Of a stretch of 64,000 nt of DNA, positions 1 through 64,000 are shown piece by piece. Each line of letters begins with the position of its first letter. Position 1 is the first letter of the stretch. The stretch comes from Glandiceps talaboti (taxonomy: Eukaryota; Hemichordata; Enteropneusta; Spengelidae): NCBI RefSeq assembly GCF_964340395.1, contig NC_135565.1, forward strand, positions 12,176,242 through 12,240,241, given 5' to 3'. Under the pieces are notes generated by a model that had not been told where the DNA came from, did not search any database, and saw only the letters and a list, made by a program, of their open reading frames with translations. The translations under genes and the position numbers were made by a program.

Positions 1-525
<525 letters not shown>

Positions 526-1090
526 TTGATGGTTCAATATATATATAGTTTTGACTATTGCGCTTTGCCCACGCGGTATAGAGCACTGTCTTAGCAGATT
601 GATGCTCACCGAGTTATATATATATATAGCACAGTATCAAGTGAGATACTCAAGAGCCGTTATACAGTGTTTCACGCTGTTGTGGTCATCAGACGAATGG
701 TAGAATGACGAATTCTATGTAGTCCCAATTTCAAAGTTCAAAAATTCGATATGGAAATCGAATTTTTGAACCACATGGTTTACTTACATAAACGTCCCGT
801 GTAACATGCACGCCATCTCTCAGCAAATAAAACAGTATCAAAGTGCAGTTGTCCTGCTTCTCGTCACCATGCATTGTCTATAGGACAGAATCACACAAGA
901 TAACAATATGTATTCATTCCAATAGAAGATAAATTTGCAAAATTACGCATTACCTCGTAAATGTCGCATACAGTACAAGTATTACTAAGTTAATGATCGC
1001 AATCCTCATAACATATCAAGAGGCAGAATATATAGAACTAGATTTAACCTGACTGCTGCCCGTAAGGGCAAAAGTACAGAACCTTATTGA
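526..1090. other. non-coding; one perfect 15-bp hairpin
   Basis: No gene is seen. At 736-771 two 15-nt arms (GTTCAAAAATTCGAT and its exact complement) flank a 6-nt loop. Nothing nearby indicates a function. Confidence 0.5.
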
Positions 1091-2000
1091 AAAATTAATT
1101 ATATGAAACTATATGAAATGCGAATCTTGCATGGTTAACATAATTATATCGAAAAATCATTCTTTATGCAAATTAACCATTAAAATTATAAGCTTCATCA
1201 ATAAACTTAAAGGATACATCATGACAAACACTTCTTTACTATCAATGCATATTCTAAATTATCTGACATTTAAATCTTGCATTCTAATGATGTTGCCTAA
1301 TTATTAAATTGGTTAATTATGAGAATTTCACACCATAATTAAAATTTATAAACAAAACTACATCAAGCACGTTTGATTTGTCATGGTTGATGTATGTACA
1401 AAGTTAAATGAAATTGGAAACTTGCATTCTCAATTTAAGGCTTAATTACCGAAAATCATTAATTACCACTCATTAAAACTAAAAACTATGCCAACAGGCT
1501 TAATAGGACATGTGTGCTTTCTTATGGTTGATGTATGTACCAAATAATATTGAATTTGAAGTGTACATTATTTAATTACTAACTTGATTACTAAACATCA
1601 TTGATTATGCAAATTACTCATTAAAAGGAAAAGCTATGCCTACTAGATTTTTTTCCATGTGTGCTTTGTTATGGTTGATCTACATGCCAAATGTTGTGGA
1701 ATATGAAGTGTACATTCTTGAGATATAGCTTAATAACTAAAAACATTAATTATGCAGATTGTTCTTTAAAACTACTAGCTATATCAACAAACCATATACG
1801 GCACATGCGTTTTGTTACGGGTAACACATGTACCAAATTATGTGGAATTTGAAGTGTGCATTCTTGTAATATATCAAAATTACTAAATACAATCACTTAT
1901 GGAAATGACTAATTAATCTTTATTGATGTTTACCAAAATCTAATTAGTTCTTGTGACTAGCATATGGAAGATGTGTACCAGATTCATTAAAATTGATTCT
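1090..2000. repeat. degenerate tandem repeat, unit about 146 bp
   Basis: The phrase TATGGTTGATGTATGTACCAAA or a variant recurs near 1381, 1522, 1670 and 1815. In each interval it is accompanied by ATTATGCAAATTA-like and TTGAAGTGTACATTCTTG-like blocks in the same order. An older, more diverged unit seems to precede 1380. Units are well diverged, so the array is old. Confidence 0.7.
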
Positions 2001-2800
2001 GCTGTTTTTGAGATATCGTGTCCACAGACAGACAGAAACACACACATACACATACACATGGATGAAAGCATAACATAGCCTCTCCTTGTGGGAGGAAAAA
2101 TGGTAATTATTCTATAATATAATGATGAAAGGCGAGAATGAACAATGAATTAAAGAAATTACATGTTTTGAAGATCATTGCTGCGGTTCACAACTTTTTT
2201 TCTATCTGTTCTAATATATTTTCATTTGTGTTCTAGCTTGCGTCAATGTTTTTTTTTTTACTTCTGATCACTGGTATGCTATGTATTGTCAAATTGTACA
2301 TACAGGTATTGAAAGGGCTATCCAATTTTGAATTCCCCCAGATTTATGGATGACTTTTCATTGTGTACCTTAAACATTCTTATGGTTTCTTCAAGGTTGG
2401 TTACTCCCTGTAGGTAAAAAAAAAGAAAGATGATAATGAATACTTAATTAAATTAATATATAATATGTTGTTATTATCCGTATTAAAATATCATACATGG
2501 TGGGCGTTTTGAATGAGTTCTCCTGACTGTAATATTCTTCTCTAGTCTAGTCTGTGGTGTGATTTTATTGATCCCAAAGTACACTTCAGCCATTTAGTCA
2601 GTCAGTTTGTTAGTTAGTTAGTTAGTTAGTTACAATCAGATGGTGTCAATGACATCTTTAGCTATGGATCACAAAAGTTACCTTGAGCCGCCTCTTATTT
2701 TAAAAATAAATACAGGGTTTCAAAAATGATTTGGTGTTTTTATACAACAAATATGTAATGTCACGGTAGTCATTTCTCACACATACAATGTCTGATTTCC
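2001..2800. other. non-coding with short (TTAG)n
   Basis: The stretch holds a CA-rich patch at 2030-2060 and a short (TTAG)n run at 2608-2632. The latter follows TTTATTGATCCCAAAGTACA, which resembles the 3' end of a retroelement on the minus strand, but the resemblance is too short to classify. No gene is seen. Confidence 0.4.
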
Positions 2801-3540
2801 TTCCAATCTGGCACAAAGGTGACATATCACATGGGACATGTGCAAGTCATTTTGTTTTTGCTATATGCAAATTTGACCGAATGGCGGCCATAGTTGTAGC
2901 TAAAATCAACTGTATAACCCAAAAACTGTAATACATAGATACTCCATTCCATTCGAGTGCATACGCCTATATTATTAGATGGAAGCTATCTTTTGAGACC
3001 TTGAACTTTGACTTTGACCTTCAAGGTCAATTACCAAAATCATGCCAATTCCCATCTCTCACAGACACATTGTAATATTTAAATTGCCAATTTTTATTAA
3101 ATAATGTTTACAAGTAATATTGAAGAAAAGAACTATACACAAGCATAATTTTGGTGATCATATCACCTTTAATGAGTGGCAGTCATATATGTAGTCAAAG
3201 TCACTATATTACTGCATAACCCAAACCTTGTAATACACAGACTCCATCCTAGTATCTTACCCCATATAATCACATGCAAATTTTCTTGTATGACCGTAAC
3301 CTTTGACCTGTACCTTGACCTATAGGGTAGCCCCTCAGAATTAAGCCATTACTTCCATATTGGAGACACTTTGTAGCGATTATATGTGACTATTAGTAAT
3401 TTCTTTTACATCATATCTATAGATACTACATAACCAGATAAATATACATCAATTATTCATGGTGCTCATATCACTTTTTAATCAATGGCAGATATCGTCA
3501 AATTTAATATCACATTGCACAGGCCTTATTTTTCGCATTA
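2800..3540. repeat. two to three diverged units of about 300 bp
   Basis: ATAACCCAAA-CTTGTAATACA-AGACTCCAT is found near 2914 and near 3217. Each copy is followed by a block rich in TTTGACCT words and then by CATCTCTCACAGACACA/ATTGGAGACACTTTG-like text. This is a diverged direct repeat with no coding content. Confidence 0.6.
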
Positions 3541-3899
3541 TAATCGTGCGGACTTTCTTTCTGATCTGAGCCATCTTCCTAGCAACCTATGATTGTATGG
3601 ATCCACACCACGCGTATGAAGTTTGTTCCGATCTACTTTATGAAATTACTTTGAAACATGTTCCAAAGAAGCAGTTTAAAGCAAAGATGTCTCTATTAGC
3701 ACACCTTGATTATCCAAAGATTTATTGAAGTCTACTAGAACAAAACACCGAATCTTCTCCAAAATTGAAAAGAAAACTCACAAACAACGTCAAGATTAGG
3801 AACAAGTACATGTATAAACTATATTGTAATCTGCTATTTATATACACAAGTAATTAAGTCGGCAAAGAAAAGATACTGTTTTATGACAACAAAGTCTGC

Positions 3900-4968
3900 C
3901 AATGGAAACATTAATCACACTTGAAAAACTGTCAAAGAAATCTTTGACAAGAATAGCAACAAAATGACAACACCAAGACAAATCAAATAGTGTGACAGTA
4001 CAGATAGGCTCTTAAATCAAAAGGGTTTTTTTGATGATGATTCTAACATTTTCCACGCTTCAGCAGATAATGTGAACACTGAAGAAGCAAATACTAAATT
4101 CAGTGATATAGTGAATTGGGGTTCTACTAATAAGCTGACTATAAGTCAAAACATTATCTTATTTCTTCTCATCAAAAGTCTTTCCAGAGGTGTGGGACAA
4201 ATCAAACGAACACTATAAATATAAATGAAGTAGGTCATGTTACAAATTTTGGGAAATGGGATTACAGTCACTTAACTTGGAAGAACCATATTGTACCCGC
4301 CATAGGCCAAGATAAGTCCATGAATTCATCTTATTGCTAAACTTCGCACATATCAAAGCACATATCGGTTTTGCTATATAACTCACTCATTCTTCCCCAA
4401 ACTTATACTGTCTAGAGGTACCCCACAGCTTTACTACCTGTTCACAAGCCTTTGAAGAAAATAGTTAAACTTGTAACTTTTAGTCCATTTAAGACACTAC
4501 GTGACACTACGTTACGTGAACATATATTTAGGCTTCTAAATATATTTGAATATATATGAACAATTTGACTACCAGTTTGGGTTAATGAAATATGATTTAT
4601 TTGGAGAAAATTTACCACATACTTCCATAGACTACTGTTACTGATCACCTACAAATCTCTGAATGGACTATCACCAACCTACATATCTGACCTATTTCAC
4701 TTGAAGCCAAATCCCAGGACACTCCGATCACCTGCCAAATGTTTATTTGCACGAACCCAAGTACAAACTGTTGTCGTATGGCGGGCGTGCATTCTCACGT
4801 GCTGCACCGCATCTATGGAATGTACTGCCACTGGAAATACGACAAAGCCAACACGTACAGCTAACGCCTTCAAAAAGGACCGAAAGACATATCTGTTCTC
4901 CAGAGCATTCTAACTGCAGCGCCTCTGAACTCTACATCGTAGTGGATACTTGCGCTTTATAAATACAC

Positions 4969-5047
<79 letters not shown>
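3900..5047 (+). mobile_element. decayed non-LTR retrotransposon 3' end (CR1/L2-like RT)
   Basis: Frames on the plus strand still show pieces of a reverse transcriptase. Around 4027 there is FFDDDSNIFHA, a decayed form of the catalytic (F/Y)ADD block. Later come LTWKNHI and NSLILPQ-like pieces, then TYKSLNGLSPTYISDLF. In a shifted frame YGGRAFSRAAPHLWNVLPLE precedes RKTYLFSRAF and a stop. The coding frame is broken by several shifts and stops. The element ends in CTTTATAAATACACTGATT followed by a (GATT)n tail at 4968-5047, a typical microsatellite 3' tail of CR1/L2-type elements. Family assignment is from motif knowledge; the clade is not certain. It is inactive, and the 5' part is missing or unrecognisable. 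Confidence 0.8.
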
Positions 5048-7463
5048 GGACTGGCCACTGATTAGCTCTGTTTTTGCTATTTGACAGTCCCCAGTCATAC
5101 AGATTTCAAAACTTCAATTTTTATGATGTACGAATTTCTTTCTTCTCTAGTGATGTAAGTGTACAACTTATATCTCGAAATCTCCATGGGGAATGGGACT
5201 GAGACTTGGTGGAGGTGTTTTTCTGCAGTTATTGTTCAAAACATACTGACATAACTGTTCCTAGCAACCATGACCACAGGGATGGGTAGGTAAGTTGATA
5301 AAAATGTTAAAATGTATGCATACATGTCTAGCAACAATACCACACCAATAGCAACAAGCAAATGGTAGTGGTGTGCATTGCAAAGCTAACAACAAGAATT
5401 AACAGACAAGTGAATGAACATTCAAAAATGTGTTTGCAAATATGTCATCACAACAGCCCAATGATGGTGTATATCACCAAGATAATAACACGGATGGTTA
5501 CGCAAGTGGATAAACATCCAAATGTTGAATATAAATATAGCTAGCAATAAGACTATGCTACGGCAACAGTCAAATGATGTCATATATGGTAAAGGTAAAA
5601 ACAGGGCTGCATATTAGGTAACCAGATAAACATAAATAAGCAATGTACAGTTCTGATACATGGCTATTGGCGCTATTTTTAATCCTTCACTTGGGCCCGG
5701 CCAAGGCCTGGACCTAGCTTAAGGTCCAATGCAGTGTGACTCCAACCCCAATCCCCACCACCCCTCCTCACAATGATTTAGGGTTGGACCAGAGACACGT
5801 TTCGGATGTAAGATAACAGTTCAACATGTTTCATTGCTATGTGTGGAACCAGATGATACCCTACACTGTAGGCTGACACACAGTATAACATGTGACATTT
5901 TACACTGCAATGAAGTCACGGTCATTCCAGAAACAACAAAAACCTAATATCAAAAGACTATGGAGAAGTAGGTCATACTTCCATGGAAAGAGAAAGTTAA
6001 CGTTCGAGATGATGTTGCAAAGCTAAAAACAGTCTGAGAGTGAATGGAGATAATCTCTCTCAAAGCAGTTTGAGCTTATTAAAGATGGAGTGAACCCTGG
6101 CCCTAACTCACGATTAAAGTCACGTTTGTTCCCATTTTTCGGATAACAATTTACCAATATAATAAAACCAACCAAGGAATAGTATCAGTTTTGTAACTCA
6201 AAATCACATCAATGGTTCAGCTTACATGAATTTATTTATAGTGAACATCTAATAAAAAACACAGGACTTGATTTCCAACAGAAGCACGAAAACAAGAGAA
6301 AGAAATTGTTCTGTTTTATATTCAATCAATTCGAAGAGAACATAATAGTGACATGTGCTCGTTTGTGTAATTCTTGAAAGCCTAAGTAAGTTCTACTCAT
6401 CACGACCACCACTTAAAGGGTGTCATTCTGGTTGATATTTCATTTCTGTGGTCAACTGGTCTAGAGTTATATCGGTTTTGGCAAACTTGGAACGTGTCCC
6501 GAAGTGAGGTCTTCCCCTATCGATTTGATCCAGAGTCAAAGACTTAATTGTATGATTCATTTTCAAAAAAGTGAAAGAAGTATATTCTTGTTTAAGAACA
6601 TATTGTTTTGTTACATACGTGATTCTGGATATGTAGTTAACAACTCACTAAGTGGTAGTTGTATTGCCATTGGCCCTCAAGAATTCAGAGACAACAACTT
6701 GCAAAACGAATTAAAATGATTGTTACACAAAAACAGGATAAGTGGTACAGGCGAAATCTGTGCCCATTCTAAAATGAGAGGTTCGAGTTGCCATCGCACT
6801 GGCATTCAGTGTTACTGGTCTGTATTTCGCTACCCTAGTGACAACGTGGACACAAACCAAAAATTAGTCCGAGATAAGTTTGTTCACTAGGACCTGGCCT
6901 TGGCCCAGATTTTGCTAAATGTGAACGAGAACATGTCTTCACCCTGGGTCGAAATCTTGTCCGAGCCACGCCAGACCAAACTGTTCGAACTTCTTCTTTC
7001 GCTAGGGTCTGGTCATGCATTAGACGGTCCTTACTAAAGGTCCCGGTGTTAAACCACATCCTACCCATCCCCAAATGTTTAGAATGGGATATCCAATCAA
7101 AAAGCCGCTTTTTGATGACGTTTAATGACGGGGTGAATATCACGACGTTTAACATCCATTATTAGAAGTTATATTTCGCGTTCAATGTCATCAGTAATGA
7201 TTGGGCATAGGTATATGATAATAAATCATATAAAGAATTTAATAACAAAGTCCGCATTATCGAAATGTATCATTTCAATCCACTCCTATCCCCCACCCCC
7301 TAGCAAACGCACTCGACTCCTCATGACAAGTTCATTTAATGAATATTAGGAAGGGATTACTCTAATGTAACAAATAGAATATCATACTATACAGCATTTT
7401 AGTTCTTAAACTAAATATTTGGGTACTATTCAATATTGAATCTAATGGACAAATACAGTTTAC
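5048..7463. other. non-coding stretch left of the ankyrin array
   Basis: Nothing is convincingly coding. Since the array is transcribed leftward, any C-terminal exons of the ankyrin gene should lie here or off the window. I could not identify them. Confidence 0.4.
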
Positions 7464-7562
7464 CTTTGTTTTTGCCGTTAAGTCAGCCCCATGTTCTAAT
7501 AACGTATTGACTACTTTAATTGAGTTAAATTGACAGGCAAAATGAAGTGGTGTGTAGAGATC
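7464..7562 (-). CDS. ankyrin exon B1
   Basis: Type B exon, 33 codons, reading [18 protein letters not shown] and ending AKTK before GTAAAC. It is the most 3' exon found and carries K where other B exons have E in NSIEVV. Confidence 0.85.
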
Positions 7563-10500
7563 CTGCATAGAAGAGAATAAAGATAACAAAAATAAATTGA
7601 GATGTTTAAATAATCATTTAAACAGTAGAAATAGTATTTAAGTGTACGGTACAATTTTGGTTGAAACTCAAACTACACATTTCAGAACGAACAAATATTG
7701 TTACGAAATTCTAGTGTACAGTCATATTGGCAAAGTAGTCAAATATATCATTTGACATTAGATATAATTTGACAGGTTTGTTTGCTTGTTTGTTTGTTTG
7801 TTTGTTTGTCTGTCAGTCTTTCTCTCTTTCTGTCCGAACGTTCATCCATGTATCTGTCTGTCTGTCCGTTTGTCCATGTATATGTCTGTATATGTCTATC
7901 TGTCCGTCCGTTTGTGTGTGGGGATGAGGAGTGGTTGACTTTATATGTGAATGTCCATCAGTGTTTCAGGTAAGGCTTATTTGCGCGCTACTTCCGCAAG
8001 GTCACAGTCTCCTGTCGCAGTCAAATTTCATGTTTTGCGCAACAAAGCATCAATAACGAAACATAATCAAGGCAAGATCGCACAACTGATTTTATTTCCG
8101 TAGTGAGTTTAAGAAACGCGACAAACTTGTGTTTGTAACCCTTTTGATACGTTTTGCAATGCACTCTTTATGTCTAGACACCTGCGCAGCACGCATGCTA
8201 AGCACGACCTGACGTATGTACAACATACATCATCATTATACTTGATAGGTAAATCTACGTATACCCTTATGATACATCACTCAACATGGCTGTTCCGCGC
8301 GTAATAAGGTGTCTGAACCTAGCAGTAGTATGAAAAGAAAACGTGTCAGTGACGAGAAGGGTCGATTTCTATCCTCGTGGCTAAAATTATCTGGCTACCA
8401 TTTCACTAACGGTGAAGAGGTTCAGTAACATGCGAGTAAGTTAGCTGCAATAATTGTACCGTTCTTTTTGGTTTATGACAGATTTAATCTGGGGTTTTCC
8501 CCTTCTCTTTAAGTTGCTGAGTCTGAAAAAACTTAGAGGGGACACTGATGTCCATGCTTATTTATCTGTGTTCGCATGAGTTTTTACACTTTTATGTGTC
8601 TTTATGTTTGTGTATCTCGCAACATAAGAAAACTGCCGACATCATTTTCTGTTCTTTAATGTAGGCCTTCAGTTCAAAATCCTGTTTTGTGTACATACCT
8701 TGTCTACTGCAAAGATGTCTGCTCCTTTTTCTATCAGTGATATTATCATATCAACGGTATTATTCCATGCAGCTAGATGTAAAGCAGTTTTTTCAAACTG
8801 TAGAAAAGTGACAATAATTTTTTGAAATGATGAAATAAACAACACAAAGTTAATCAGACAAGTTCTACATAACAATATACATATATATTCGGTATGTTTC
8901 TATACACTCTATAACCTAGTAAATAATATCTATAACGAAAGGAAATAGAAGCATATAAAGTGCCATACTACAAATTTACACTTCAAATATGTTATTACTC
9001 CTAAACAATCAATCTAATACACAAATATTTTACCTTTGTTTTTGCCGTGAAATCAGCCCCATGTTGTAATAACGTATTGACTACTTCAGTTGAGTTAGAA
9101 AGACAAGCACAATGAAGTGGTGTGTAGAGATCCTGGATAGAAGAGAATAAAGATAACAAAAATAAATTGAGATGTTTAAATAATCATTTAAACAGTAGAA
9201 ATAGTATTTAAATGTATGGTACAATTAATCTTGGTTGAAACTCAAAATACATATTTCAGAACGAACACATATAGTTTTGAAATTCTAGTGTGAAGACAAA
9301 TTGGCAAAGTGGTCAAATATATCATTTGACATTAGATACAAATTGACACGTTTGTTTATATTTGTATGTTTGTCCGTCAGTCTTTCTCTCTTTTTGTCTG
9401 AACGTTCATCCATGTATCTGTCTGTGTGTCCGTTTGTCCATGTGTGTGTGTGTCTGTATGTCTATCTGTTCATCCATGTGGGGGGGGGGAGATAGAGATC
9501 CGGGAGTGGGCGACTGTACATGTGAATGTCCATCAGTGTTGCAGCTAAGGCTTATTTGGGCGCCACTTCTGCAAGGGGGTCACAGTCTGCTCTCACAGTC
9601 AAATTTCATGTTTTGCATAACCAAGAATCAAGAATGAACCATAAACAAGGCAATATGGCGCTACTGATTTTACTTCCTTATTGAGTTTGAAACGCGAGAA
9701 ACCCTTTCCATACGTTTGGCAATACACTCTCTATGTCTAGATACCTGCGCTGAATACATGCTAAGGACGACCTGACGTATGTACAACATACATTAGTATA
9801 CTTGATACATAGATCTATGTATACCCCATCGCAAGATACATCACTCAACATGGATGCTACGCGCGTAAGTTGACTGAACCTAGCAGCAGTATGAAAAGAA
9901 AATGTGTCAGTGACGATAAGGGTCGATTTCTATCCTCGTGGCTAAAATTGGCTGGCTACCATTTCACTAACGGTGAAGAGGTTCAGTAACATGCGAGTAA
10001 GTTAGCTGCAATAATTGTACCGTTCGTTTTGCTTTTGGATAGATTTCTCTTGGTGTTTTTGTGTGTGTTTTTCGCGCTGCGATGTTTAACTGGACACGAA
10101 CGCTACCACTCCTATAATATTAACGCAAATAAACGGATGATGAGGCACAAATCTGACTCACAGTCACTGAAATCATTCAGTGATCTGTAAATGTTCCCCT
10201 TTCTGAATTCTGCTTCTTTGCACAATATATGTTACAAAACAATAGAATAAATGTTTAAATGAAATATTGTCACAGAGTTGTATTGCTCTATTAAGCATCC
10301 AAGAGCAGGTAAAAGGTGTTAGCTTCATATTCCAAATAAACATGATTTTGTATTCCTCCTCAACCGTGAGCGCCATGACCCCCTTCCATTTCCCCCTTTC
10401 TCTTTAAGTTGCTGAGTCTGAAAAATCTTAGAGGGGACATTGATGTCCATGCTTATTTATCTCTGTTCACATGAGTATTTCAACTTTTATGTGTCTTTAT

Positions 10501-13500
10501 GTTTGTGTATCTCGCATCACAAGAAAACTGTCGATATCATTTTCGTCTTCCTTAATGTAGGCCTTCAGTTCAAAATCCTGTTTTGTGTACATACCTCGTC
10601 CACTGCAAAGATGTCTGCTCCTTTTTCTATCAGTGACGTTATCATGTCAGCGGTATTATTATATGCAGCTACATGTAAAGCAGTGTTTTCAGACTATAGA
10701 AAAGTGAAAATAATTTTTTGATATGATGAAAGAAACAACACAAAGTTAATCAGACTAGTTTTACATAACAATATACAAGTATATTAGGTATGTTTCTATA
10801 CACTCTATAACCTAGTACATAATATCTATAACGAAAGGAAATAGAAGCATATAAATTGCCATACTACAATTTTACACTTTAAACATGCTATTACTCCTAA
10901 ACAATAAATCGAATACACACATATTTTACCTTTGTTTTTGCTGTGAGATCAGCCCCATGTTCTAATAACGTATTGACTACTTCAATTGAGTTATATCTAC
11001 AGGCAAGATGAAGTGGTGTCTTGAGATCCTGGATAGAAGAGAATAAAGATAACAGAAATAAATTAAGATGTTTAAATAATCATTTCAACAGTAGAAATAG
11101 TATTTAAGTGTGCATTACAATCTAATTTTGGTTGAAAGTAAAAATACATATTTCAGAACGAAAAAATATTATTTTGAAATTCTAGTGTAAAGACAAATTG
11201 GCAAAGTGGTCAAATATATCATTTGACATTATATACAATTTGACACGTTTCTTTGTTTGTTTGTTTGTCCGTCAGTCTTTCTCTCTTTCTGTCCGAACGT
11301 TCATCCATGTATCTATGTCTGTCTGTCCTTTTGTCCATGTGTGTGTGTCTGTATGTCTATTTGTTCATCCGTGTGGGGGGGGGGGGGCTGGAGATCCGGG
11401 AGTGGGCGACTGTACAATTGAATGTCCATCAGTGTTGCAGCTAAGGCCTACTTGCGCACTACTTACTGATTTTACTTCCGTATTGAGTTTGAAAAGCGAG
11501 AAACACTTTTGATAGGTTTTCCAATGCAATCTCTAAGTCTAGACACCTGCGCTGCATGCATGATAAGCACGACCTGACGTATGTAAAACATACATTAGTA
11601 TACTTGATACATACATCTATGTATACCCCATCGCATGATACATCACTCAACATGGATGCTGCGCGAGTAAGTTGACTGAACCTAGCAGCAGTATGAAAAC
11701 TGGACACGAACGCTACCACTCCTATAATATTAACGCAAATAAACGGATGATGAGGCACAAATCTGACTCACAGTCACTGAAATCATTCAGTGATCTGTAA
11801 ATGTTCCCCTTTCTGAATTCTGCTTCTTTGCACAATATATGTTACAAAACAATAGAATAAATGTTTAAATGAAATATTGTCACAGAGTTGTATTGCTCTA
11901 TTAAGCATCCAAGAGCAGGTAAAAGGTGTTAGCTTCATATTCCAAATAAACATGATTTTGTATTCCTCCTCAACCGTGAGCGCCATGACCCCCTTCCATT
12001 TCCCCCTTTCTCTTTAAGTTGCTGAGTCTGAAAAAACTTAGAGGGGACATTGATGTCCATGCTTATTTATCTCTGTTCACATGAGTATTTCAACTTTTAT
12101 GTGTCTTTATGTTTGTGTATCTCGCATCACAAGAAAACTGTCGATATCATTTTCTTCTTCCTTAATGTAGGCCTTCAGTTCAAAATCCTGTTTTGTGTAC
12201 ATACCTCGTCCACTGCAAAGATGTCTGCTCCTTTTTCTATCAGTGAAGTTATCATGTCAGCGGTATTATTATATGCAGCTACATGTAAAGCAGTTTGTTC
12301 AAACTGTAGAAAAGTGACAATAATTTTTTGAAATGATGAAATAAACAACACAAAGTTAATCAGACTAGTTTTACATAACAATATACATATATATTCGGTA
12401 TGTTTCTATACACTCTATAACCTAGTAAATAATATCTATAACGAAAGGAAATAGAAGCATATAAATTGCCACACTACAATATTACACTTTTAACATATTA
12501 TTACTCCTAAACAATAAATCTAATACACAAATATTTTACCTTTGTTTTTGCCGTGAAATCAGCCCCATCTTTAAATAACGTATTGACTACTTCAATTGAG
12601 TTATATCGACAAGCAAAATGAAGTGGTGTGTAGAGATCCTGGATAGAAGACAATAAAGATAACAAAAATAAATTGAGATGTTTATATAATCATTTACACA
12701 GTAGAAATAGTAATTAAGTGTATAGTACCATTAATTTTGGTTGAAATTCAAAATGTTAAATATTAAATCTAGATGTCAAATATTTTACCTTTGTTTTTGC
12801 TGTGAGATCAGCCCCATGTTCTAATAACGTATTGACTACTTCAATTGAGTTATATTTACAAGCAAAATGAAGTGGTGTGTAGAGATCCTGGATAGAAGAG
12901 AATAAAGATAACAATAATGAATTGAGTTTATTTAATAATCGTTTAAACGGTAGAAATAGCATTTAAGTGTATGGTACAATCAACCTGGTTTGAATTTCAA
13001 AATGTTAAATATTAAATCTAGACTAACTGGACACGAACGTTATTACTCATATAACATTAAGGAAAAAAATATACGGATGAGAAGCAGGTCTGACTCACAG
13101 TCAATGAAATCATTAAGTGATCTGTAAATGTTCACCTTTCTGAATTCCTTTTCTTTGCACAAAAATACAAAACAATAGAATAAATGTTTAAATGAAATGT
13201 TGTCACAGAGTTGTATTACTCTATTAAGCATGCAAGAGCAGTTAAAAAGTATTAGCTTCATATTACAAATAAACATGGTTTTGTTCTACTCGTTAGATGC
13301 AGCCGCCGTGACCCCTTCCATTTCCCCCTTCTCTTTAAGTTGCTCAGTCTGAAAAAAACTTAGAGGGGACATGGATGTCCATGCTTATTTATCTGTGTTC
13401 GCATGATTGTTCTACACTTTCACGTGTCTTTATGTTTGTGTATCTCGCATCACAAGAAAATTGACGACATCATTTTCTGTTCTTCAGTTCAAAATCCGGT

Positions 13501-16500
13501 TTTGTGTACATACCTCGTCCTCTGCAAAGATGTCTGCTCCTTTTTCTATCAATGACGTTATCATGTCAGCAGTATTATTATATGCAGCTAGATGTAAAAC
13601 AGTGTGTTCAAACTGTAGAAAAGTGACAATGATTTTTTGAAATGGTGAAAGAAACAACACAAAGTTAATCAGACTACTTTTACATAACAATATACATATA
13701 TATTTGGTATGTTTCTATACACTCTATAACCTAGTAAATAATATCTATAATGAAAGGAAATAGAAGCATATAAATTGCCATACTACAATATTACACTTTT
13801 AACATGTTATTACTCCTAAACAATAAATCTAATACACAAATATTTTATCTTTGTTTTTGCCGTGAAATCAGCCCCATGTTTAAATAACGTATTGACTACT
13901 TCAATTGAGTTATATCGACAAGCAAAATGAAGTGGTATCTCGCATCATCAGAAAACTATCGACATCATTTTCTGCTCTTAATGTAGGCCTTCAGTTCAAA
14001 ATCCTGTTTTGTGTACATACCTCGTCCACTGCAAAAATATCTGCTCCTTTTTCTATCAGTGACGTTATCATGTCAACGGTATTCTTCACTGCAGCAAGAT
14101 GTAAAACAGTTCTTTCAAACTGTAGAAAAGTGAGAATGTTTTTTTTAAATACCGAAAGAAACAACACAAAGTAACATTTTCAATGCAAACTCAGTGACTT
14201 TTATTCTGTCGTTTTGACTCTGAAGAATGCAACAGGCCACAAAATTAAGCCGACTAGTTTTACATAACAATATACATATCTATTTTGATATGTTTCTATA
14301 CACTCTATAACCTAATAATTCAAATCTAAAAAGAAAAGAAATATAAGCATATAAAGTGCCATACTACTATTTTATACTTTAAGTGTAATATTACTCCTAA
14401 ACATTAAATCAAGACCTCAAATATTTTACCTTTGTTTTTGCCGTGAAATCAGCCCCATGTTCTAATAACGTATTGACTACTTCAATTGAGTTATATCGAC
14501 AACCAAAATGAAGTGGTGTGTAGAGATCCTGGATAGAAGAGAATAAAGGTAACAATAATGAATTAAGTTGATTTAATAATCGTTTAAACGGTAGAAATAG
14601 TATTTAAGTGTGTGGTACAATCAATCTTGTTTGAATTTCAAACTATTAAATATTAAATCTAGACTAACTGGACACGAACGCTACTACTCGTACAACTTTA
14701 ACGCAAATAAACGGATGAGAAGCAAGTCTGACTCACAGTCACTGTAATCATTTAGTGATCTGTAAATGTTCACCTTTCTGAATTCTTTTTCTTTGCAGAA
14801 TATATGTTACAAAACAATAGAATAAATGTTTAAATGAAATGTTGTCATAGTGTTGTATCACTCTATTAAGCATCCAAGAGCAGTTAAAAAGTATTAGCTT
14901 CATATTCCAAATAAACATGGTTTTGTTTCCCTCCGTAGGCGTGGCTGCCGTGACCCTCTTCCACCCCCCCCCCACCCCCCCCCCACCCACCCCCTTCTGT
15001 TTAACTTCCTCAGTCTGAAAAAACTTAGAGGGGACACTGATGTCCATGTTTATTTATCTGTGTTCGCAAGAGTTCTTCCATTTTCATGTGTCTTTATGTT
15101 TGTCTATCTCGCATCATCAGAAAACTATCGACATCATTTTCTGTTCCTTAATGTAGGCCTTCAGTTCGAAATCCTGTTTTGTGAACATACCTCGTCCACT
15201 GCAAAGATATCTGCTCCTTTTTCTATCAGTGACGTTATCATGTCAGCGGTATTATTCCATGCAGCTAGATGTAAAACGGTTTGTTCAAACTGTAGAAAAG
15301 TGACAATAATTTTTTGAAATGGTGAAAGAAACAACACAAATAGTTTTACATTACAATATACATATATATTGGGTAAATGTTTCTATACACTCTATAACCT
15401 AGTAAATGATATATATAACGAAAGGAAATACAAGCATAGAAATTGCCATACTACAATTTTACACTTCAAACATGTGATTACTCCTACACAATAAATCTAA
15501 CACACAAATATTTTACCTTTGTTTTTGCTGTGAAATCAGCCCCATGTTCTAATAACGTATTGACTACTTCAATTGAGTTATATCTACAGGCAAGATGAAG
15601 TGGTGTCTTGAGATCCTGGATAGAAGAGAATAAAGATAACAAAAATAAATTAAGATGTTTAAATAATCATTTCAACAGAAGAAATAGTATTTAAGTGTGC
15701 ATTACAATCTAATTTTGGTTGAAAGTAAAAATACATATTTCAGAACGAAAAAATATTATTTTGAAATTCTAGTGTAAAGACAAATTGGCAAAGTGGTCAA
15801 ATATATCATTTGACATTATATACAATTTGACACGTTTGTTTGTTTGTTTGTTTGTTTGTCCGTCAGTCTTTCTCTCTTTCTGTCCGAACGTTCATCCATG
15901 TATCTATGTCTGTCTGTCCTTTTGTCCATGTGTGTGTGTCTGTATGTCTATTTGTTCATCCGTGTGGGGGGGGGGGGGGGGGGGCTGGAGATCCGGGAGT
16001 GGGCGACTGTACAATTGAATGTCCATCAGTATTGCAGCTAAGGCCTACTTGCGCACTACTTACTGATTTTACTTCCGTATTGAGTTTGAAAAGCGAGAAA
16101 CACTTTTGATAGGTTTTCCAATGCAATCTCTAAGTCTAGACACCTGCGCTGCATGCATGATAAGCACGACCTGACGTATGTACAACATACATTAGTATAC
16201 TTGATACATACATCTATGTATACCCCATCGCATGATACATCACTCAACATGGATGCTGCGCGAGTAAGTTGACTGAACCTAGCAGCAGTATGAAAACTGG
16301 ACACGAACGCTACCACTCCTATAATATTAACGCAAATAAACGGATGATGAGGCACAAATCTGACTCACAGTCACTGAAATCATTCAGTGATCTGTAAATG
16401 TTCCCCTTTCTGAATTCTGCTTCTTTGCACAATATATGTTACAAAACAATAGAATAAATGTTTAAATGAAATATTGTCACAGAGTTGTATTGCTCTATTA

Positions 16501-19500
16501 AGCATCCAAGAGCAGGTAAAAGGTGTTAGCTTCATATTCCAAATAAACATGATTTTGTATTCCTCCTCAACCGTGAGCGCCATGACCCCCTTCCATTTCC
16601 CCCTTTCTCTTTAAGTTGCTGAGTCTGAAAAAACTTAGAGGGGACATTGATGTCCATGCTTATTTATCTCTGTTCACATGAGTATTTCAACTTTTATGTG
16701 TCTTTATGTTTGTGTATCTCGCATCACAAGAAAACTGTCGATATCATTTTCTTCTTCCTTAATGTAGGCCTTCAGTTCAAAATCCTGTTTTGTGTACATA
16801 CCTCGTCCACTGCAAAGATGTCTGCTCCTTTTTCTATCAGTGACGTTATCATGTCAGCGGTATTATTATATGCAGCTACATGTAAAGCAGTTTGTTCAAA
16901 CTGTAGAAAAGTGACAATAATTTTTTGAAATGATGAAATAAACAACACAAAGTTAATCAGACTAGTTTTACATAACAATATACATATATATTCGGTATGT
17001 TTCTATACACTCTATAACCTAGTAAATAATATCTATAACGAAAGGAAATAGAAGCATATAAAGTGCCATACTACAATTTTACACTTCAAATATGTTATTA
17101 CTCCTAAACAATCAATCGAATACACAAATATTTTACCTTTGTTTTTGCCGTGAAATCAGCCCCATGTTGTAATAACGTATTGACTACTTCAATTGAGTTA
17201 TATTGACAAGCAACATGAAGTGGTGTGTAGAGATCCTGGATAGAAGAGAATAAAGATAACAAAAATAAATTGAGATGTTTAAATAATCATTTAAACAGTA
17301 GAAATAGTATTTAAATGTATGGTACAATTAATCTTGGTTGAAACTCAAAATACATATTTCAGAACGAACACATATAGTTTTGAAATTCTAGTGTAAAGAC
17401 AAATTGGCAAAGTGGTCAAATATATCATTTGACATTAGATACAAATTGACACGTTTGTTTATATTTCTATGTTTGTCCGTCAGTCTTTCTCTCTTTTTGT
17501 CTGAACGTTCATCCATGTATCTGTCTGTGTGTCCGTTTGTCCATGTGTGTGTGTGTCTGTATGTCTATCTGTTCATCCATGTGTGGGGGGGAGATAGAGA
17601 TCCGGGAGTGGGCGACTGCACATGTGAATGTCCATCAGTATTGCAGCTAAGGCTTATTTGGGCGCCACTTCTGCAAGGGGGTCACAGTCTGCTCTCACAG
17701 TCAAATTTCATGTTTTGCATAACCAAGAATCAAGAATGAACCATAAACAAGGCAATATGGCGCTACTGATTTTACTTCCTTATTGAGTTTGAAACGCGAG
17801 AAACCCTTTCCATACGTTTGGCAATGCACTCTCTATATCTAGACACCTGCGCTGAATACATTGCTAAGGACGACCTGACGTATGTACAACATACATTAGT
17901 ATACTTGATACATAGATCTATGTATACCCCATCGCAAGATACATCACTCAACATGGATGCTACGCGCGTAAGTTGACTGAACCTAGCAGCAGTATGAAAA
18001 GAAAATGTGTCAGTGACGATAAGGGTCGATTTCTATCCTCGTGGCTAAAATTGGCTGGCTACCATTTCACTAACGGTGAAGAGGTTCAGTAACATGCGAG
18101 TAAGTTAGCTGCAATAATTGTACCGTTCGTTTTGCTTTTGGATAGATTTCTCTTGGTGTTTTTGTGTGTGTTTTTCGCGCTGCGATGTTTAACTGGACAC
18201 GAACGCTACCACTCCTATAATATTAACGCAAATAAACGGATGATGAGGCACAAATCTGACTCACAGTCACTGAAATCATTCAGTGATCTGTAAATGTTCC
18301 CCTTTCTGAATTCTGCTTCTTTGCACAATATATGTTACAAAACAATAGAATAAATGTTTAAATGAAATATTGTCACAGAGTTGTATTGCTCTATTAAGCA
18401 TCCAAGAGCAGGTAAAAGGTGTTAGCTTCATATTCCAAATAAACATGATTTTGTATTCCTCCTCAACCGTGAGCGCCATGACCCCCTTCCATTTCCCCCT
18501 TTCTCTTTAAGTTGCTGAGTCTGAAAAATCTTAGAGGGGACATTGATGTCCATGCTTATTTATCTCTGTTCACATGAGTATTTCAACTTTTATGTGTCTT
18601 TATGTTTGTGTATCTCGCATCACAAGAAAACTGTCGATATCATTTTCGTCTTCCTTAATGTAGGCCTTCAGTTCAAAATCCTGTTTTGTGTACATACCTC
18701 GTCCACTGCAAAGATGTCTGCTCCTTTTTCTATCAGTGACGTTATCATGTCAGCGGTATTATTATATGCAGCTACATGTAAAGCAGTGTTTTCAGACTAT
18801 AGAAAAGTGAAAATAATTTTTTGATATGATGAAAGAAACAACACAAAGTTAATCAGACTAGTTTTACATAACAATATACAAGTATATTAGGTATGTTTCT
18901 ATACACTCTATAACCTAGTACATAATATCTATAACGAAAGGAAATAGAAGCATATAAATTGCCATACTACAATTTTACACTTTAAACATGCTATTACTCC
19001 TAAACAATAAATCGAATACACACATATTTTACCTTTGTTTTTGCTGTGAGATCAGCCCCATGTTCTAATAACGTATTGACTACTTCAATTGAGTTATATC
19101 TACAGGCAAGATGAAGTGGTGTCTTGAGATCCTGGATAGAAGAGAATAAAGATAACAGAAATAAATTAAGATGTTTAAATAATCATTTCAACAGTAGAAA
19201 TAGTATTTAAGTGTGCATTACAATCTAATTTTGGTTGAAAGTAAAAATACATATTTCAGAACGAAAAAATATTATTTTGAAATTCTAGTGTAAAGACAAA
19301 TTGGCAAAGTGGTCAAATATATCATTTGACATTATATACAATTTGACACGTTTCTTTGTTTGTTTGTTTGTCCGTCAGTCTTTCTCTCTTTCTGTCCGAA
19401 CGTTCATCCATGTATCTATGTCTGTCTGTCCTTTTGTCCATGTGTGTGTGTCTGTATGTCTATTTGTTCATCCGTGTGGGGGGGGGGGGGGGGGCTGGAG

Positions 19501-22500
19501 ATCCGGGAGTGGGCGACTGTACAATTGAATGTCCATCAGTGTTGCAGCTAAGGCCTACTTGCGCACTACTTACTGATTTTACTTCCGTATTGAGTTTGAA
19601 AAGCGAGAAACACTTTTGATAGGTTTTCCAATGCAATCTCTAAGTCTAGACACCTGCGCTGCATGCATGATAAGCACGACCTGACGTATGTAAAACATAC
19701 ATTAGTATACTTGATACATACATCTATGTATACCCCATCGCATGATACATCACTCAACATGGATGCTGCGCGAGTAAGTTGACTGAACCTAGCAGCAGTA
19801 TGAAAACTGGACACGAACGCTACCACTCCTATAATATTAACGCAAATAAACGGATGATGAGGCACAAATCTGACTCACAGTCACTGAAATCATTCAGTGA
19901 TCTGTAAATGTTCCCCTTTCTGAATTCTGCTTCTTTGCACAATATATGTTACAAAACAATAGAATAAATGTTTAAATGAAATATTGTCACAGAGTTGTAT
20001 TGCTCTATTAAGCATCCAAGAGCAGGTAAAAGGTGTTAGCTTCATATTCCAAATAAACATGATTTTGTATTCCTCCTCAACCGTGAGCGCCATGACCCCC
20101 TTCCATTTCCCCCTTTCTCTTTAAGTTGCTGAGTCTGAAAAAACTTAGAGGGGACATTGATGTCCATGCTTATTTATCTCTGTTCACATGAGTATTTCAA
20201 CTTTTATGTGTCTTTATGTTTGTGTATCTCGCATCACAAGAAAACTGTCGATATCATTTTCTTCTTCCTTAATGTAGGCCTTCAGTTCAAAATCCTGTTT
20301 TGTGTACATACCTCGTCCACTGCAAAGATGTCTGCTCCTTTTTCTATCAGTGAAGTTATCATGTCAGCGGTATTATTATATGCAGCTACATGTAAAGCAG
20401 TTTGTTCAAACTGTAGAAAAGTGACAATAATTTTTTGAAATGATGAAATAAACAACACAAAGTTAATCAGACTAGTTTTACATAACAATATACATATATA
20501 TTCGGTATGTTTCTATACACTCTATAACCTAGTAAATAATATCTATAACGAAAGGAAATAGAAGCATATAAATTGCCACACTACAATATTACACTTTTAA
20601 CATATTATTACTCCTAAACAATAAATCTAATACACAAATATTTTACCTTTGTTTTTGCCGTGAAATCAGCCCCATCTTTAAATAACGTATTGACTACTTC
20701 AATTGAGTTATATCGACAAGCAAAATGAAGTGGTGTGTAGAGATCCTGGATAGAAGACAATAAAGATAACAAAAATAAATTGAGATGTTTATATAATCAT
20801 TTACACAGTAGAAATAGTAATTAAGTGTATAGTACCATTAATTTTGGTTGAAATTCAAAATGTTAAATATTAAATCTAGATGTCAAATATTTTACCTTTG
20901 TTTTTGCTGTGAGATCAGCCCCATGTTCCAATATCGTATTGACTACTTCAATTGAGTTATATTGACAAGCAACATGAAGTGGTGTGTAGAGATTCTGGAT
21001 AGAAGAGAATAAAGATAACAATAATGAATTAAGTTGATTTAATAATCGTTTAAACAGTAGAAATAGCATTTAAGTGTATGGTACAATCAACCTGGTTTGA
21101 ATTTCAAAATGTTAAATATTAAATCTAGACTAACTGGACACGAACGTTATTACTCATATAACATTAAGGAAAAAAATATACGGATGAGAAGCAGGTCTGA
21201 CTCACAGTCAATGAAATCATTAAGTGATCTGTAAATGTTCACCTTTCTGAATTCCTTTTCTTTGCACAAAAATACAAAACAATAGAATAAATGTTTAAAT
21301 GAAATGTTGTCACAGAGTTGTATTACTCTATTAAGCATGCAAGAGCAGTTAAAAAGTATTAGCTTCATATTACAAATAAACATGGTTTTGTTCTCCTCGT
21401 TAGATGCAGCCGCCGTGACCCCTTCCATTTCCCCCTTCTCTTTAAGTTGCTCAGTCTGAAAAAAACTTAGAGGGGACATGGATGTCCATGCTTATTTATC
21501 TGTGTTCGCATGATTGTTCTACACTTTCACGTGTCTTTATGTTTGTGTATCTCGCATCACAAGAAAATTGACGACATCATTTTCTGTTCTTCAGTTCAAA
21601 ATCCGGTTTTGTGTACATACCTCGTCCTCTGCAAAGATGTCTGCTCCTTTTTCTATCAATGACGTTATCATGTCAGCAGTATTATTCAATGCAGCTAGAT
21701 GTAAAACAGTGTTTTCAAACTGTAGAAAAGTGACAATGATTTTTTGAAATGGTGAAAGAAACAACACAAAGTTAATCAGACTACTTTTACATAACAATAT
21801 ACATATATATTTGGTATGTTTCTATACACTCTATAACCTAGTAAATAATATCTATAATGAAAGGAAATAGAAGCATATAAATTGCCATACTACAATATTA
21901 CACTTTTAACATGTTATTACTCCTAAACAATAAATCTAATACACAAATATTTTATCTTTGTTTTTGCCGTGAAATCAGCCCCATGTTTAAATAACGTATT
22001 GACTACTTCAATTGAGTTATATCGACAAGCAAAATGAAGTGGTATCTCGCATCATCAGAAAACTATCGACATCATTTTCTGCTCTTAATGTAGGCCTTCA
22101 GTTCAAAATCCTGTTTTGTGTACATACCTCGTCCACTGCAAAAATATCTGCTCCTTTTTCTATCAGTGACGTTATCATGTCAACGGTATTCTTCACTGCA
22201 GCAAGATGTAAAACAGTTCTTTCAAACTGTAGAAAAGTGAGAATGTTTTTTTTAAATACCGAAAGAAACAACACAAAGTAACATTTTCAATGCAAACTCA
22301 GTGACTTTTATTCTGTCGTTTTGACTCTGAAAAATGCAACAGGCCACAAAATTAAGCCGACTAGTTTTACATAACAATATACATATCTATTTTGATATGT
22401 TTCTATACACTCTATAACCTAATAATTCAAATCTAAAAAGAAAAGAAATATAAGCATATAAAGTGCCATACTACTATTTTATACTTTAAATGTAATATTA

Positions 22501-23998
22501 CTCCTAAACATTAAATCAAGACCTCAAATATTTTACCTTTGTTTTTGCCGTGAAATCAGCCCCATGTTCTAATAACGTATTGACTACTTCAATTGAGTTA
22601 TATCGACAACCAAAATGAAGTGGTGTGTAGAGATCCTGGATAGAAGAGAATAAAGGTAACAATAATGAATTAAGTTGATTTAATAATCGTTTAAACGGTA
22701 GAAATAGTATTTAAGTGTGTGGTACAATCAATCTTGTTTGAATTTCAAACTATTAAATATTAAATCTAGACTAACTGGACACGAACGCTACTACTCGTAC
22801 AACTTTAACGCAAATAAACGGATGAGAAGCAAGTCTGACTCACAGTCACTGTAATCATTTAGTGATCTGTAAATGTTCACCTTTCTGAATTCTTTTTCTT
22901 TGCAGAATATATGTTACAAAACAATAGAATAAATGTTTAAATGAAATGTTGTCATAGTGTTGTATCACTCTATTAAGCATCCAAGAGCAGTTAAAAAGTA
23001 TTAGCTTCATATTCCAAATAAACATGGTTTTGTTTCCCTCCGTAGGCGTGGCTGCCGTGACCCTCTTCCACCCCCCCCCACCCCCCCCCCCACCCACCCC
23101 CTTCTGTTTAACTTCCTCAGTCTGAAAAAACTTAGAGGGGACACTGATGTCCATGTTTATTTATCTGTGTTCGCAAGAGTTCTTCCATTTTCATGTGTCT
23201 TTATGTTTGTCTATCTCGCATCATCAGAAAACTATCGACATCATTTTCTGTTCCTTAATGTAGGCCTTCAGTTCGAAATCCTGTTTTGTGAACATACCTC
23301 GTCCACTGCAAAGATATCTGCTCCTTTTTCTATCAGTGACGTTATCATGTCAGCGGTATTATTCCATGCAGCTAGATGTAAAACGGTTTGTTCAAACTGT
23401 AGAAAAGTGACAATAATTTTTTGAAATGGTGAAAGAAACAACACAAATAGTTTTACATTACAATATACATATATATTGGGTAAATGTTTCTATACACTCT
23501 ATAACCTAGTAAATGATATATATAACGAAAGGAAATACAAGCATAGAAATTGCCATACTACAATTTTACACTTCAAACATGTGATTACTCCTACACAATA
23601 AATCTAACACACAAATATTTTACCTTTGTTTTTGCTGTGAAATCAGCCCCATGTTCTAATAACGTATTGACTACTTCAATTGAGTTATGTCGACAGGCAA
23701 AATGAAGTGGTGTGTAGAAATCCTGGATAGAAGATATATGTTTATATAGGAGTAGAAATAGTATTTAAGTGTTTGGTACATTTTATCGCTGCTGAAATCC
23801 AAAATACATATTTCAAAACTAAGAAATATCGCTTTGAAATGATACATCAGTGTATGGTCAAATTGGCAATTGATCAAAATTTATTATGTCATGATGACTT
23901 TCCATGTCTATGACTGTGTATGTATGTATGTATGTATGTATGTATGTATGTATGTATGTATGTATGTATGTATGTATTTATGTATGTATGTATGTATG

Positions 23999-24030
<32 letters not shown>

Positions 24031-24347
24031 TGTATGTATGTATGTATGTATGTGTGTCTGTGTGTGTTTCTGTCTGCCTGGCTACGCCTCTTTCTGTATA
24101 CGTGTTTCAAAAGTTTTGGAGTTTTATTGAATTTTTATGTATCTGTATTACGCATCCTTATAAAAAAATGGCGTATAAAAAAATGGCGTATTTTATACTT
24201 TTTCTTATGATGGATTTGTATAGAACAAAGATATATCATGGTACATACCTCGTCCACTGCAAAGATGTCTGCTCCTTTATCTATCAGTGAGAGCACCTTA
24301 TCAGCAGTATTACTCTTGGCAGCTTCATGTAAAGCCGTCTGTTTAAA
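7464..24347 (-). CDS. ankyrin-repeat gene: array of 28 repeat exons (partial gene)
   Basis: Twenty-six intact exons and two broken ones lie on the minus strand. Each intact exon except the first is exactly 99 nt, begins after a pyrimidine-rich AG, ends before GT(A/G), is phase 0 at both ends, and encodes one 33-residue ankyrin repeat. Two types mostly alternate. Type A starts FE-x-T-x-LH-x-AA and ends GADIFAVDE or similar. Type B starts DLYTPLH or DLKTPLH and ends GAD(L/F)TAKTK. Transcript order is A13 B15 A12 B14 A11 (psiB13) A10 B12 B11 A9 B10 A8 B9 A7 B8 A6 B7 A5 (psiB6) A4 B5 B4 A3 B3 A2 B2 A1 B1. Joined, they give about 855 residues of repeats. No start, stop, death, NACHT or transmembrane segment was recognised, so both ends of the gene are missing. 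Ankyrin repeats generally mediate protein binding; the partner is unknown. Because the exons are symmetric, any subset can splice in frame. Confidence 0.85.
7760..7925. repeat. TTTG/TCTG-rich intronic simple sequence
   Basis: A (TTTG)n run grades into TCTGTC and TCCGTTTGTCCATG words. Related copies recur at about 9350, 11250, 15840, 17455 and 19350, ending in poly-G runs of different length. It belongs to the duplicated intron, and the Cys/Val/Ser-rich translations are artefacts. Confidence 0.85.
8699..8797 (-). CDS. ankyrin exon A1
   Basis: Type A exon, 33 codons: [18 protein letters not shown], ending AVDK rather than AVDE. It is clearly diverged from A7, its positional counterpart in the second 8.1-kb copy. 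Confidence 0.85.
9034..9132 (-). CDS. ankyrin exon B2
   Basis: Type B exon: [18 protein letters not shown], ending GADFTAKTK. It differs from its duplicate B9 at six bases, all within 40 nt and all amino-acid changing (C/V, L/Q, S/Y, T/I). Confidence 0.85.
10595..10693 (-). CDS. ankyrin exon A2
   Basis: Type A exon starting [13 protein letters not shown] rather than FE. The acceptor is TTTTCTATAG. It is identical to A8. Confidence 0.85.
10930..11028 (-). CDS. ankyrin exon B3
   Basis: Type B exon with K for Y at position 3: [18 protein letters not shown], ending GADLTAKTK. It matches B10. Confidence 0.85.
12205..12303 (-). CDS. ankyrin exon A3
   Basis: Type A exon: [18 protein letters not shown], ending AVDE. 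It is identical to A9 and one silent base from A7. Confidence 0.85.
12540..12638 (-). CDS. ankyrin exon B4
   Basis: Type B exon: [18 protein letters not shown], then [18 protein letters not shown] replaces the usual LEH. It is identical to B11. It is followed in transcript order by A3 and preceded by another B exon (B5). Confidence 0.85.
12789..12887 (-). CDS. ankyrin exon B5
   Basis: Type B exon: [18 protein letters not shown], ending GADLTAKTK. It lies only 150 bp from B4 with no A exon between. It differs from its duplicate B12 at five bases, four of them amino-acid changing. Confidence 0.85.
13514..13612 (-). CDS. ankyrin exon A4
   Basis: Type A exon: [18 protein letters not shown], ending AEDE. 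It differs from A10 at three bases, changing H to N and Y to L with no silent change. About 900 bp of surrounding intron holds one difference. Confidence 0.85.
13849..13936 (-). pseudogene. broken ankyrin exon psiB6
   Basis: This is type B sequence whose donor GT has become AT (plus-strand TTTATCTTTG instead of TTTACCTTTG). Its 5' end is lost: AGTGG runs straight into TATCTCGCATCATCAG, text that normally lies in the A-exon intron. A deletion therefore fused a B exon to the next intron, leaving A5 beside A4. psiB13 carries the same lesions. Confidence 0.85.
14021..14119 (-). CDS. ankyrin exon A5
   Basis: Type A exon: [18 protein letters not shown], ending AVDE. It is identical to A11 and the most distinctive A exon in helix 1 (V-K instead of Y-N). 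Confidence 0.85.
14430..14528 (-). CDS. ankyrin exon B7
   Basis: Type B exon: [18 protein letters not shown], ending [10 protein letters not shown] replaces the usual A of the HxAC motif. It is identical to B14. Confidence 0.85.
15191..15289 (-). CDS. ankyrin exon A6
   Basis: Type A exon: [18 protein letters not shown], ending AVDE. It is identical to A12. Confidence 0.85.
15517..15615 (-). CDS. ankyrin exon B8 (chimeric)
   Basis: Type B exon whose first half ([18 protein letters not shown]) matches B3/B10 and whose second half (GADFTAKTK and the adjoining intron) matches B15. The switch lies inside the exon near 15581, the edge of the 8.1-kb duplication. Confidence 0.85.
16802..16900 (-). 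CDS. ankyrin exon A7
   Basis: Type A exon: [18 protein letters not shown], ending AVDE. It is like A3 and A9 apart from one silent base. Confidence 0.85.
17137..17235 (-). CDS. ankyrin exon B9
   Basis: Type B exon: [18 protein letters not shown], ending [10 protein letters not shown]. The HVACQY block is shared with B12, so one may have donated it to the other. Confidence 0.85.
18698..18796 (-). CDS. ankyrin exon A8
   Basis: Type A exon starting [13 protein letters not shown], identical to A2. Confidence 0.85.
19033..19131 (-). CDS. ankyrin exon B10
   Basis: Type B exon: [18 protein letters not shown], ending GADLTAKTK, as B3. Confidence 0.85.
20312..20410 (-). CDS. ankyrin exon A9
   Basis: Type A exon: [18 protein letters not shown], identical to A3. 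Confidence 0.85.
20647..20745 (-). CDS. ankyrin exon B11
   Basis: Type B exon: [18 protein letters not shown] with [10 protein letters not shown], identical to B4. Confidence 0.85.
20896..20994 (-). CDS. ankyrin exon B12
   Basis: Type B exon: [18 protein letters not shown], then [16 protein letters not shown]-to-N, F-to-V, K-to-Q and L-to-I changes from its duplicate B5 sit in a short patch that includes about 60 bp of upstream intron resembling the B7/B14 flank, as expected for a conversion tract. Confidence 0.85.
21621..21719 (-). CDS. ankyrin exon A10
   Basis: Type A exon: [18 protein letters not shown], ending AEDE. It is the duplicate of A4 with two replaced surface residues. Confidence 0.85.
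21956..22043 (-). pseudogene. broken ankyrin exon psiB13
   Basis: Carries the same lesions as psiB6: donor GT changed to AT, and the 5' end replaced by A-intron text. It was therefore broken before the 8.1-kb duplication. Confidence 0.85.
22128..22226 (-). CDS. ankyrin exon A11
   Basis: Type A exon: [18 protein letters not shown], identical to A5. Confidence 0.85.
22537..22635 (-). CDS. ankyrin exon B14
   Basis: Type B exon: [18 protein letters not shown], identical to B7. Confidence 0.85.
23298..23396 (-). CDS. ankyrin exon A12
   Basis: Type A exon: [18 protein letters not shown], identical to A6. Confidence 0.85.
23624..23722 (-). CDS. ankyrin exon B15
   Basis: Type B exon: [18 protein letters not shown], ending [10 protein letters not shown] at position 2 and H in helix 1 are unique in the array. 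It is the most upstream B exon found. Confidence 0.85.
23918..24055. repeat. (TATG)n microsatellite
   Basis: About 130 bp of TATG repeats with a few interruptions lie in the intron between A13 and B15. Its MYVC and YIHT translations are artefacts. Confidence 0.97.
24249..24338 (-). CDS. ankyrin exon A13 (most upstream, shortened)
   Basis: Diverged type A exon: [20 protein letters not shown], ending AVDE. At the usual acceptor position the AG has become CG. An in-frame AG nine bases downstream (TTTAAACAG) would give a 90-nt, 30-codon phase-0 exon, which I use here. It may be the first repeat exon of the gene, or a decayed one. Confidence 0.65.
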
Positions 24348-24349
24348 CG

Positions 24350-24834
24350 GTTAGAAACTCAATATTTTAGTGAAAAAGTCACAGAAGTACACAAATTAAA
24401 CAAGCTATTTTGCATGTTTTGGAATCTAAAGAATGCCGCCACATTTCAAAAGTCTACCCCAAATCCCTCACATGCGTCAAGAAATCCAATCAATGATAAG
24501 AATTGAACATCTCATTTGTGTAATATGTTGAGAAAACAATCTTACGTGAAAAGTAATTTGCATACAACTGACTCATTAACACTGAAAAATATGACCTCAG
24601 CCCTGAGATATTTCACTTTCAGTCTTTTTATCAAAGAAATAACACTTTTTAATATATTGTCATTCAATGAGTGGGATTATCTTGTTTCGAACTTTCTTGT
24701 ACTCCTAAATTCCAAAATTGAATACTAGAAGTTAAACTAATTTTTTTTTTTACATCTCTGTATATTATTATGATCAAACACTGTTATTTTATTTACAACT
24801 ACATTTCTTTCAGCTAATGAAATACGAAGATTTT
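24350..24834. other. non-coding, nothing recognised
   Basis: No exon with ankyrin text or other coding signal was seen. Confidence 0.4.
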
Positions 24835-25287
24835 AACCTAGACTTACTGATCCGGGAGCGTCGCTAGCAGAAAGGGTTGTTTTGTATGCACTGGTGTCTA
24901 GCACATAGTTGAACTCGAATAGCCTTGTACTGTGCGCCCTCATCGACCACATAGTGCTAACGATTCGTTGACTTGTACTGCGATGCGCCACTACACCATG
25001 TACACTGCAGATCTGATTTCCCGACGAGAGATGCAAATGTAACGAGATCTGACCAATGGCATGCTTGGAAACACAACGAGAAACCGTCGTACGTTCAGTG
25101 AATGATCGCTAGTACAATGTCCAGTGTACCACGGAGCATCGATGCATCTTACACCAATGGGTAGCCCTATGTAGTCGATGAGGGCGCACAGTACAAGGAT
25201 ATTCGAGTATGTGGTAGATATCGGTACATACAAAACCACCCTGTTTGCCAGTGACGCTCCCGAGGCTGTGACATAGTCTAACTTTGA
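24835..25287. mobile_element. foldback (MITE-like) element, about 450 bp
   Basis: The ends are inverted copies. CGGGAGCGTCGCTAGCAGAA near 24852 pairs with the complement of the CTGTTTGCCAGTGACGCTCCCG region near 25239-25261. Inner blocks TACTGTGCGCCCTCATCGAC (24928) and GTCGATGAGGGCGCACAGTA (25175) are also inverted. No transposase frame is present, so it is a non-autonomous DNA-transposon-like element. The superfamily is unknown and the target-site duplication is unclear. Confidence 0.7.
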
Positions 25288-26430
25288 CCTTGATTATCAT
25301 TTTTGCCATTAACACTTGTTCATATAAATACCCCTTTGCTCATCCCAAATGACTGTTAAAATACACTACAGTAGCGTTGATATGTCCAATGAAATAAGTT
25401 GTTGTAATTTTGCTACCATCTATCCGATTTGGTTACTCTGGTGAATTCCTACCATGGCAAGGAAACAACCCTATAATATACCATGACATTACGCCTAACA
25501 AGTACGCGCAGTGTGTCTTACCTACCAGTCTAGTTAAATCTCACACTTACTACTAGTAGTTTTTTATGATGAGTTACGTTAAAGTCACAGTTTTTATGTT
25601 GCCGTATCTTACACAACATGTAATATTTCTACTGTTTGAAATAATGGTAGGAATATTTGAGTCGCTACAGTTTCAGACATTCAAAGCTGTAAGGCCAAGA
25701 AAAGAAAGAATTGTTTCAGGTCAGCGCGGGCATCGCCCTCTCGTCGGTCTTTATTTTCGTGTTTGTCTATAGTCCATGCAGGCTGCAGATCCGGGAGAGA
25801 AACACAAAAATAACCCTTCCTACTTCATCAATGGAGATAAAGTTCTGCATAGCCAATCATGAACAAGCTAATGACAGCTGCCCTACATACACACTTACTC
25901 TAAAGTAGTAAATAAAAAGAACAGAAACTGTCATACATAGATTGAATGTGACGGGTTTGTTGAGAATTAAAAAATTTAATAATATATATCAAAAAATCGC
26001 GTCGTCAAACCCTTTTAGGCAACCTGTCCTGACCAGAAACAATTCTTTTTTTTTTGCCTAATTTATTGAGGTTGCAAATTGTCTTGCTTGGCAAAGTGCC
26101 ACTATTGTTTATATGTTAGGCTAGCATGACAGTCCTTGGGCTACAGTACACAGTGCAAAACCAATGTATTTACAACATTTTTTTACCCTAATTTGTATGT
26201 ATGTTTAAGTATAACCAAATTAATGAGCGCTATAGTAATAATGAAAAATCCTATTAGAGATGGAGATACCGAAAAATATTGTTTTCAAAACTTTTATTTG
26301 AAAATGTTTTTGCGTGAGGTGAAGGATATATATCTGAAAAAAGGGTCTTGCCATAACCCAGACACCAATTGACACTTTCCCGTCGATAAAAAAATACAAA
26401 CTGAGGTAATACACATCTTTACAATATACA
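25288..26430. other. non-coding, nothing recognised
   Basis: No coding, RNA or repeat signal was supported beyond AT-rich text. Confidence 0.4.
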
Positions 26431-26431
26431 C

Positions 26432-26436
26432 TGTTT

Positions 26437-26484
<48 letters not shown>
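26432..26484. repeat. (GTTA)n microsatellite
   Basis: About 13 copies of GTTA abut the 3' side of the 2A-like reading frame on the minus strand. Confidence 0.95.
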
Positions 26485-26517
26485 AAAAAAGGACAAATAC
26501 GATTTAACACTGCTGAC

Positions 26518-26715
26518 CTTCGGACCAGGGTGTAATTCGACATCGCCACACAGTACCAACGCCAGTGATAAAAATAGCAACAACCGCAAACTAAGTGTAA
26601 CTTTTGACGTCATGGACGAAAGGCCTCCAGTTTGGTTGCCACTAGTACCATGATATCCTGGTGGACACAGAAAACACCCGATTCTGATTCTCCATGTGTT
26701 AGTATCTACACCCAT
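26518..26715 (-). CDS. hydrophobic leader ending in a 2A-like motif (fragment)
   Basis: The minus frame from an ATG at 26715 encodes 66 residues. They end in a hydrophobic run (SLRLLLFLSLALVL) followed by CGDVELHPGPK. This resembles the 2A consensus D(V/I)ExNPGP, except that H replaces the conserved N. Such leaders are known at the N-terminus of CR1/L2-type retrotransposon proteins and of some invertebrate NLR proteins, where they can act as signal peptides. A possible phase-0 donor (AAG then GTCAGC) follows directly; otherwise the frame runs 11 codons to a stop beside the (GTTA)n repeat. No endonuclease or RT follows. It is either a truncated retroelement 5' end or a leader exon. It lies 2.2 kb upstream of, and on the same strand as, the ankyrin exons. 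Confidence 0.5.
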
Positions 26716-27690
26716 TTTACATGTTTTATGTGGAAGTAACGGCCCGTAGGAATGTTGTCTTGATGTCTACGCCTTTTTTTACTGCAGAGTAGTCAAAATG
26801 TCTTACGCTGTATACTGTTTACTCTACGGTTATAAACTTTTTTTATTTTATAGCAACTGTATATCACAGGCTATTTTGAAGCATTTATTGCATTTCTCAC
26901 TGGTGACAAGATGTGGTATAATTTAAAGTGGAATTCTTTTGTTATTTGAAAAACTTAATTGTACATAAGTTAATAATGTGCCGTGAAAAGATAAACAGAA
27001 AAAGCCAAGTAGTTTACTTAGAATGGAGGAAAAATAATTCCACGAGTTCCAACACGTCCTTTATGGCCACTTCACTACAAAGTGACATGCTGAGGTGGTT
27101 TTATAAACACGCCAGTGTGATTTAGAGACACAGCAACAGTTGTCCTCAAGGTGATGCTATAAATTGCAACTTAAGTAACATGTGTGCCCTCACCTGCCAA
27201 ATGTACAATAATCAATATATTAGAAAAGCTACACAACCTTTCCTTAAATAATAACTAAAGTAAAGGTGGTACACGTCTCCACATGTGACACCTTATTTCA
27301 GGACACCAGGACATTGCCTACATGACATGCATTGAATGGTACAGTGCACTGTCTCAATTATACGGAATGCAGACATAGAAGCGACGTATAACATAAGCAG
27401 AAAATTTGAGAAAAAAATAGAACAGGGACAGTATCTTACATCCAAGAGGCTAAGTAAGGAATCCTTCAGTAATTGCTGGGGGTGGAGGATAGGGAGAATT
27501 ATGGGGGGGGGGGGGCAATATATTGGTAAATGGAATTGGAGGGTCACAATTTACTTTGACTCATTGTATTACCTAACTTTGCATTACTTAAAATTATCAA
27601 TGTGGTGGCAGCAAGAGTGGGTGGGGTGGGGGTTCGAGTCCTTTCCACTGATTCTGATTGTGTCCCTTTGCATCTTTGACCAGAACACGT
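26716..27690. other. non-coding; short poly-G run
   Basis: Contains a G run near 27503-27515 and a G-rich patch. No gene is seen. Confidence 0.4.
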
Positions 27691-27697
27691 TTACATG

Positions 27698-30780
<3,083 letters not shown>

Positions 30781-31125
30781 TATGAATTTATAATGTGTCT
30801 TTCCTCCTGAGAGCTCAATAGCTCACAATTATTACCCCTGGTACAGATTAATTGCAGCACAACAGCCCTTTATACTTCCTCAACTCCCTTGGGAGAATAC
30901 AATCTATTGCAGCCTCAATAAGTGCATAGGATAAAGCATTCACATTGCAACCGCTATCCTACCAGGTCCCCAAATATATAGCTGGGTTGATTGAGGCACA
31001 AGCTTGGTTCAAATCTTGCCTAAGGACTTTAGCCATTCAGGAACAAATGGCAGCGATGAAGCTCGAGCCTTCAACCTGCATATTCCAAGCCGGCCACACT
31101 AACCACTCACCCGTCATGACTCCAA
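30781..31125 (+). repeat. dispersed repeat, copy 1
   Basis: Shares CAACTCCCT-GGGAG, CACATTGCAA, ATCCTACCAGGTCCC, GGTTGA-TGAGG and CCATT-AG-AACA blocks, in this order, with the minus strand of 46.26-46.64 kb. The family is not identified; it has no coding capacity. Confidence 0.65.
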
Positions 31126-31155
31126 AAAGAACTAAGTTATGACTAATTACAGTTA

Positions 31156-31591
31156 CTGAGTTAGTCTGAAATATCCAGTCATTTGTCCACTTACATAACC
31201 ACTCACTATCCACTTATTACATAATTGGATATTATTTCCCATTATTTTTCTTCCTTCAGCCAAGGAAAATATGAGTGACCTCAGGGGCCTTGTCACTATG
31301 AGTCGCTACATGAGTAGTGACAAATGAGTATTTTCCAGTTGAATGAAGAGAAATACTGGGGAATAATATAATTATACCTCCTCAAACAGAACTTGTGAAA
31401 AATCAGGAAAGAAAATGATAATTCTGAATGTTTTGACTCATATGTTGAGCACTGCAGAACCAGTGACATAGACATGGGTTGTTGTGATGTAGAACGACCA
31501 GGGTATATAATCCATATTTTCTGTTCAAGGACACTAACTTGGCTTGTGCATAGTATAAGTGGAAATAATGACTGGATATTCCAGGCTATAG
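31156..31591. mobile_element. foldback element flanked by TTACAGTTA
   Basis: GAAATATCCAGTCATT and CCACTTA near the left end are inverted at the right end as TAAGTGG and AATGACTGGATATTCC. Inner arms (ATTATTTCCCATTATTTTTC against GAAATACTGGGGAATAATAT) also pair. The 9-bp word TTACAGTTA directly flanks both sides (31147-31155 and 31592-31600), like a target-site duplication. Non-autonomous; a 9-bp duplication would fit a MULE-like origin, but this is not proven. Confidence 0.65.
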
Positions 31592-31599
31592 TTACAGTT

Positions 31600-32144
31600 A
31601 GTTTTAAATTACATATGTTATCATTTACAACTTAGGCATAGTCAGGGATGTACAGTTTGTTTATATGTCCATTACACAATGTATCCCACTTTAAATATTT
31701 GAGAGTATTATCTCTGCAGAATTCTAATACCAGAGGAGAATATGACAAATGAGAAGAATATAACAAATGACCACTTTTGAAGTCACAGAGGTCAGAAACT
31801 AAATAGCTATATAGTGTTTTCCTTAGTAAGGTATCAAATGCTTTCATAATGGAGAAAGTATAGACTTGAGTTTGGTGATTAGTTTGATACCATTTGTAAG
31901 TTTTAAAAGGCCAATTCCTTTGTATAGGAAAGTTTTGGAATGGTATTTTGCTACTTTTCAAACATTGCTGAATTAAAAGCCAATTCACCAAGAGTCCTGA
32001 TGGAGAACACCACATTGGATCAATTTACCCATGATGCCTATACTCAGACCATGGTACATGGAATTTTATCGCTATGTTTTGTACTCTGTGTATGTGTATG
32101 TCCCAATTGATTTCAGTTCACATTTGAAAAATTGCCAATTTTCA
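31600..32144. other. probable 3' flank/UTR of the coiled-coil gene
   Basis: No gene of its own is visible. It lies directly downstream of the stop codon of the minus-strand coiled-coil gene. Confidence 0.4.
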
Positions 32145-34985
32145 TCATGTGGTGCTTTCTGTCATAAATACACTAGTTGCTTCCTGTTTTTCATCCTTGC
32201 CATCAACAGCGCCCTCACCAGCTGGGATATCATTTTTACTTTGTTCATCTGAATCTTTTCTGAGGAAATCATCAATCAAATTGGCTGTCTTGTATACTTC
32301 ATCTTGCTTTGCATCAGCTTCTGTCTCAGGTGGTGGAATATTTACATTTTCATCCAAATTAAATTTCACTTTAGTTTTTCTTTCACTCTGCTCTTCTTCG
32401 ACCTCTGCATTTTCCTTTTCGATGTCTAACTTATCCTGCTTTTCCTCTGTTGTGTCATCATCTTTGGAGGCTGATTGGTTGCCATCATTTTTCACACCTG
32501 TCTGGTTGTCATCTGGAGTTTCTGATTGGTTACTCTCTTTTGTACCAGATGAACTTTCAACTGTTTCCCCTGGTTTCTCCTCTCTTGAAGCCGATTGGCT
32601 ATCATCTTTCTTATTGTCCTTTGTGTCTGTCTCTGTCTCCGGTTGTTGTTGTTGGTCAGTTTTATTCACACCATCTTTGTCACCACCATCCTTATCCAGT
32701 GTTTGGTCTTTACTCTGACTAGATTGGTCATCTTGGACTACCTTTGCATTATCCTCTTCAGATTGTTGGTTGACTGGGCCATCATTTTCTTCCGCACTGT
32801 GCACTTGTGATTGTTCGGTAGGGATTTCACAGCCTTGTGGTTCAGGTCGTTCAGTTTGTTGTATTTTTTGTCTTGCTTTTCTACCACCAGATCCAGGTCT
32901 TTGTGATAATGGAGGTGTTGGTGGTTTCCCATTGGCTGACCCAGGTCTACTTGGCACTTTCCCATTGGTTGATCCTGGTCGTGCCTTACTAGTAGGAGGT
33001 CTTGGTTGATGTTCTGTGCCATTACCATTGTCATTATTAACTTTATCGCCAGTTGGAATCTTTACAGATGGAGATGGTGACCTCTGACCTTTCTCAGGAC
33101 TGGGGCTTCTGCTCTCTCGTGGTGATTTCTTAAGTCCTGAATCCACCTTCAACTTAGATTCAGTGGCTTTCTCAATTCTCTCTCGAGCTAGTTTAGGAAT
33201 AATATTCTGTAAGGTTGGATCACTCCAGGCATCTTTTGCCTGTTTGACTTCCTCTGCCAATTTCTTTCGATTTTCTTCTTTTCGTTTGTGTTTTATCCAC
33301 TCATCATAAGACATTTTAGACATTGGGTTAGGTTTTCTTTTAGGTTGGAATCTGGACAGAGATGGTTGGTTGTTCTGAGTTGCAGATTTTGGTCTACCTG
33401 GTCTTGTATAGACATAGTCATTGTTACTTGCCAGAGTTCCATCAGGATCTCGTACAGTTTTATTCCTACTTGCTAAACCAGTAAGCACAGGATGGACTTT
33501 ATTTTTGCCTTTCTTTTTAGGCTTCTTTGTAGTATTATTTGAATTGTCTTCCTTTTTCTGATTTTTGTCACTTTCTTCCTTCTTCTCATCGTCTACTTTC
33601 TTGTTCTCAGCTGCTTTATCTTTTTCCTCACTTCCGTCCTCACTGGGTTTTGTCTTAGATTTGAATGTTTTCCTTTTCTTCATTTTCATTGCTTCCTTTT
33701 CTTTTGCTTTAAGTTCTGCAAGTCGTTTGTCTCGTTCAATTCTTTCCTGTTCCTTCAGCGCTTCCTGATATTCTCTTCTCTTCTTTTCTTCTCTCCGAAC
33801 AAGCAAAGTGTCTTTGGATTTCTTCCGCAACCACTTGTCATATAATTCCTCAGCTTCCACAACTCTTTCAATTTTCTTCTCTGTTTCACTCTGCTCTACT
33901 TTTTTCTTTTCACGTTCTTCCTTTCTATGTTCTTTCTTTTGCTTTCTCAGCATTGCATTCTTTTTCCGCAACCACTTCAAAAGTTCAGGATTGTTACTTT
34001 TCCCTAAATGATTCTCGGTGAGTTTGATTTCTCTTGGTGATCGTGATGACAGTGATGATCTTGGAGAAACCTGTGGTGACAGTGATATCGGAGGAGGTGG
34101 AACCTTATTCTTCCTTTTGAATTTTTGTCTTTGTAACTTAACAACTCTCCTGTTGCTTTGGTCAAGGGTAGGGTCATATGTCTGTAGACCAAACCTTGTG
34201 GTTGGTAAATGCAACATGGACAAAAGAGTTGTTGCTTGCCTGACTTCATCACTAGCTTGATCTGCTCTGGACTTCTGTGTATAGCCTGGATAAGTATACA
34301 TAATTTTCCGCCTCGGAGATGAATACTTCAGAATTCCCTTCCTTTGTCTTGAGTTGCCAAGTGAATCAAAGTCTCTTGACATTCCATCAACTATTCCTGA
34401 GAATGACACTCTCTTATCACCATGAGAGCCTGGGTCATCCCAATCGGAGCCATCATCTGATTGGCTGTCAACTGATGAAGAAAAACTGCTACTGGCTCGA
34501 TGCCGAGAAGGTTCTGGATATGTTCTCAGCAAGACTGCTTCTTCAACATCATCTATGTCTTCAAAATCGTCATCAGAATAACCTGTTTTCTCAACTTGAG
34601 GTGCACTTCGATGGCTTCCTGTAGCAGTCATTGGTCTTGTAGGATCCTCTCTATATCTTCTACTGCTTCTTGCAGATTTCGCTCGTCTCTGTCTCAATCT
34701 TCCACCATAATCATCATCACTCGGAAATCGATGTGCTTCTGTTCTCTGCATCTCAGCACTTCTCTGTTGGACTTCAAAAAATTGTTGTTGTAGTAATGCC
34801 TGACTCTGAACGTACTGATTTAACAGAAGGTCTTGCAATTCTTGATACCTTTGACTGAGTATTCTGTCTGAATGTCTAGGAGGGGATAAACCTATCCTAG
34901 ATCTGCGATTCTGGTCACTGTCTTCGTCATCAAGAAGAGTTTTCAATAGGTCCATTTTCTTTCGTTTTGAGTGCGATCTTGACAT
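32145..34985 (-). CDS. coiled-coil microtubule-associated-like protein (MAP9/CCDC181-like), 946 aa
   Basis: One uninterrupted 2.8-kb coding exon. The start is the ATG at 34985, because CTTTCAG|A lies directly before it and upstream in-frame text is intronic. In order: a basic N-terminus, a Gln/Leu helix (46-85), GYSDDDFED (135-143), RVSF (192-195), a Pro/Ser region (296-318), and a long charged helix from 335 to 440 with two KWLRKK motifs (337, 384). A third W motif, YDEWIKHKRKE, lies at 560-570, followed by an SP-rich stretch (620-640) and PGST/PGSAN repeats. An acidic Asp/Gln/Ser tail (740-870) is followed by KVKF (872-875). W-(L/I)-x-x-K motifs in charged helices are typical of MAP9, CCDC181 and CCDC34, proteins of spindle or ciliary microtubules; which one is the ortholog is not settled. 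The two (R/K)VxF words are possible PP1 docking sites. A 5' non-coding exon is likely at 39.43-39.5 kb. Confidence 0.75.
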   Translation of the reverse strand: MSRSHSKRKKMDLLKTLLDDEDSDQNRRSRIGLSPPRHSDRILSQRYQELQDLLLNQYVQSQALLQQQFFEVQQRSAEMQRTEAHRFPSDDDYGGRLRQRRAKSARSSRRYREDPTRPMTATGSHRSAPQVEKTGYSDDDFEDIDDVEEAVLLRTYPEPSRHRASSSFSSSVDSQSDDGSDWDDPGSHGDKRVSFSGIVDGMSRDFDSLGNSRQRKGILKYSSPRRKIMYTYPGYTQKSRADQASDEVRQATTLLSMLHLPTTRFGLQTYDPTLDQSNRRVVKLQRQKFKRKNKVPPPPISLSPQVSPRSSLSSRSPREIKLTENHLGKSNNPELLKWLRKKNAMLRKQKKEHRKEEREKKKVEQSETEKKIERVVEAEELYDKWLRKKSKDTLLVRREEKKRREYQEALKEQERIERDKRLAELKAKEKEAMKMKKRKTFKSKTKPSEDGSEEKDKAAENKKVDDEKKEESDKNQKKEDNSNNTTKKPKKKGKNKVHPVLTGLASRNKTVRDPDGTLASNNDYVYTRPGRPKSATQNNQPSLSRFQPKRKPNPMSKMSYDEWIKHKRKEENRKKLAEEVKQAKDAWSDPTLQNIIPKLARERIEKATESKLKVDSGLKKSPRESRSPSPEKGQRSPSPSVKIPTGDKVNNDNGNGTEHQPRPPTSKARPGSTNGKVPSRPGSANGKPPTPPLSQRPGSGGRKARQKIQQTERPEPQGCEIPTEQSQVHSAEENDGPVNQQSEEDNAKVVQDDQSSQSKDQTLDKDGGDKDGVNKTDQQQQPETETDTKDNKKDDSQSASREEKPGETVESSSGTKESNQSETPDDNQTGVKNDGNQSASKDDDTTEEKQDKLDIEKENAEVEEEQSERKTKVKFNLDENVNIPPPETEADAKQDEVYKTANLIDDFLRKDSDEQSKNDIPAGEGAVDGKDEKQEATSVFMTESTT

Positions 34986-35132
34986 TCTGAAAGAGATGAT
35001 AGATAATAAGCCACATTTAATAAATAATAAACAGCTTCTGAAATTGCAGGTAAAATATTTTTTTAATGCAAAAATATTAATTGAAATCAATTAGATGGCA
35101 CTATACTTTTAACATCTCACGTTTTTTTTCTA

Positions 35133-35313
35133 CGAATTACACAAACACAATACAGATACTGATATTGTGCATACATATGAAATGTTACATTTTATCTTAC
35201 TGTGAACAAAAATAAACAATCAACAGTTCTGTGTTCTGTGTTCACAGTGAGATAAAATGTTCCATTTCATATGCTTGCACAAGATCAGTGTCTGTATTTT
35301 GTTTTTAGTAATT
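35133..35313. mobile_element. small foldback element, about 180 bp
   Basis: The left arm (AATTAC, AATACAGATACTGAT, GAAATGTTACATTTTATCTT, ACTGTGAAC) is matched in inverted order on the right (GTTCACAGTGAGATAAAATG, TTTCATATGC, ATCAGTGTCTGTATT, GTAATT). It is non-coding and MITE-like, within the inferred intron. Confidence 0.7.
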
Positions 35314-35894
35314 TATAACAAAAAAATGTAGTACGAGAAAAATATTGTGATGTGTAATTGAAACTCTATAGTCCTTCTGGGTTGGTACTATCTGATACAA
35401 ATTTTAAAATGCACATGATAAATACTATTCCACATAGGAGAACTGTTTAAACGCAAACACATTTAGAAAACCACAAGCAAACAACACATTTTGTCACAAA
35501 AATTTCATTATATCACAACTTTGACTTCATTTTATGTTAACTGAGACACTATACAAGTATCATGATGTTATTAATTAAGTTAAATTATTTCATTCATTTA
35601 AGTTTAGTTTATTATGTAACCATGTTGTAATTCAAAAACTTCTGTTTTATGAGATTCATTTCATTCCTAAATTTCAAGATGTGCTCTTTCAGTGACATTA
35701 TGTTATCACATTGTTCAAAAAGATAATCAGTTACTAAACTATTACATTATTATGCAAATTTGTTATATGAATAGGGGAGTGATTTATAATATTTTATGAT
35801 TACGTTGGTTATTTTTATGTTGTCTTAGGTAGTCTTTCTCTACCAAACATTTCATTTCATTGTTACTTGCTGACTATAGCCACGCATTCAACAA

Positions 35895-36245
35895 AGGTAA
35901 CCCCAACAAATGAACCACATAAATCAACATCATGAAGATACCATCAGAGCTGAAGGAGGGCGTAGCCTGAAATGTCACATGAATGAAGACTGGCATAGGC
36001 AGGAGTATTGGTCGTGTCAGACCTTTGATTTTAATACATGTGTACTACTATTCAAGGGTACCATCATACATAACCATAGTCAGACCTCATTGCATCTAAC
36101 TGACCTAAACCACCCATTTGTCAAATGTCACCCAAACAAAAGAACTAAATAAATCTTGAAGACATCAGATCTGAAGAAGGGCACAGCTCGCCCAAAATGT
36201 CAAATGACTGGAACAACAGTATGGATTGTGTCAGATCTTTGATTT
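35895..36245 (+). repeat. tandem dimer, unit about 215-220 bp, hammerhead-like cores
   Basis: The word CAGA-CTGAAG-AGGGC recurs at 35945 and 36167, and GTGTCAGA-CTTTGATTTT at 36015 and 36228. Each core (CTGAAGGAGGGCGTAGCC then GAAATGTC; CTGAAGAAGGGCACAGCTCG then CCCAAAATGTC) resembles a hammerhead ribozyme: CUGANGA, a stem II hairpin, GAAA. Each copy has one core base changed, so both look decayed. Confidence 0.45.
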
Positions 36246-36907
36246 TTGTAATCTATCAAATATTGTTGTCATAAGTGTGCCCTCTAATGATAGCCAAATT
36301 TTGTTGTTGTGGGTTAGTATGATAAAAACTGGCAATTCTTGTGAGTCACTACAGAGTAAGAGATATACTGGAACACCAAATTTTGCTGCGTCACTAGAAA
36401 TTGTGTGCATCAGTTGTGTGTCAAATTGGCTATCATCTTATGTTTTGTTTATTTTAGAAGGGTTCCCCCCCCCAGTCCCTTATAAAGTAGTGAGTTTCAC
36501 CCCATGATTTCTAGAAAATGATAAAAAATAATAATTAAACATGTCAGTCTTTTTTTAATTGTTAATCAAATTTTCAACAATTCCACATGTGTCGTCATTT
36601 TCTGAGCAGAACAGTGAATAAAGCTCCCAACATGAAATCCTCAAATTAATAAAGAACTGACACTGCCATGAATTTATGATAATTGTATGTTTCTCAAAAT
36701 AAATTCTATCACTCTGCCATATGATATTATTAAACCTACGAGAGGATTCCAATCCCAATCCTTGTGACTAGGGGCTTGCCTTGTCGTTTGAAAACCTAAC
36801 TACTCAACATTGGATTTCCTATTTTAATACTTATACAACTTGCTCAAGTTGACAGATTTTTCCATTCTTTTAAATATTTGACTAAATAAAAAAAATTGAA
36901 AACACAA

Positions 36908-36911
<4 letters not shown>

Positions 36912-36958
<47 letters not shown>
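36912..36958. repeat. (TG)n microsatellite
   Basis: About 24 TG units in the inferred intron of the coiled-coil gene. Confidence 0.97.
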
Positions 36959-36960
<2 letters not shown>

Positions 36961-38663
36961 AGAACAGTTCATGAATGTGAAAATTCAGTTGAGACCAACA
37001 TTTTCCTCCAGAAAATGAAAAGTGGATGGACTGCACTGATTTCAGTTTAAGCAATGACTAACTGATGATTAATTTCTACATATTGTAACTAATAGACTAC
37101 ATAATGTTTGAACTTGATATTATAAAAAATTTATTCTGACTGACTGGATTTGAATCTTGATCTACATGTATTCAATCCAATATACACATAAGTATGATGC
37201 TACAGACATACATCTGTATTGTTGAAAATGATGTTTGTCATTTGAGTGGACTTAAAAATGTCATTGGAGTACACTCCCTATCAAAGAGAAAATGTCATTT
37301 GAGTGGACACCCTATCAAAGTAAAAATAAACAGTAGGATGACAGATGAAATATCATAAGTACATTTATGGATAAAACTAAACATAGTTAATACATTATAA
37401 TTACAAAATAAATAGTCGTTGAATAAAGCAGAATCACCACAGGACAAAGACTATGGTAATAATATCCCCTTTCCAATCATGGAATTGTTTGATTCAATGT
37501 AATGCATGGTTTCCCATTGATTACCTAGACCTTACCTTCTTTCATTCTATTTGTGAACTAAGCTGCTTTTATTGATATTGCTTTTTCTACGCAAATTGCA
37601 ATATTGACAGAACAATTACAGAATCCATTTTCTCATACTTGTCATGCCAGGATTGTGTGGATTAATGTATAAGATACAAAATAATTGGACAATGGATATT
37701 CCCACAAGATCTATGTGCGCAATATTCTGCTGATTCCTACAATAATTTGGTGGTCGTTATTATCCCAGCACTCTCATATTTTTTCAACAAATGTTTTAAA
37801 TTTTTGAGTCTTTTTTAGTATCAAAGCAATTGTGACACAAATTGGCCTGAAAGAGCTCCAGGTGTTGTTTCCACTTATATAATGCTCTTTAGAATTACAT
37901 TTCGTTTTTTTCACTATCAGTATTTTAGAATACCTATTTGTTTCAATCTACAATAGTATACAGGTATGCGGTACATAATTCAAAATTTCCGATGCTATCC
38001 ATCAATAAAGTACAGGTGTTGAATTAATTCCTGATATAAAATTTGACACCATTGTTATATTGTCAAAAACATTCAATACATATGCATAGTCAATATACAT
38101 GTCATGGTAATATAAATTTAATGCCAGTCACTATGTCCACCATGGAATTAGCAAACACGACAGCTCTACATTATAAAATTTCCATTGGAAATAATTAACT
38201 TCTATTCACACCATCATATATATTTTGTACCAGGCCACAGTATTCTTATATTTACAGCATTCTTAGAGAGACTGTGGTCAGATTAATTTGTAGTGAAAAC
38301 CATGAAAAAATTGTTCTCTACAAAATATAATTTTACAGAAACATGACTCCTGTATTAAATGGAATGATTTTGACACTTTATTAAACGTTCCTTTAAATAA
38401 AATTATTATTAAGTGTGGTTTATTCTCTAAATAAACGCTGGATAAGCTGGAAACTTGCACACTGAATGAATTATATTCTTTTTACAGAAATCATAGGATA
38501 TATATTATATACAAAGGCTACATATATATATATATATATATTAGAATTACATTATGTTATTACAGTATATATTATATCCTAATATAACTTCTACAGAAAA
38601 TATCTTACATAATGCATTAAGCTTCGCGAAACAACATGTTGATATCTTAGATCCGGGTATATC

Positions 38664-38667
<4 letters not shown>

Positions 38668-38747
<80 letters not shown>
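38668..38747. repeat. (TA)n microsatellite
   Basis: About 40 TA units, flanked on both sides by ATCCTAATAT or CAGGATATAT text and other short TA runs (38521-38541). Self-complementary. Confidence 0.97.
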
Positions 38748-38749
<2 letters not shown>

Positions 38750-39432
38750 GATATATTTAATATATACAAATGCTACATATATACATACATAAACCAAACC
38801 ATCTTCGATGAATATTAAAAATATCATTAGATTAAGGCAGAACAAAGTGTAGCTGAAACCTGAGGGAGCCAACAATTTTCTTCCACGAATAACCAAAATT
38901 ATTTCTCACATCAGAAAGTTTTAATTGAATGCAGGATCGCACGGCGTTGAATTAAGACTCAACTGAAATATAGGGCTTCCTTTCAGGATATTAAATAAGT
39001 AATTTAAAATTACTCAATACTGGTAATACAAGTGAACGCCACAATTCAATTATCCTGACAGGAAGTGTCAACACTGTCGACTAATGATTTCTTATTCCTT
39101 TGCTAACAACTCGGCTGTCATATTCTTGACGGGGCTGTCGGTGACAGTAATGTGTATGAACAAACACAAGTGGCAGACGACAGCGAAATGGAGTCCACAT
39201 TCCGTGTTACTCGAATGTCAACACTTTAGAAATAAATTTTATATCTATCAATATTTCTAACTCCTTACACTGTATGCACAAGACGCTAAACGTTCTTGAG
39301 AAATAGTTGTTTTTATAAAGGCGATGAAAATCCCTGATAAATATGCGAAGTGATTCTTTCATGCATATTTGAAATGGAACATCGAAGGTCTTTGGTTTGT
39401 TTCGCAGTACAGTCTAGTCACTCCCAGCTTAC

Positions 39433-39530
39433 CTTGTTCATGATATCTGTTGTCGAGCGTCTTCTAGATATTCTACCAGTGCTTGCCTCTAAATTCCAGT
39501 TCCGCGTTCGTCTTTCAAGTGTGAACTGAT
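39433..39530 (-). other. candidate 5' non-coding exon of the coiled-coil gene
   Basis: A strong donor (CAACAGATATCATGAACAAG then GTAAGC) lies on the minus strand at 39433. Joined to the acceptor at 34986, the main reading frame is closed by TGA just upstream of the MSRSHS start, supporting that start. The exon has an upstream ATG in another frame. The 5' limit is a guess. Confidence 0.45.
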
Positions 39531-40400
39531 TATATCAGTAGTTGAGATTATAACGGTAAAATAAACTAAGAATTTAGACAGGAAAATGCACTATTGAACA
39601 ACATAATCGAACCCTTGTCACCATAACACGGGATATCCGCAACGGGAAACTATACAATGGTCAACAACAAATTTGCATAGTAATCAGCTGTTGAAGGTGG
39701 TAATAGTACTCCCGATAGCGTTTGAAAAATTGATAATAGAGCTGTTTTTGAGAGCGTTATAGTATTTGAATTATCAATACCAAAACTTTAAATCATTAAA
39801 AAACATTATGAAGTATTTACAAAGCAAATAATTCATCAGAAGTCTTCTTTTATTCTAAGTAACCTCCCAGAGGGAAACAAATGGAAGAGCGAGATATTAG
39901 GTTTGTATTCTTTGTAGGCCATTTGCGTTACCAGGCATTATCTAGACCAAACCACTTTTATGTAGACTTGTTTTTGTAAATTCGAGGGACCCGTCGCGGT
40001 AACAGTTCTTGTTATATCAGTGTCATATCGATAAGGACAAAGTTGACCACAAAGTTATACTATTTTTCAGTATCCAAGATTATCTTTCTGAAAATTGAGC
40101 CACGTTCATCAAAATTTACGGAGGGCAAACATTGTTATTTTAAATATGAGCCCATGAAATAATGGTATCGCCAGACAAGCGTGTATAGAAACCGTAGCGA
40201 TAATCGCTCTGTAATGGCTAGGGTATTGGCCAAACTATTCTGGAGACCGTACTGAAATATGACCATTTAGGGATGAATGGAACTGTTTTTTGACAATCAA
40301 GAAACGCAATAAGGTAAGGAATAAGTTAATGATGATTTCAACTGGTAGGTTTTTTGTATCAAGAGACGAGAGATTACAGAAATTAAGAGTTGAACGATCG
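39531..40400. promoter_or_regulatory. candidate bidirectional promoter region
   Basis: It lies between the inferred first exons of two divergent genes. CpG words are visibly more frequent at about 39.1-39.5 kb and 40.1-40.45 kb than in the surrounding AT-rich sequence. Two inverted GTTACC words (about 39927 and 39997) resemble half-sites of the RFX X-box found at ciliary gene promoters; neither is a full site. Confidence 0.35.
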
Positions 40401-40412
40401 CGACGACAAGAG
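40380..40412 (+). other. candidate 5' non-coding exon end, plus-strand gene
   Basis: CGACGACAAGAG followed by GTATGT makes a good donor on the plus strand, about 1 kb before the acceptor at 41411. This is inference from position and splice consensus only. Confidence 0.3.
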
Positions 40413-40689
40413 GTATGTGCAACAGGAAGCATTGAATAACAAACACTGTCGCTGCAGACTACACGATTATTTTCAATGCGACATCTATTAACAACTTATC
40501 ATGTCTGTAGTATTTCTAACCAAATTTTTTTGCGGCTAATATGTATAAGATCAAGGTGGTACCAAAAAATTACTGTACATTTTCGTAAGCAGTCATGGAA
40601 GCAACAAGTACTGACCACGGGAAAGTTATTCTGACCTTGAAGCGTACATAATGTAGGTAGAGCATCTTGTCTTGGTGTACACTGTTAAT

Positions 40690-41035
40690 ATCTCAAGAAG
40701 CTCTCTACTTTCTACTTTATGTGGAGAGCTTCTTAAGGTGGTACATTAACGCCACCAAGATATGTCTCTGGGTTAGGTTTTTGTAAATGTAATCTGGATC
40801 CACCTTGTTTGTCATACAGTGTTTAAACACTTTGCAAATAAGCTTACTGTTGTGTTCCTTGTCGATTCAAAGGCCAATAAATAGATCTTACTATTGTATT
40901 GTCAATTTGTGTTATGTTACGTTATGTTATGTTATATTATATTATATTATAGTATATTATATTATGTTACATTACATTACATTATATTATATATTATATT
41001 ATATATTATATTATTTTATATTATATTATATTAGT
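40690..41035. repeat. hairpin and TTA(T)n-rich simple sequence
   Basis: AAGAAGCTCTC at 40695 pairs exactly with GAGAGCTTCTT at 40724 (11 bp stem). From about 40910 to 41035 the sequence is a degenerate TTATATTA/GTTATGTTA simple repeat. Confidence 0.7.
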
Positions 41036-41421
41036 ATACGATTTGGATATGAAATGTATGTGTTTTAATATGCCTATAAATGACAGTTTAATTTTGTGAA
41101 GTTAACTCATCCGACATCACTATGCATCCAAGAAACGTTCAGTAAATAAGTATTCAATGAAATTTGGTGACACAGAAATGTTTGATAGATAGATGTGTGT
41201 TCTGGGTATCTGTATACCGGTCTTAAAAATTTGTCATATACACTCCTTTAGTGACTTCATTGTTACAAATAGATGTAGTGAATGAGTAGCAAGGCATGTC
41301 AACATCAATAAATCTTTCAATCTATGCATAAATTGTCCTATTTGAAGCTTCACATTAATATAAATCATCTTACAATTTGTTTGATACATTTCTTGGCTTC
41401 ATTTTTTCCAGAGACAACAAA

Positions 41422-42291
41422 ATGGCCTTTAGTCCATCACCCGTAAAATCCAGGACCTACTTTGAAGGTCAAAGAATCCCTATGACACGCCATGAACGGG
41501 AAAACCTTTACGCCGATAAACCAACCAAGTACAGTGCATTTTCACCAAGACCAATCCATAAATTAACAGAAAAGAAACCACCAAAGTCCTGGACAAGTAT
41601 TGCGATGAATCACAAGCTACGTACAAGTGTGCCTGAGTCAACTAGCGTGCAGACTTCAGAACCTTACAAACTTTGGTTACATGCTGGACAGAGAGATGCA
41701 CCTTTCCCACCAAGATGGGATCCACAGTATGATAGTAATGTATGGAGAAATTTTGGGATGTCAAGGGGTGTAAAGTTTGACACGTCAGGTAAAGATATCA
41801 CTGAATTAATAGCATCTATGTATCCGATACAAGTACCCGCACATTCAGAAGTTGGGGACAATAATTATGCAAAATACCTTGCTGAAGTGCCTCTCATTCA
41901 CGATGGCAAACGGCGTAATATCGCAATATCCAAATCAGAGTTGAATCTGCAAGAATTCCAGAAGCTGAAAGTTCGAAGTGAAGTACGAGTACCACCAGTA
42001 ACTGAACAAGGTGAAATCCGACCACCATCCAAGTTCAAGCGCTACGAGCATCGTTTTGTACCAACACCTGAAACGACAACAGAACATCTTCGTCAGATGA
42101 CGCAAACAGAGAGAGACATTGAGAGGAATGTCTTAGGAACAAGACAGAAGTTACATTACCCAAGAATCTGGAAATTAACCTTTAAAACTAATAATCCTGA
42201 ATATGGCAAAGTGAAACATGAAATAGATGAACGAAAACGAGGTCTAAAAATAAAAAAACCTCAAATCATCTTACCTCAGCCCATGAGATAA
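41422..42291 (+). CDS. uncharacterised 289-aa protein, possible microtubule-inner-protein-like
   Basis: The open frame begins further left, but TTTTTTCCAG at 41402-41411 is a clear acceptor, so the start is the ATG ten bases into this exon (MAFSPSPVK). The product is basic, rich in Pro, Tyr and Trp motifs, without signal peptide, membrane segment or coiled coil. Recognisable blocks are SRTYFEGQRIPMTRHERENL (residues 10-29), APFPPRWDPQYDSNVWRNFG near 100-120, an ELIASMYPIQVP block near 140-150, KYLAEVPLI, and PSKFKRYEHRFVPTPE near 210. This low-complexity fold with short Trp/Tyr-Pro motifs resembles small axonemal or sperm microtubule inner proteins. SPMIP8/TEPP is one candidate of similar length, but I cannot confirm it. 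The divergent coiled-coil neighbour supports a shared ciliary setting only weakly. The single coding exon ends in TAA. Confidence 0.7.
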   Translation: MAFSPSPVKSRTYFEGQRIPMTRHERENLYADKPTKYSAFSPRPIHKLTEKKPPKSWTSIAMNHKLRTSVPESTSVQTSEPYKLWLHAGQRDAPFPPRWDPQYDSNVWRNFGMSRGVKFDTSGKDITELIASMYPIQVPAHSEVGDNNYAKYLAEVPLIHDGKRRNIAISKSELNLQEFQKLKVRSEVRVPPVTEQGEIRPPSKFKRYEHRFVPTPETTTEHLRQMTQTERDIERNVLGTRQKLHYPRIWKLTFKTNNPEYGKVKHEIDERKRGLKIKKPQIILPQPMR

Positions 42292-45200
42292 TTCCTAGTA
42301 GACAATTAACAGTTTTCTTCAACAGGGTTACTTTTCCCCGTCCACAAGACAATATCACTCAACCTCTCCAACTTTACCTATCAATGAGGGAAAATTATGT
42401 ACAATTTTTCATAACACAAGAACATAAACTTACACAACTCTATGTATATTGTGTTCGAAAGAAGATGGTCTCATTACCAGGCATTTGAGCTGACTTGCTG
42501 AATTCCACTTGCTGAAGACACATTTGAAGACAAGCTTTGACTACACCCTCAATTGTGCCAGAGGCATAATCAAAGTACCACAGTAGTCCAGAGGATTGGC
42601 ATCTGAGATTTGAAAGAGCAGTGCTTACGGCAAGGAATTAATGAAAGGAAACAAAGATTGTCAACTTATGTGTACATTGAACGTGTACAGTAGAATCAAT
42701 TAAGGAATTTCTAAGACAAAATTACAGTATTGTTGAAACCAATCATAGAACCCGGAGTACCTGCTCTGAGATCTTTAAATCAATTAAGTATTAATTTACC
42801 AAAAGAGTCACCATGCTGAGTACACGTACATATTCTGCTCTAGACTGAAAGATTCATCATGCACTCCTTTGAAGGGCCAGTCTGGATTAGGACTGACAAG
42901 TTAGTCCAGAACAAAAGAATAATCCTTTGTAATCCTTAATGGCTACAGTGATAATGGGAGAACCTGGGATTGAAACCTTGGACTTTAATCACTTGTTACA
43001 AACTTTAGTTAACTGAAGCACCATACCAAGTAAAATAATGAGCTTTTTCACTGTATTTCAGCCCATGTTAAATAAATGAGATGAGCTCCTCAGTCAGTAA
43101 TGACATTTGGTATACTCACAAAAAGAAACATTGCATTCATTATGCAATACAAAGTACAGTATAGAAGTGCTGTACAATTGTGCAAATGTACACACACATC
43201 TGTCTTTGATTGTTGAAAGCTGAGCCATCTGTCACTTGCTGAGTAGCTCCTCTAACCATAGACCCTCCACCAATGCTGGTGGAGGGTCTATGCTCTAACG
43301 AAGAATACAGGTTCTTCAGTGTAGGGTACACGTAAAGATTATTCTGCGTGGGCACTCCTTGAATCAATCAATCACTACATTTAACAAGCAGTGTGGTGGG
43401 CGTTAAACATACCAGATTGAAATGTCAGTTAACTTGATATAACTATGTGATGGGTCAATCAATTGTAACAAAATCTAACTGTCAATATGCTTGGTACAAC
43501 AATCGGATTGGCTCAGTCAGTTCCAACAAAATTTGTCACAGGACAGAAATTTATTAACTGATTACATTCAGTCATGTTTTAAGTGAGTGGTTAAAAAGGA
43601 ATGCCAACAATAACTAATCTTTCAGTCTACAGTCCAGGGTTCTCACTATAAATTCAATCAAGCTGATCCAAATGCACTCCTAAAAACAAATAGACTCTTT
43701 CAATACAGACATACATACAGCATTTGTAATTTTTAAAGGCAAAATGTATTTTGTGTGTTTGTACCTTGTACCTTTAATCTGTCCAAAACCTCTGCAGGCA
43801 TGTAGATGTAATGTGCATTTGTAGTTCAGGGTCCAGAGTCCCCCACTACATTATACAGTAGTGGGTTTCACCCTATGTCTTGAGAACAAAAGGGGTTGTT
43901 TACATAACAATACATTCCTTTGTTACTTTATCATAATTTTTTGGGTGTGGGGGTCAGGGTAGTCGGGGAGGTGTGGGAAGATGTGCTGTACATAGTATGT
44001 TGCAAATATTTACTCAATCTGAAGTCTTCATCATAAAAAGGAAAAGTTCCATCCATACTTATTTGACAGTCTGCTGCTAACAATGAAAAAGGACTTTAAT
44101 TCGTGAAAGACAATCAATACATTGTCTAAATAATTAAAATTTGTGTTATACTGTTAGAGATGAAAACTGAAAATTGATACACGTAGGTGTATTTCAGAAT
44201 TATAAATATTAAATTTCTCATGGATATAGTTTTTACCTCAACTAGTTTGCCTTGTGAAAAGTTAGAGGGATCAAATTTATTAGAGTACATGTAACCATGG
44301 CAACTGTTGTCAATCATTTATTTGACAATCATATCAGATGACAATCTGTTCAGTGAATTGAAAAATATGGAAAACAAAATTTGATATATTTTGATTAGTT
44401 TATCAATTAAGAAATCAATGTTTTTTAATTATTTTTTTTTAAGAAGTAACAAAACAGTTAACTGAATCACAATTGTTCTTCAAATTATTCTTTAAGCTCA
44501 GAAGTGTTGTATTAAAATCTTTGAGACATATTGACTGTGTTTTGAAATATCAGCTAACACATTCATTTCAGTTTTCTTAGTGTTCAAAAATGGTGAGATG
44601 AAATGCATCTTGGGTAGTGTAACTCATGACTTAAGATTTAAGACAGTGTGTAAACTGCCGGCAAGCCTGCATTATTTGTATATGACTAATCTGTCAGGTG
44701 TAAAGGGCAATGCAATGGTCAGTGTATGTTTAATTGTTACACTCCTTACACAGGGTGATCAAATGTTGTAGAAAGTCAAGTTTATTCCAGGAAGATGGAG
44801 AAAGGTGAAAATATTCCAATACACAGCACTACGATTCAACACATACTTGTAGATCTAGCTTCATTGCCGTCGTGTCGCTCAATCCCCTTTTCCACAGATA
44901 CATGTAAAAGGGTTTCTTTAAATCATGTGTACAAATTAGTTGTGTATTTAAGTTAGATGTCCTGTTAAATTCTTGGTTATCCTGCAACTTTTGGGTATCC
45001 CATAATTTGTGGGTATCCCACATGTACACATTTTATAAATATGAATCATTTAGAAATGATATAATTGTTTTGTCTTGGGACTGAGTGCTATCAATCATTT
45101 ACAGGAAATCCAATTGAATTTAAACTTACCATATCACATAAGGTACAAGTCATTTGAGTTGATAGAAACAAATTGATTAGATATAAAATGTACAGTTATG

Positions 45201-45910
45201 TATTTCTGTGCTGTTTTGATAGGCATAGAACAATGGCAAATGAGTGACAATCAGCCAGATTTAGTATAACATTTACTGGCCAATAATGTTTAGTGGTGAA
45301 CTAGTTACACGAAAGTAGTCCATTCCCCACTTTAATGTTACAGTAGTGTTTCATGAAAAAAAGTACAATCACATATAAAACATATCTATGTATGAATCTG
45401 TTAAGTCATTGGTTTTTGGTTAATTTTTCTATGTTACATTGTATATTGTGTAGAGAGCCTGTAAATACTTTACCATGTTGGTAACTCCATGGTGCAACTC
45501 AAAAATAATGGTATGTTGTGTTTGTATAGTGATATACAGTGTACAAATGTATATTGTGTTTAGAGTTAGTAATTAATGCAATACACATATTTGAAAATTT
45601 CCATCACGTTTGAAGTTGGTGTATTAATGCAACTTTATTTTTAACAATGAACTTTACTATGCTAATATTTTTTTGTATTATTATTTCTGATGCATATATA
45701 TGTCATTATCTGTGAATCAATCACAAATAACAGATTTCTGACATACACGTTTTCATTTTTTGAGACTTTACACTCTTGTGTACAGCATTATTTTTTTTTA
45801 AACAAATAAAATTGAAATTAAATTACCGTTAGCCGTGTCGTTCTTAGTCTAAGATACATGTCTTGCCATCCCAAGGATCTCTCCAGTCTCATGCCTATCA
45901 GCTACCAATT
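42292..45910. other. non-coding; one perfect hairpin
   Basis: The left part may be the 3' UTR of the plus-strand gene. At 43257-43292 two exactly complementary 16-nt arms (CATAGACCCTCCACCA and complement) flank an ATGC loop, and the word CTCTAAC sits directly on both sides. No other feature was supported. Confidence 0.5.
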
Positions 45911-45914
45911 CACA

Positions 45915-45990
45915 TAAAGATGTGGTAGCATAATGGTCTGATGCTTAAGAGTTTCCAGTTGGAATCTACAGGGTTGTGCTTGATTATGCA
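45915..45990 (+). repeat. possible tRNA-derived SINE relic
   Basis: TGGTAGCATAATGGTCTGATGC resembles a tRNA A box region, and GGGTTGTGCTTGAT about 40 bases later resembles a decayed B box. There is no cloverleaf, and this is a weak call. Confidence 0.25.
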
Positions 45991-46257
45991 TGGCCGAGGA
46001 TCCTCCAGTCAGGGTAAATGTCACTGGAGAGTCGAACACGTCATCTTATTTTGGGTACTTGGGAACTCATAAGCTACACTTGTAAAATATGTATGATTCA
46101 AAATAAATAGGCTTCATATGGCCTTACTTTCCAAGATATTTTAGATAATTTTGAAGTGAAAAATTATTTCCTCAATAAATATGGAGAGTTCCTCAAAATA
46201 TGGCATAACACATTCAGCATTGATAAAAGTAACCAGTCACATATTGTTGCCCGTTCC

Positions 46258-46640
46258 GGGGTCAAGTCAATCCCCAAGCTGCGCCAGGCCCAAATCAAAT
46301 GCAACTTGGGGTAACTTTAATAGGGTGCCTTGAGGCTCCAGGGGTTTCATAATTGAGGAACCTCAGGTTGCATTTTTGAGCCTTTCTGTTACCATGTTTC
46401 TCAATGGCAAAACTCCTTGGGCAAAATCTGAACCATGATTTTTCCTCAGTCAACCCTGCTGTATAATTTGGGACCTGGTAGGATAGATATTGCAATGTGA
46501 ACAGTGGATTGCATGCTCCCTAGGGAGTTGAAGTACAAAGGGTTGTTGTGTCAGTCACTATTGGTCCATCCCATGGGTAATAATTGTGTAAAGCACTTTG
46601 AGCATAGTATGGGAAAGCGCTATGTATAAACTAACTTTAC
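46258..46640 (-). repeat. dispersed repeat, copy 2
   Basis: Minus-strand relative of the 30.8-31.1 kb repeat: CAACTCCCTAGGGAG, TTCACATTGCAA, ATCCTACCAGGTCCC, GGTTGACTGAGG and CCATTGAGAAACA occur in the same order. Diverged. Confidence 0.65.
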
Positions 46641-46857
46641 TTAACCATGGGCGTCCCCTTCCGGTTATGACGGTAAAATACCAACAATTTACAAAGCGGC
46701 TTGCTCTGTGAAGATATGTACAAAAATAATTTTTTAATAATTAATATATCAATTTAGAACGAAGTGCTTTGCTTATCTTAAAACATCTATCCAAACTCGG
46801 TGCATCCTTTGCAATTAAAAAAGTTGGAAACTTTGCCCTCTTTTCATACACTTTAGA

Positions 46858-47196
46858 GGCCACATGGATGAGAATTTGGTATTTATTTTAGATTTTTAAT
46901 TTATAAATGATTTTATCATGGTGTCCTTCTTGAAAAAGCAATGTGAAACAACACATGCCAAATCCTTGTTTGTAACTCAATAAATCACAAAACACATAAA
47001 TGTGTAAAATCTTTGTTATTATATGCACATTAACAAACTTTATTACGCATTTTTAGCCCTTTGCAATTTATTGAGTTACAAACACAGACTTAGTCTATGT
47101 TGTGTCACATTCATTTTTCAACTAGAAAGTCATGATAAAATTGTTTTGTAAAATAAAAATCCAAAATAAATACCCTATCCTAATCAATATGGCCAC
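46858..47196. mobile_element. foldback element, family member 2 (older)
   Basis: It begins GGCCACATGGATGAGAATT and ends with the complement-like ATCAATATGGCCAC. Inner ATTTATTTTAGATTTT, AATGTGAAACAACACATGCC and ACTCAATAAAT blocks are repeated in inverted order. It is clearly the same family as 52.09-52.43 kb but more diverged between arms. Confidence 0.8.
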
Positions 47197-49015
47197 TACA
47201 ACTTAATTCTCATTGAATTTAAAGCTGAGAGATTGTAAAATACACGAACATGTGGACTGTGTAACTCAGATATATTTTTACTGAAATTCTACAGCTTCCA
47301 AACAAAGAAATGAATTGTTTACTACTGAACGACACAACATATAATCATACAGTCAAAATCATTCTGTCATAGAAAGAAATTTACTCAGTTTTCATCAAAT
47401 TGACAATGAAGGTATATTTATTGCCATCTCAATGAGAATACACAACTAGAATCTACACCATGCAGAGTATCAGTACTTAATACAAAACAGGAAAATTGGC
47501 ACATCCACACATAAAATATTATATTTACCAAATAGAATATTTTGAAAAGTTAAAATAAATGCTTGAAGCTAGTAAAATAAAACAAAGAATACTGGACTGT
47601 TTTCTTATATTTATCCTCTGGGTACTTGCTCTGCATGCCATGAGGTTCATAACATAAAAATTCATAGATTCCTTTTTTTTTTTTTATAGAGCACAACTTT
47701 GTAAATAACCAATTAACAGTACTTGGTAGTTTAAAACAGCCAATCACAGACCTTTTACTTTTTAAAACAAATCCCTTTATTGGTTTATAATCTTCATGTG
47801 ACTAGGTCACTTCACAGCATTAATAAAATCCCTTTGATAAGCAATAAAATTGTAAATAACAGCTGACGAAAAGTATGAGGACTAAGTTTGGGGAAGCCTG
47901 CAATCAATAAATGCAGGTACCACCAAATAGCTTAACAAAGACCTTAAACTTTTATGCAAATAATAATTAAATTCGAACATCTTTCAGATAAATACAACAT
48001 CTATGATACGCGTTTCTTATTCCCTGTTTTAAACAAACTAGTATCAACTGATCAAATTTCATAATTCACAAGTTTACAACAATTGTCATGGTCCAATATT
48101 TCTTTTTTGATTTGATAAAACTATTTTGGTATGCATGTCACATTTCCAACATCTTCCTTTACATAGTGTGACAGTTTAATTTACCAGAACCCTTTTGATA
48201 TGTCAGTGACAGCATAGCACACTTGAGGTATTTGCACGCGTGCTTGTGGTGTTCTCTGTGACTCTGCATTCAAAATGAGTAAAAACGCCTAAGAAAACAC
48301 TGCAAGCACAAATGAAAACAGCCTTGTGTATATACCTACACGGGCACTCATGCATCATGGGCTTATGTTATCACTACACATGTTTATCCAAAACAAAACA
48401 TTTCATATAACTATAATTTATCGTGATTAGAATGTATGATTTCACATATGTGGGTTAACTGCACACTCATTTACATACAATTAAAATGCTTTCATTCAGT
48501 GTTGCACTGCAGTGGATGTACACACAGGCACTCATGCAAGAAACTTGTAATAATATACTAAAAGTACTGATAGAATCTTGATGTTGAAGATTACGATAAT
48601 TTAGTATGTTGGAAAGCTACTAAAAATGACAAGAGCAAATTTAAATAACTATACCACAACCTAAACACTAGATAAGTATGGTGACCCAGGGATGTCAATA
48701 AGGGCCGGTAGTCAGGAAACAATTGTCCATTTTGCAAATTTCTTGCCAGCTACTTTTCAGGTATTTGCCACTATATATCCGTTATTGGGCAGATTCATGG
48801 GTCTGCCTTGTATGTTTCATTGCCTGCTTGCTTTTCCAATGTTACCTGCTGACTTTCAAATCAGGTACGTCCCCAGATAGTATAATGTGTTTAATCAATT
48901 CATAAGCTAATTAGAAATCTAAAGTTACAATTCTATAATTATATCAATAGTACACATAACATAGAATTCAAATGTACATTGTCTCAAAAAACTATAATAC
49001 CTCTTAAATGACCTA
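47197..49015. other. non-coding, nothing recognised
   Basis: AT-rich text without coding, RNA or repeat signal that I can support. Confidence 0.4.
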
Positions 49016-49017
49016 AT

Positions 49018-49725
49018 AATATTCAGTGTGCACTATAATATATTGTGTACTAATATATTATGTACATAATAATATACTGTGCACACATATATTATGGACG
49101 TATAATATATTGTGTACTAATATGGACGTATAATATATTGTGTACTAATATATCATGTACATGATAATATATTGTGTACACATATATTATGTACGTATAA
49201 TATATTGTGTACTAATATATCATGTACATGATAATATATTGTGTACACATATATTATGTACGTATAATATATTGTGTACTAATATATCATGTACATGATA
49301 ACAGATTGTGTACGCATATATAATGTACGTATAATATAATGTGTATGCATATATTATTATTATGTATATATAATATATTGTGTACTAATATATTATGTAC
49401 ATAATAATATATTGTGTGCGTATATGTTATGTATGTATAACATTGTGTACTAATATATTATGTACATAGTAATATGTTGTGTACTAATATATTATATACA
49501 TAATAATATATTGTGTACGCATATATTATGTACGTATAATATATTGTGTACTAATATATTATGTACATAGTAATATGTTGTGTACTAATATATTATATAC
49601 ATAATAATATATTGTGTATGCATATATTATGTACATATAATATATTGTGTACTAATATATTATGTGGATAGTAATATATTGTGTATCAATATATTAGGTA
49701 CATATTGATACAATATGTTCAAAAA
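49018..49725. repeat. AT-rich satellite, 33-35 bp unit in about 67-70 bp dimers
   Basis: ATAATATATTGTGTACTAAT and ATATATTATGTACGTATAAT alternate about 20 times. ATCATGTACATGAT and TATGTACGTA within the units are palindromic, so the array can form many cruciforms. Confidence 0.9.
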
Positions 49726-52089
49726 AATATACATTTTAAATAAATTCAGATAACCTAAGAAATCTACTTATCAATGCTACGGTGTATAAAAAAGTCGGTG
49801 GTCACATTTTCCTAAATGGCGCAAAGTCTGATTAACCAGTACTGTGGCATATCTTAAATTTAATTACAGCATACAAACACTCACTTAATAATACCCCTCA
49901 GTAAGTAAGAATTAAATACATGCTTGAAAATGCTTGTGTGTTTTGCAATATATTTCCTAAAATATTGTAATAAGTGAATTAATATGTATATTATCAAACT
50001 AGTAAAGGCTGAGCTTCTAATATATTGCAACATATGTATTACATTCCAAGACTATTTCAGATTTCAAAAACTAAATGAATATATATAACACTGTCGTGTT
50101 TATTTAACGCTTCACTGGCTTAAACTGGAATATTATATCTTATTCTTTGACAACCATAATACGATCACTGAAAATTGCGAAATACCAATAATTAAAAACA
50201 TTGTATGTTAATTAGGGGTCGATTGCATCCAGAAGTTGTACAGCAACTGGTTGAAATTGAGAGTGCTGATCAATTTAGGTGCGGACCCATAAATGATTTT
50301 GATTGAATACCATATTTAATATGTGTAAGGCTACACAAGTACCTTTACTCACTGGTGATTCAATATTATCCAGGCGGTAAGATATTAAGACATTATATCT
50401 TAACAAAAAAGGTTCCAAAATATGTTCCTTTTACAGGTAGTGCAACTTCAAATCCTGGATAAAATTAATTGCAACCTTGATATCTTTTAAAAGCATCGGA
50501 AATGGATAGAACAATTATCAAATATTCTTTACTCCCACTCACAATACATTTACCAAAATATTTCAATTCTTTGTATCTTTTTTGCAGTTTTTGTGTACAT
50601 CTAGAAACATTTAAACTAATAGTTCTTCTCAGTGGTTTAAGTTTCTTATTTGAGAACTGAATCATCGGTGTTCACTGAATATATTGTTTATCCTATTTGC
50701 AGCTATTTTCAAAGGAGATTTTACATGCAGGCACCCTAAGTTTGGTAAAATGTGGGTTAGAACTCTTCTCTTTGTGGTCTGAGTTACAACTTGGATGCCG
50801 ATTACATTACTGCACATGAAGCAGTCAAAAAACAACAAATAAATATACTTCATGAACATCACACAACTCTTAAAATCAGTCGAGGTTTACAAATTTATGC
50901 AGCATGAATACAAATATGATTATAATTTTGGATAATTTAATAACAAAGAAGGGTAATGAAAAATGTGACCCAGTAATATTTTTTTTGTGAACTTGTTATA
51001 TGAATGCAAATATAATATACAAAACTGAAAATTTAAATGCAAGAACCGTTTCCTTCAGATTCTTCTTCGAGTTCTACACAGACTATTTCATTTCCTTAAA
51101 CATGTCTAGAATTCCTTCAAACATTCATATTGACTGGATGTGCTGGAACGCATGTGTAAAATTTCTCTCCAATTATAACATTGTAACGCTATAAAAATCA
51201 CTGGATTATGAGAAATACAAAGTTAACTTTTTTTTGACATTTATTTATCATTAGTTAAACTTATTTATTAGATATATTTCATTCCATAACAGATATTAAA
51301 AGGTGTCAGAAAAATTGATCCAATGGTGACAATGAATGCATGTACTGGTAATTTCATTATCACTGATAAAAGTTGATTATCAGAACTCTGATTATCTGAG
51401 GTATTTGGTCATCTTAGCTGCAACACACTAAAACAAGACATCATTTAAATACAACTAGCACAATAACACCAGAGTGCATTTTAATACTTGTACAAAGCGA
51501 GCTTTATGCAAAGACAAATGAGATAACTGATACAAAGACAACAGTGGGTGCCTCTGATGGAGATAACGACATGATGCTTTTATCAGTTTTACGTGATGCA
51601 TGTTTTTGTTGTGTCTGTTAAAATTATTACAGGGATGCATGGTATCTGCAATATTGTCCTTGCTTATTAAATAACCCTCTTCAAGAGATAAACACATATA
51701 ACAATTGTATCCATTCTGATTTTTGTTCCTGCACAGCTTACTTTCTTTAATGTATTGGATCCGGGATCACCCGTCACATTGTATGTCTTTGTATGGAACT
51801 TGTCTCATTCCTGACTGCCACGGCCTAGCAAGTGCACTGGTGTTATTTCTCGAGTTGTAAGTTTGTATACTAAATAGGCCATTAATATGAAACTCAGTCA
51901 ACTAAGGCAATGGATAAGTTTTCTCATTGTTATTCTGTATTCCAAAAACTAATGGCACTACAATCTCAGGTGTCTTCTTGTACTGTCCAATGTTTTTTTT
52001 ATCACATCAACAGAAAAATATGCTGTATCTTGCAAGAATTTCCATAATCTGACAGATTAAGGTTAAATTAACTATCTATAACCGTGAAA
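49726..52089. other. non-coding, nothing recognised
   Basis: No exon, RNA or repeat could be supported. Confidence 0.4.
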
Positions 52090-52433
52090 GTGGCCATATG
52101 GATGAGAATTCTGGTATTTATTTTGGACTTTTATTTGATAAAACAGCTTCACTATGTTTTTCTACTTGGAAAAATAATGTGAAATAACATATACCAAGTC
52201 TATATTCACATCTCAATAAACGGCAAAACATTAAACAATGTGTAAAATGTTTGTTATTGTACGTACAATAACAAACATTTTACACTTTTTGCATCTCTTT
52301 GCAATATATTGAGTTATGAACATGGACTTGGTATATGTTATTTCACATTATTTTTCAAGTAGAAAAACATAGTGAAGCTGTTTTATCAAATAAAAATCCA
52401 AAATAAATACATAATTCTCATCCATATGGCCAC
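52090..52433. mobile_element. foldback element, family member 1 (near-perfect palindrome)
   Basis: Two arms of about 170 bp are nearly exact inverted copies. The ends are GTGGCCATATGGATGAGAAT and its complement, and the arms meet at TGTTATTGTACGTACAATAA, itself palindromic. It has no open frame. The high arm identity implies recent insertion or arm-to-arm conversion. Family known here from two members. Confidence 0.9.
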
Positions 52434-53064
52434 TTTAACATGTTCATCCATAAGTATTTCTTATATAACATATTACATCTGTGATAATCAACTATACAAC
52501 GTTTTTGATCTGGTGACAGAACAAGTCATGATCATAGTACCAGACGAGAGGCTACTTTCTCTTTTATAAAACATTAATCTGGATATACTCATAAAAAATT
52601 TGACTATAAACTTCCTGTTTTAAAATTCAACAAATCTATTTTATTTATAAAATTCAAGACATTTTGATCTTGATTGAGATTATAGTTTGTATTATCAAAA
52701 CAGACCTCATTATTAGGTTTCTATGGCAACAACAGATAAGTATATCTTAGGAGTACTTTGATGGGTATAGGTTGTTATATCCCTGAGTTTGCTGAATTGT
52801 TCCCTGATGTGTATCAGTCTTCATTCTTTTATACTGTATAGTGTAAAGTTGGTAATAGTTATCTGTAAACGTTAGCACTGTGTGGTGACCAGGTTATAAT
52901 TGAATGATAAAGTCAGTAGAAATTTCTAAATGCCTGATGTCTTGATTACATGACGAGCTGACTGGTTACTCTAGTTTGGCAGTGAAAATTGGCTTCAGTT
53001 ATTAAAAGAATGTGTACATTATACTTGGACGTGTAACTCAGTTTGGGCGAACAGTTGTTAAACA
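52434..53064. other. non-coding, nothing recognised
   Basis: No supported feature. Confidence 0.4.
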
Positions 53065-53066
53065 AC

Positions 53067-53111
<45 letters not shown>

Positions 53112-53420
53112 GTGGTGATGGTGATGACAATGATGGTTGTTGAGGTGACAGTTGTTGTAGTGATAAAGATGGTGTTGATGATGATGGCAACAGTGATGGT
53201 GGTGGTGATGATTATGATGATGATGAAATGATAATGATGATGGAATTATGGTGGTGGTGATGATAGTGGTGATGGTGGTGATGTAGATGATGACAACAAT
53301 AATGGTGGTTGTGACGATTACTATGACGATGGTGATGGATAAGACTGTGGTTGTGGTGGTGATGATGATGATGGTGATGATGATAATGTTGAAATTTATG
53401 ACTGCAATGCTAATGATGAT
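53067..53420. repeat. (GAT/GGT)n trinucleotide tract
   Basis: A pure (ATG)n run of about 40 bp is followed by about 300 bp of degenerate GATGGTGGT sequence. The Met-rich and His-rich frames it yields on the two strands are artefacts. Confidence 0.9.
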
Positions 53421-55393
53421 GATCGATATAGAAATTTTCAACTCTCTTTACAATGATTTGTTAGTTTGTTATATATTTTGTGAAGTGTTTCTATTAAACA
53501 GTTAAAGATACTGAATGGCCTTATAACATTTCCTGAATTCAACATATTTTGTTTCATGAAAGTCAAGGCACTCCTGGAAAGATACCATAACACTATACTA
53601 TGCTTAGTATTAGTATCTAATAATGCCTTATTTGTATAGTGGAATTTGGGGTTGGCGTGGTGTTTCACCGATGGGACGGACATCACATTTTGTACATGAA
53701 CACACAACCTTTTCAACTCCAGGTAAAAAGGGAAGTACCACACACACATACCTAATCAAAGAAACAGGTTATAATTCGCATTGCTTTCTTCTACAAAGGA
53801 CTAGAAAGATTCTTCTGCTGAAATAATTACACATCAACTTAATGACTTTTAATGGCTTCAATTGCTGACTTTTGTACTGAAATATGGCATAGTCTGCCTC
53901 GACATCCCAACTATGCGTGGTCCCTCTAGAATAGTTTATTTTGGGTTTGGATTCGAGTGTAAAAATGTTGCATCCTATCAATGAAATGCCACACAACCCT
54001 TGTTTCTCCTGTACATTATATGTCATTTGATTTTGATGGGTATTCAATAAATAATTTAGACACGTTTCAATAAACTAGATGTAAACATATCAAGGACTAC
54101 TTTGTGGTCTAGAAATGGGTAACTTGTACAAATATATTATAATCTACACCGCAGAAAGTTAAGCTTAAAAATAGAATTGGTGATTTATATTAACAACTAA
54201 TTATATATACATATAGGATTGGTATGACTGTGAGGATTAACTTTTAAGTTGATGTTTGGTGAGTTGGGGGGGGGGGGGCTGTTGTGAGTGGATCTTGAAA
54301 GAGTAGTACACACAATGATTATGTTATTTTTTTGGAGGAATGAGTAAATATTAAATTATGAAGGTTTGTAGCCACTCTAATGTTTATGGACAACTACTTA
54401 TTGTAAAAAGATAGCAAAATACATTCTTACTCTACAATATACAAGAACATTAAAGAACATCAATGAAAATACAACCTTAATGACATGCATAAACACTATT
54501 AAAATGACACTTATATCAGGTGATTCTGTCTGTCCAATGACAGTCTTTCTGGTCATGTGATACATGGCCAATAACAATGTCTGTCATGGGTCACATGACA
54601 CACAACATCCATGACTATTTGTCATACCATAATTTTTATATATACATTTCAATTTCAGACTTTGCAAGCAGACAACCTTACATAGTTCAAGCTCAATCTA
54701 AAAATCACCTGCAATACCCTGTTTTGTGATGCAATGATAGGAGCTGCCTTTCCTTTTATTGCAAGTGTACTCTAATAGCCTCATCATTCATGGTTAAAAA
54801 GGTGATGAAAAACAACAGAATAAATATTGATTTTGAGGCATTATCATCAAGTTAAAAAAACAAAAGAATTTAAATTAACTATGTTTGAGGGCATCAATCT
54901 TGTCAGAATACTATTAGTGGGTGTTATTCACCCATGTGACCGACTAAAATGAGAACAATTTTGATCAGATGTGATTCAAAAGTGGGATGAACATAAATAA
55001 TTATGTCTTGATCTATTGATGGACGACACTTAAAATCATGTCCATCATTTTTCAAAATATTTTTTTTAACATGCAGCTGTATTCTTTTCAATCAAATTCT
55101 CATATATAAAGCAAAGAGGTGAAATCCATAACCAATACAGTCTGTGAGCTGACCGTTATTGCAGAATGTCTATGTGCTGGTTTACCCACCCTAATTGTAC
55201 ATATACTATACCTTTTACCAATGTGTACAAATTTTAGGTTCCTCCTTCTTTTCAGTACTTTTTAAAAAGCAAAATAAAAGTCAGATTGACTATCAAATAC
55301 TCATCTGACTGGAACACTTTACAATCACAACCTGGCCATTTTGATACACAGCCAATCATTGTCCGATACAAATTTAGCAATCTACTAGTAGTC
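53421..55393. other. non-coding; poly-G run near 54266
   Basis: No gene was seen. The right part may be 3' UTR or flank of the nuclear receptor. CCAAT and TCATGTG/TCACATG words near 54515-54605 resemble the unit of the 55.4-kb repeat. Confidence 0.4.
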
Positions 55394-55613
55394 TCGTGTC
55401 TATCCAGTGTTTGACCAAAATCCTGCTATCTAGTCACATGTCCAGAGTGTTTGACCAATGACAACAATGCAATAGAGTCACATGTCTTTGACCAATGAAA
55501 ACACTCAAATTTAGTCACATGTCTAGTCTGTTTTTGACCAATTACAACACCGCAATCAAATCACATGTTGTTTGTGTGTTGACCAATATGACAACACTGC
55601 AATCCTGGACACG
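55394..55613. repeat. tandem repeat carrying CCAAT and CACATG boxes
   Basis: Five degenerate units of 37-47 bp. Most carry AGTCACATGT, TTTGACCAAT and ACAACACTGCAAT in the same order and orientation. It lies just beyond the receptor stop codon, probably in the 3' UTR. Confidence 0.7.
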
Positions 55614-55731
55614 TCCAATAAGTCTCAAATAACCTTGTCACATGGTCTTAGGCAGCAAGTTCTTGTATATATTCTGATTCTGTCACTCTTACACCCCTTC
55701 AATATGATGTGTTTATGATCTACCTTCTAAT

Positions 55732-55837
55732 CTAACTGCATTCTCTTAGGGTGTCTACATTGGTGGCACTAACGGCTGTGGATTCCTTATTTTTAGTCAC
55801 TGTTGGTATTTTCTTGGCAAAATCCATCATCATATTA
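55732..55837 (-). CDS. receptor exon 7: C-terminal F region
   Basis: Begins after TTGTTGCAG with [11 protein letters not shown] and ends RECS with TAG. It is phase-compatible with exon 6 (AG|T = S). Confidence 0.8.
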
Positions 55838-55935
55838 CTGCAACAATAAAAAAAATATTTCAATTATTAATTAAACATTAATATGGCATCTTAAATCAAC
55901 AATCAATCAAATGCGTATAACGGCAATTTCCAGAG

Positions 55936-55979
<44 letters not shown>

Positions 55980-58900
55980 TGTGTATAGCGGCAATTTCCA
56001 GACCAATGTTCTGTCCAGTAGCGTTGAATGGCTAAAGCACACCATAGGCTTTGGTGAACAAATAAGTCTTCAGTTTTGTTTTGAAACAATCCAGGCTGGA
56101 GACTTGGTGGATGTCAAGTGGCAAAGAGTTCCATAGTATGGGGGTGATATATGAGAATGAGCGACCTCCATAGGTGACTTGTCTGTAATTTGCTGTTGTA
56201 AGCAGAATATTCTTGTTTGTAGAACGTAGAGTGTGACCCAGTGTGTATGGTTGGAGAAGATCACAAATGTACACTCGAGTTAAGCCATGGAGAGCTAGCT
56301 TTATATGTTAATAGTTACATTTTGTAATCAATCCTGAAATGAACTGCTGACAATGCACACTGATAAGAACAGGAAAAATGTGTTCAAACTCAGTTCTTTG
56401 TATCTTAAATATAGAGGCTACAAAATATTTGAATAATTACTATGTATGACCACTTGATTCATGATGTCAAAAAATTTTTTATTAAGTACATATCATTTTG
56501 CATATTCAATATAGTCAAGTAAGCTATGTTGAATAAATTAAATCAATTTGCATACCTGTAAAAATATAAAACTATAAAACCTCTTTCCTTATACTAGTAA
56601 TTCATATTGTAAAGCCAGCCTTACAATCTCAGTGTATGAAGTATCGGTAATTTGCATTTATTTGCATTTGTATAGTATCAAGTCAATCTGAATATAAATG
56701 AGCTAATTTGCATAAATTGCTCACCTATATGAACACAAGGTACTGTAGTGCTTTACAGTAACTGCATATAAACTAGGTAATTTACATAATTTGATGACCT
56801 ATGAACACAACATGATACATCGTTTTCTAAGGTAACAACATAAATTAGCCAATTTGCATAAATTGATGACCTATGATCAAATTAAAAGTGCAGTGCTCTA
56901 CAGTAACTAAATATAACAAGCTAATTTGCATAAATTGTTAGGTTTGTTCACACACACATACCTGAATGGTGGATCACAACATAATGGACTTCCTTCTGGA
57001 AATTCTTCAAGATCATTTAATTCAGCTAATAAAGGTGGGATTTGAGCATTTGGCCAGTCTAATTTAAAACCCAATATTTTTTCATTATGTAAAGACGCAA
57101 TAGATCGTAGATTAGTCATCTTCATGATAAGTCTTGCAAATAGATGTTGGTCTCTGTTTTCATGCCGGGCTATTTCTCGTCTTAAACACTCTAAAAGTTT
57201 TTCTTGTAACTGTTCAATAGGTACAGAATTTTTAATGCCAGGACGGTCTGGAATGAAATAATAAATTACATATTTGATATTTTAAATAAAAATTGGAAAA
57301 TGGGAAACTAAAAAAGTAGAATAATGCAAAGAATATTTTCATTTTAATATTTTATCAATATCTCACTTCCACAAGTTAATATGATTGCAGTAAAAAAAAT
57401 GCAATTTTGTGACTTATAGGAACCAAAGAATATTTTCATTTTAATATTTTATCAATATCTCACTTCCACAAGTTAATATGATTGCAGTAAAAAAAATGCA
57501 ATTTTGTGACTTATAGGAACCAAAGAATATTTTCATTTTAATATTTTATCAATATCTCACTTCCACAAGTTAATATGATTGCAGTAAAAAAAATGCAATT
57601 TTGTGACTTATAGGAACCAAAGAATATTTTCATTTTAATGTTTTATCAATATCTCACTTCCACAAGTTAATATGATTGCAGTAAAAAATGCAATTTTGTG
57701 ACTTATAGGAACCAAAGAATATTTTCATTTTAATATTTTATCAATATCTCACCTCCACAAGTTAATATAACTGCAGTAAACAATGCAATTTCTGTATCTG
57801 TTAGTTGAAGTTGTTGAACACTTGTGGCAAAGTCAAATACAATCTTCCAGAAATCCTCCATCTGTAGTTTCACTAGATGTTCATGTGTAAATATTTGATC
57901 TTCTTCAACAATTACTGTCTGGTCTTCAGGGCAGATAACGCGGGATATCCTTACTAACCATGCCTCGAAGAAACCTTGTTTTAACAGGGTCATCTGATCA
58001 TCCTGAAAGACATAATGAATAAGCAATGATACAACATAGCCTCACTAAATTGCAGGTGATTGTCATTTACATATCATGGCTTGCAAAAGATATTGGAATA
58101 TATGATAATTAATTTTTTTTGTTCGTAATTGACAAGGGTAATCTAATTACCATATTTTCTTATGCCATCCAGTGACTCTATGACAGACAGTGATCAAGCC
58201 TGTTCACTCAAGCATATTCAGAGTAGATTGGCTAAAAAAGAAGTACTTCTTCATTGATTGTTTAATTGATATGTACTTGACACAGTATGTCACATATATC
58301 AGTATACTTAAAACCCATATCAGTATACTTAAAACCCATATCAGTATACTAAAAACCCATATCAGTATACTTAAAACCCATATCAGTATACTTAAACCCA
58401 TATCAGTATATTTAAAACCCATATCAGTATACTAAAAACCCATATCAGTATACTTAAAACCCATATCAGTATACTTAAACCCATATCAACATGTTTTGCA
58501 AATAATATTCACATAAAAGAGAGATACGCTTAAAATTATACCAATATCATATATTTTTCTCTCTAGCCACACAATCTAGACATCCATAATGGAACAATCT
58601 GAACTTTACCTTAAAGTTTGATCACCACAGTCTAAAAACTTTCCCCTTGTTTATTCAGCCATACTAGAACTATTGAGACATATACATGTGTAGATTCAAG
58701 AATCGTATACAAATTGCTTGTGAAATTAGCTTCTTTAAGTTCTGTGCTCCACATATGCAACCACAGATCAACAGTTCAACATTTGAATTTACAAAGAGAG
58801 AAGGAAGCTAAACCAAACTGTCAAAAGTTTTGTCTAAATATACAATGTATGGTATATACCTGTGAAAGAAGCATAAATCCTGGTAGGCATTTAGCAAACT

Positions 58901-60959
58901 CTATCACATTCTTGATTCCTGGTGTCAGAGCTTCACAGAATACAGTCCACATTAGCAGACGTTCATTAGTACTGGCTGTATCCAAGGTGATTTCTACTTT
59001 AGGCAATGGTACTGGCTGACCTGGTGAGGTCATTGACTGAAATACAAAACAAACAAACATACATTGGGGTTAACCATGAAAAAAAAGTGGAATTTTTTGT
59101 AATACTGTTATCAAAAACACTTTCCAAATACTTGGCACAGGAAGTCTTAATACATGAACATTTTTTCTGATCACTATTACAAAATATTATATAATATATA
59201 TAATTTATAATATATATAATTATTATAAAACTCCAGTTAAAAAAAGTAAATGATTGGGGGTTAATAGCCAAAAATCATCAGTCTTGTCAAGCCTATAATG
59301 CATAATAGTAATTATTTAAACATTAGATTGAAGGCCTGTATTTTCAGACGTGGGTGTGCCACCCATGTTCAAACGTCTACCCATCTATAATTCAAATACC
59401 AGACCCATTGTAAGGGATTTCTGGTTACAATCATCCAGTCAGTTACCTTATTTCTGATGCTGTGAAGGTATACTTCTAAAGTATGACGATATTTCCCCAT
59501 GTCATCAAATGTTCAGATTGAAATACACTTTCTGGGCAAGTGGACAATTGTTATGACATAACAACTGTCAAATTTTTATCTTAATTAAAGCTTTCTTCAT
59601 TGCTATATTTCATAGAGTCATGTTCAATCATTTTATGATACAACACGATTCGATATCTTTTATCACTCGATCAAAAAGAGAAGAGAAAAATGACATCACA
59701 AACATAAATACATAGAAAGCAAACAATCAGATTGGATATACAAACAGGAGTCAGAAAATAGCTAATCGTGTCTGACCCCTGGAAACAGTAATATGGTTCA
59801 AGTTTAGGGTGTAAATAACTAAACATTTTTTTCAAAATACTCACCATCAAGTCATTTTTCCTTTGTAACAACCCTGTACTTCTCTCCATAGTGTAAGCAC
59901 AAGTCAATTCATGTGCTTTCATCACAGTTTGCGTCAGAGTATACAGTTCAAATTCATGTCTTTCTCTAGTCTCCTTCTCCTCAGCTGTTTCATACGGTGT
60001 TGTAGAACTAAGTTTGTCTTCCATTGAACTTTGTTTGCCTTTCTTAGAGTATCTTCCTATTCTGACTGCTACAGACAACAATGCAATGTCTTTAAAATTC
60101 TATAGGAAGTCTTACAATTCTATAGGAAGTCTTACAATTCTATAGGAAGTCTTAAAATTCTATAGGAAGTCTTAAAATTCTATAGGAAGTCTTACAATTC
60201 TAGTACATGTAAACTCACATGGTAGTACATGAAGCAGTAATAGGTGAGATCAATAATTCAATGTAGGATAAAAAAACTAAATTCTTTTAGTTAGACCTCA
60301 GACCCCCCCCCCCCCCCCCCCCCCAACTAAATTGGCCAAAATTGAAACTGCTTCGGACAGCACAATCAATTTAAAATCAATATATAGTAGTATGTAGTGC
60401 TATAAATACAAAGGCAGTATATAGTTTAGACAAAATTGTTCTTTTGTTGACACTTTACTTTATCTTTAAGTTTCATGCATTTACAGCGAAATTCTTCTAT
60501 TTCTAAATTTGATGACATTTTTAGAAATAATTACATTAAGGAGTACAAACAGACCCATTAAAAGTAAAAATCAAATTTGTAGGATGAGAACTAAAATGGC
60601 TCCCCCGCTCCCACCCCCCCCCCCCCCACCCCAGTAAAAGAATTTAGTTTTTTTTTATCCTATATTGAGCTATTGATCGCACACTAACGAATGTGGCTAA
60701 AACAATTCAGTAAGGTTTAAGAATCATCAGAAATGAAGTTAAAGAACTTTTTGAACTGGTTGAGAATACTGTCAACTCTCCTGTTGAACATTGGGAAATG
60801 ATGTGTTTGTTTCTAAGGAGACTTTAAAAATCAACTATGATGGCCCTTATTGTTATCCTTACTTCTAAATAGCACTCCTAGTGGCTATAACTATAACAAC
60901 CTTTTGTTTTTCTGATACATTTGCATACATATCCATGAATATAACATTATTGGGTATAA

Positions 60960-60997
<38 letters not shown>

Positions 60998-62210
60998 CTA
61001 TGAGAGAGAAAAATGGGGAGGGGGAGGGAATGAGAGAGAGCAGAGGGCGGGGGAAAGCCTCTAATGTTTAATTACTTTATGAGGGTGGGGGAAAGTGTGT
61101 GTGTGTACAAAGGAATGACTTGAAAGTTACTCACAATCTTTAGACATCCCAACAGAGACACATTTCTTAAACCTACAATGTTGACATCTGTTTCTGTTCA
61201 TTCTTTCAATCAGACAGTTTCCACTAAAATGACAACGATATTCGATTTTTTTCTGGATACTCCTTCTGAAGAACCCCTGAGGTTTGAAACAAAATCATAT
61301 TACAAAATTATGAAAAGTTCAAGTACAAAAGTTGAGATAATTAGAAAAGGAGAATGTGAGATATCCATTTGACCTTAAAGAAATTCACATGCCTGAAATA
61401 TCTTATGAGATTGACTTTTCATTGACTCTGAGTTCATAGTTATAGATGAGAATTTCTATTCATATCATGACTGGTTTTTGAACCAATTCAAAAATTTCAC
61501 AAATGATGTCATGTCATTATTATTACACATGTACCCGTGATTACTTATACCAGTTTGTGCACATACTGATGGTATTTGTACTGCAGTGCAAAAATATTAT
61601 TGCATACCTGCATGCAAATGACATGCAAATGAGGAGACAATAATTCATTTTACACGAAAGCATGTGCTCACAGCATCATTTTTATTGAAGTTTGCTGTTT
61701 TGGATAAACATATGTAGAAGTAACAGAACCCAATTTGCCCTCATGCTTGCAGTGTTTGCTGCTACACTTTCACTGGTTACACTTGTGTGAAAATACTGTC
61801 ACATAGAACACTGCAAGAACTCGTGGAAATATCCTGATTATGCCACTTACACTTGTGTGTCATGGGGTTCTGTCATAATATGTCCCTGACAATGCTGACT
61901 AGACATCAGTGAAAATTTAAGATTCATTTCCAATACTCATTTAACTTGGTAAGTAGTAAAGTTCATCAACCTTGTAACTGACAAAGCTTGGTTAATACAA
62001 TATCAAATTTATGAATGCTGCCCTCTAGTGTCAGTTTTCGAATTAATAATAGCCCTCTAGTGTCCACTTTGAATTTTAGATTCAAATTCTTGCTCACCTT
62101 ACAACCTTCACAAGCCATCACACCATAATGAAAGCCTGACGATTTATCTCCACATACTTTACATGGCAAGGCCGGCTCTTGTTCTATTGGTCTCTGATTC
62201 ATACTTTCAT
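55732..62210 (-). CDS. NR1-type nuclear receptor, seven coding exons, 5' end incomplete
   Basis: Exons (minus): 62098-62210, 61135-61276, 59845-60068, 58860-59036, 57753-58002, 56962-57247, 55732-55837. All junctions are GT-AG and all phases agree, giving about 430 residues. Finger I is C-x2-C-x13-C-x2-C with P-box CEGCK|G. Finger II is C-x5-C-x9-C-x2-C, ending [14 protein letters not shown]. The A-box is VRIGRYSKK. The ligand-binding domain carries the NR signature ([26 protein letters not shown]), LTCGDRPGIKN, an H10/11 helix ([16 protein letters not shown]) and AF-2-like PPLLAELND, then a 45-residue F region. DBD text is closest to the E78/E75/Rev-erb group. An AF-2 helix argues against Rev-erb, so E78 (NR1E) or a related NR1 group is most likely. 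It is a nuclear transcription factor; ligand unknown. Frame is open upstream (ES before MNQ), so an N-terminal exon may lie further right. Confidence 0.9.
55936..56335 (-). mobile_element. non-LTR retrotransposon 3' end (CR1/L2-like), in receptor intron
   Basis: The minus frame reads [19 protein letters not shown], then [20 protein letters not shown] and [13 protein letters not shown] with a stop. These are the conserved C-terminal blocks of CR1/L2-type reverse transcriptases. It is followed by a (TTGA)n tail at 55936-55978. It is 5'-truncated, with a stop upstream. It is related in layout to the 4-5 kb relic but less decayed. It sits between exons 6 and 7 of the receptor, on the same strand. 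Confidence 0.85.
56540..56945. promoter_or_regulatory. octamer-rich degenerate repeat in receptor intron
   Basis: ATTTGCAT, the POU octamer, occurs six times (about 56550, 56650, 56661, 56704, 56849, 56921). Most copies sit inside AATTTGCATAAATTG followed by GA-GACCTATGAACACAA. The copies are part of a decayed tandem repeat, so regulatory function is only a possibility. Confidence 0.4.
56962..57247 (-). CDS. receptor exon 6: LBD helices 8-12
   Basis: Joins LTCG to D-RPGIKN, continues through helix 9-11 text, and contains PPLLAELND at the AF-2 position. The donor is CATTCAG|GTATGT. Confidence 0.9.
57327..57800. repeat. 97-bp minisatellite that includes the exon 5 donor
   Basis: Units start (CAAAGAATATTTTCATTTTA) at 57327, 57424, 57521, 57618 and 57713. 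The fifth unit runs into exon 5. The other four each hold a copy of the last 41 nt of that exon and its donor, read on the minus strand as CTTGTGGAAGTGAGATATTG against CTTGTGGAGGTGAGATATTG in the gene. Confidence 0.95.
57753..58002 (-). CDS. receptor exon 5: LBD helices 4-8
   Basis: Starts [18 protein letters not shown] after ATGTCTTTCAG and ends LTCG before GTGAGA. It carries the second half of the NR LBD signature. Confidence 0.9.
58290..58492. repeat. 19-20 bp minisatellite in receptor intron
   Basis: About ten copies of ATCAGTATACTTAAAACCCAT, with one-base variants (TTAAA, TAAAA). Each holds the palindrome AGTATACT. Confidence 0.95.
58860..59036 (-). CDS. receptor exon 4: start of LBD
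   Basis: Starts [20 protein letters not shown] after GTATTTCAG and ends [13 protein letters not shown] before GTATAT. It is phase 0 on both sides. Confidence 0.9.
59845..60068 (-). CDS. receptor exon 3: A-box and hinge
   Basis: Completes codon S and continues [14 protein letters not shown], then a charged hinge helix ([20 protein letters not shown]) to [13 protein letters not shown] corresponds to VRFGRxPKRE of E75/Rev-erb. Confidence 0.9.
60097..60204. repeat. 20-bp minisatellite beside the exon 3 acceptor
   Basis: Five and a half copies of ATTCTATAGGAAGTCTTACA. On the minus strand each reads ACTTCCTATAG, a pyrimidine-AG word similar to a weak acceptor. The true acceptor is 27 bp away. Confidence 0.95.
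60303..60640. repeat. two poly-C runs in receptor intron
   Basis: C runs near 60304-60324 and 60614-60628. The flanks are partly inverted: ATAGGATAAAAAAACTAAATTC lies left of the first and an inverted match (GAATTTAGTTTTTTTTTATC) lies right of the second. The 60.26-60.66 kb segment may therefore be a foldback element with C/C-run ends. Confidence 0.6.
60963..61045. repeat. (GA)n and G/A-rich tract
   Basis: About 30 bp of GA repeats followed by GGGGAGGGGGAGGG-like purine sequence, close to exon 2. Confidence 0.9.
61135..61276 (-). CDS. receptor exon 2: second zinc finger
   Basis: Begins [19 protein letters not shown] and ends [11 protein letters not shown] plus one base. All four cysteines of finger II are present. 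The donor is GATT|GTGAGT. Confidence 0.95.
61612..61630 (+). promoter_or_regulatory. paired octamer ATGCAAAT
   Basis: Two exact POU octamers in direct orientation, separated by GAC, lie in the intron between the two DNA-binding-domain exons. Confidence 0.4.
62098..62210 (-). CDS. receptor exon 1 seen here: first zinc finger
   Basis: After TTGTTTCACAG the frame reads [15 protein letters not shown], then [15 protein letters not shown] and ACEGCK before GTGAGC. Translation could start at the Met at 62202, or come from an exon further right. Confidence 0.9.
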
Positions 62211-62935
62211 CTGTGAAACAAACAATTCAGAAAGAAAAACATCTTTTTTTAAATTATGTCTTTTTTGTTGGATTTTCTTGATAGTAAAAATATGATAATT
62301 TTTATACAGTAATCACAAAAGAGAACATTTTTATGTAACTGAAAGGATGCAAATTAGTAGCAATAGTTCCGTGCCTGCATCTATCAGTTTGTTTATTGTT
62401 TCTTCATAATGAATGATCGTACAATGTCACAAACTCAATAAAAGAACCAAAATGCCCTTCCCCCGAAATGAACGTATATACAAGTGCGACATCTACACAT
62501 TTAAAGATGATATATAACCATGGTGAAAATTGTATTGGTCAAACAACTACAATCGATACAATGCAAAAATATGGTAAACACATTCATATATCAACCAGAA
62601 ACCCAGCATTGCATGTATATCACATGAGCAGTATAACTTATCAACATCTTAGTAGTAAATACAGAACCTTTTATCCTTGATGGCTTAAATTTTTTCAAAA
62701 TTTGGTTAAAAAGTACGAAAATGAAAATGAACAAAGTTCATTTATTGAGCTTGTGTGACATTGTGTGATCATCCCTAAGCTGTATGGAAATAAGGATTTA
62801 GTTATGTTCTATGGCTCTGCAATTTCTGACACACGACAGTAAGGTACTGGAACTGATAATACATCATTTCAAGCACTAAAGCCTCCTGGTGATATCAGTA
62901 TTGGTAATTGAGTACCTTGATTGTTTGCATACCTA
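62211..62935. other. non-coding upstream of the receptor exons
   Basis: No upstream coding exon or promoter could be identified. Confidence 0.4.
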
Positions 62936-62937
62936 AA

Positions 62938-63527
62938 ATTCCCACCAAAGTTTGTTAAGGAGGGTAAACAAGTCAAATCTACCTGAGCTCCCAAGTCATT
63001 TTTACCAGGGTTTCCTACCAATGATTTTATTAAGGAGAGTGAGCAGGTAAAGTCTACCTGAGTTCCCAGTCATTTTTACCAGGGTTCCCTACCAATGATT
63101 TTGTTAAGGAGGGTAAATTGGTCAAATCTGTGTGAGTTCCCAGTCATTTTTACCAGGTTCCATACTAATGTTTTGTTAAGGAGGGTGAGCAGGTAAAATC
63201 TACCTGAGTTCTCCAAGTCATTTTTACCAGGGTTTCCTACCAATGTTTATCTTAAGGAGAGTGAGCAAGTAAAATCTACCTGAGTGCCCAGTCATTGTCA
63301 TCAGGGTTCCCTACCAATGATTTTGTTAAGTAGGGTGTTTGGTGAAATCTGTGTGAGTTCCCAGTCATTTTTACCAGGTTCCATACTAATGTTTTGTTAA
63401 GGAGGGTGAGCAAGTAAAATCTACCTGAGTTCTCCAAGTCATTTTTACCAGGGTTCCTTACCATGTTTTTCTTAAGGAGAGTGAGCAGGTAAAATCTACC
63501 TGAGTTCCCCAAACCATTTTTACCATG
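62938..63527. repeat. 73-bp satellite, eight units, three-unit higher order
   Basis: Units contain CCTACCAATGATTTTGTTAA, GGAGGGTGAGCAGGTAAAAT, CTACCTGAGTTC and CAGTCATTTTTACCAG. Units 3/6 share CTGTGTGAG, 4/7 share CATACTAATG and 5/8 share CTTAAGGAGAG, giving a period of about 221 bp on top of 73 bp. Confidence 0.9.
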
Positions 63528-64000
63528 GACACCAACTAAAACAGCTAGGAAGTAATCACCTTTGCCTTGTTATCCTATTTTTTAAAAACATCTTATGTAT
63601 ACTATATGATACTGTTAACATGTTTATTTTGGCACTCAAAATTGTTGGTAAAAAGACAATTTTTCCCAAGACACACTTTGGCGCCACTTTGACTATAGTG
63701 CAATCATGGTCACATTATTTCCTAATTACATAAATTTGCCCTAGTCATGAAATTAAGTAATTCAATTTTCATGCTGATCGATTTACAACACTGGTAATCC
63801 AGCTTTCGATTTACTAAGATAGGCGCAAACTAAATATATTATTCTTCAATGCGGTAGATTACACAAGTGGGAGATAGCAGTTCCTCTGTTGCGCGACTGT
63901 ATATTAAATCACCCTGTGATCAAGATAATGTACACATTGAAAGTCCCAAAACAGCACTGCAAGTTTATGGATCTCTGAGACTATTAAACCAACATCTATT
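63528..64000. other. non-coding, nothing recognised
   Basis: No supported feature up to the window end. Confidence 0.4.

Follow-up and report, generated by a model that had tools for sequence, protein, structure and literature searches.

Why do the exons of a recently duplicated stretch of DNA differ at replacement sites while the introns around them stay nearly identical? The question is raised by a tandem array of ankyrin exons in the hemichordate Glandiceps talaboti, for which an earlier note had suggested diversifying selection, exon-directed conversion, or both. We analyzed the assembled sequence of one individual in a window of 64,000 nucleotides, by which we mean the whole stretch whose coordinates are used here. 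The features are collected in Table 1, and single exons are named below by their upper coordinate.

Table 1. Features of the ankyrin exon array (positions in the window)
Feature	Position	Strand	Details
Ankyrin array, 26 open exons	7464..24347	-	each 99 bp, phase 0/0, two types
Outermost (5') exon	24249..24347	-	CCG, not CAG, at the usual acceptor position
Degenerate ankyrin exon, copy 1	13849..13944	-	acceptor missing; donor AT instead of GT
Degenerate ankyrin exon, copy 2	21956..22051	-	same defects as 13849..13944 (acceptor missing, donor AT instead of GT)
8.1-kb duplication, copy 1, aligned part	8495..15627	-	
8.1-kb duplication, copy 2, aligned part	16596..23734	-	
Exon A4 of the earlier note	13514..13612	-	versus 21621-21719: 3 bases, 2 residues
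Exon A10 of the earlier note	21621..21719	-	partner of 13514-13612
Exon B5 of the earlier note	12789..12887	-	versus 20896-20994: 5 bases, 4 residues
Exon B12 of the earlier note	20896..20994	-	partner of 12789-12887
Exon B2 of the earlier note	9034..9132	-	versus 17137-17235: 6 bases, 4 residues
Exon B9 of the earlier note	17137..17235	-	partner of 9034-9132
Exon pair missed by the earlier note	8699..8797 versus 16802-16900	-	10 bases, 6 residues
Dense tract of differences between copies	12822..12949	-	spans part of exon 12887 and of its upstream intron
Recombinant exon	15517..15615	-	5' part with upstream intron matches 19131/11028; 3' part with downstream intron matches 23722

In transcript order the array reads from 24347 to 7464, its two exon types alternate for the most part, and all 26 open exons encode exactly one repeat of 33 residues. 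The repeats carry a TPLH-type motif and make up an ankyrin repeat domain; phmmer matched the array to 471 PDB sequences at E <= 0.001, headed by ankyrin-1 and -2. Two protein searches with the array returned generic ankyrins only, with at most 42% identity among the matches listed (the best 120 of each). Within the window, Pfam recognized in the minus-strand flanks only the outermost repeat, below the cut-off, and Rfam gave no match at gathering scores. AG and GT stand at the usual places in 25 of the 26 open exons; the outermost exon may use a start 9 bp downstream or may no longer function.

Just beyond the window, 9.2 kb downstream of the array and on the same strand, we found a single exon encoding LRR, Roc, and COR-A domains. 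Roc (E 5e-13) and COR-A (E 4e-10) score over the cut-off, and Roc followed by COR is the order of a ROCO protein. The frame of this exon opens at a phase-0 acceptor compatible with the last array exon, and the two are probably parts of one ROCO gene, whose N-terminus the ankyrin array would encode. The kinase domain that follows COR in LRRK1-type ROCO kinases was found neither among the best 25 of the 28 families matched by the ROCO exon nor in 40 kb of minus-strand frames, where a distant small exon could escape. The array and the ROCO exon might instead belong to two neighbouring genes, as no exon was recognized in the 9.2 kb between them and an early in-frame Met gives the ROCO exon a possible start of its own. 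Against this speak the phase-0 acceptor, with which the ROCO frame begins, and the arrangement of other loci. The genome holds 74 COR-A matches (54 over the cut-off), and, with 150 of 1,549 candidate ankyrin matches used for the count, at least 6 of the 73 others have a short-frame ankyrin match within 25 kb. All six ankyrin matches lie upstream on the same strand, with no other arrangement among the matches listed; 4/6 of the linked COR-A matches are below the Pfam cut-off, and three of the six loci, alike in spacing, may have arisen from each other by recent copying. Single-repeat ankyrin exons also lie upstream, on the same strand, in all three C20 paralogues examined. We consider two separate genes unlikely.

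No homogeneous ankyrin array was seen in six other ankyrin regions of the genome (L013-L022). Some contain scattered, diverged repeats, both C13 regions gave no match, and the strong self-matches are other tandem repeats; the C24 gene among them has the appearance of a conventional ankyrin. Single-repeat clusters also occur at C15:4195209-4207884, C26:5768943-5779743, and C22:1122260-1139927.

Recounting the differences between the two 8.1-kb copies reproduced the earlier figures for three exon pairs (Table 1): A4/A10 differ by H/N and Y/L with no silent change, B5/B12 by D/N, F/V, K/Q, and L/I plus one silent change, and B2/B9 by replacements only. The roughly 900 bp of intron sequence flanking A4/A10 indeed hold a single difference (at 13288), and three more intron differences lie at 12924-12949, beside B5. 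The earlier note omitted that 7 of the 12 exon pairs are identical, and the pair that it missed, 8797/16900, sits in a segment (8495-9760) where introns also differ (2.3%; 25/1,067). Over the aligned 7.1 kb, exons account for 1,188 of 7,132 sites and for 30 of 63 substitutions (Fisher 1e-8), a density of 2.5% versus 0.56% in introns. Circular shifts of the exon mask reached 30 in 3 of 7,140 cases, the zero shift counted; by segment, the figures were 96/5,760 (9761-15516) and 12/1,269 (8495-9760). For whole exons, dN/dS between copies was near 1.4 (0.0276/0.0191), and silent exon sites, too, were above introns (0.0191 versus 0.0056). Divergent exons between near-identical introns are thus real between these copies, where the introns are alike only because the copies are recent, but they were not borne out as a general rule. 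Across the array, whole-exon diversity was below that of the flanking 100-bp introns, both in type A (0.103 versus 0.140 and 0.137) and in type B (0.073 versus 0.121 and 0.245), for which reason we rejected an exon-wide acceleration.

Array-wide, only the codons of the hairpin and inner helix outpace the introns. As contact codons we took 6 of the 33 from the DARPin design. These six hold 11 of the 20 residue differences between copies (hypergeometric 1.5e-4), in line with the earlier assignment of the changes to the target-contact surface, and 9 of 16 (5e-4) without recombinant exon 15615. The 6 base differences of the pair 15615/23722 stem from the recombinant nature of exon 15615; as a crossover product this exon was dropped as a selection signal, and the statistics are given with and without it. 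Residue changes concentrate in codons 3, 8, 11, and 12. The variable positions include the randomized DARPin positions 3, 5, 13, and 14; unlike DARPins, the array is natural, its position 10 is also variable, and positions 2 and 33 vary little. In seven distinct modules, replacements ran at 2.06 times the intron rate in contact codons (95% 0.94-3.65) and at 0.49 times outside them (0.23-0.85). When ten modules were compared, contact codons, which were picked after looking, exceeded introns in every divergence bin, and non-contact codons fell below them in three of four. For contact codons chosen a priori, the ratio of replacements to silent sites was 1.82, with a range of 0.75-4.33 that includes 1. 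Of the two earlier suggestions, diversifying selection is moderately borne out at the likely contact positions; that selection favors new residues at likely target-facing codons while the scaffold is kept is supported, not proven. The pattern is one of a few hypervariable, putative contact codons on a conserved scaffold, together with unequal crossing-over that reshuffles the exons.

Conversion alone, by short tracts from other repeats or alleles, would leave blocks of exon differences with no selection on residues. It fits the clustering of the differences, the excess of silent exon changes over introns between copies, and the recurrence of variant motifs in other array exons (codons 8-11 of exon 20994 equal those of exon 17235). 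Donors would, however, carry proportional intron differences, yet the bins above place contact codons over introns throughout and non-contact codons under them in three of four, and the residue changes are heaped in few codons; we think this account quite improbable. The exon-directed conversion suggested earlier is not needed, because the dense tract crosses an exon-intron boundary, silent exon sites are in excess too, and a crossover falls inside exon 15615. Judged from the sequence, this unequal crossover within an exon, at the junction of the 8.1-kb duplicate, is the best-documented event.

Three further explanations appear highly improbable. A mutational hotspot confined to the exon's first part, acting without selection, would explain why silent sites within contact codons also vary (pS 0.18-0.19, few sites), yet outside these codons the exon's silent sites equal the introns (0.082-0.089 versus 0.089) and invariant codons, e.g., TPLH, separate the variable ones. 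Errors of assembly or mixed haplotypes are conceivable in long near-identical repeats, which are difficult to assemble, but would hardly cluster in the four codons named, match the ankyrin contact pattern, or leave the frame intact in 26 exons. Drift in a decaying array, to which the two degenerate exons and the one lacking the usual acceptor might point, conflicts with the equal length and largely intact splice sites of the open exons and with the reduced non-contact replacement (0.28-0.49 of the intron rate), and it could not exceed the intron rate.

We propose that the array is likely the recognition solenoid of a ROCO-type GTPase (ankyrin-LRR-Roc-COR), reshuffled by crossing-over and diversified at its contact codons. 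With each repeat in one 99-bp phase-0 exon, the reading frame survives when exons are gained by duplication, lost, or exchanged. Repeats are multiplied and reshuffled by unequal crossing-over in register, as the 8.1-kb duplicate and the recombinant exon at its junction show, and selection would keep the ankyrin scaffold while diversifying the codons of the beta-hairpin and inner helix, on the side of the target-binding groove. In recent copies, selected codons would already differ while introns had barely diverged, which is the pattern first noticed. The array and the ROCO exon would share a single transcript, the groove would bind variable ligands (non-self or self), and binding would be signalled via the Roc GTPase. 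The locus could even be an animal repertoire generator that joins its 26 interchangeable exons in varying combinations, through alternative splicing or through unequal recombination that is frequent and perhaps somatic. Each individual or cell would then have a different natural binder of DARPin type, with a Roc GTPase as its switch. This would be the deuterostome parallel to a proposal made for brown-algal ROCO genes; we regard this extension as doubtful.

If our proposal is right, an animal near the vertebrates has arrived at a design shared with the ROCO receptors of brown algae and the NLRs of fungi, namely, repeats shuffled by recombination in which mainly target-facing residues are free to vary. 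The introns between repeats would make duplications datable and selection on binding residues measurable against a near-neutral standard, and the genome's many COR-A matches would make it possible to test ROCO proteins as a hemichordate receptor class.

A search of mainly open-access literature turned up no description of ankyrin exons arrayed in an animal ROCO gene. In LRRK1, ankyrin repeats precede the LRR. Unlike LRRK1, the probable gene studied here has a recently multiplied ankyrin array, and no kinase domain was found among the matches and frames described above; LRR-Roc-COR is shared with LRRK1 and other animal ROCO proteins (PMC6337361, PMC10643122). In DARPins, the randomized positions lie on the concave surface (PMC8229355). 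Snake three-finger toxin genes likewise combine accelerated exons with conserved introns, with changes at the molecular surface (PMC2711939, PMC2474615), but there whole segments are switched in separate genes of a toxin family, whereas here single codons change in repeats of one array. The LRR genes of the ciliate Tetrahymena, with arrays of 90-bp equal-phase exons, unequal crossing-over, and similar introns in recent copies (PMC6564038), resemble the array in how equal-length, equal-phase repeat exons multiplied; they differ in being LRR, phase 2, and genome-wide. Closest are the fungal NLRs and the brown-algal ROCO genes. Fungal NLRs carry highly similar ANK, TPR, or WD repeats under concerted evolution (PMC4986451, PMC1805685), and on the concave surface their hairpin and inner-helix positions are under positive selection (PMC4986451); near-identical tandem ankyrin repeats that vary at such positions recur here, with introns between repeat exons and probably Roc-COR in place of NACHT or NB-ARC. 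Brown-algal LRR-ROCO genes are many, shuffle 72-bp phase-2 LRR exons, and show alternative splicing (PMC11378527; Zambounis et al. 2012 as cited there and in PMC6564038); diversifying selection acts at their concave-surface positions, and a receptor role has been proposed (PMC11378527). The present locus differs in its ankyrin repeats, 99-bp phase-0 exons, animal host, and the one homogeneous array found so far; it shares with them one repeat per exon of equal length and phase and probably a ROCO gene. Its own contact positions show an excess of change over introns, with a range against silent sites that spans 1.

On the minus strand of the window (C18:12176242-12240241), at 7464-24347, we found 26 open exons, each exactly 99 bp long with phase-0 boundaries and each encoding one 33-residue ankyrin repeat. 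They belong to two types that for the most part alternate (our type A is the "B" of the earlier note, and vice versa), and AG and GT stand at the usual places in 25 of the 26. In the remaining, outermost exon, an AG nine bases inside would preserve the frame. When an A-B pair was compared with the genome (a 590-Mb assembly), matches above 50% identity were confined to the array (among 60 listed matches with E ≤1e-4, from 150 scored candidates out of 392). A degenerate ankyrin exon is alike in both copies of the 8.1-kb duplication, and its inactivation thus predates the duplication.

The duplication junction is an unequal crossover within an exon, with the frame kept. Exon 15615 (exons are named by their upper coordinate) has six differences from exon 23722, all within its initial 34 bases, and a single one from exon 19131, at base 82. 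The 600 bp upstream of exon 15615 diverge by 0.8% from the corresponding sequences of 19131 and 11028 and are unlike that of 23722 (45% mismatches), whereas the downstream intron shows 0/227 differences from 23722 and 8.8% from 19131. It is this split ancestry of exon and flanks that identifies the crossover. Difference tracts are not limited to exons, since a dense tract in pair 12887/20994 (12822-12949) spans the border between the exon and its upstream intron.

The aligned copies (8495-15627 and 16596-23734) differ by 63 substitutions in 7,132 ungapped columns, 30 of them in 12 exons (1,188 sites). When the exon mask was shifted circularly, which preserves clustering, 3 of 7,140 offsets, zero shift included, reach 30 (mean, 10.5). 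Exons exceed introns both in 9761-15516 (8/891 versus 8/4,865 sites; Fisher 0.0013; shift 96/5,760) and in 8495-9760 (16/198 versus 25/1,067; Fisher 0.0002; shift 12/1,269). The earlier note had claimed that exons differ at replacement sites and introns are nearly identical. Realignment confirmed its counts for three exon pairs (13514-13612/21621-21719, 12789-12887/20896-20994, and 9034-9132/17137-17235), and the exon excess survives the shift control, but 7 of the 12 exon pairs are identical and introns differ by 2.3% in 8495-9760. Between copies, whole-exon dN/dS is 0.0276/0.0191, and silent exon sites are also higher than introns. An exon-wide excess does not hold as an array-wide rule: when all exons of either type are compared, they are less diverse over their whole length than the introns flanking them.

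We read the array, from its substitution pattern, as a constrained scaffold that carries hypervariable contact residues. Among ten modules of A exon, intron, and B exon (45 pairs), contact codons picked post hoc diverge more than the intron in each of four divergence bins, and the remaining exon sequence diverges less than the intron in the three bins beyond 2% divergence. A second, a priori set of contact codons follows DARPin design (positions 2, 3, 5, 13, 14, and 33). In a tree-free count with this set, 17/36 contact sites vary, against 51/225 in the intron (p 0.0026) and 21/162 in the rest of the exons (p 0.010), and these six codons hold 21 of 44 extra residue states (permutation 0.0023). 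Bootstrapping gave a contact replacement/intron ratio of 2.06 (0.94-3.65; 3.4% of draws ≤1) and a rest-of-exon/intron ratio of 0.49 (0.23-0.85), compared with 2.66 (1.58-4.15) and 0.28 (0.11-0.55) for the post hoc codon set. Against whole-exon silent sites, replacement at the a priori contact codons was not significantly raised (1.82; 0.75-4.33). Several variable codons show two-base differences.

A ROCO exon of ∼1,067 residues, opening with a phase-0 acceptor, lies on the strand of the array and starts 1.8 kb beyond the left edge of the window, 9.2 kb past the last array exon; we infer that both belong to a single transcript. It contains LRR, Roc, and COR-A domains and matches PDB chains of SHOC-2 (LRR), LRRK2, and LRRK1. 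No kinase domain was seen in it (25 of 28 families shown) or in 40 kb of minus-strand frames.

Judging by 74 COR-A matches genome-wide (many in clusters on contigs C4, C12, and C20; 54 pass the cut-off), the ROCO family is greatly expanded. A short-frame ankyrin match lies within 25 kb of 6 of the 73 other COR-A matches, in 6/6 upstream on the same strand and in none downstream or opposite (among the 150 of 1,549 ankyrin candidates listed); four of these six fall below the curated COR-A cut-off. In each of three C20 paralogues (35-37% identity in the ROCO exon), ankyrin exons with a single repeat lie upstream and on the same strand. One of these has 33 residues and is in phase 0; parts of two of the regions are masked. 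From this linkage and these paralogues, the family ground plan looks like ankyrin-LRR-Roc-COR with one repeat per exon, the array member having multiplied its repeats. Ankyrin frames with one repeat each, some scoring equally, also cluster at C15:4195209-4207884, C26:5768943-5779743, and C22:1122260-1139927, and these clusters may be further homogeneous exon arrays.

Among neighboring features, the plus-strand gene is 66% identical to a Saccoglossus kowalevskii protein, 51-52% to those of two sea stars, and 46% to an unnamed protein, its only matches apart from itself; this makes a hemichordate the probable source of the DNA. The zinc-finger motif is presumably nuclear-receptor-like, and GDVELHPGP resembles the 2A-type motif present in certain LINE elements. 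The von Willebrand matches probably mark another gene.

Coordinates of individual exons and neighboring features (window-based unless prefixed with the contig, C18)
Feature	Position	Strand	Evidence or remark
Degenerate ankyrin exon	13849-13944	-	Without acceptor; donor GT changed to AT
Degenerate ankyrin exon	21956-22051	-	Same defects as 13849-13944
Outermost ankyrin exon	24249-24347	-	CCG at usual acceptor position
Frame	26485-26766	-	Hydrophobic stretch ending in GDVELHPGP
Single-frame gene like testis-expressed protein 52 (PF15046)	41422-42288	+	Protein comparison
Frame	61969-62226	-	Zinc-finger motif
von Willebrand type D domain matches (PF00094)	C18:12136242-12146241	-	Domain search

Several known systems share parts of this design. 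Brown-algal ROCO genes have shuffled single-LRR exons, a concave face under positive selection, and alternative splicing (PMC11378527); in fungal NLRs, whose ankyrin repeats are highly similar, concave positions are under positive selection (PMC4986451); Tetrahymena has arrays of equal-length LRR exons (PMC6564038); and snake toxin genes combine fast exons with conserved introns (PMC2711939, PMC2474615). The present locus unites such features in an animal gene, probably a ROCO gene, with ankyrin exons, a combination for which we found no report in the literature searched. The ankyrin features tested are present in the array and the Roc-COR features in the downstream exon, and the brown-algal shuffled-exon features are present only in part. 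We infer that the array gene may work like the brown-algal, fungal, Tetrahymena, and snake toxin systems.
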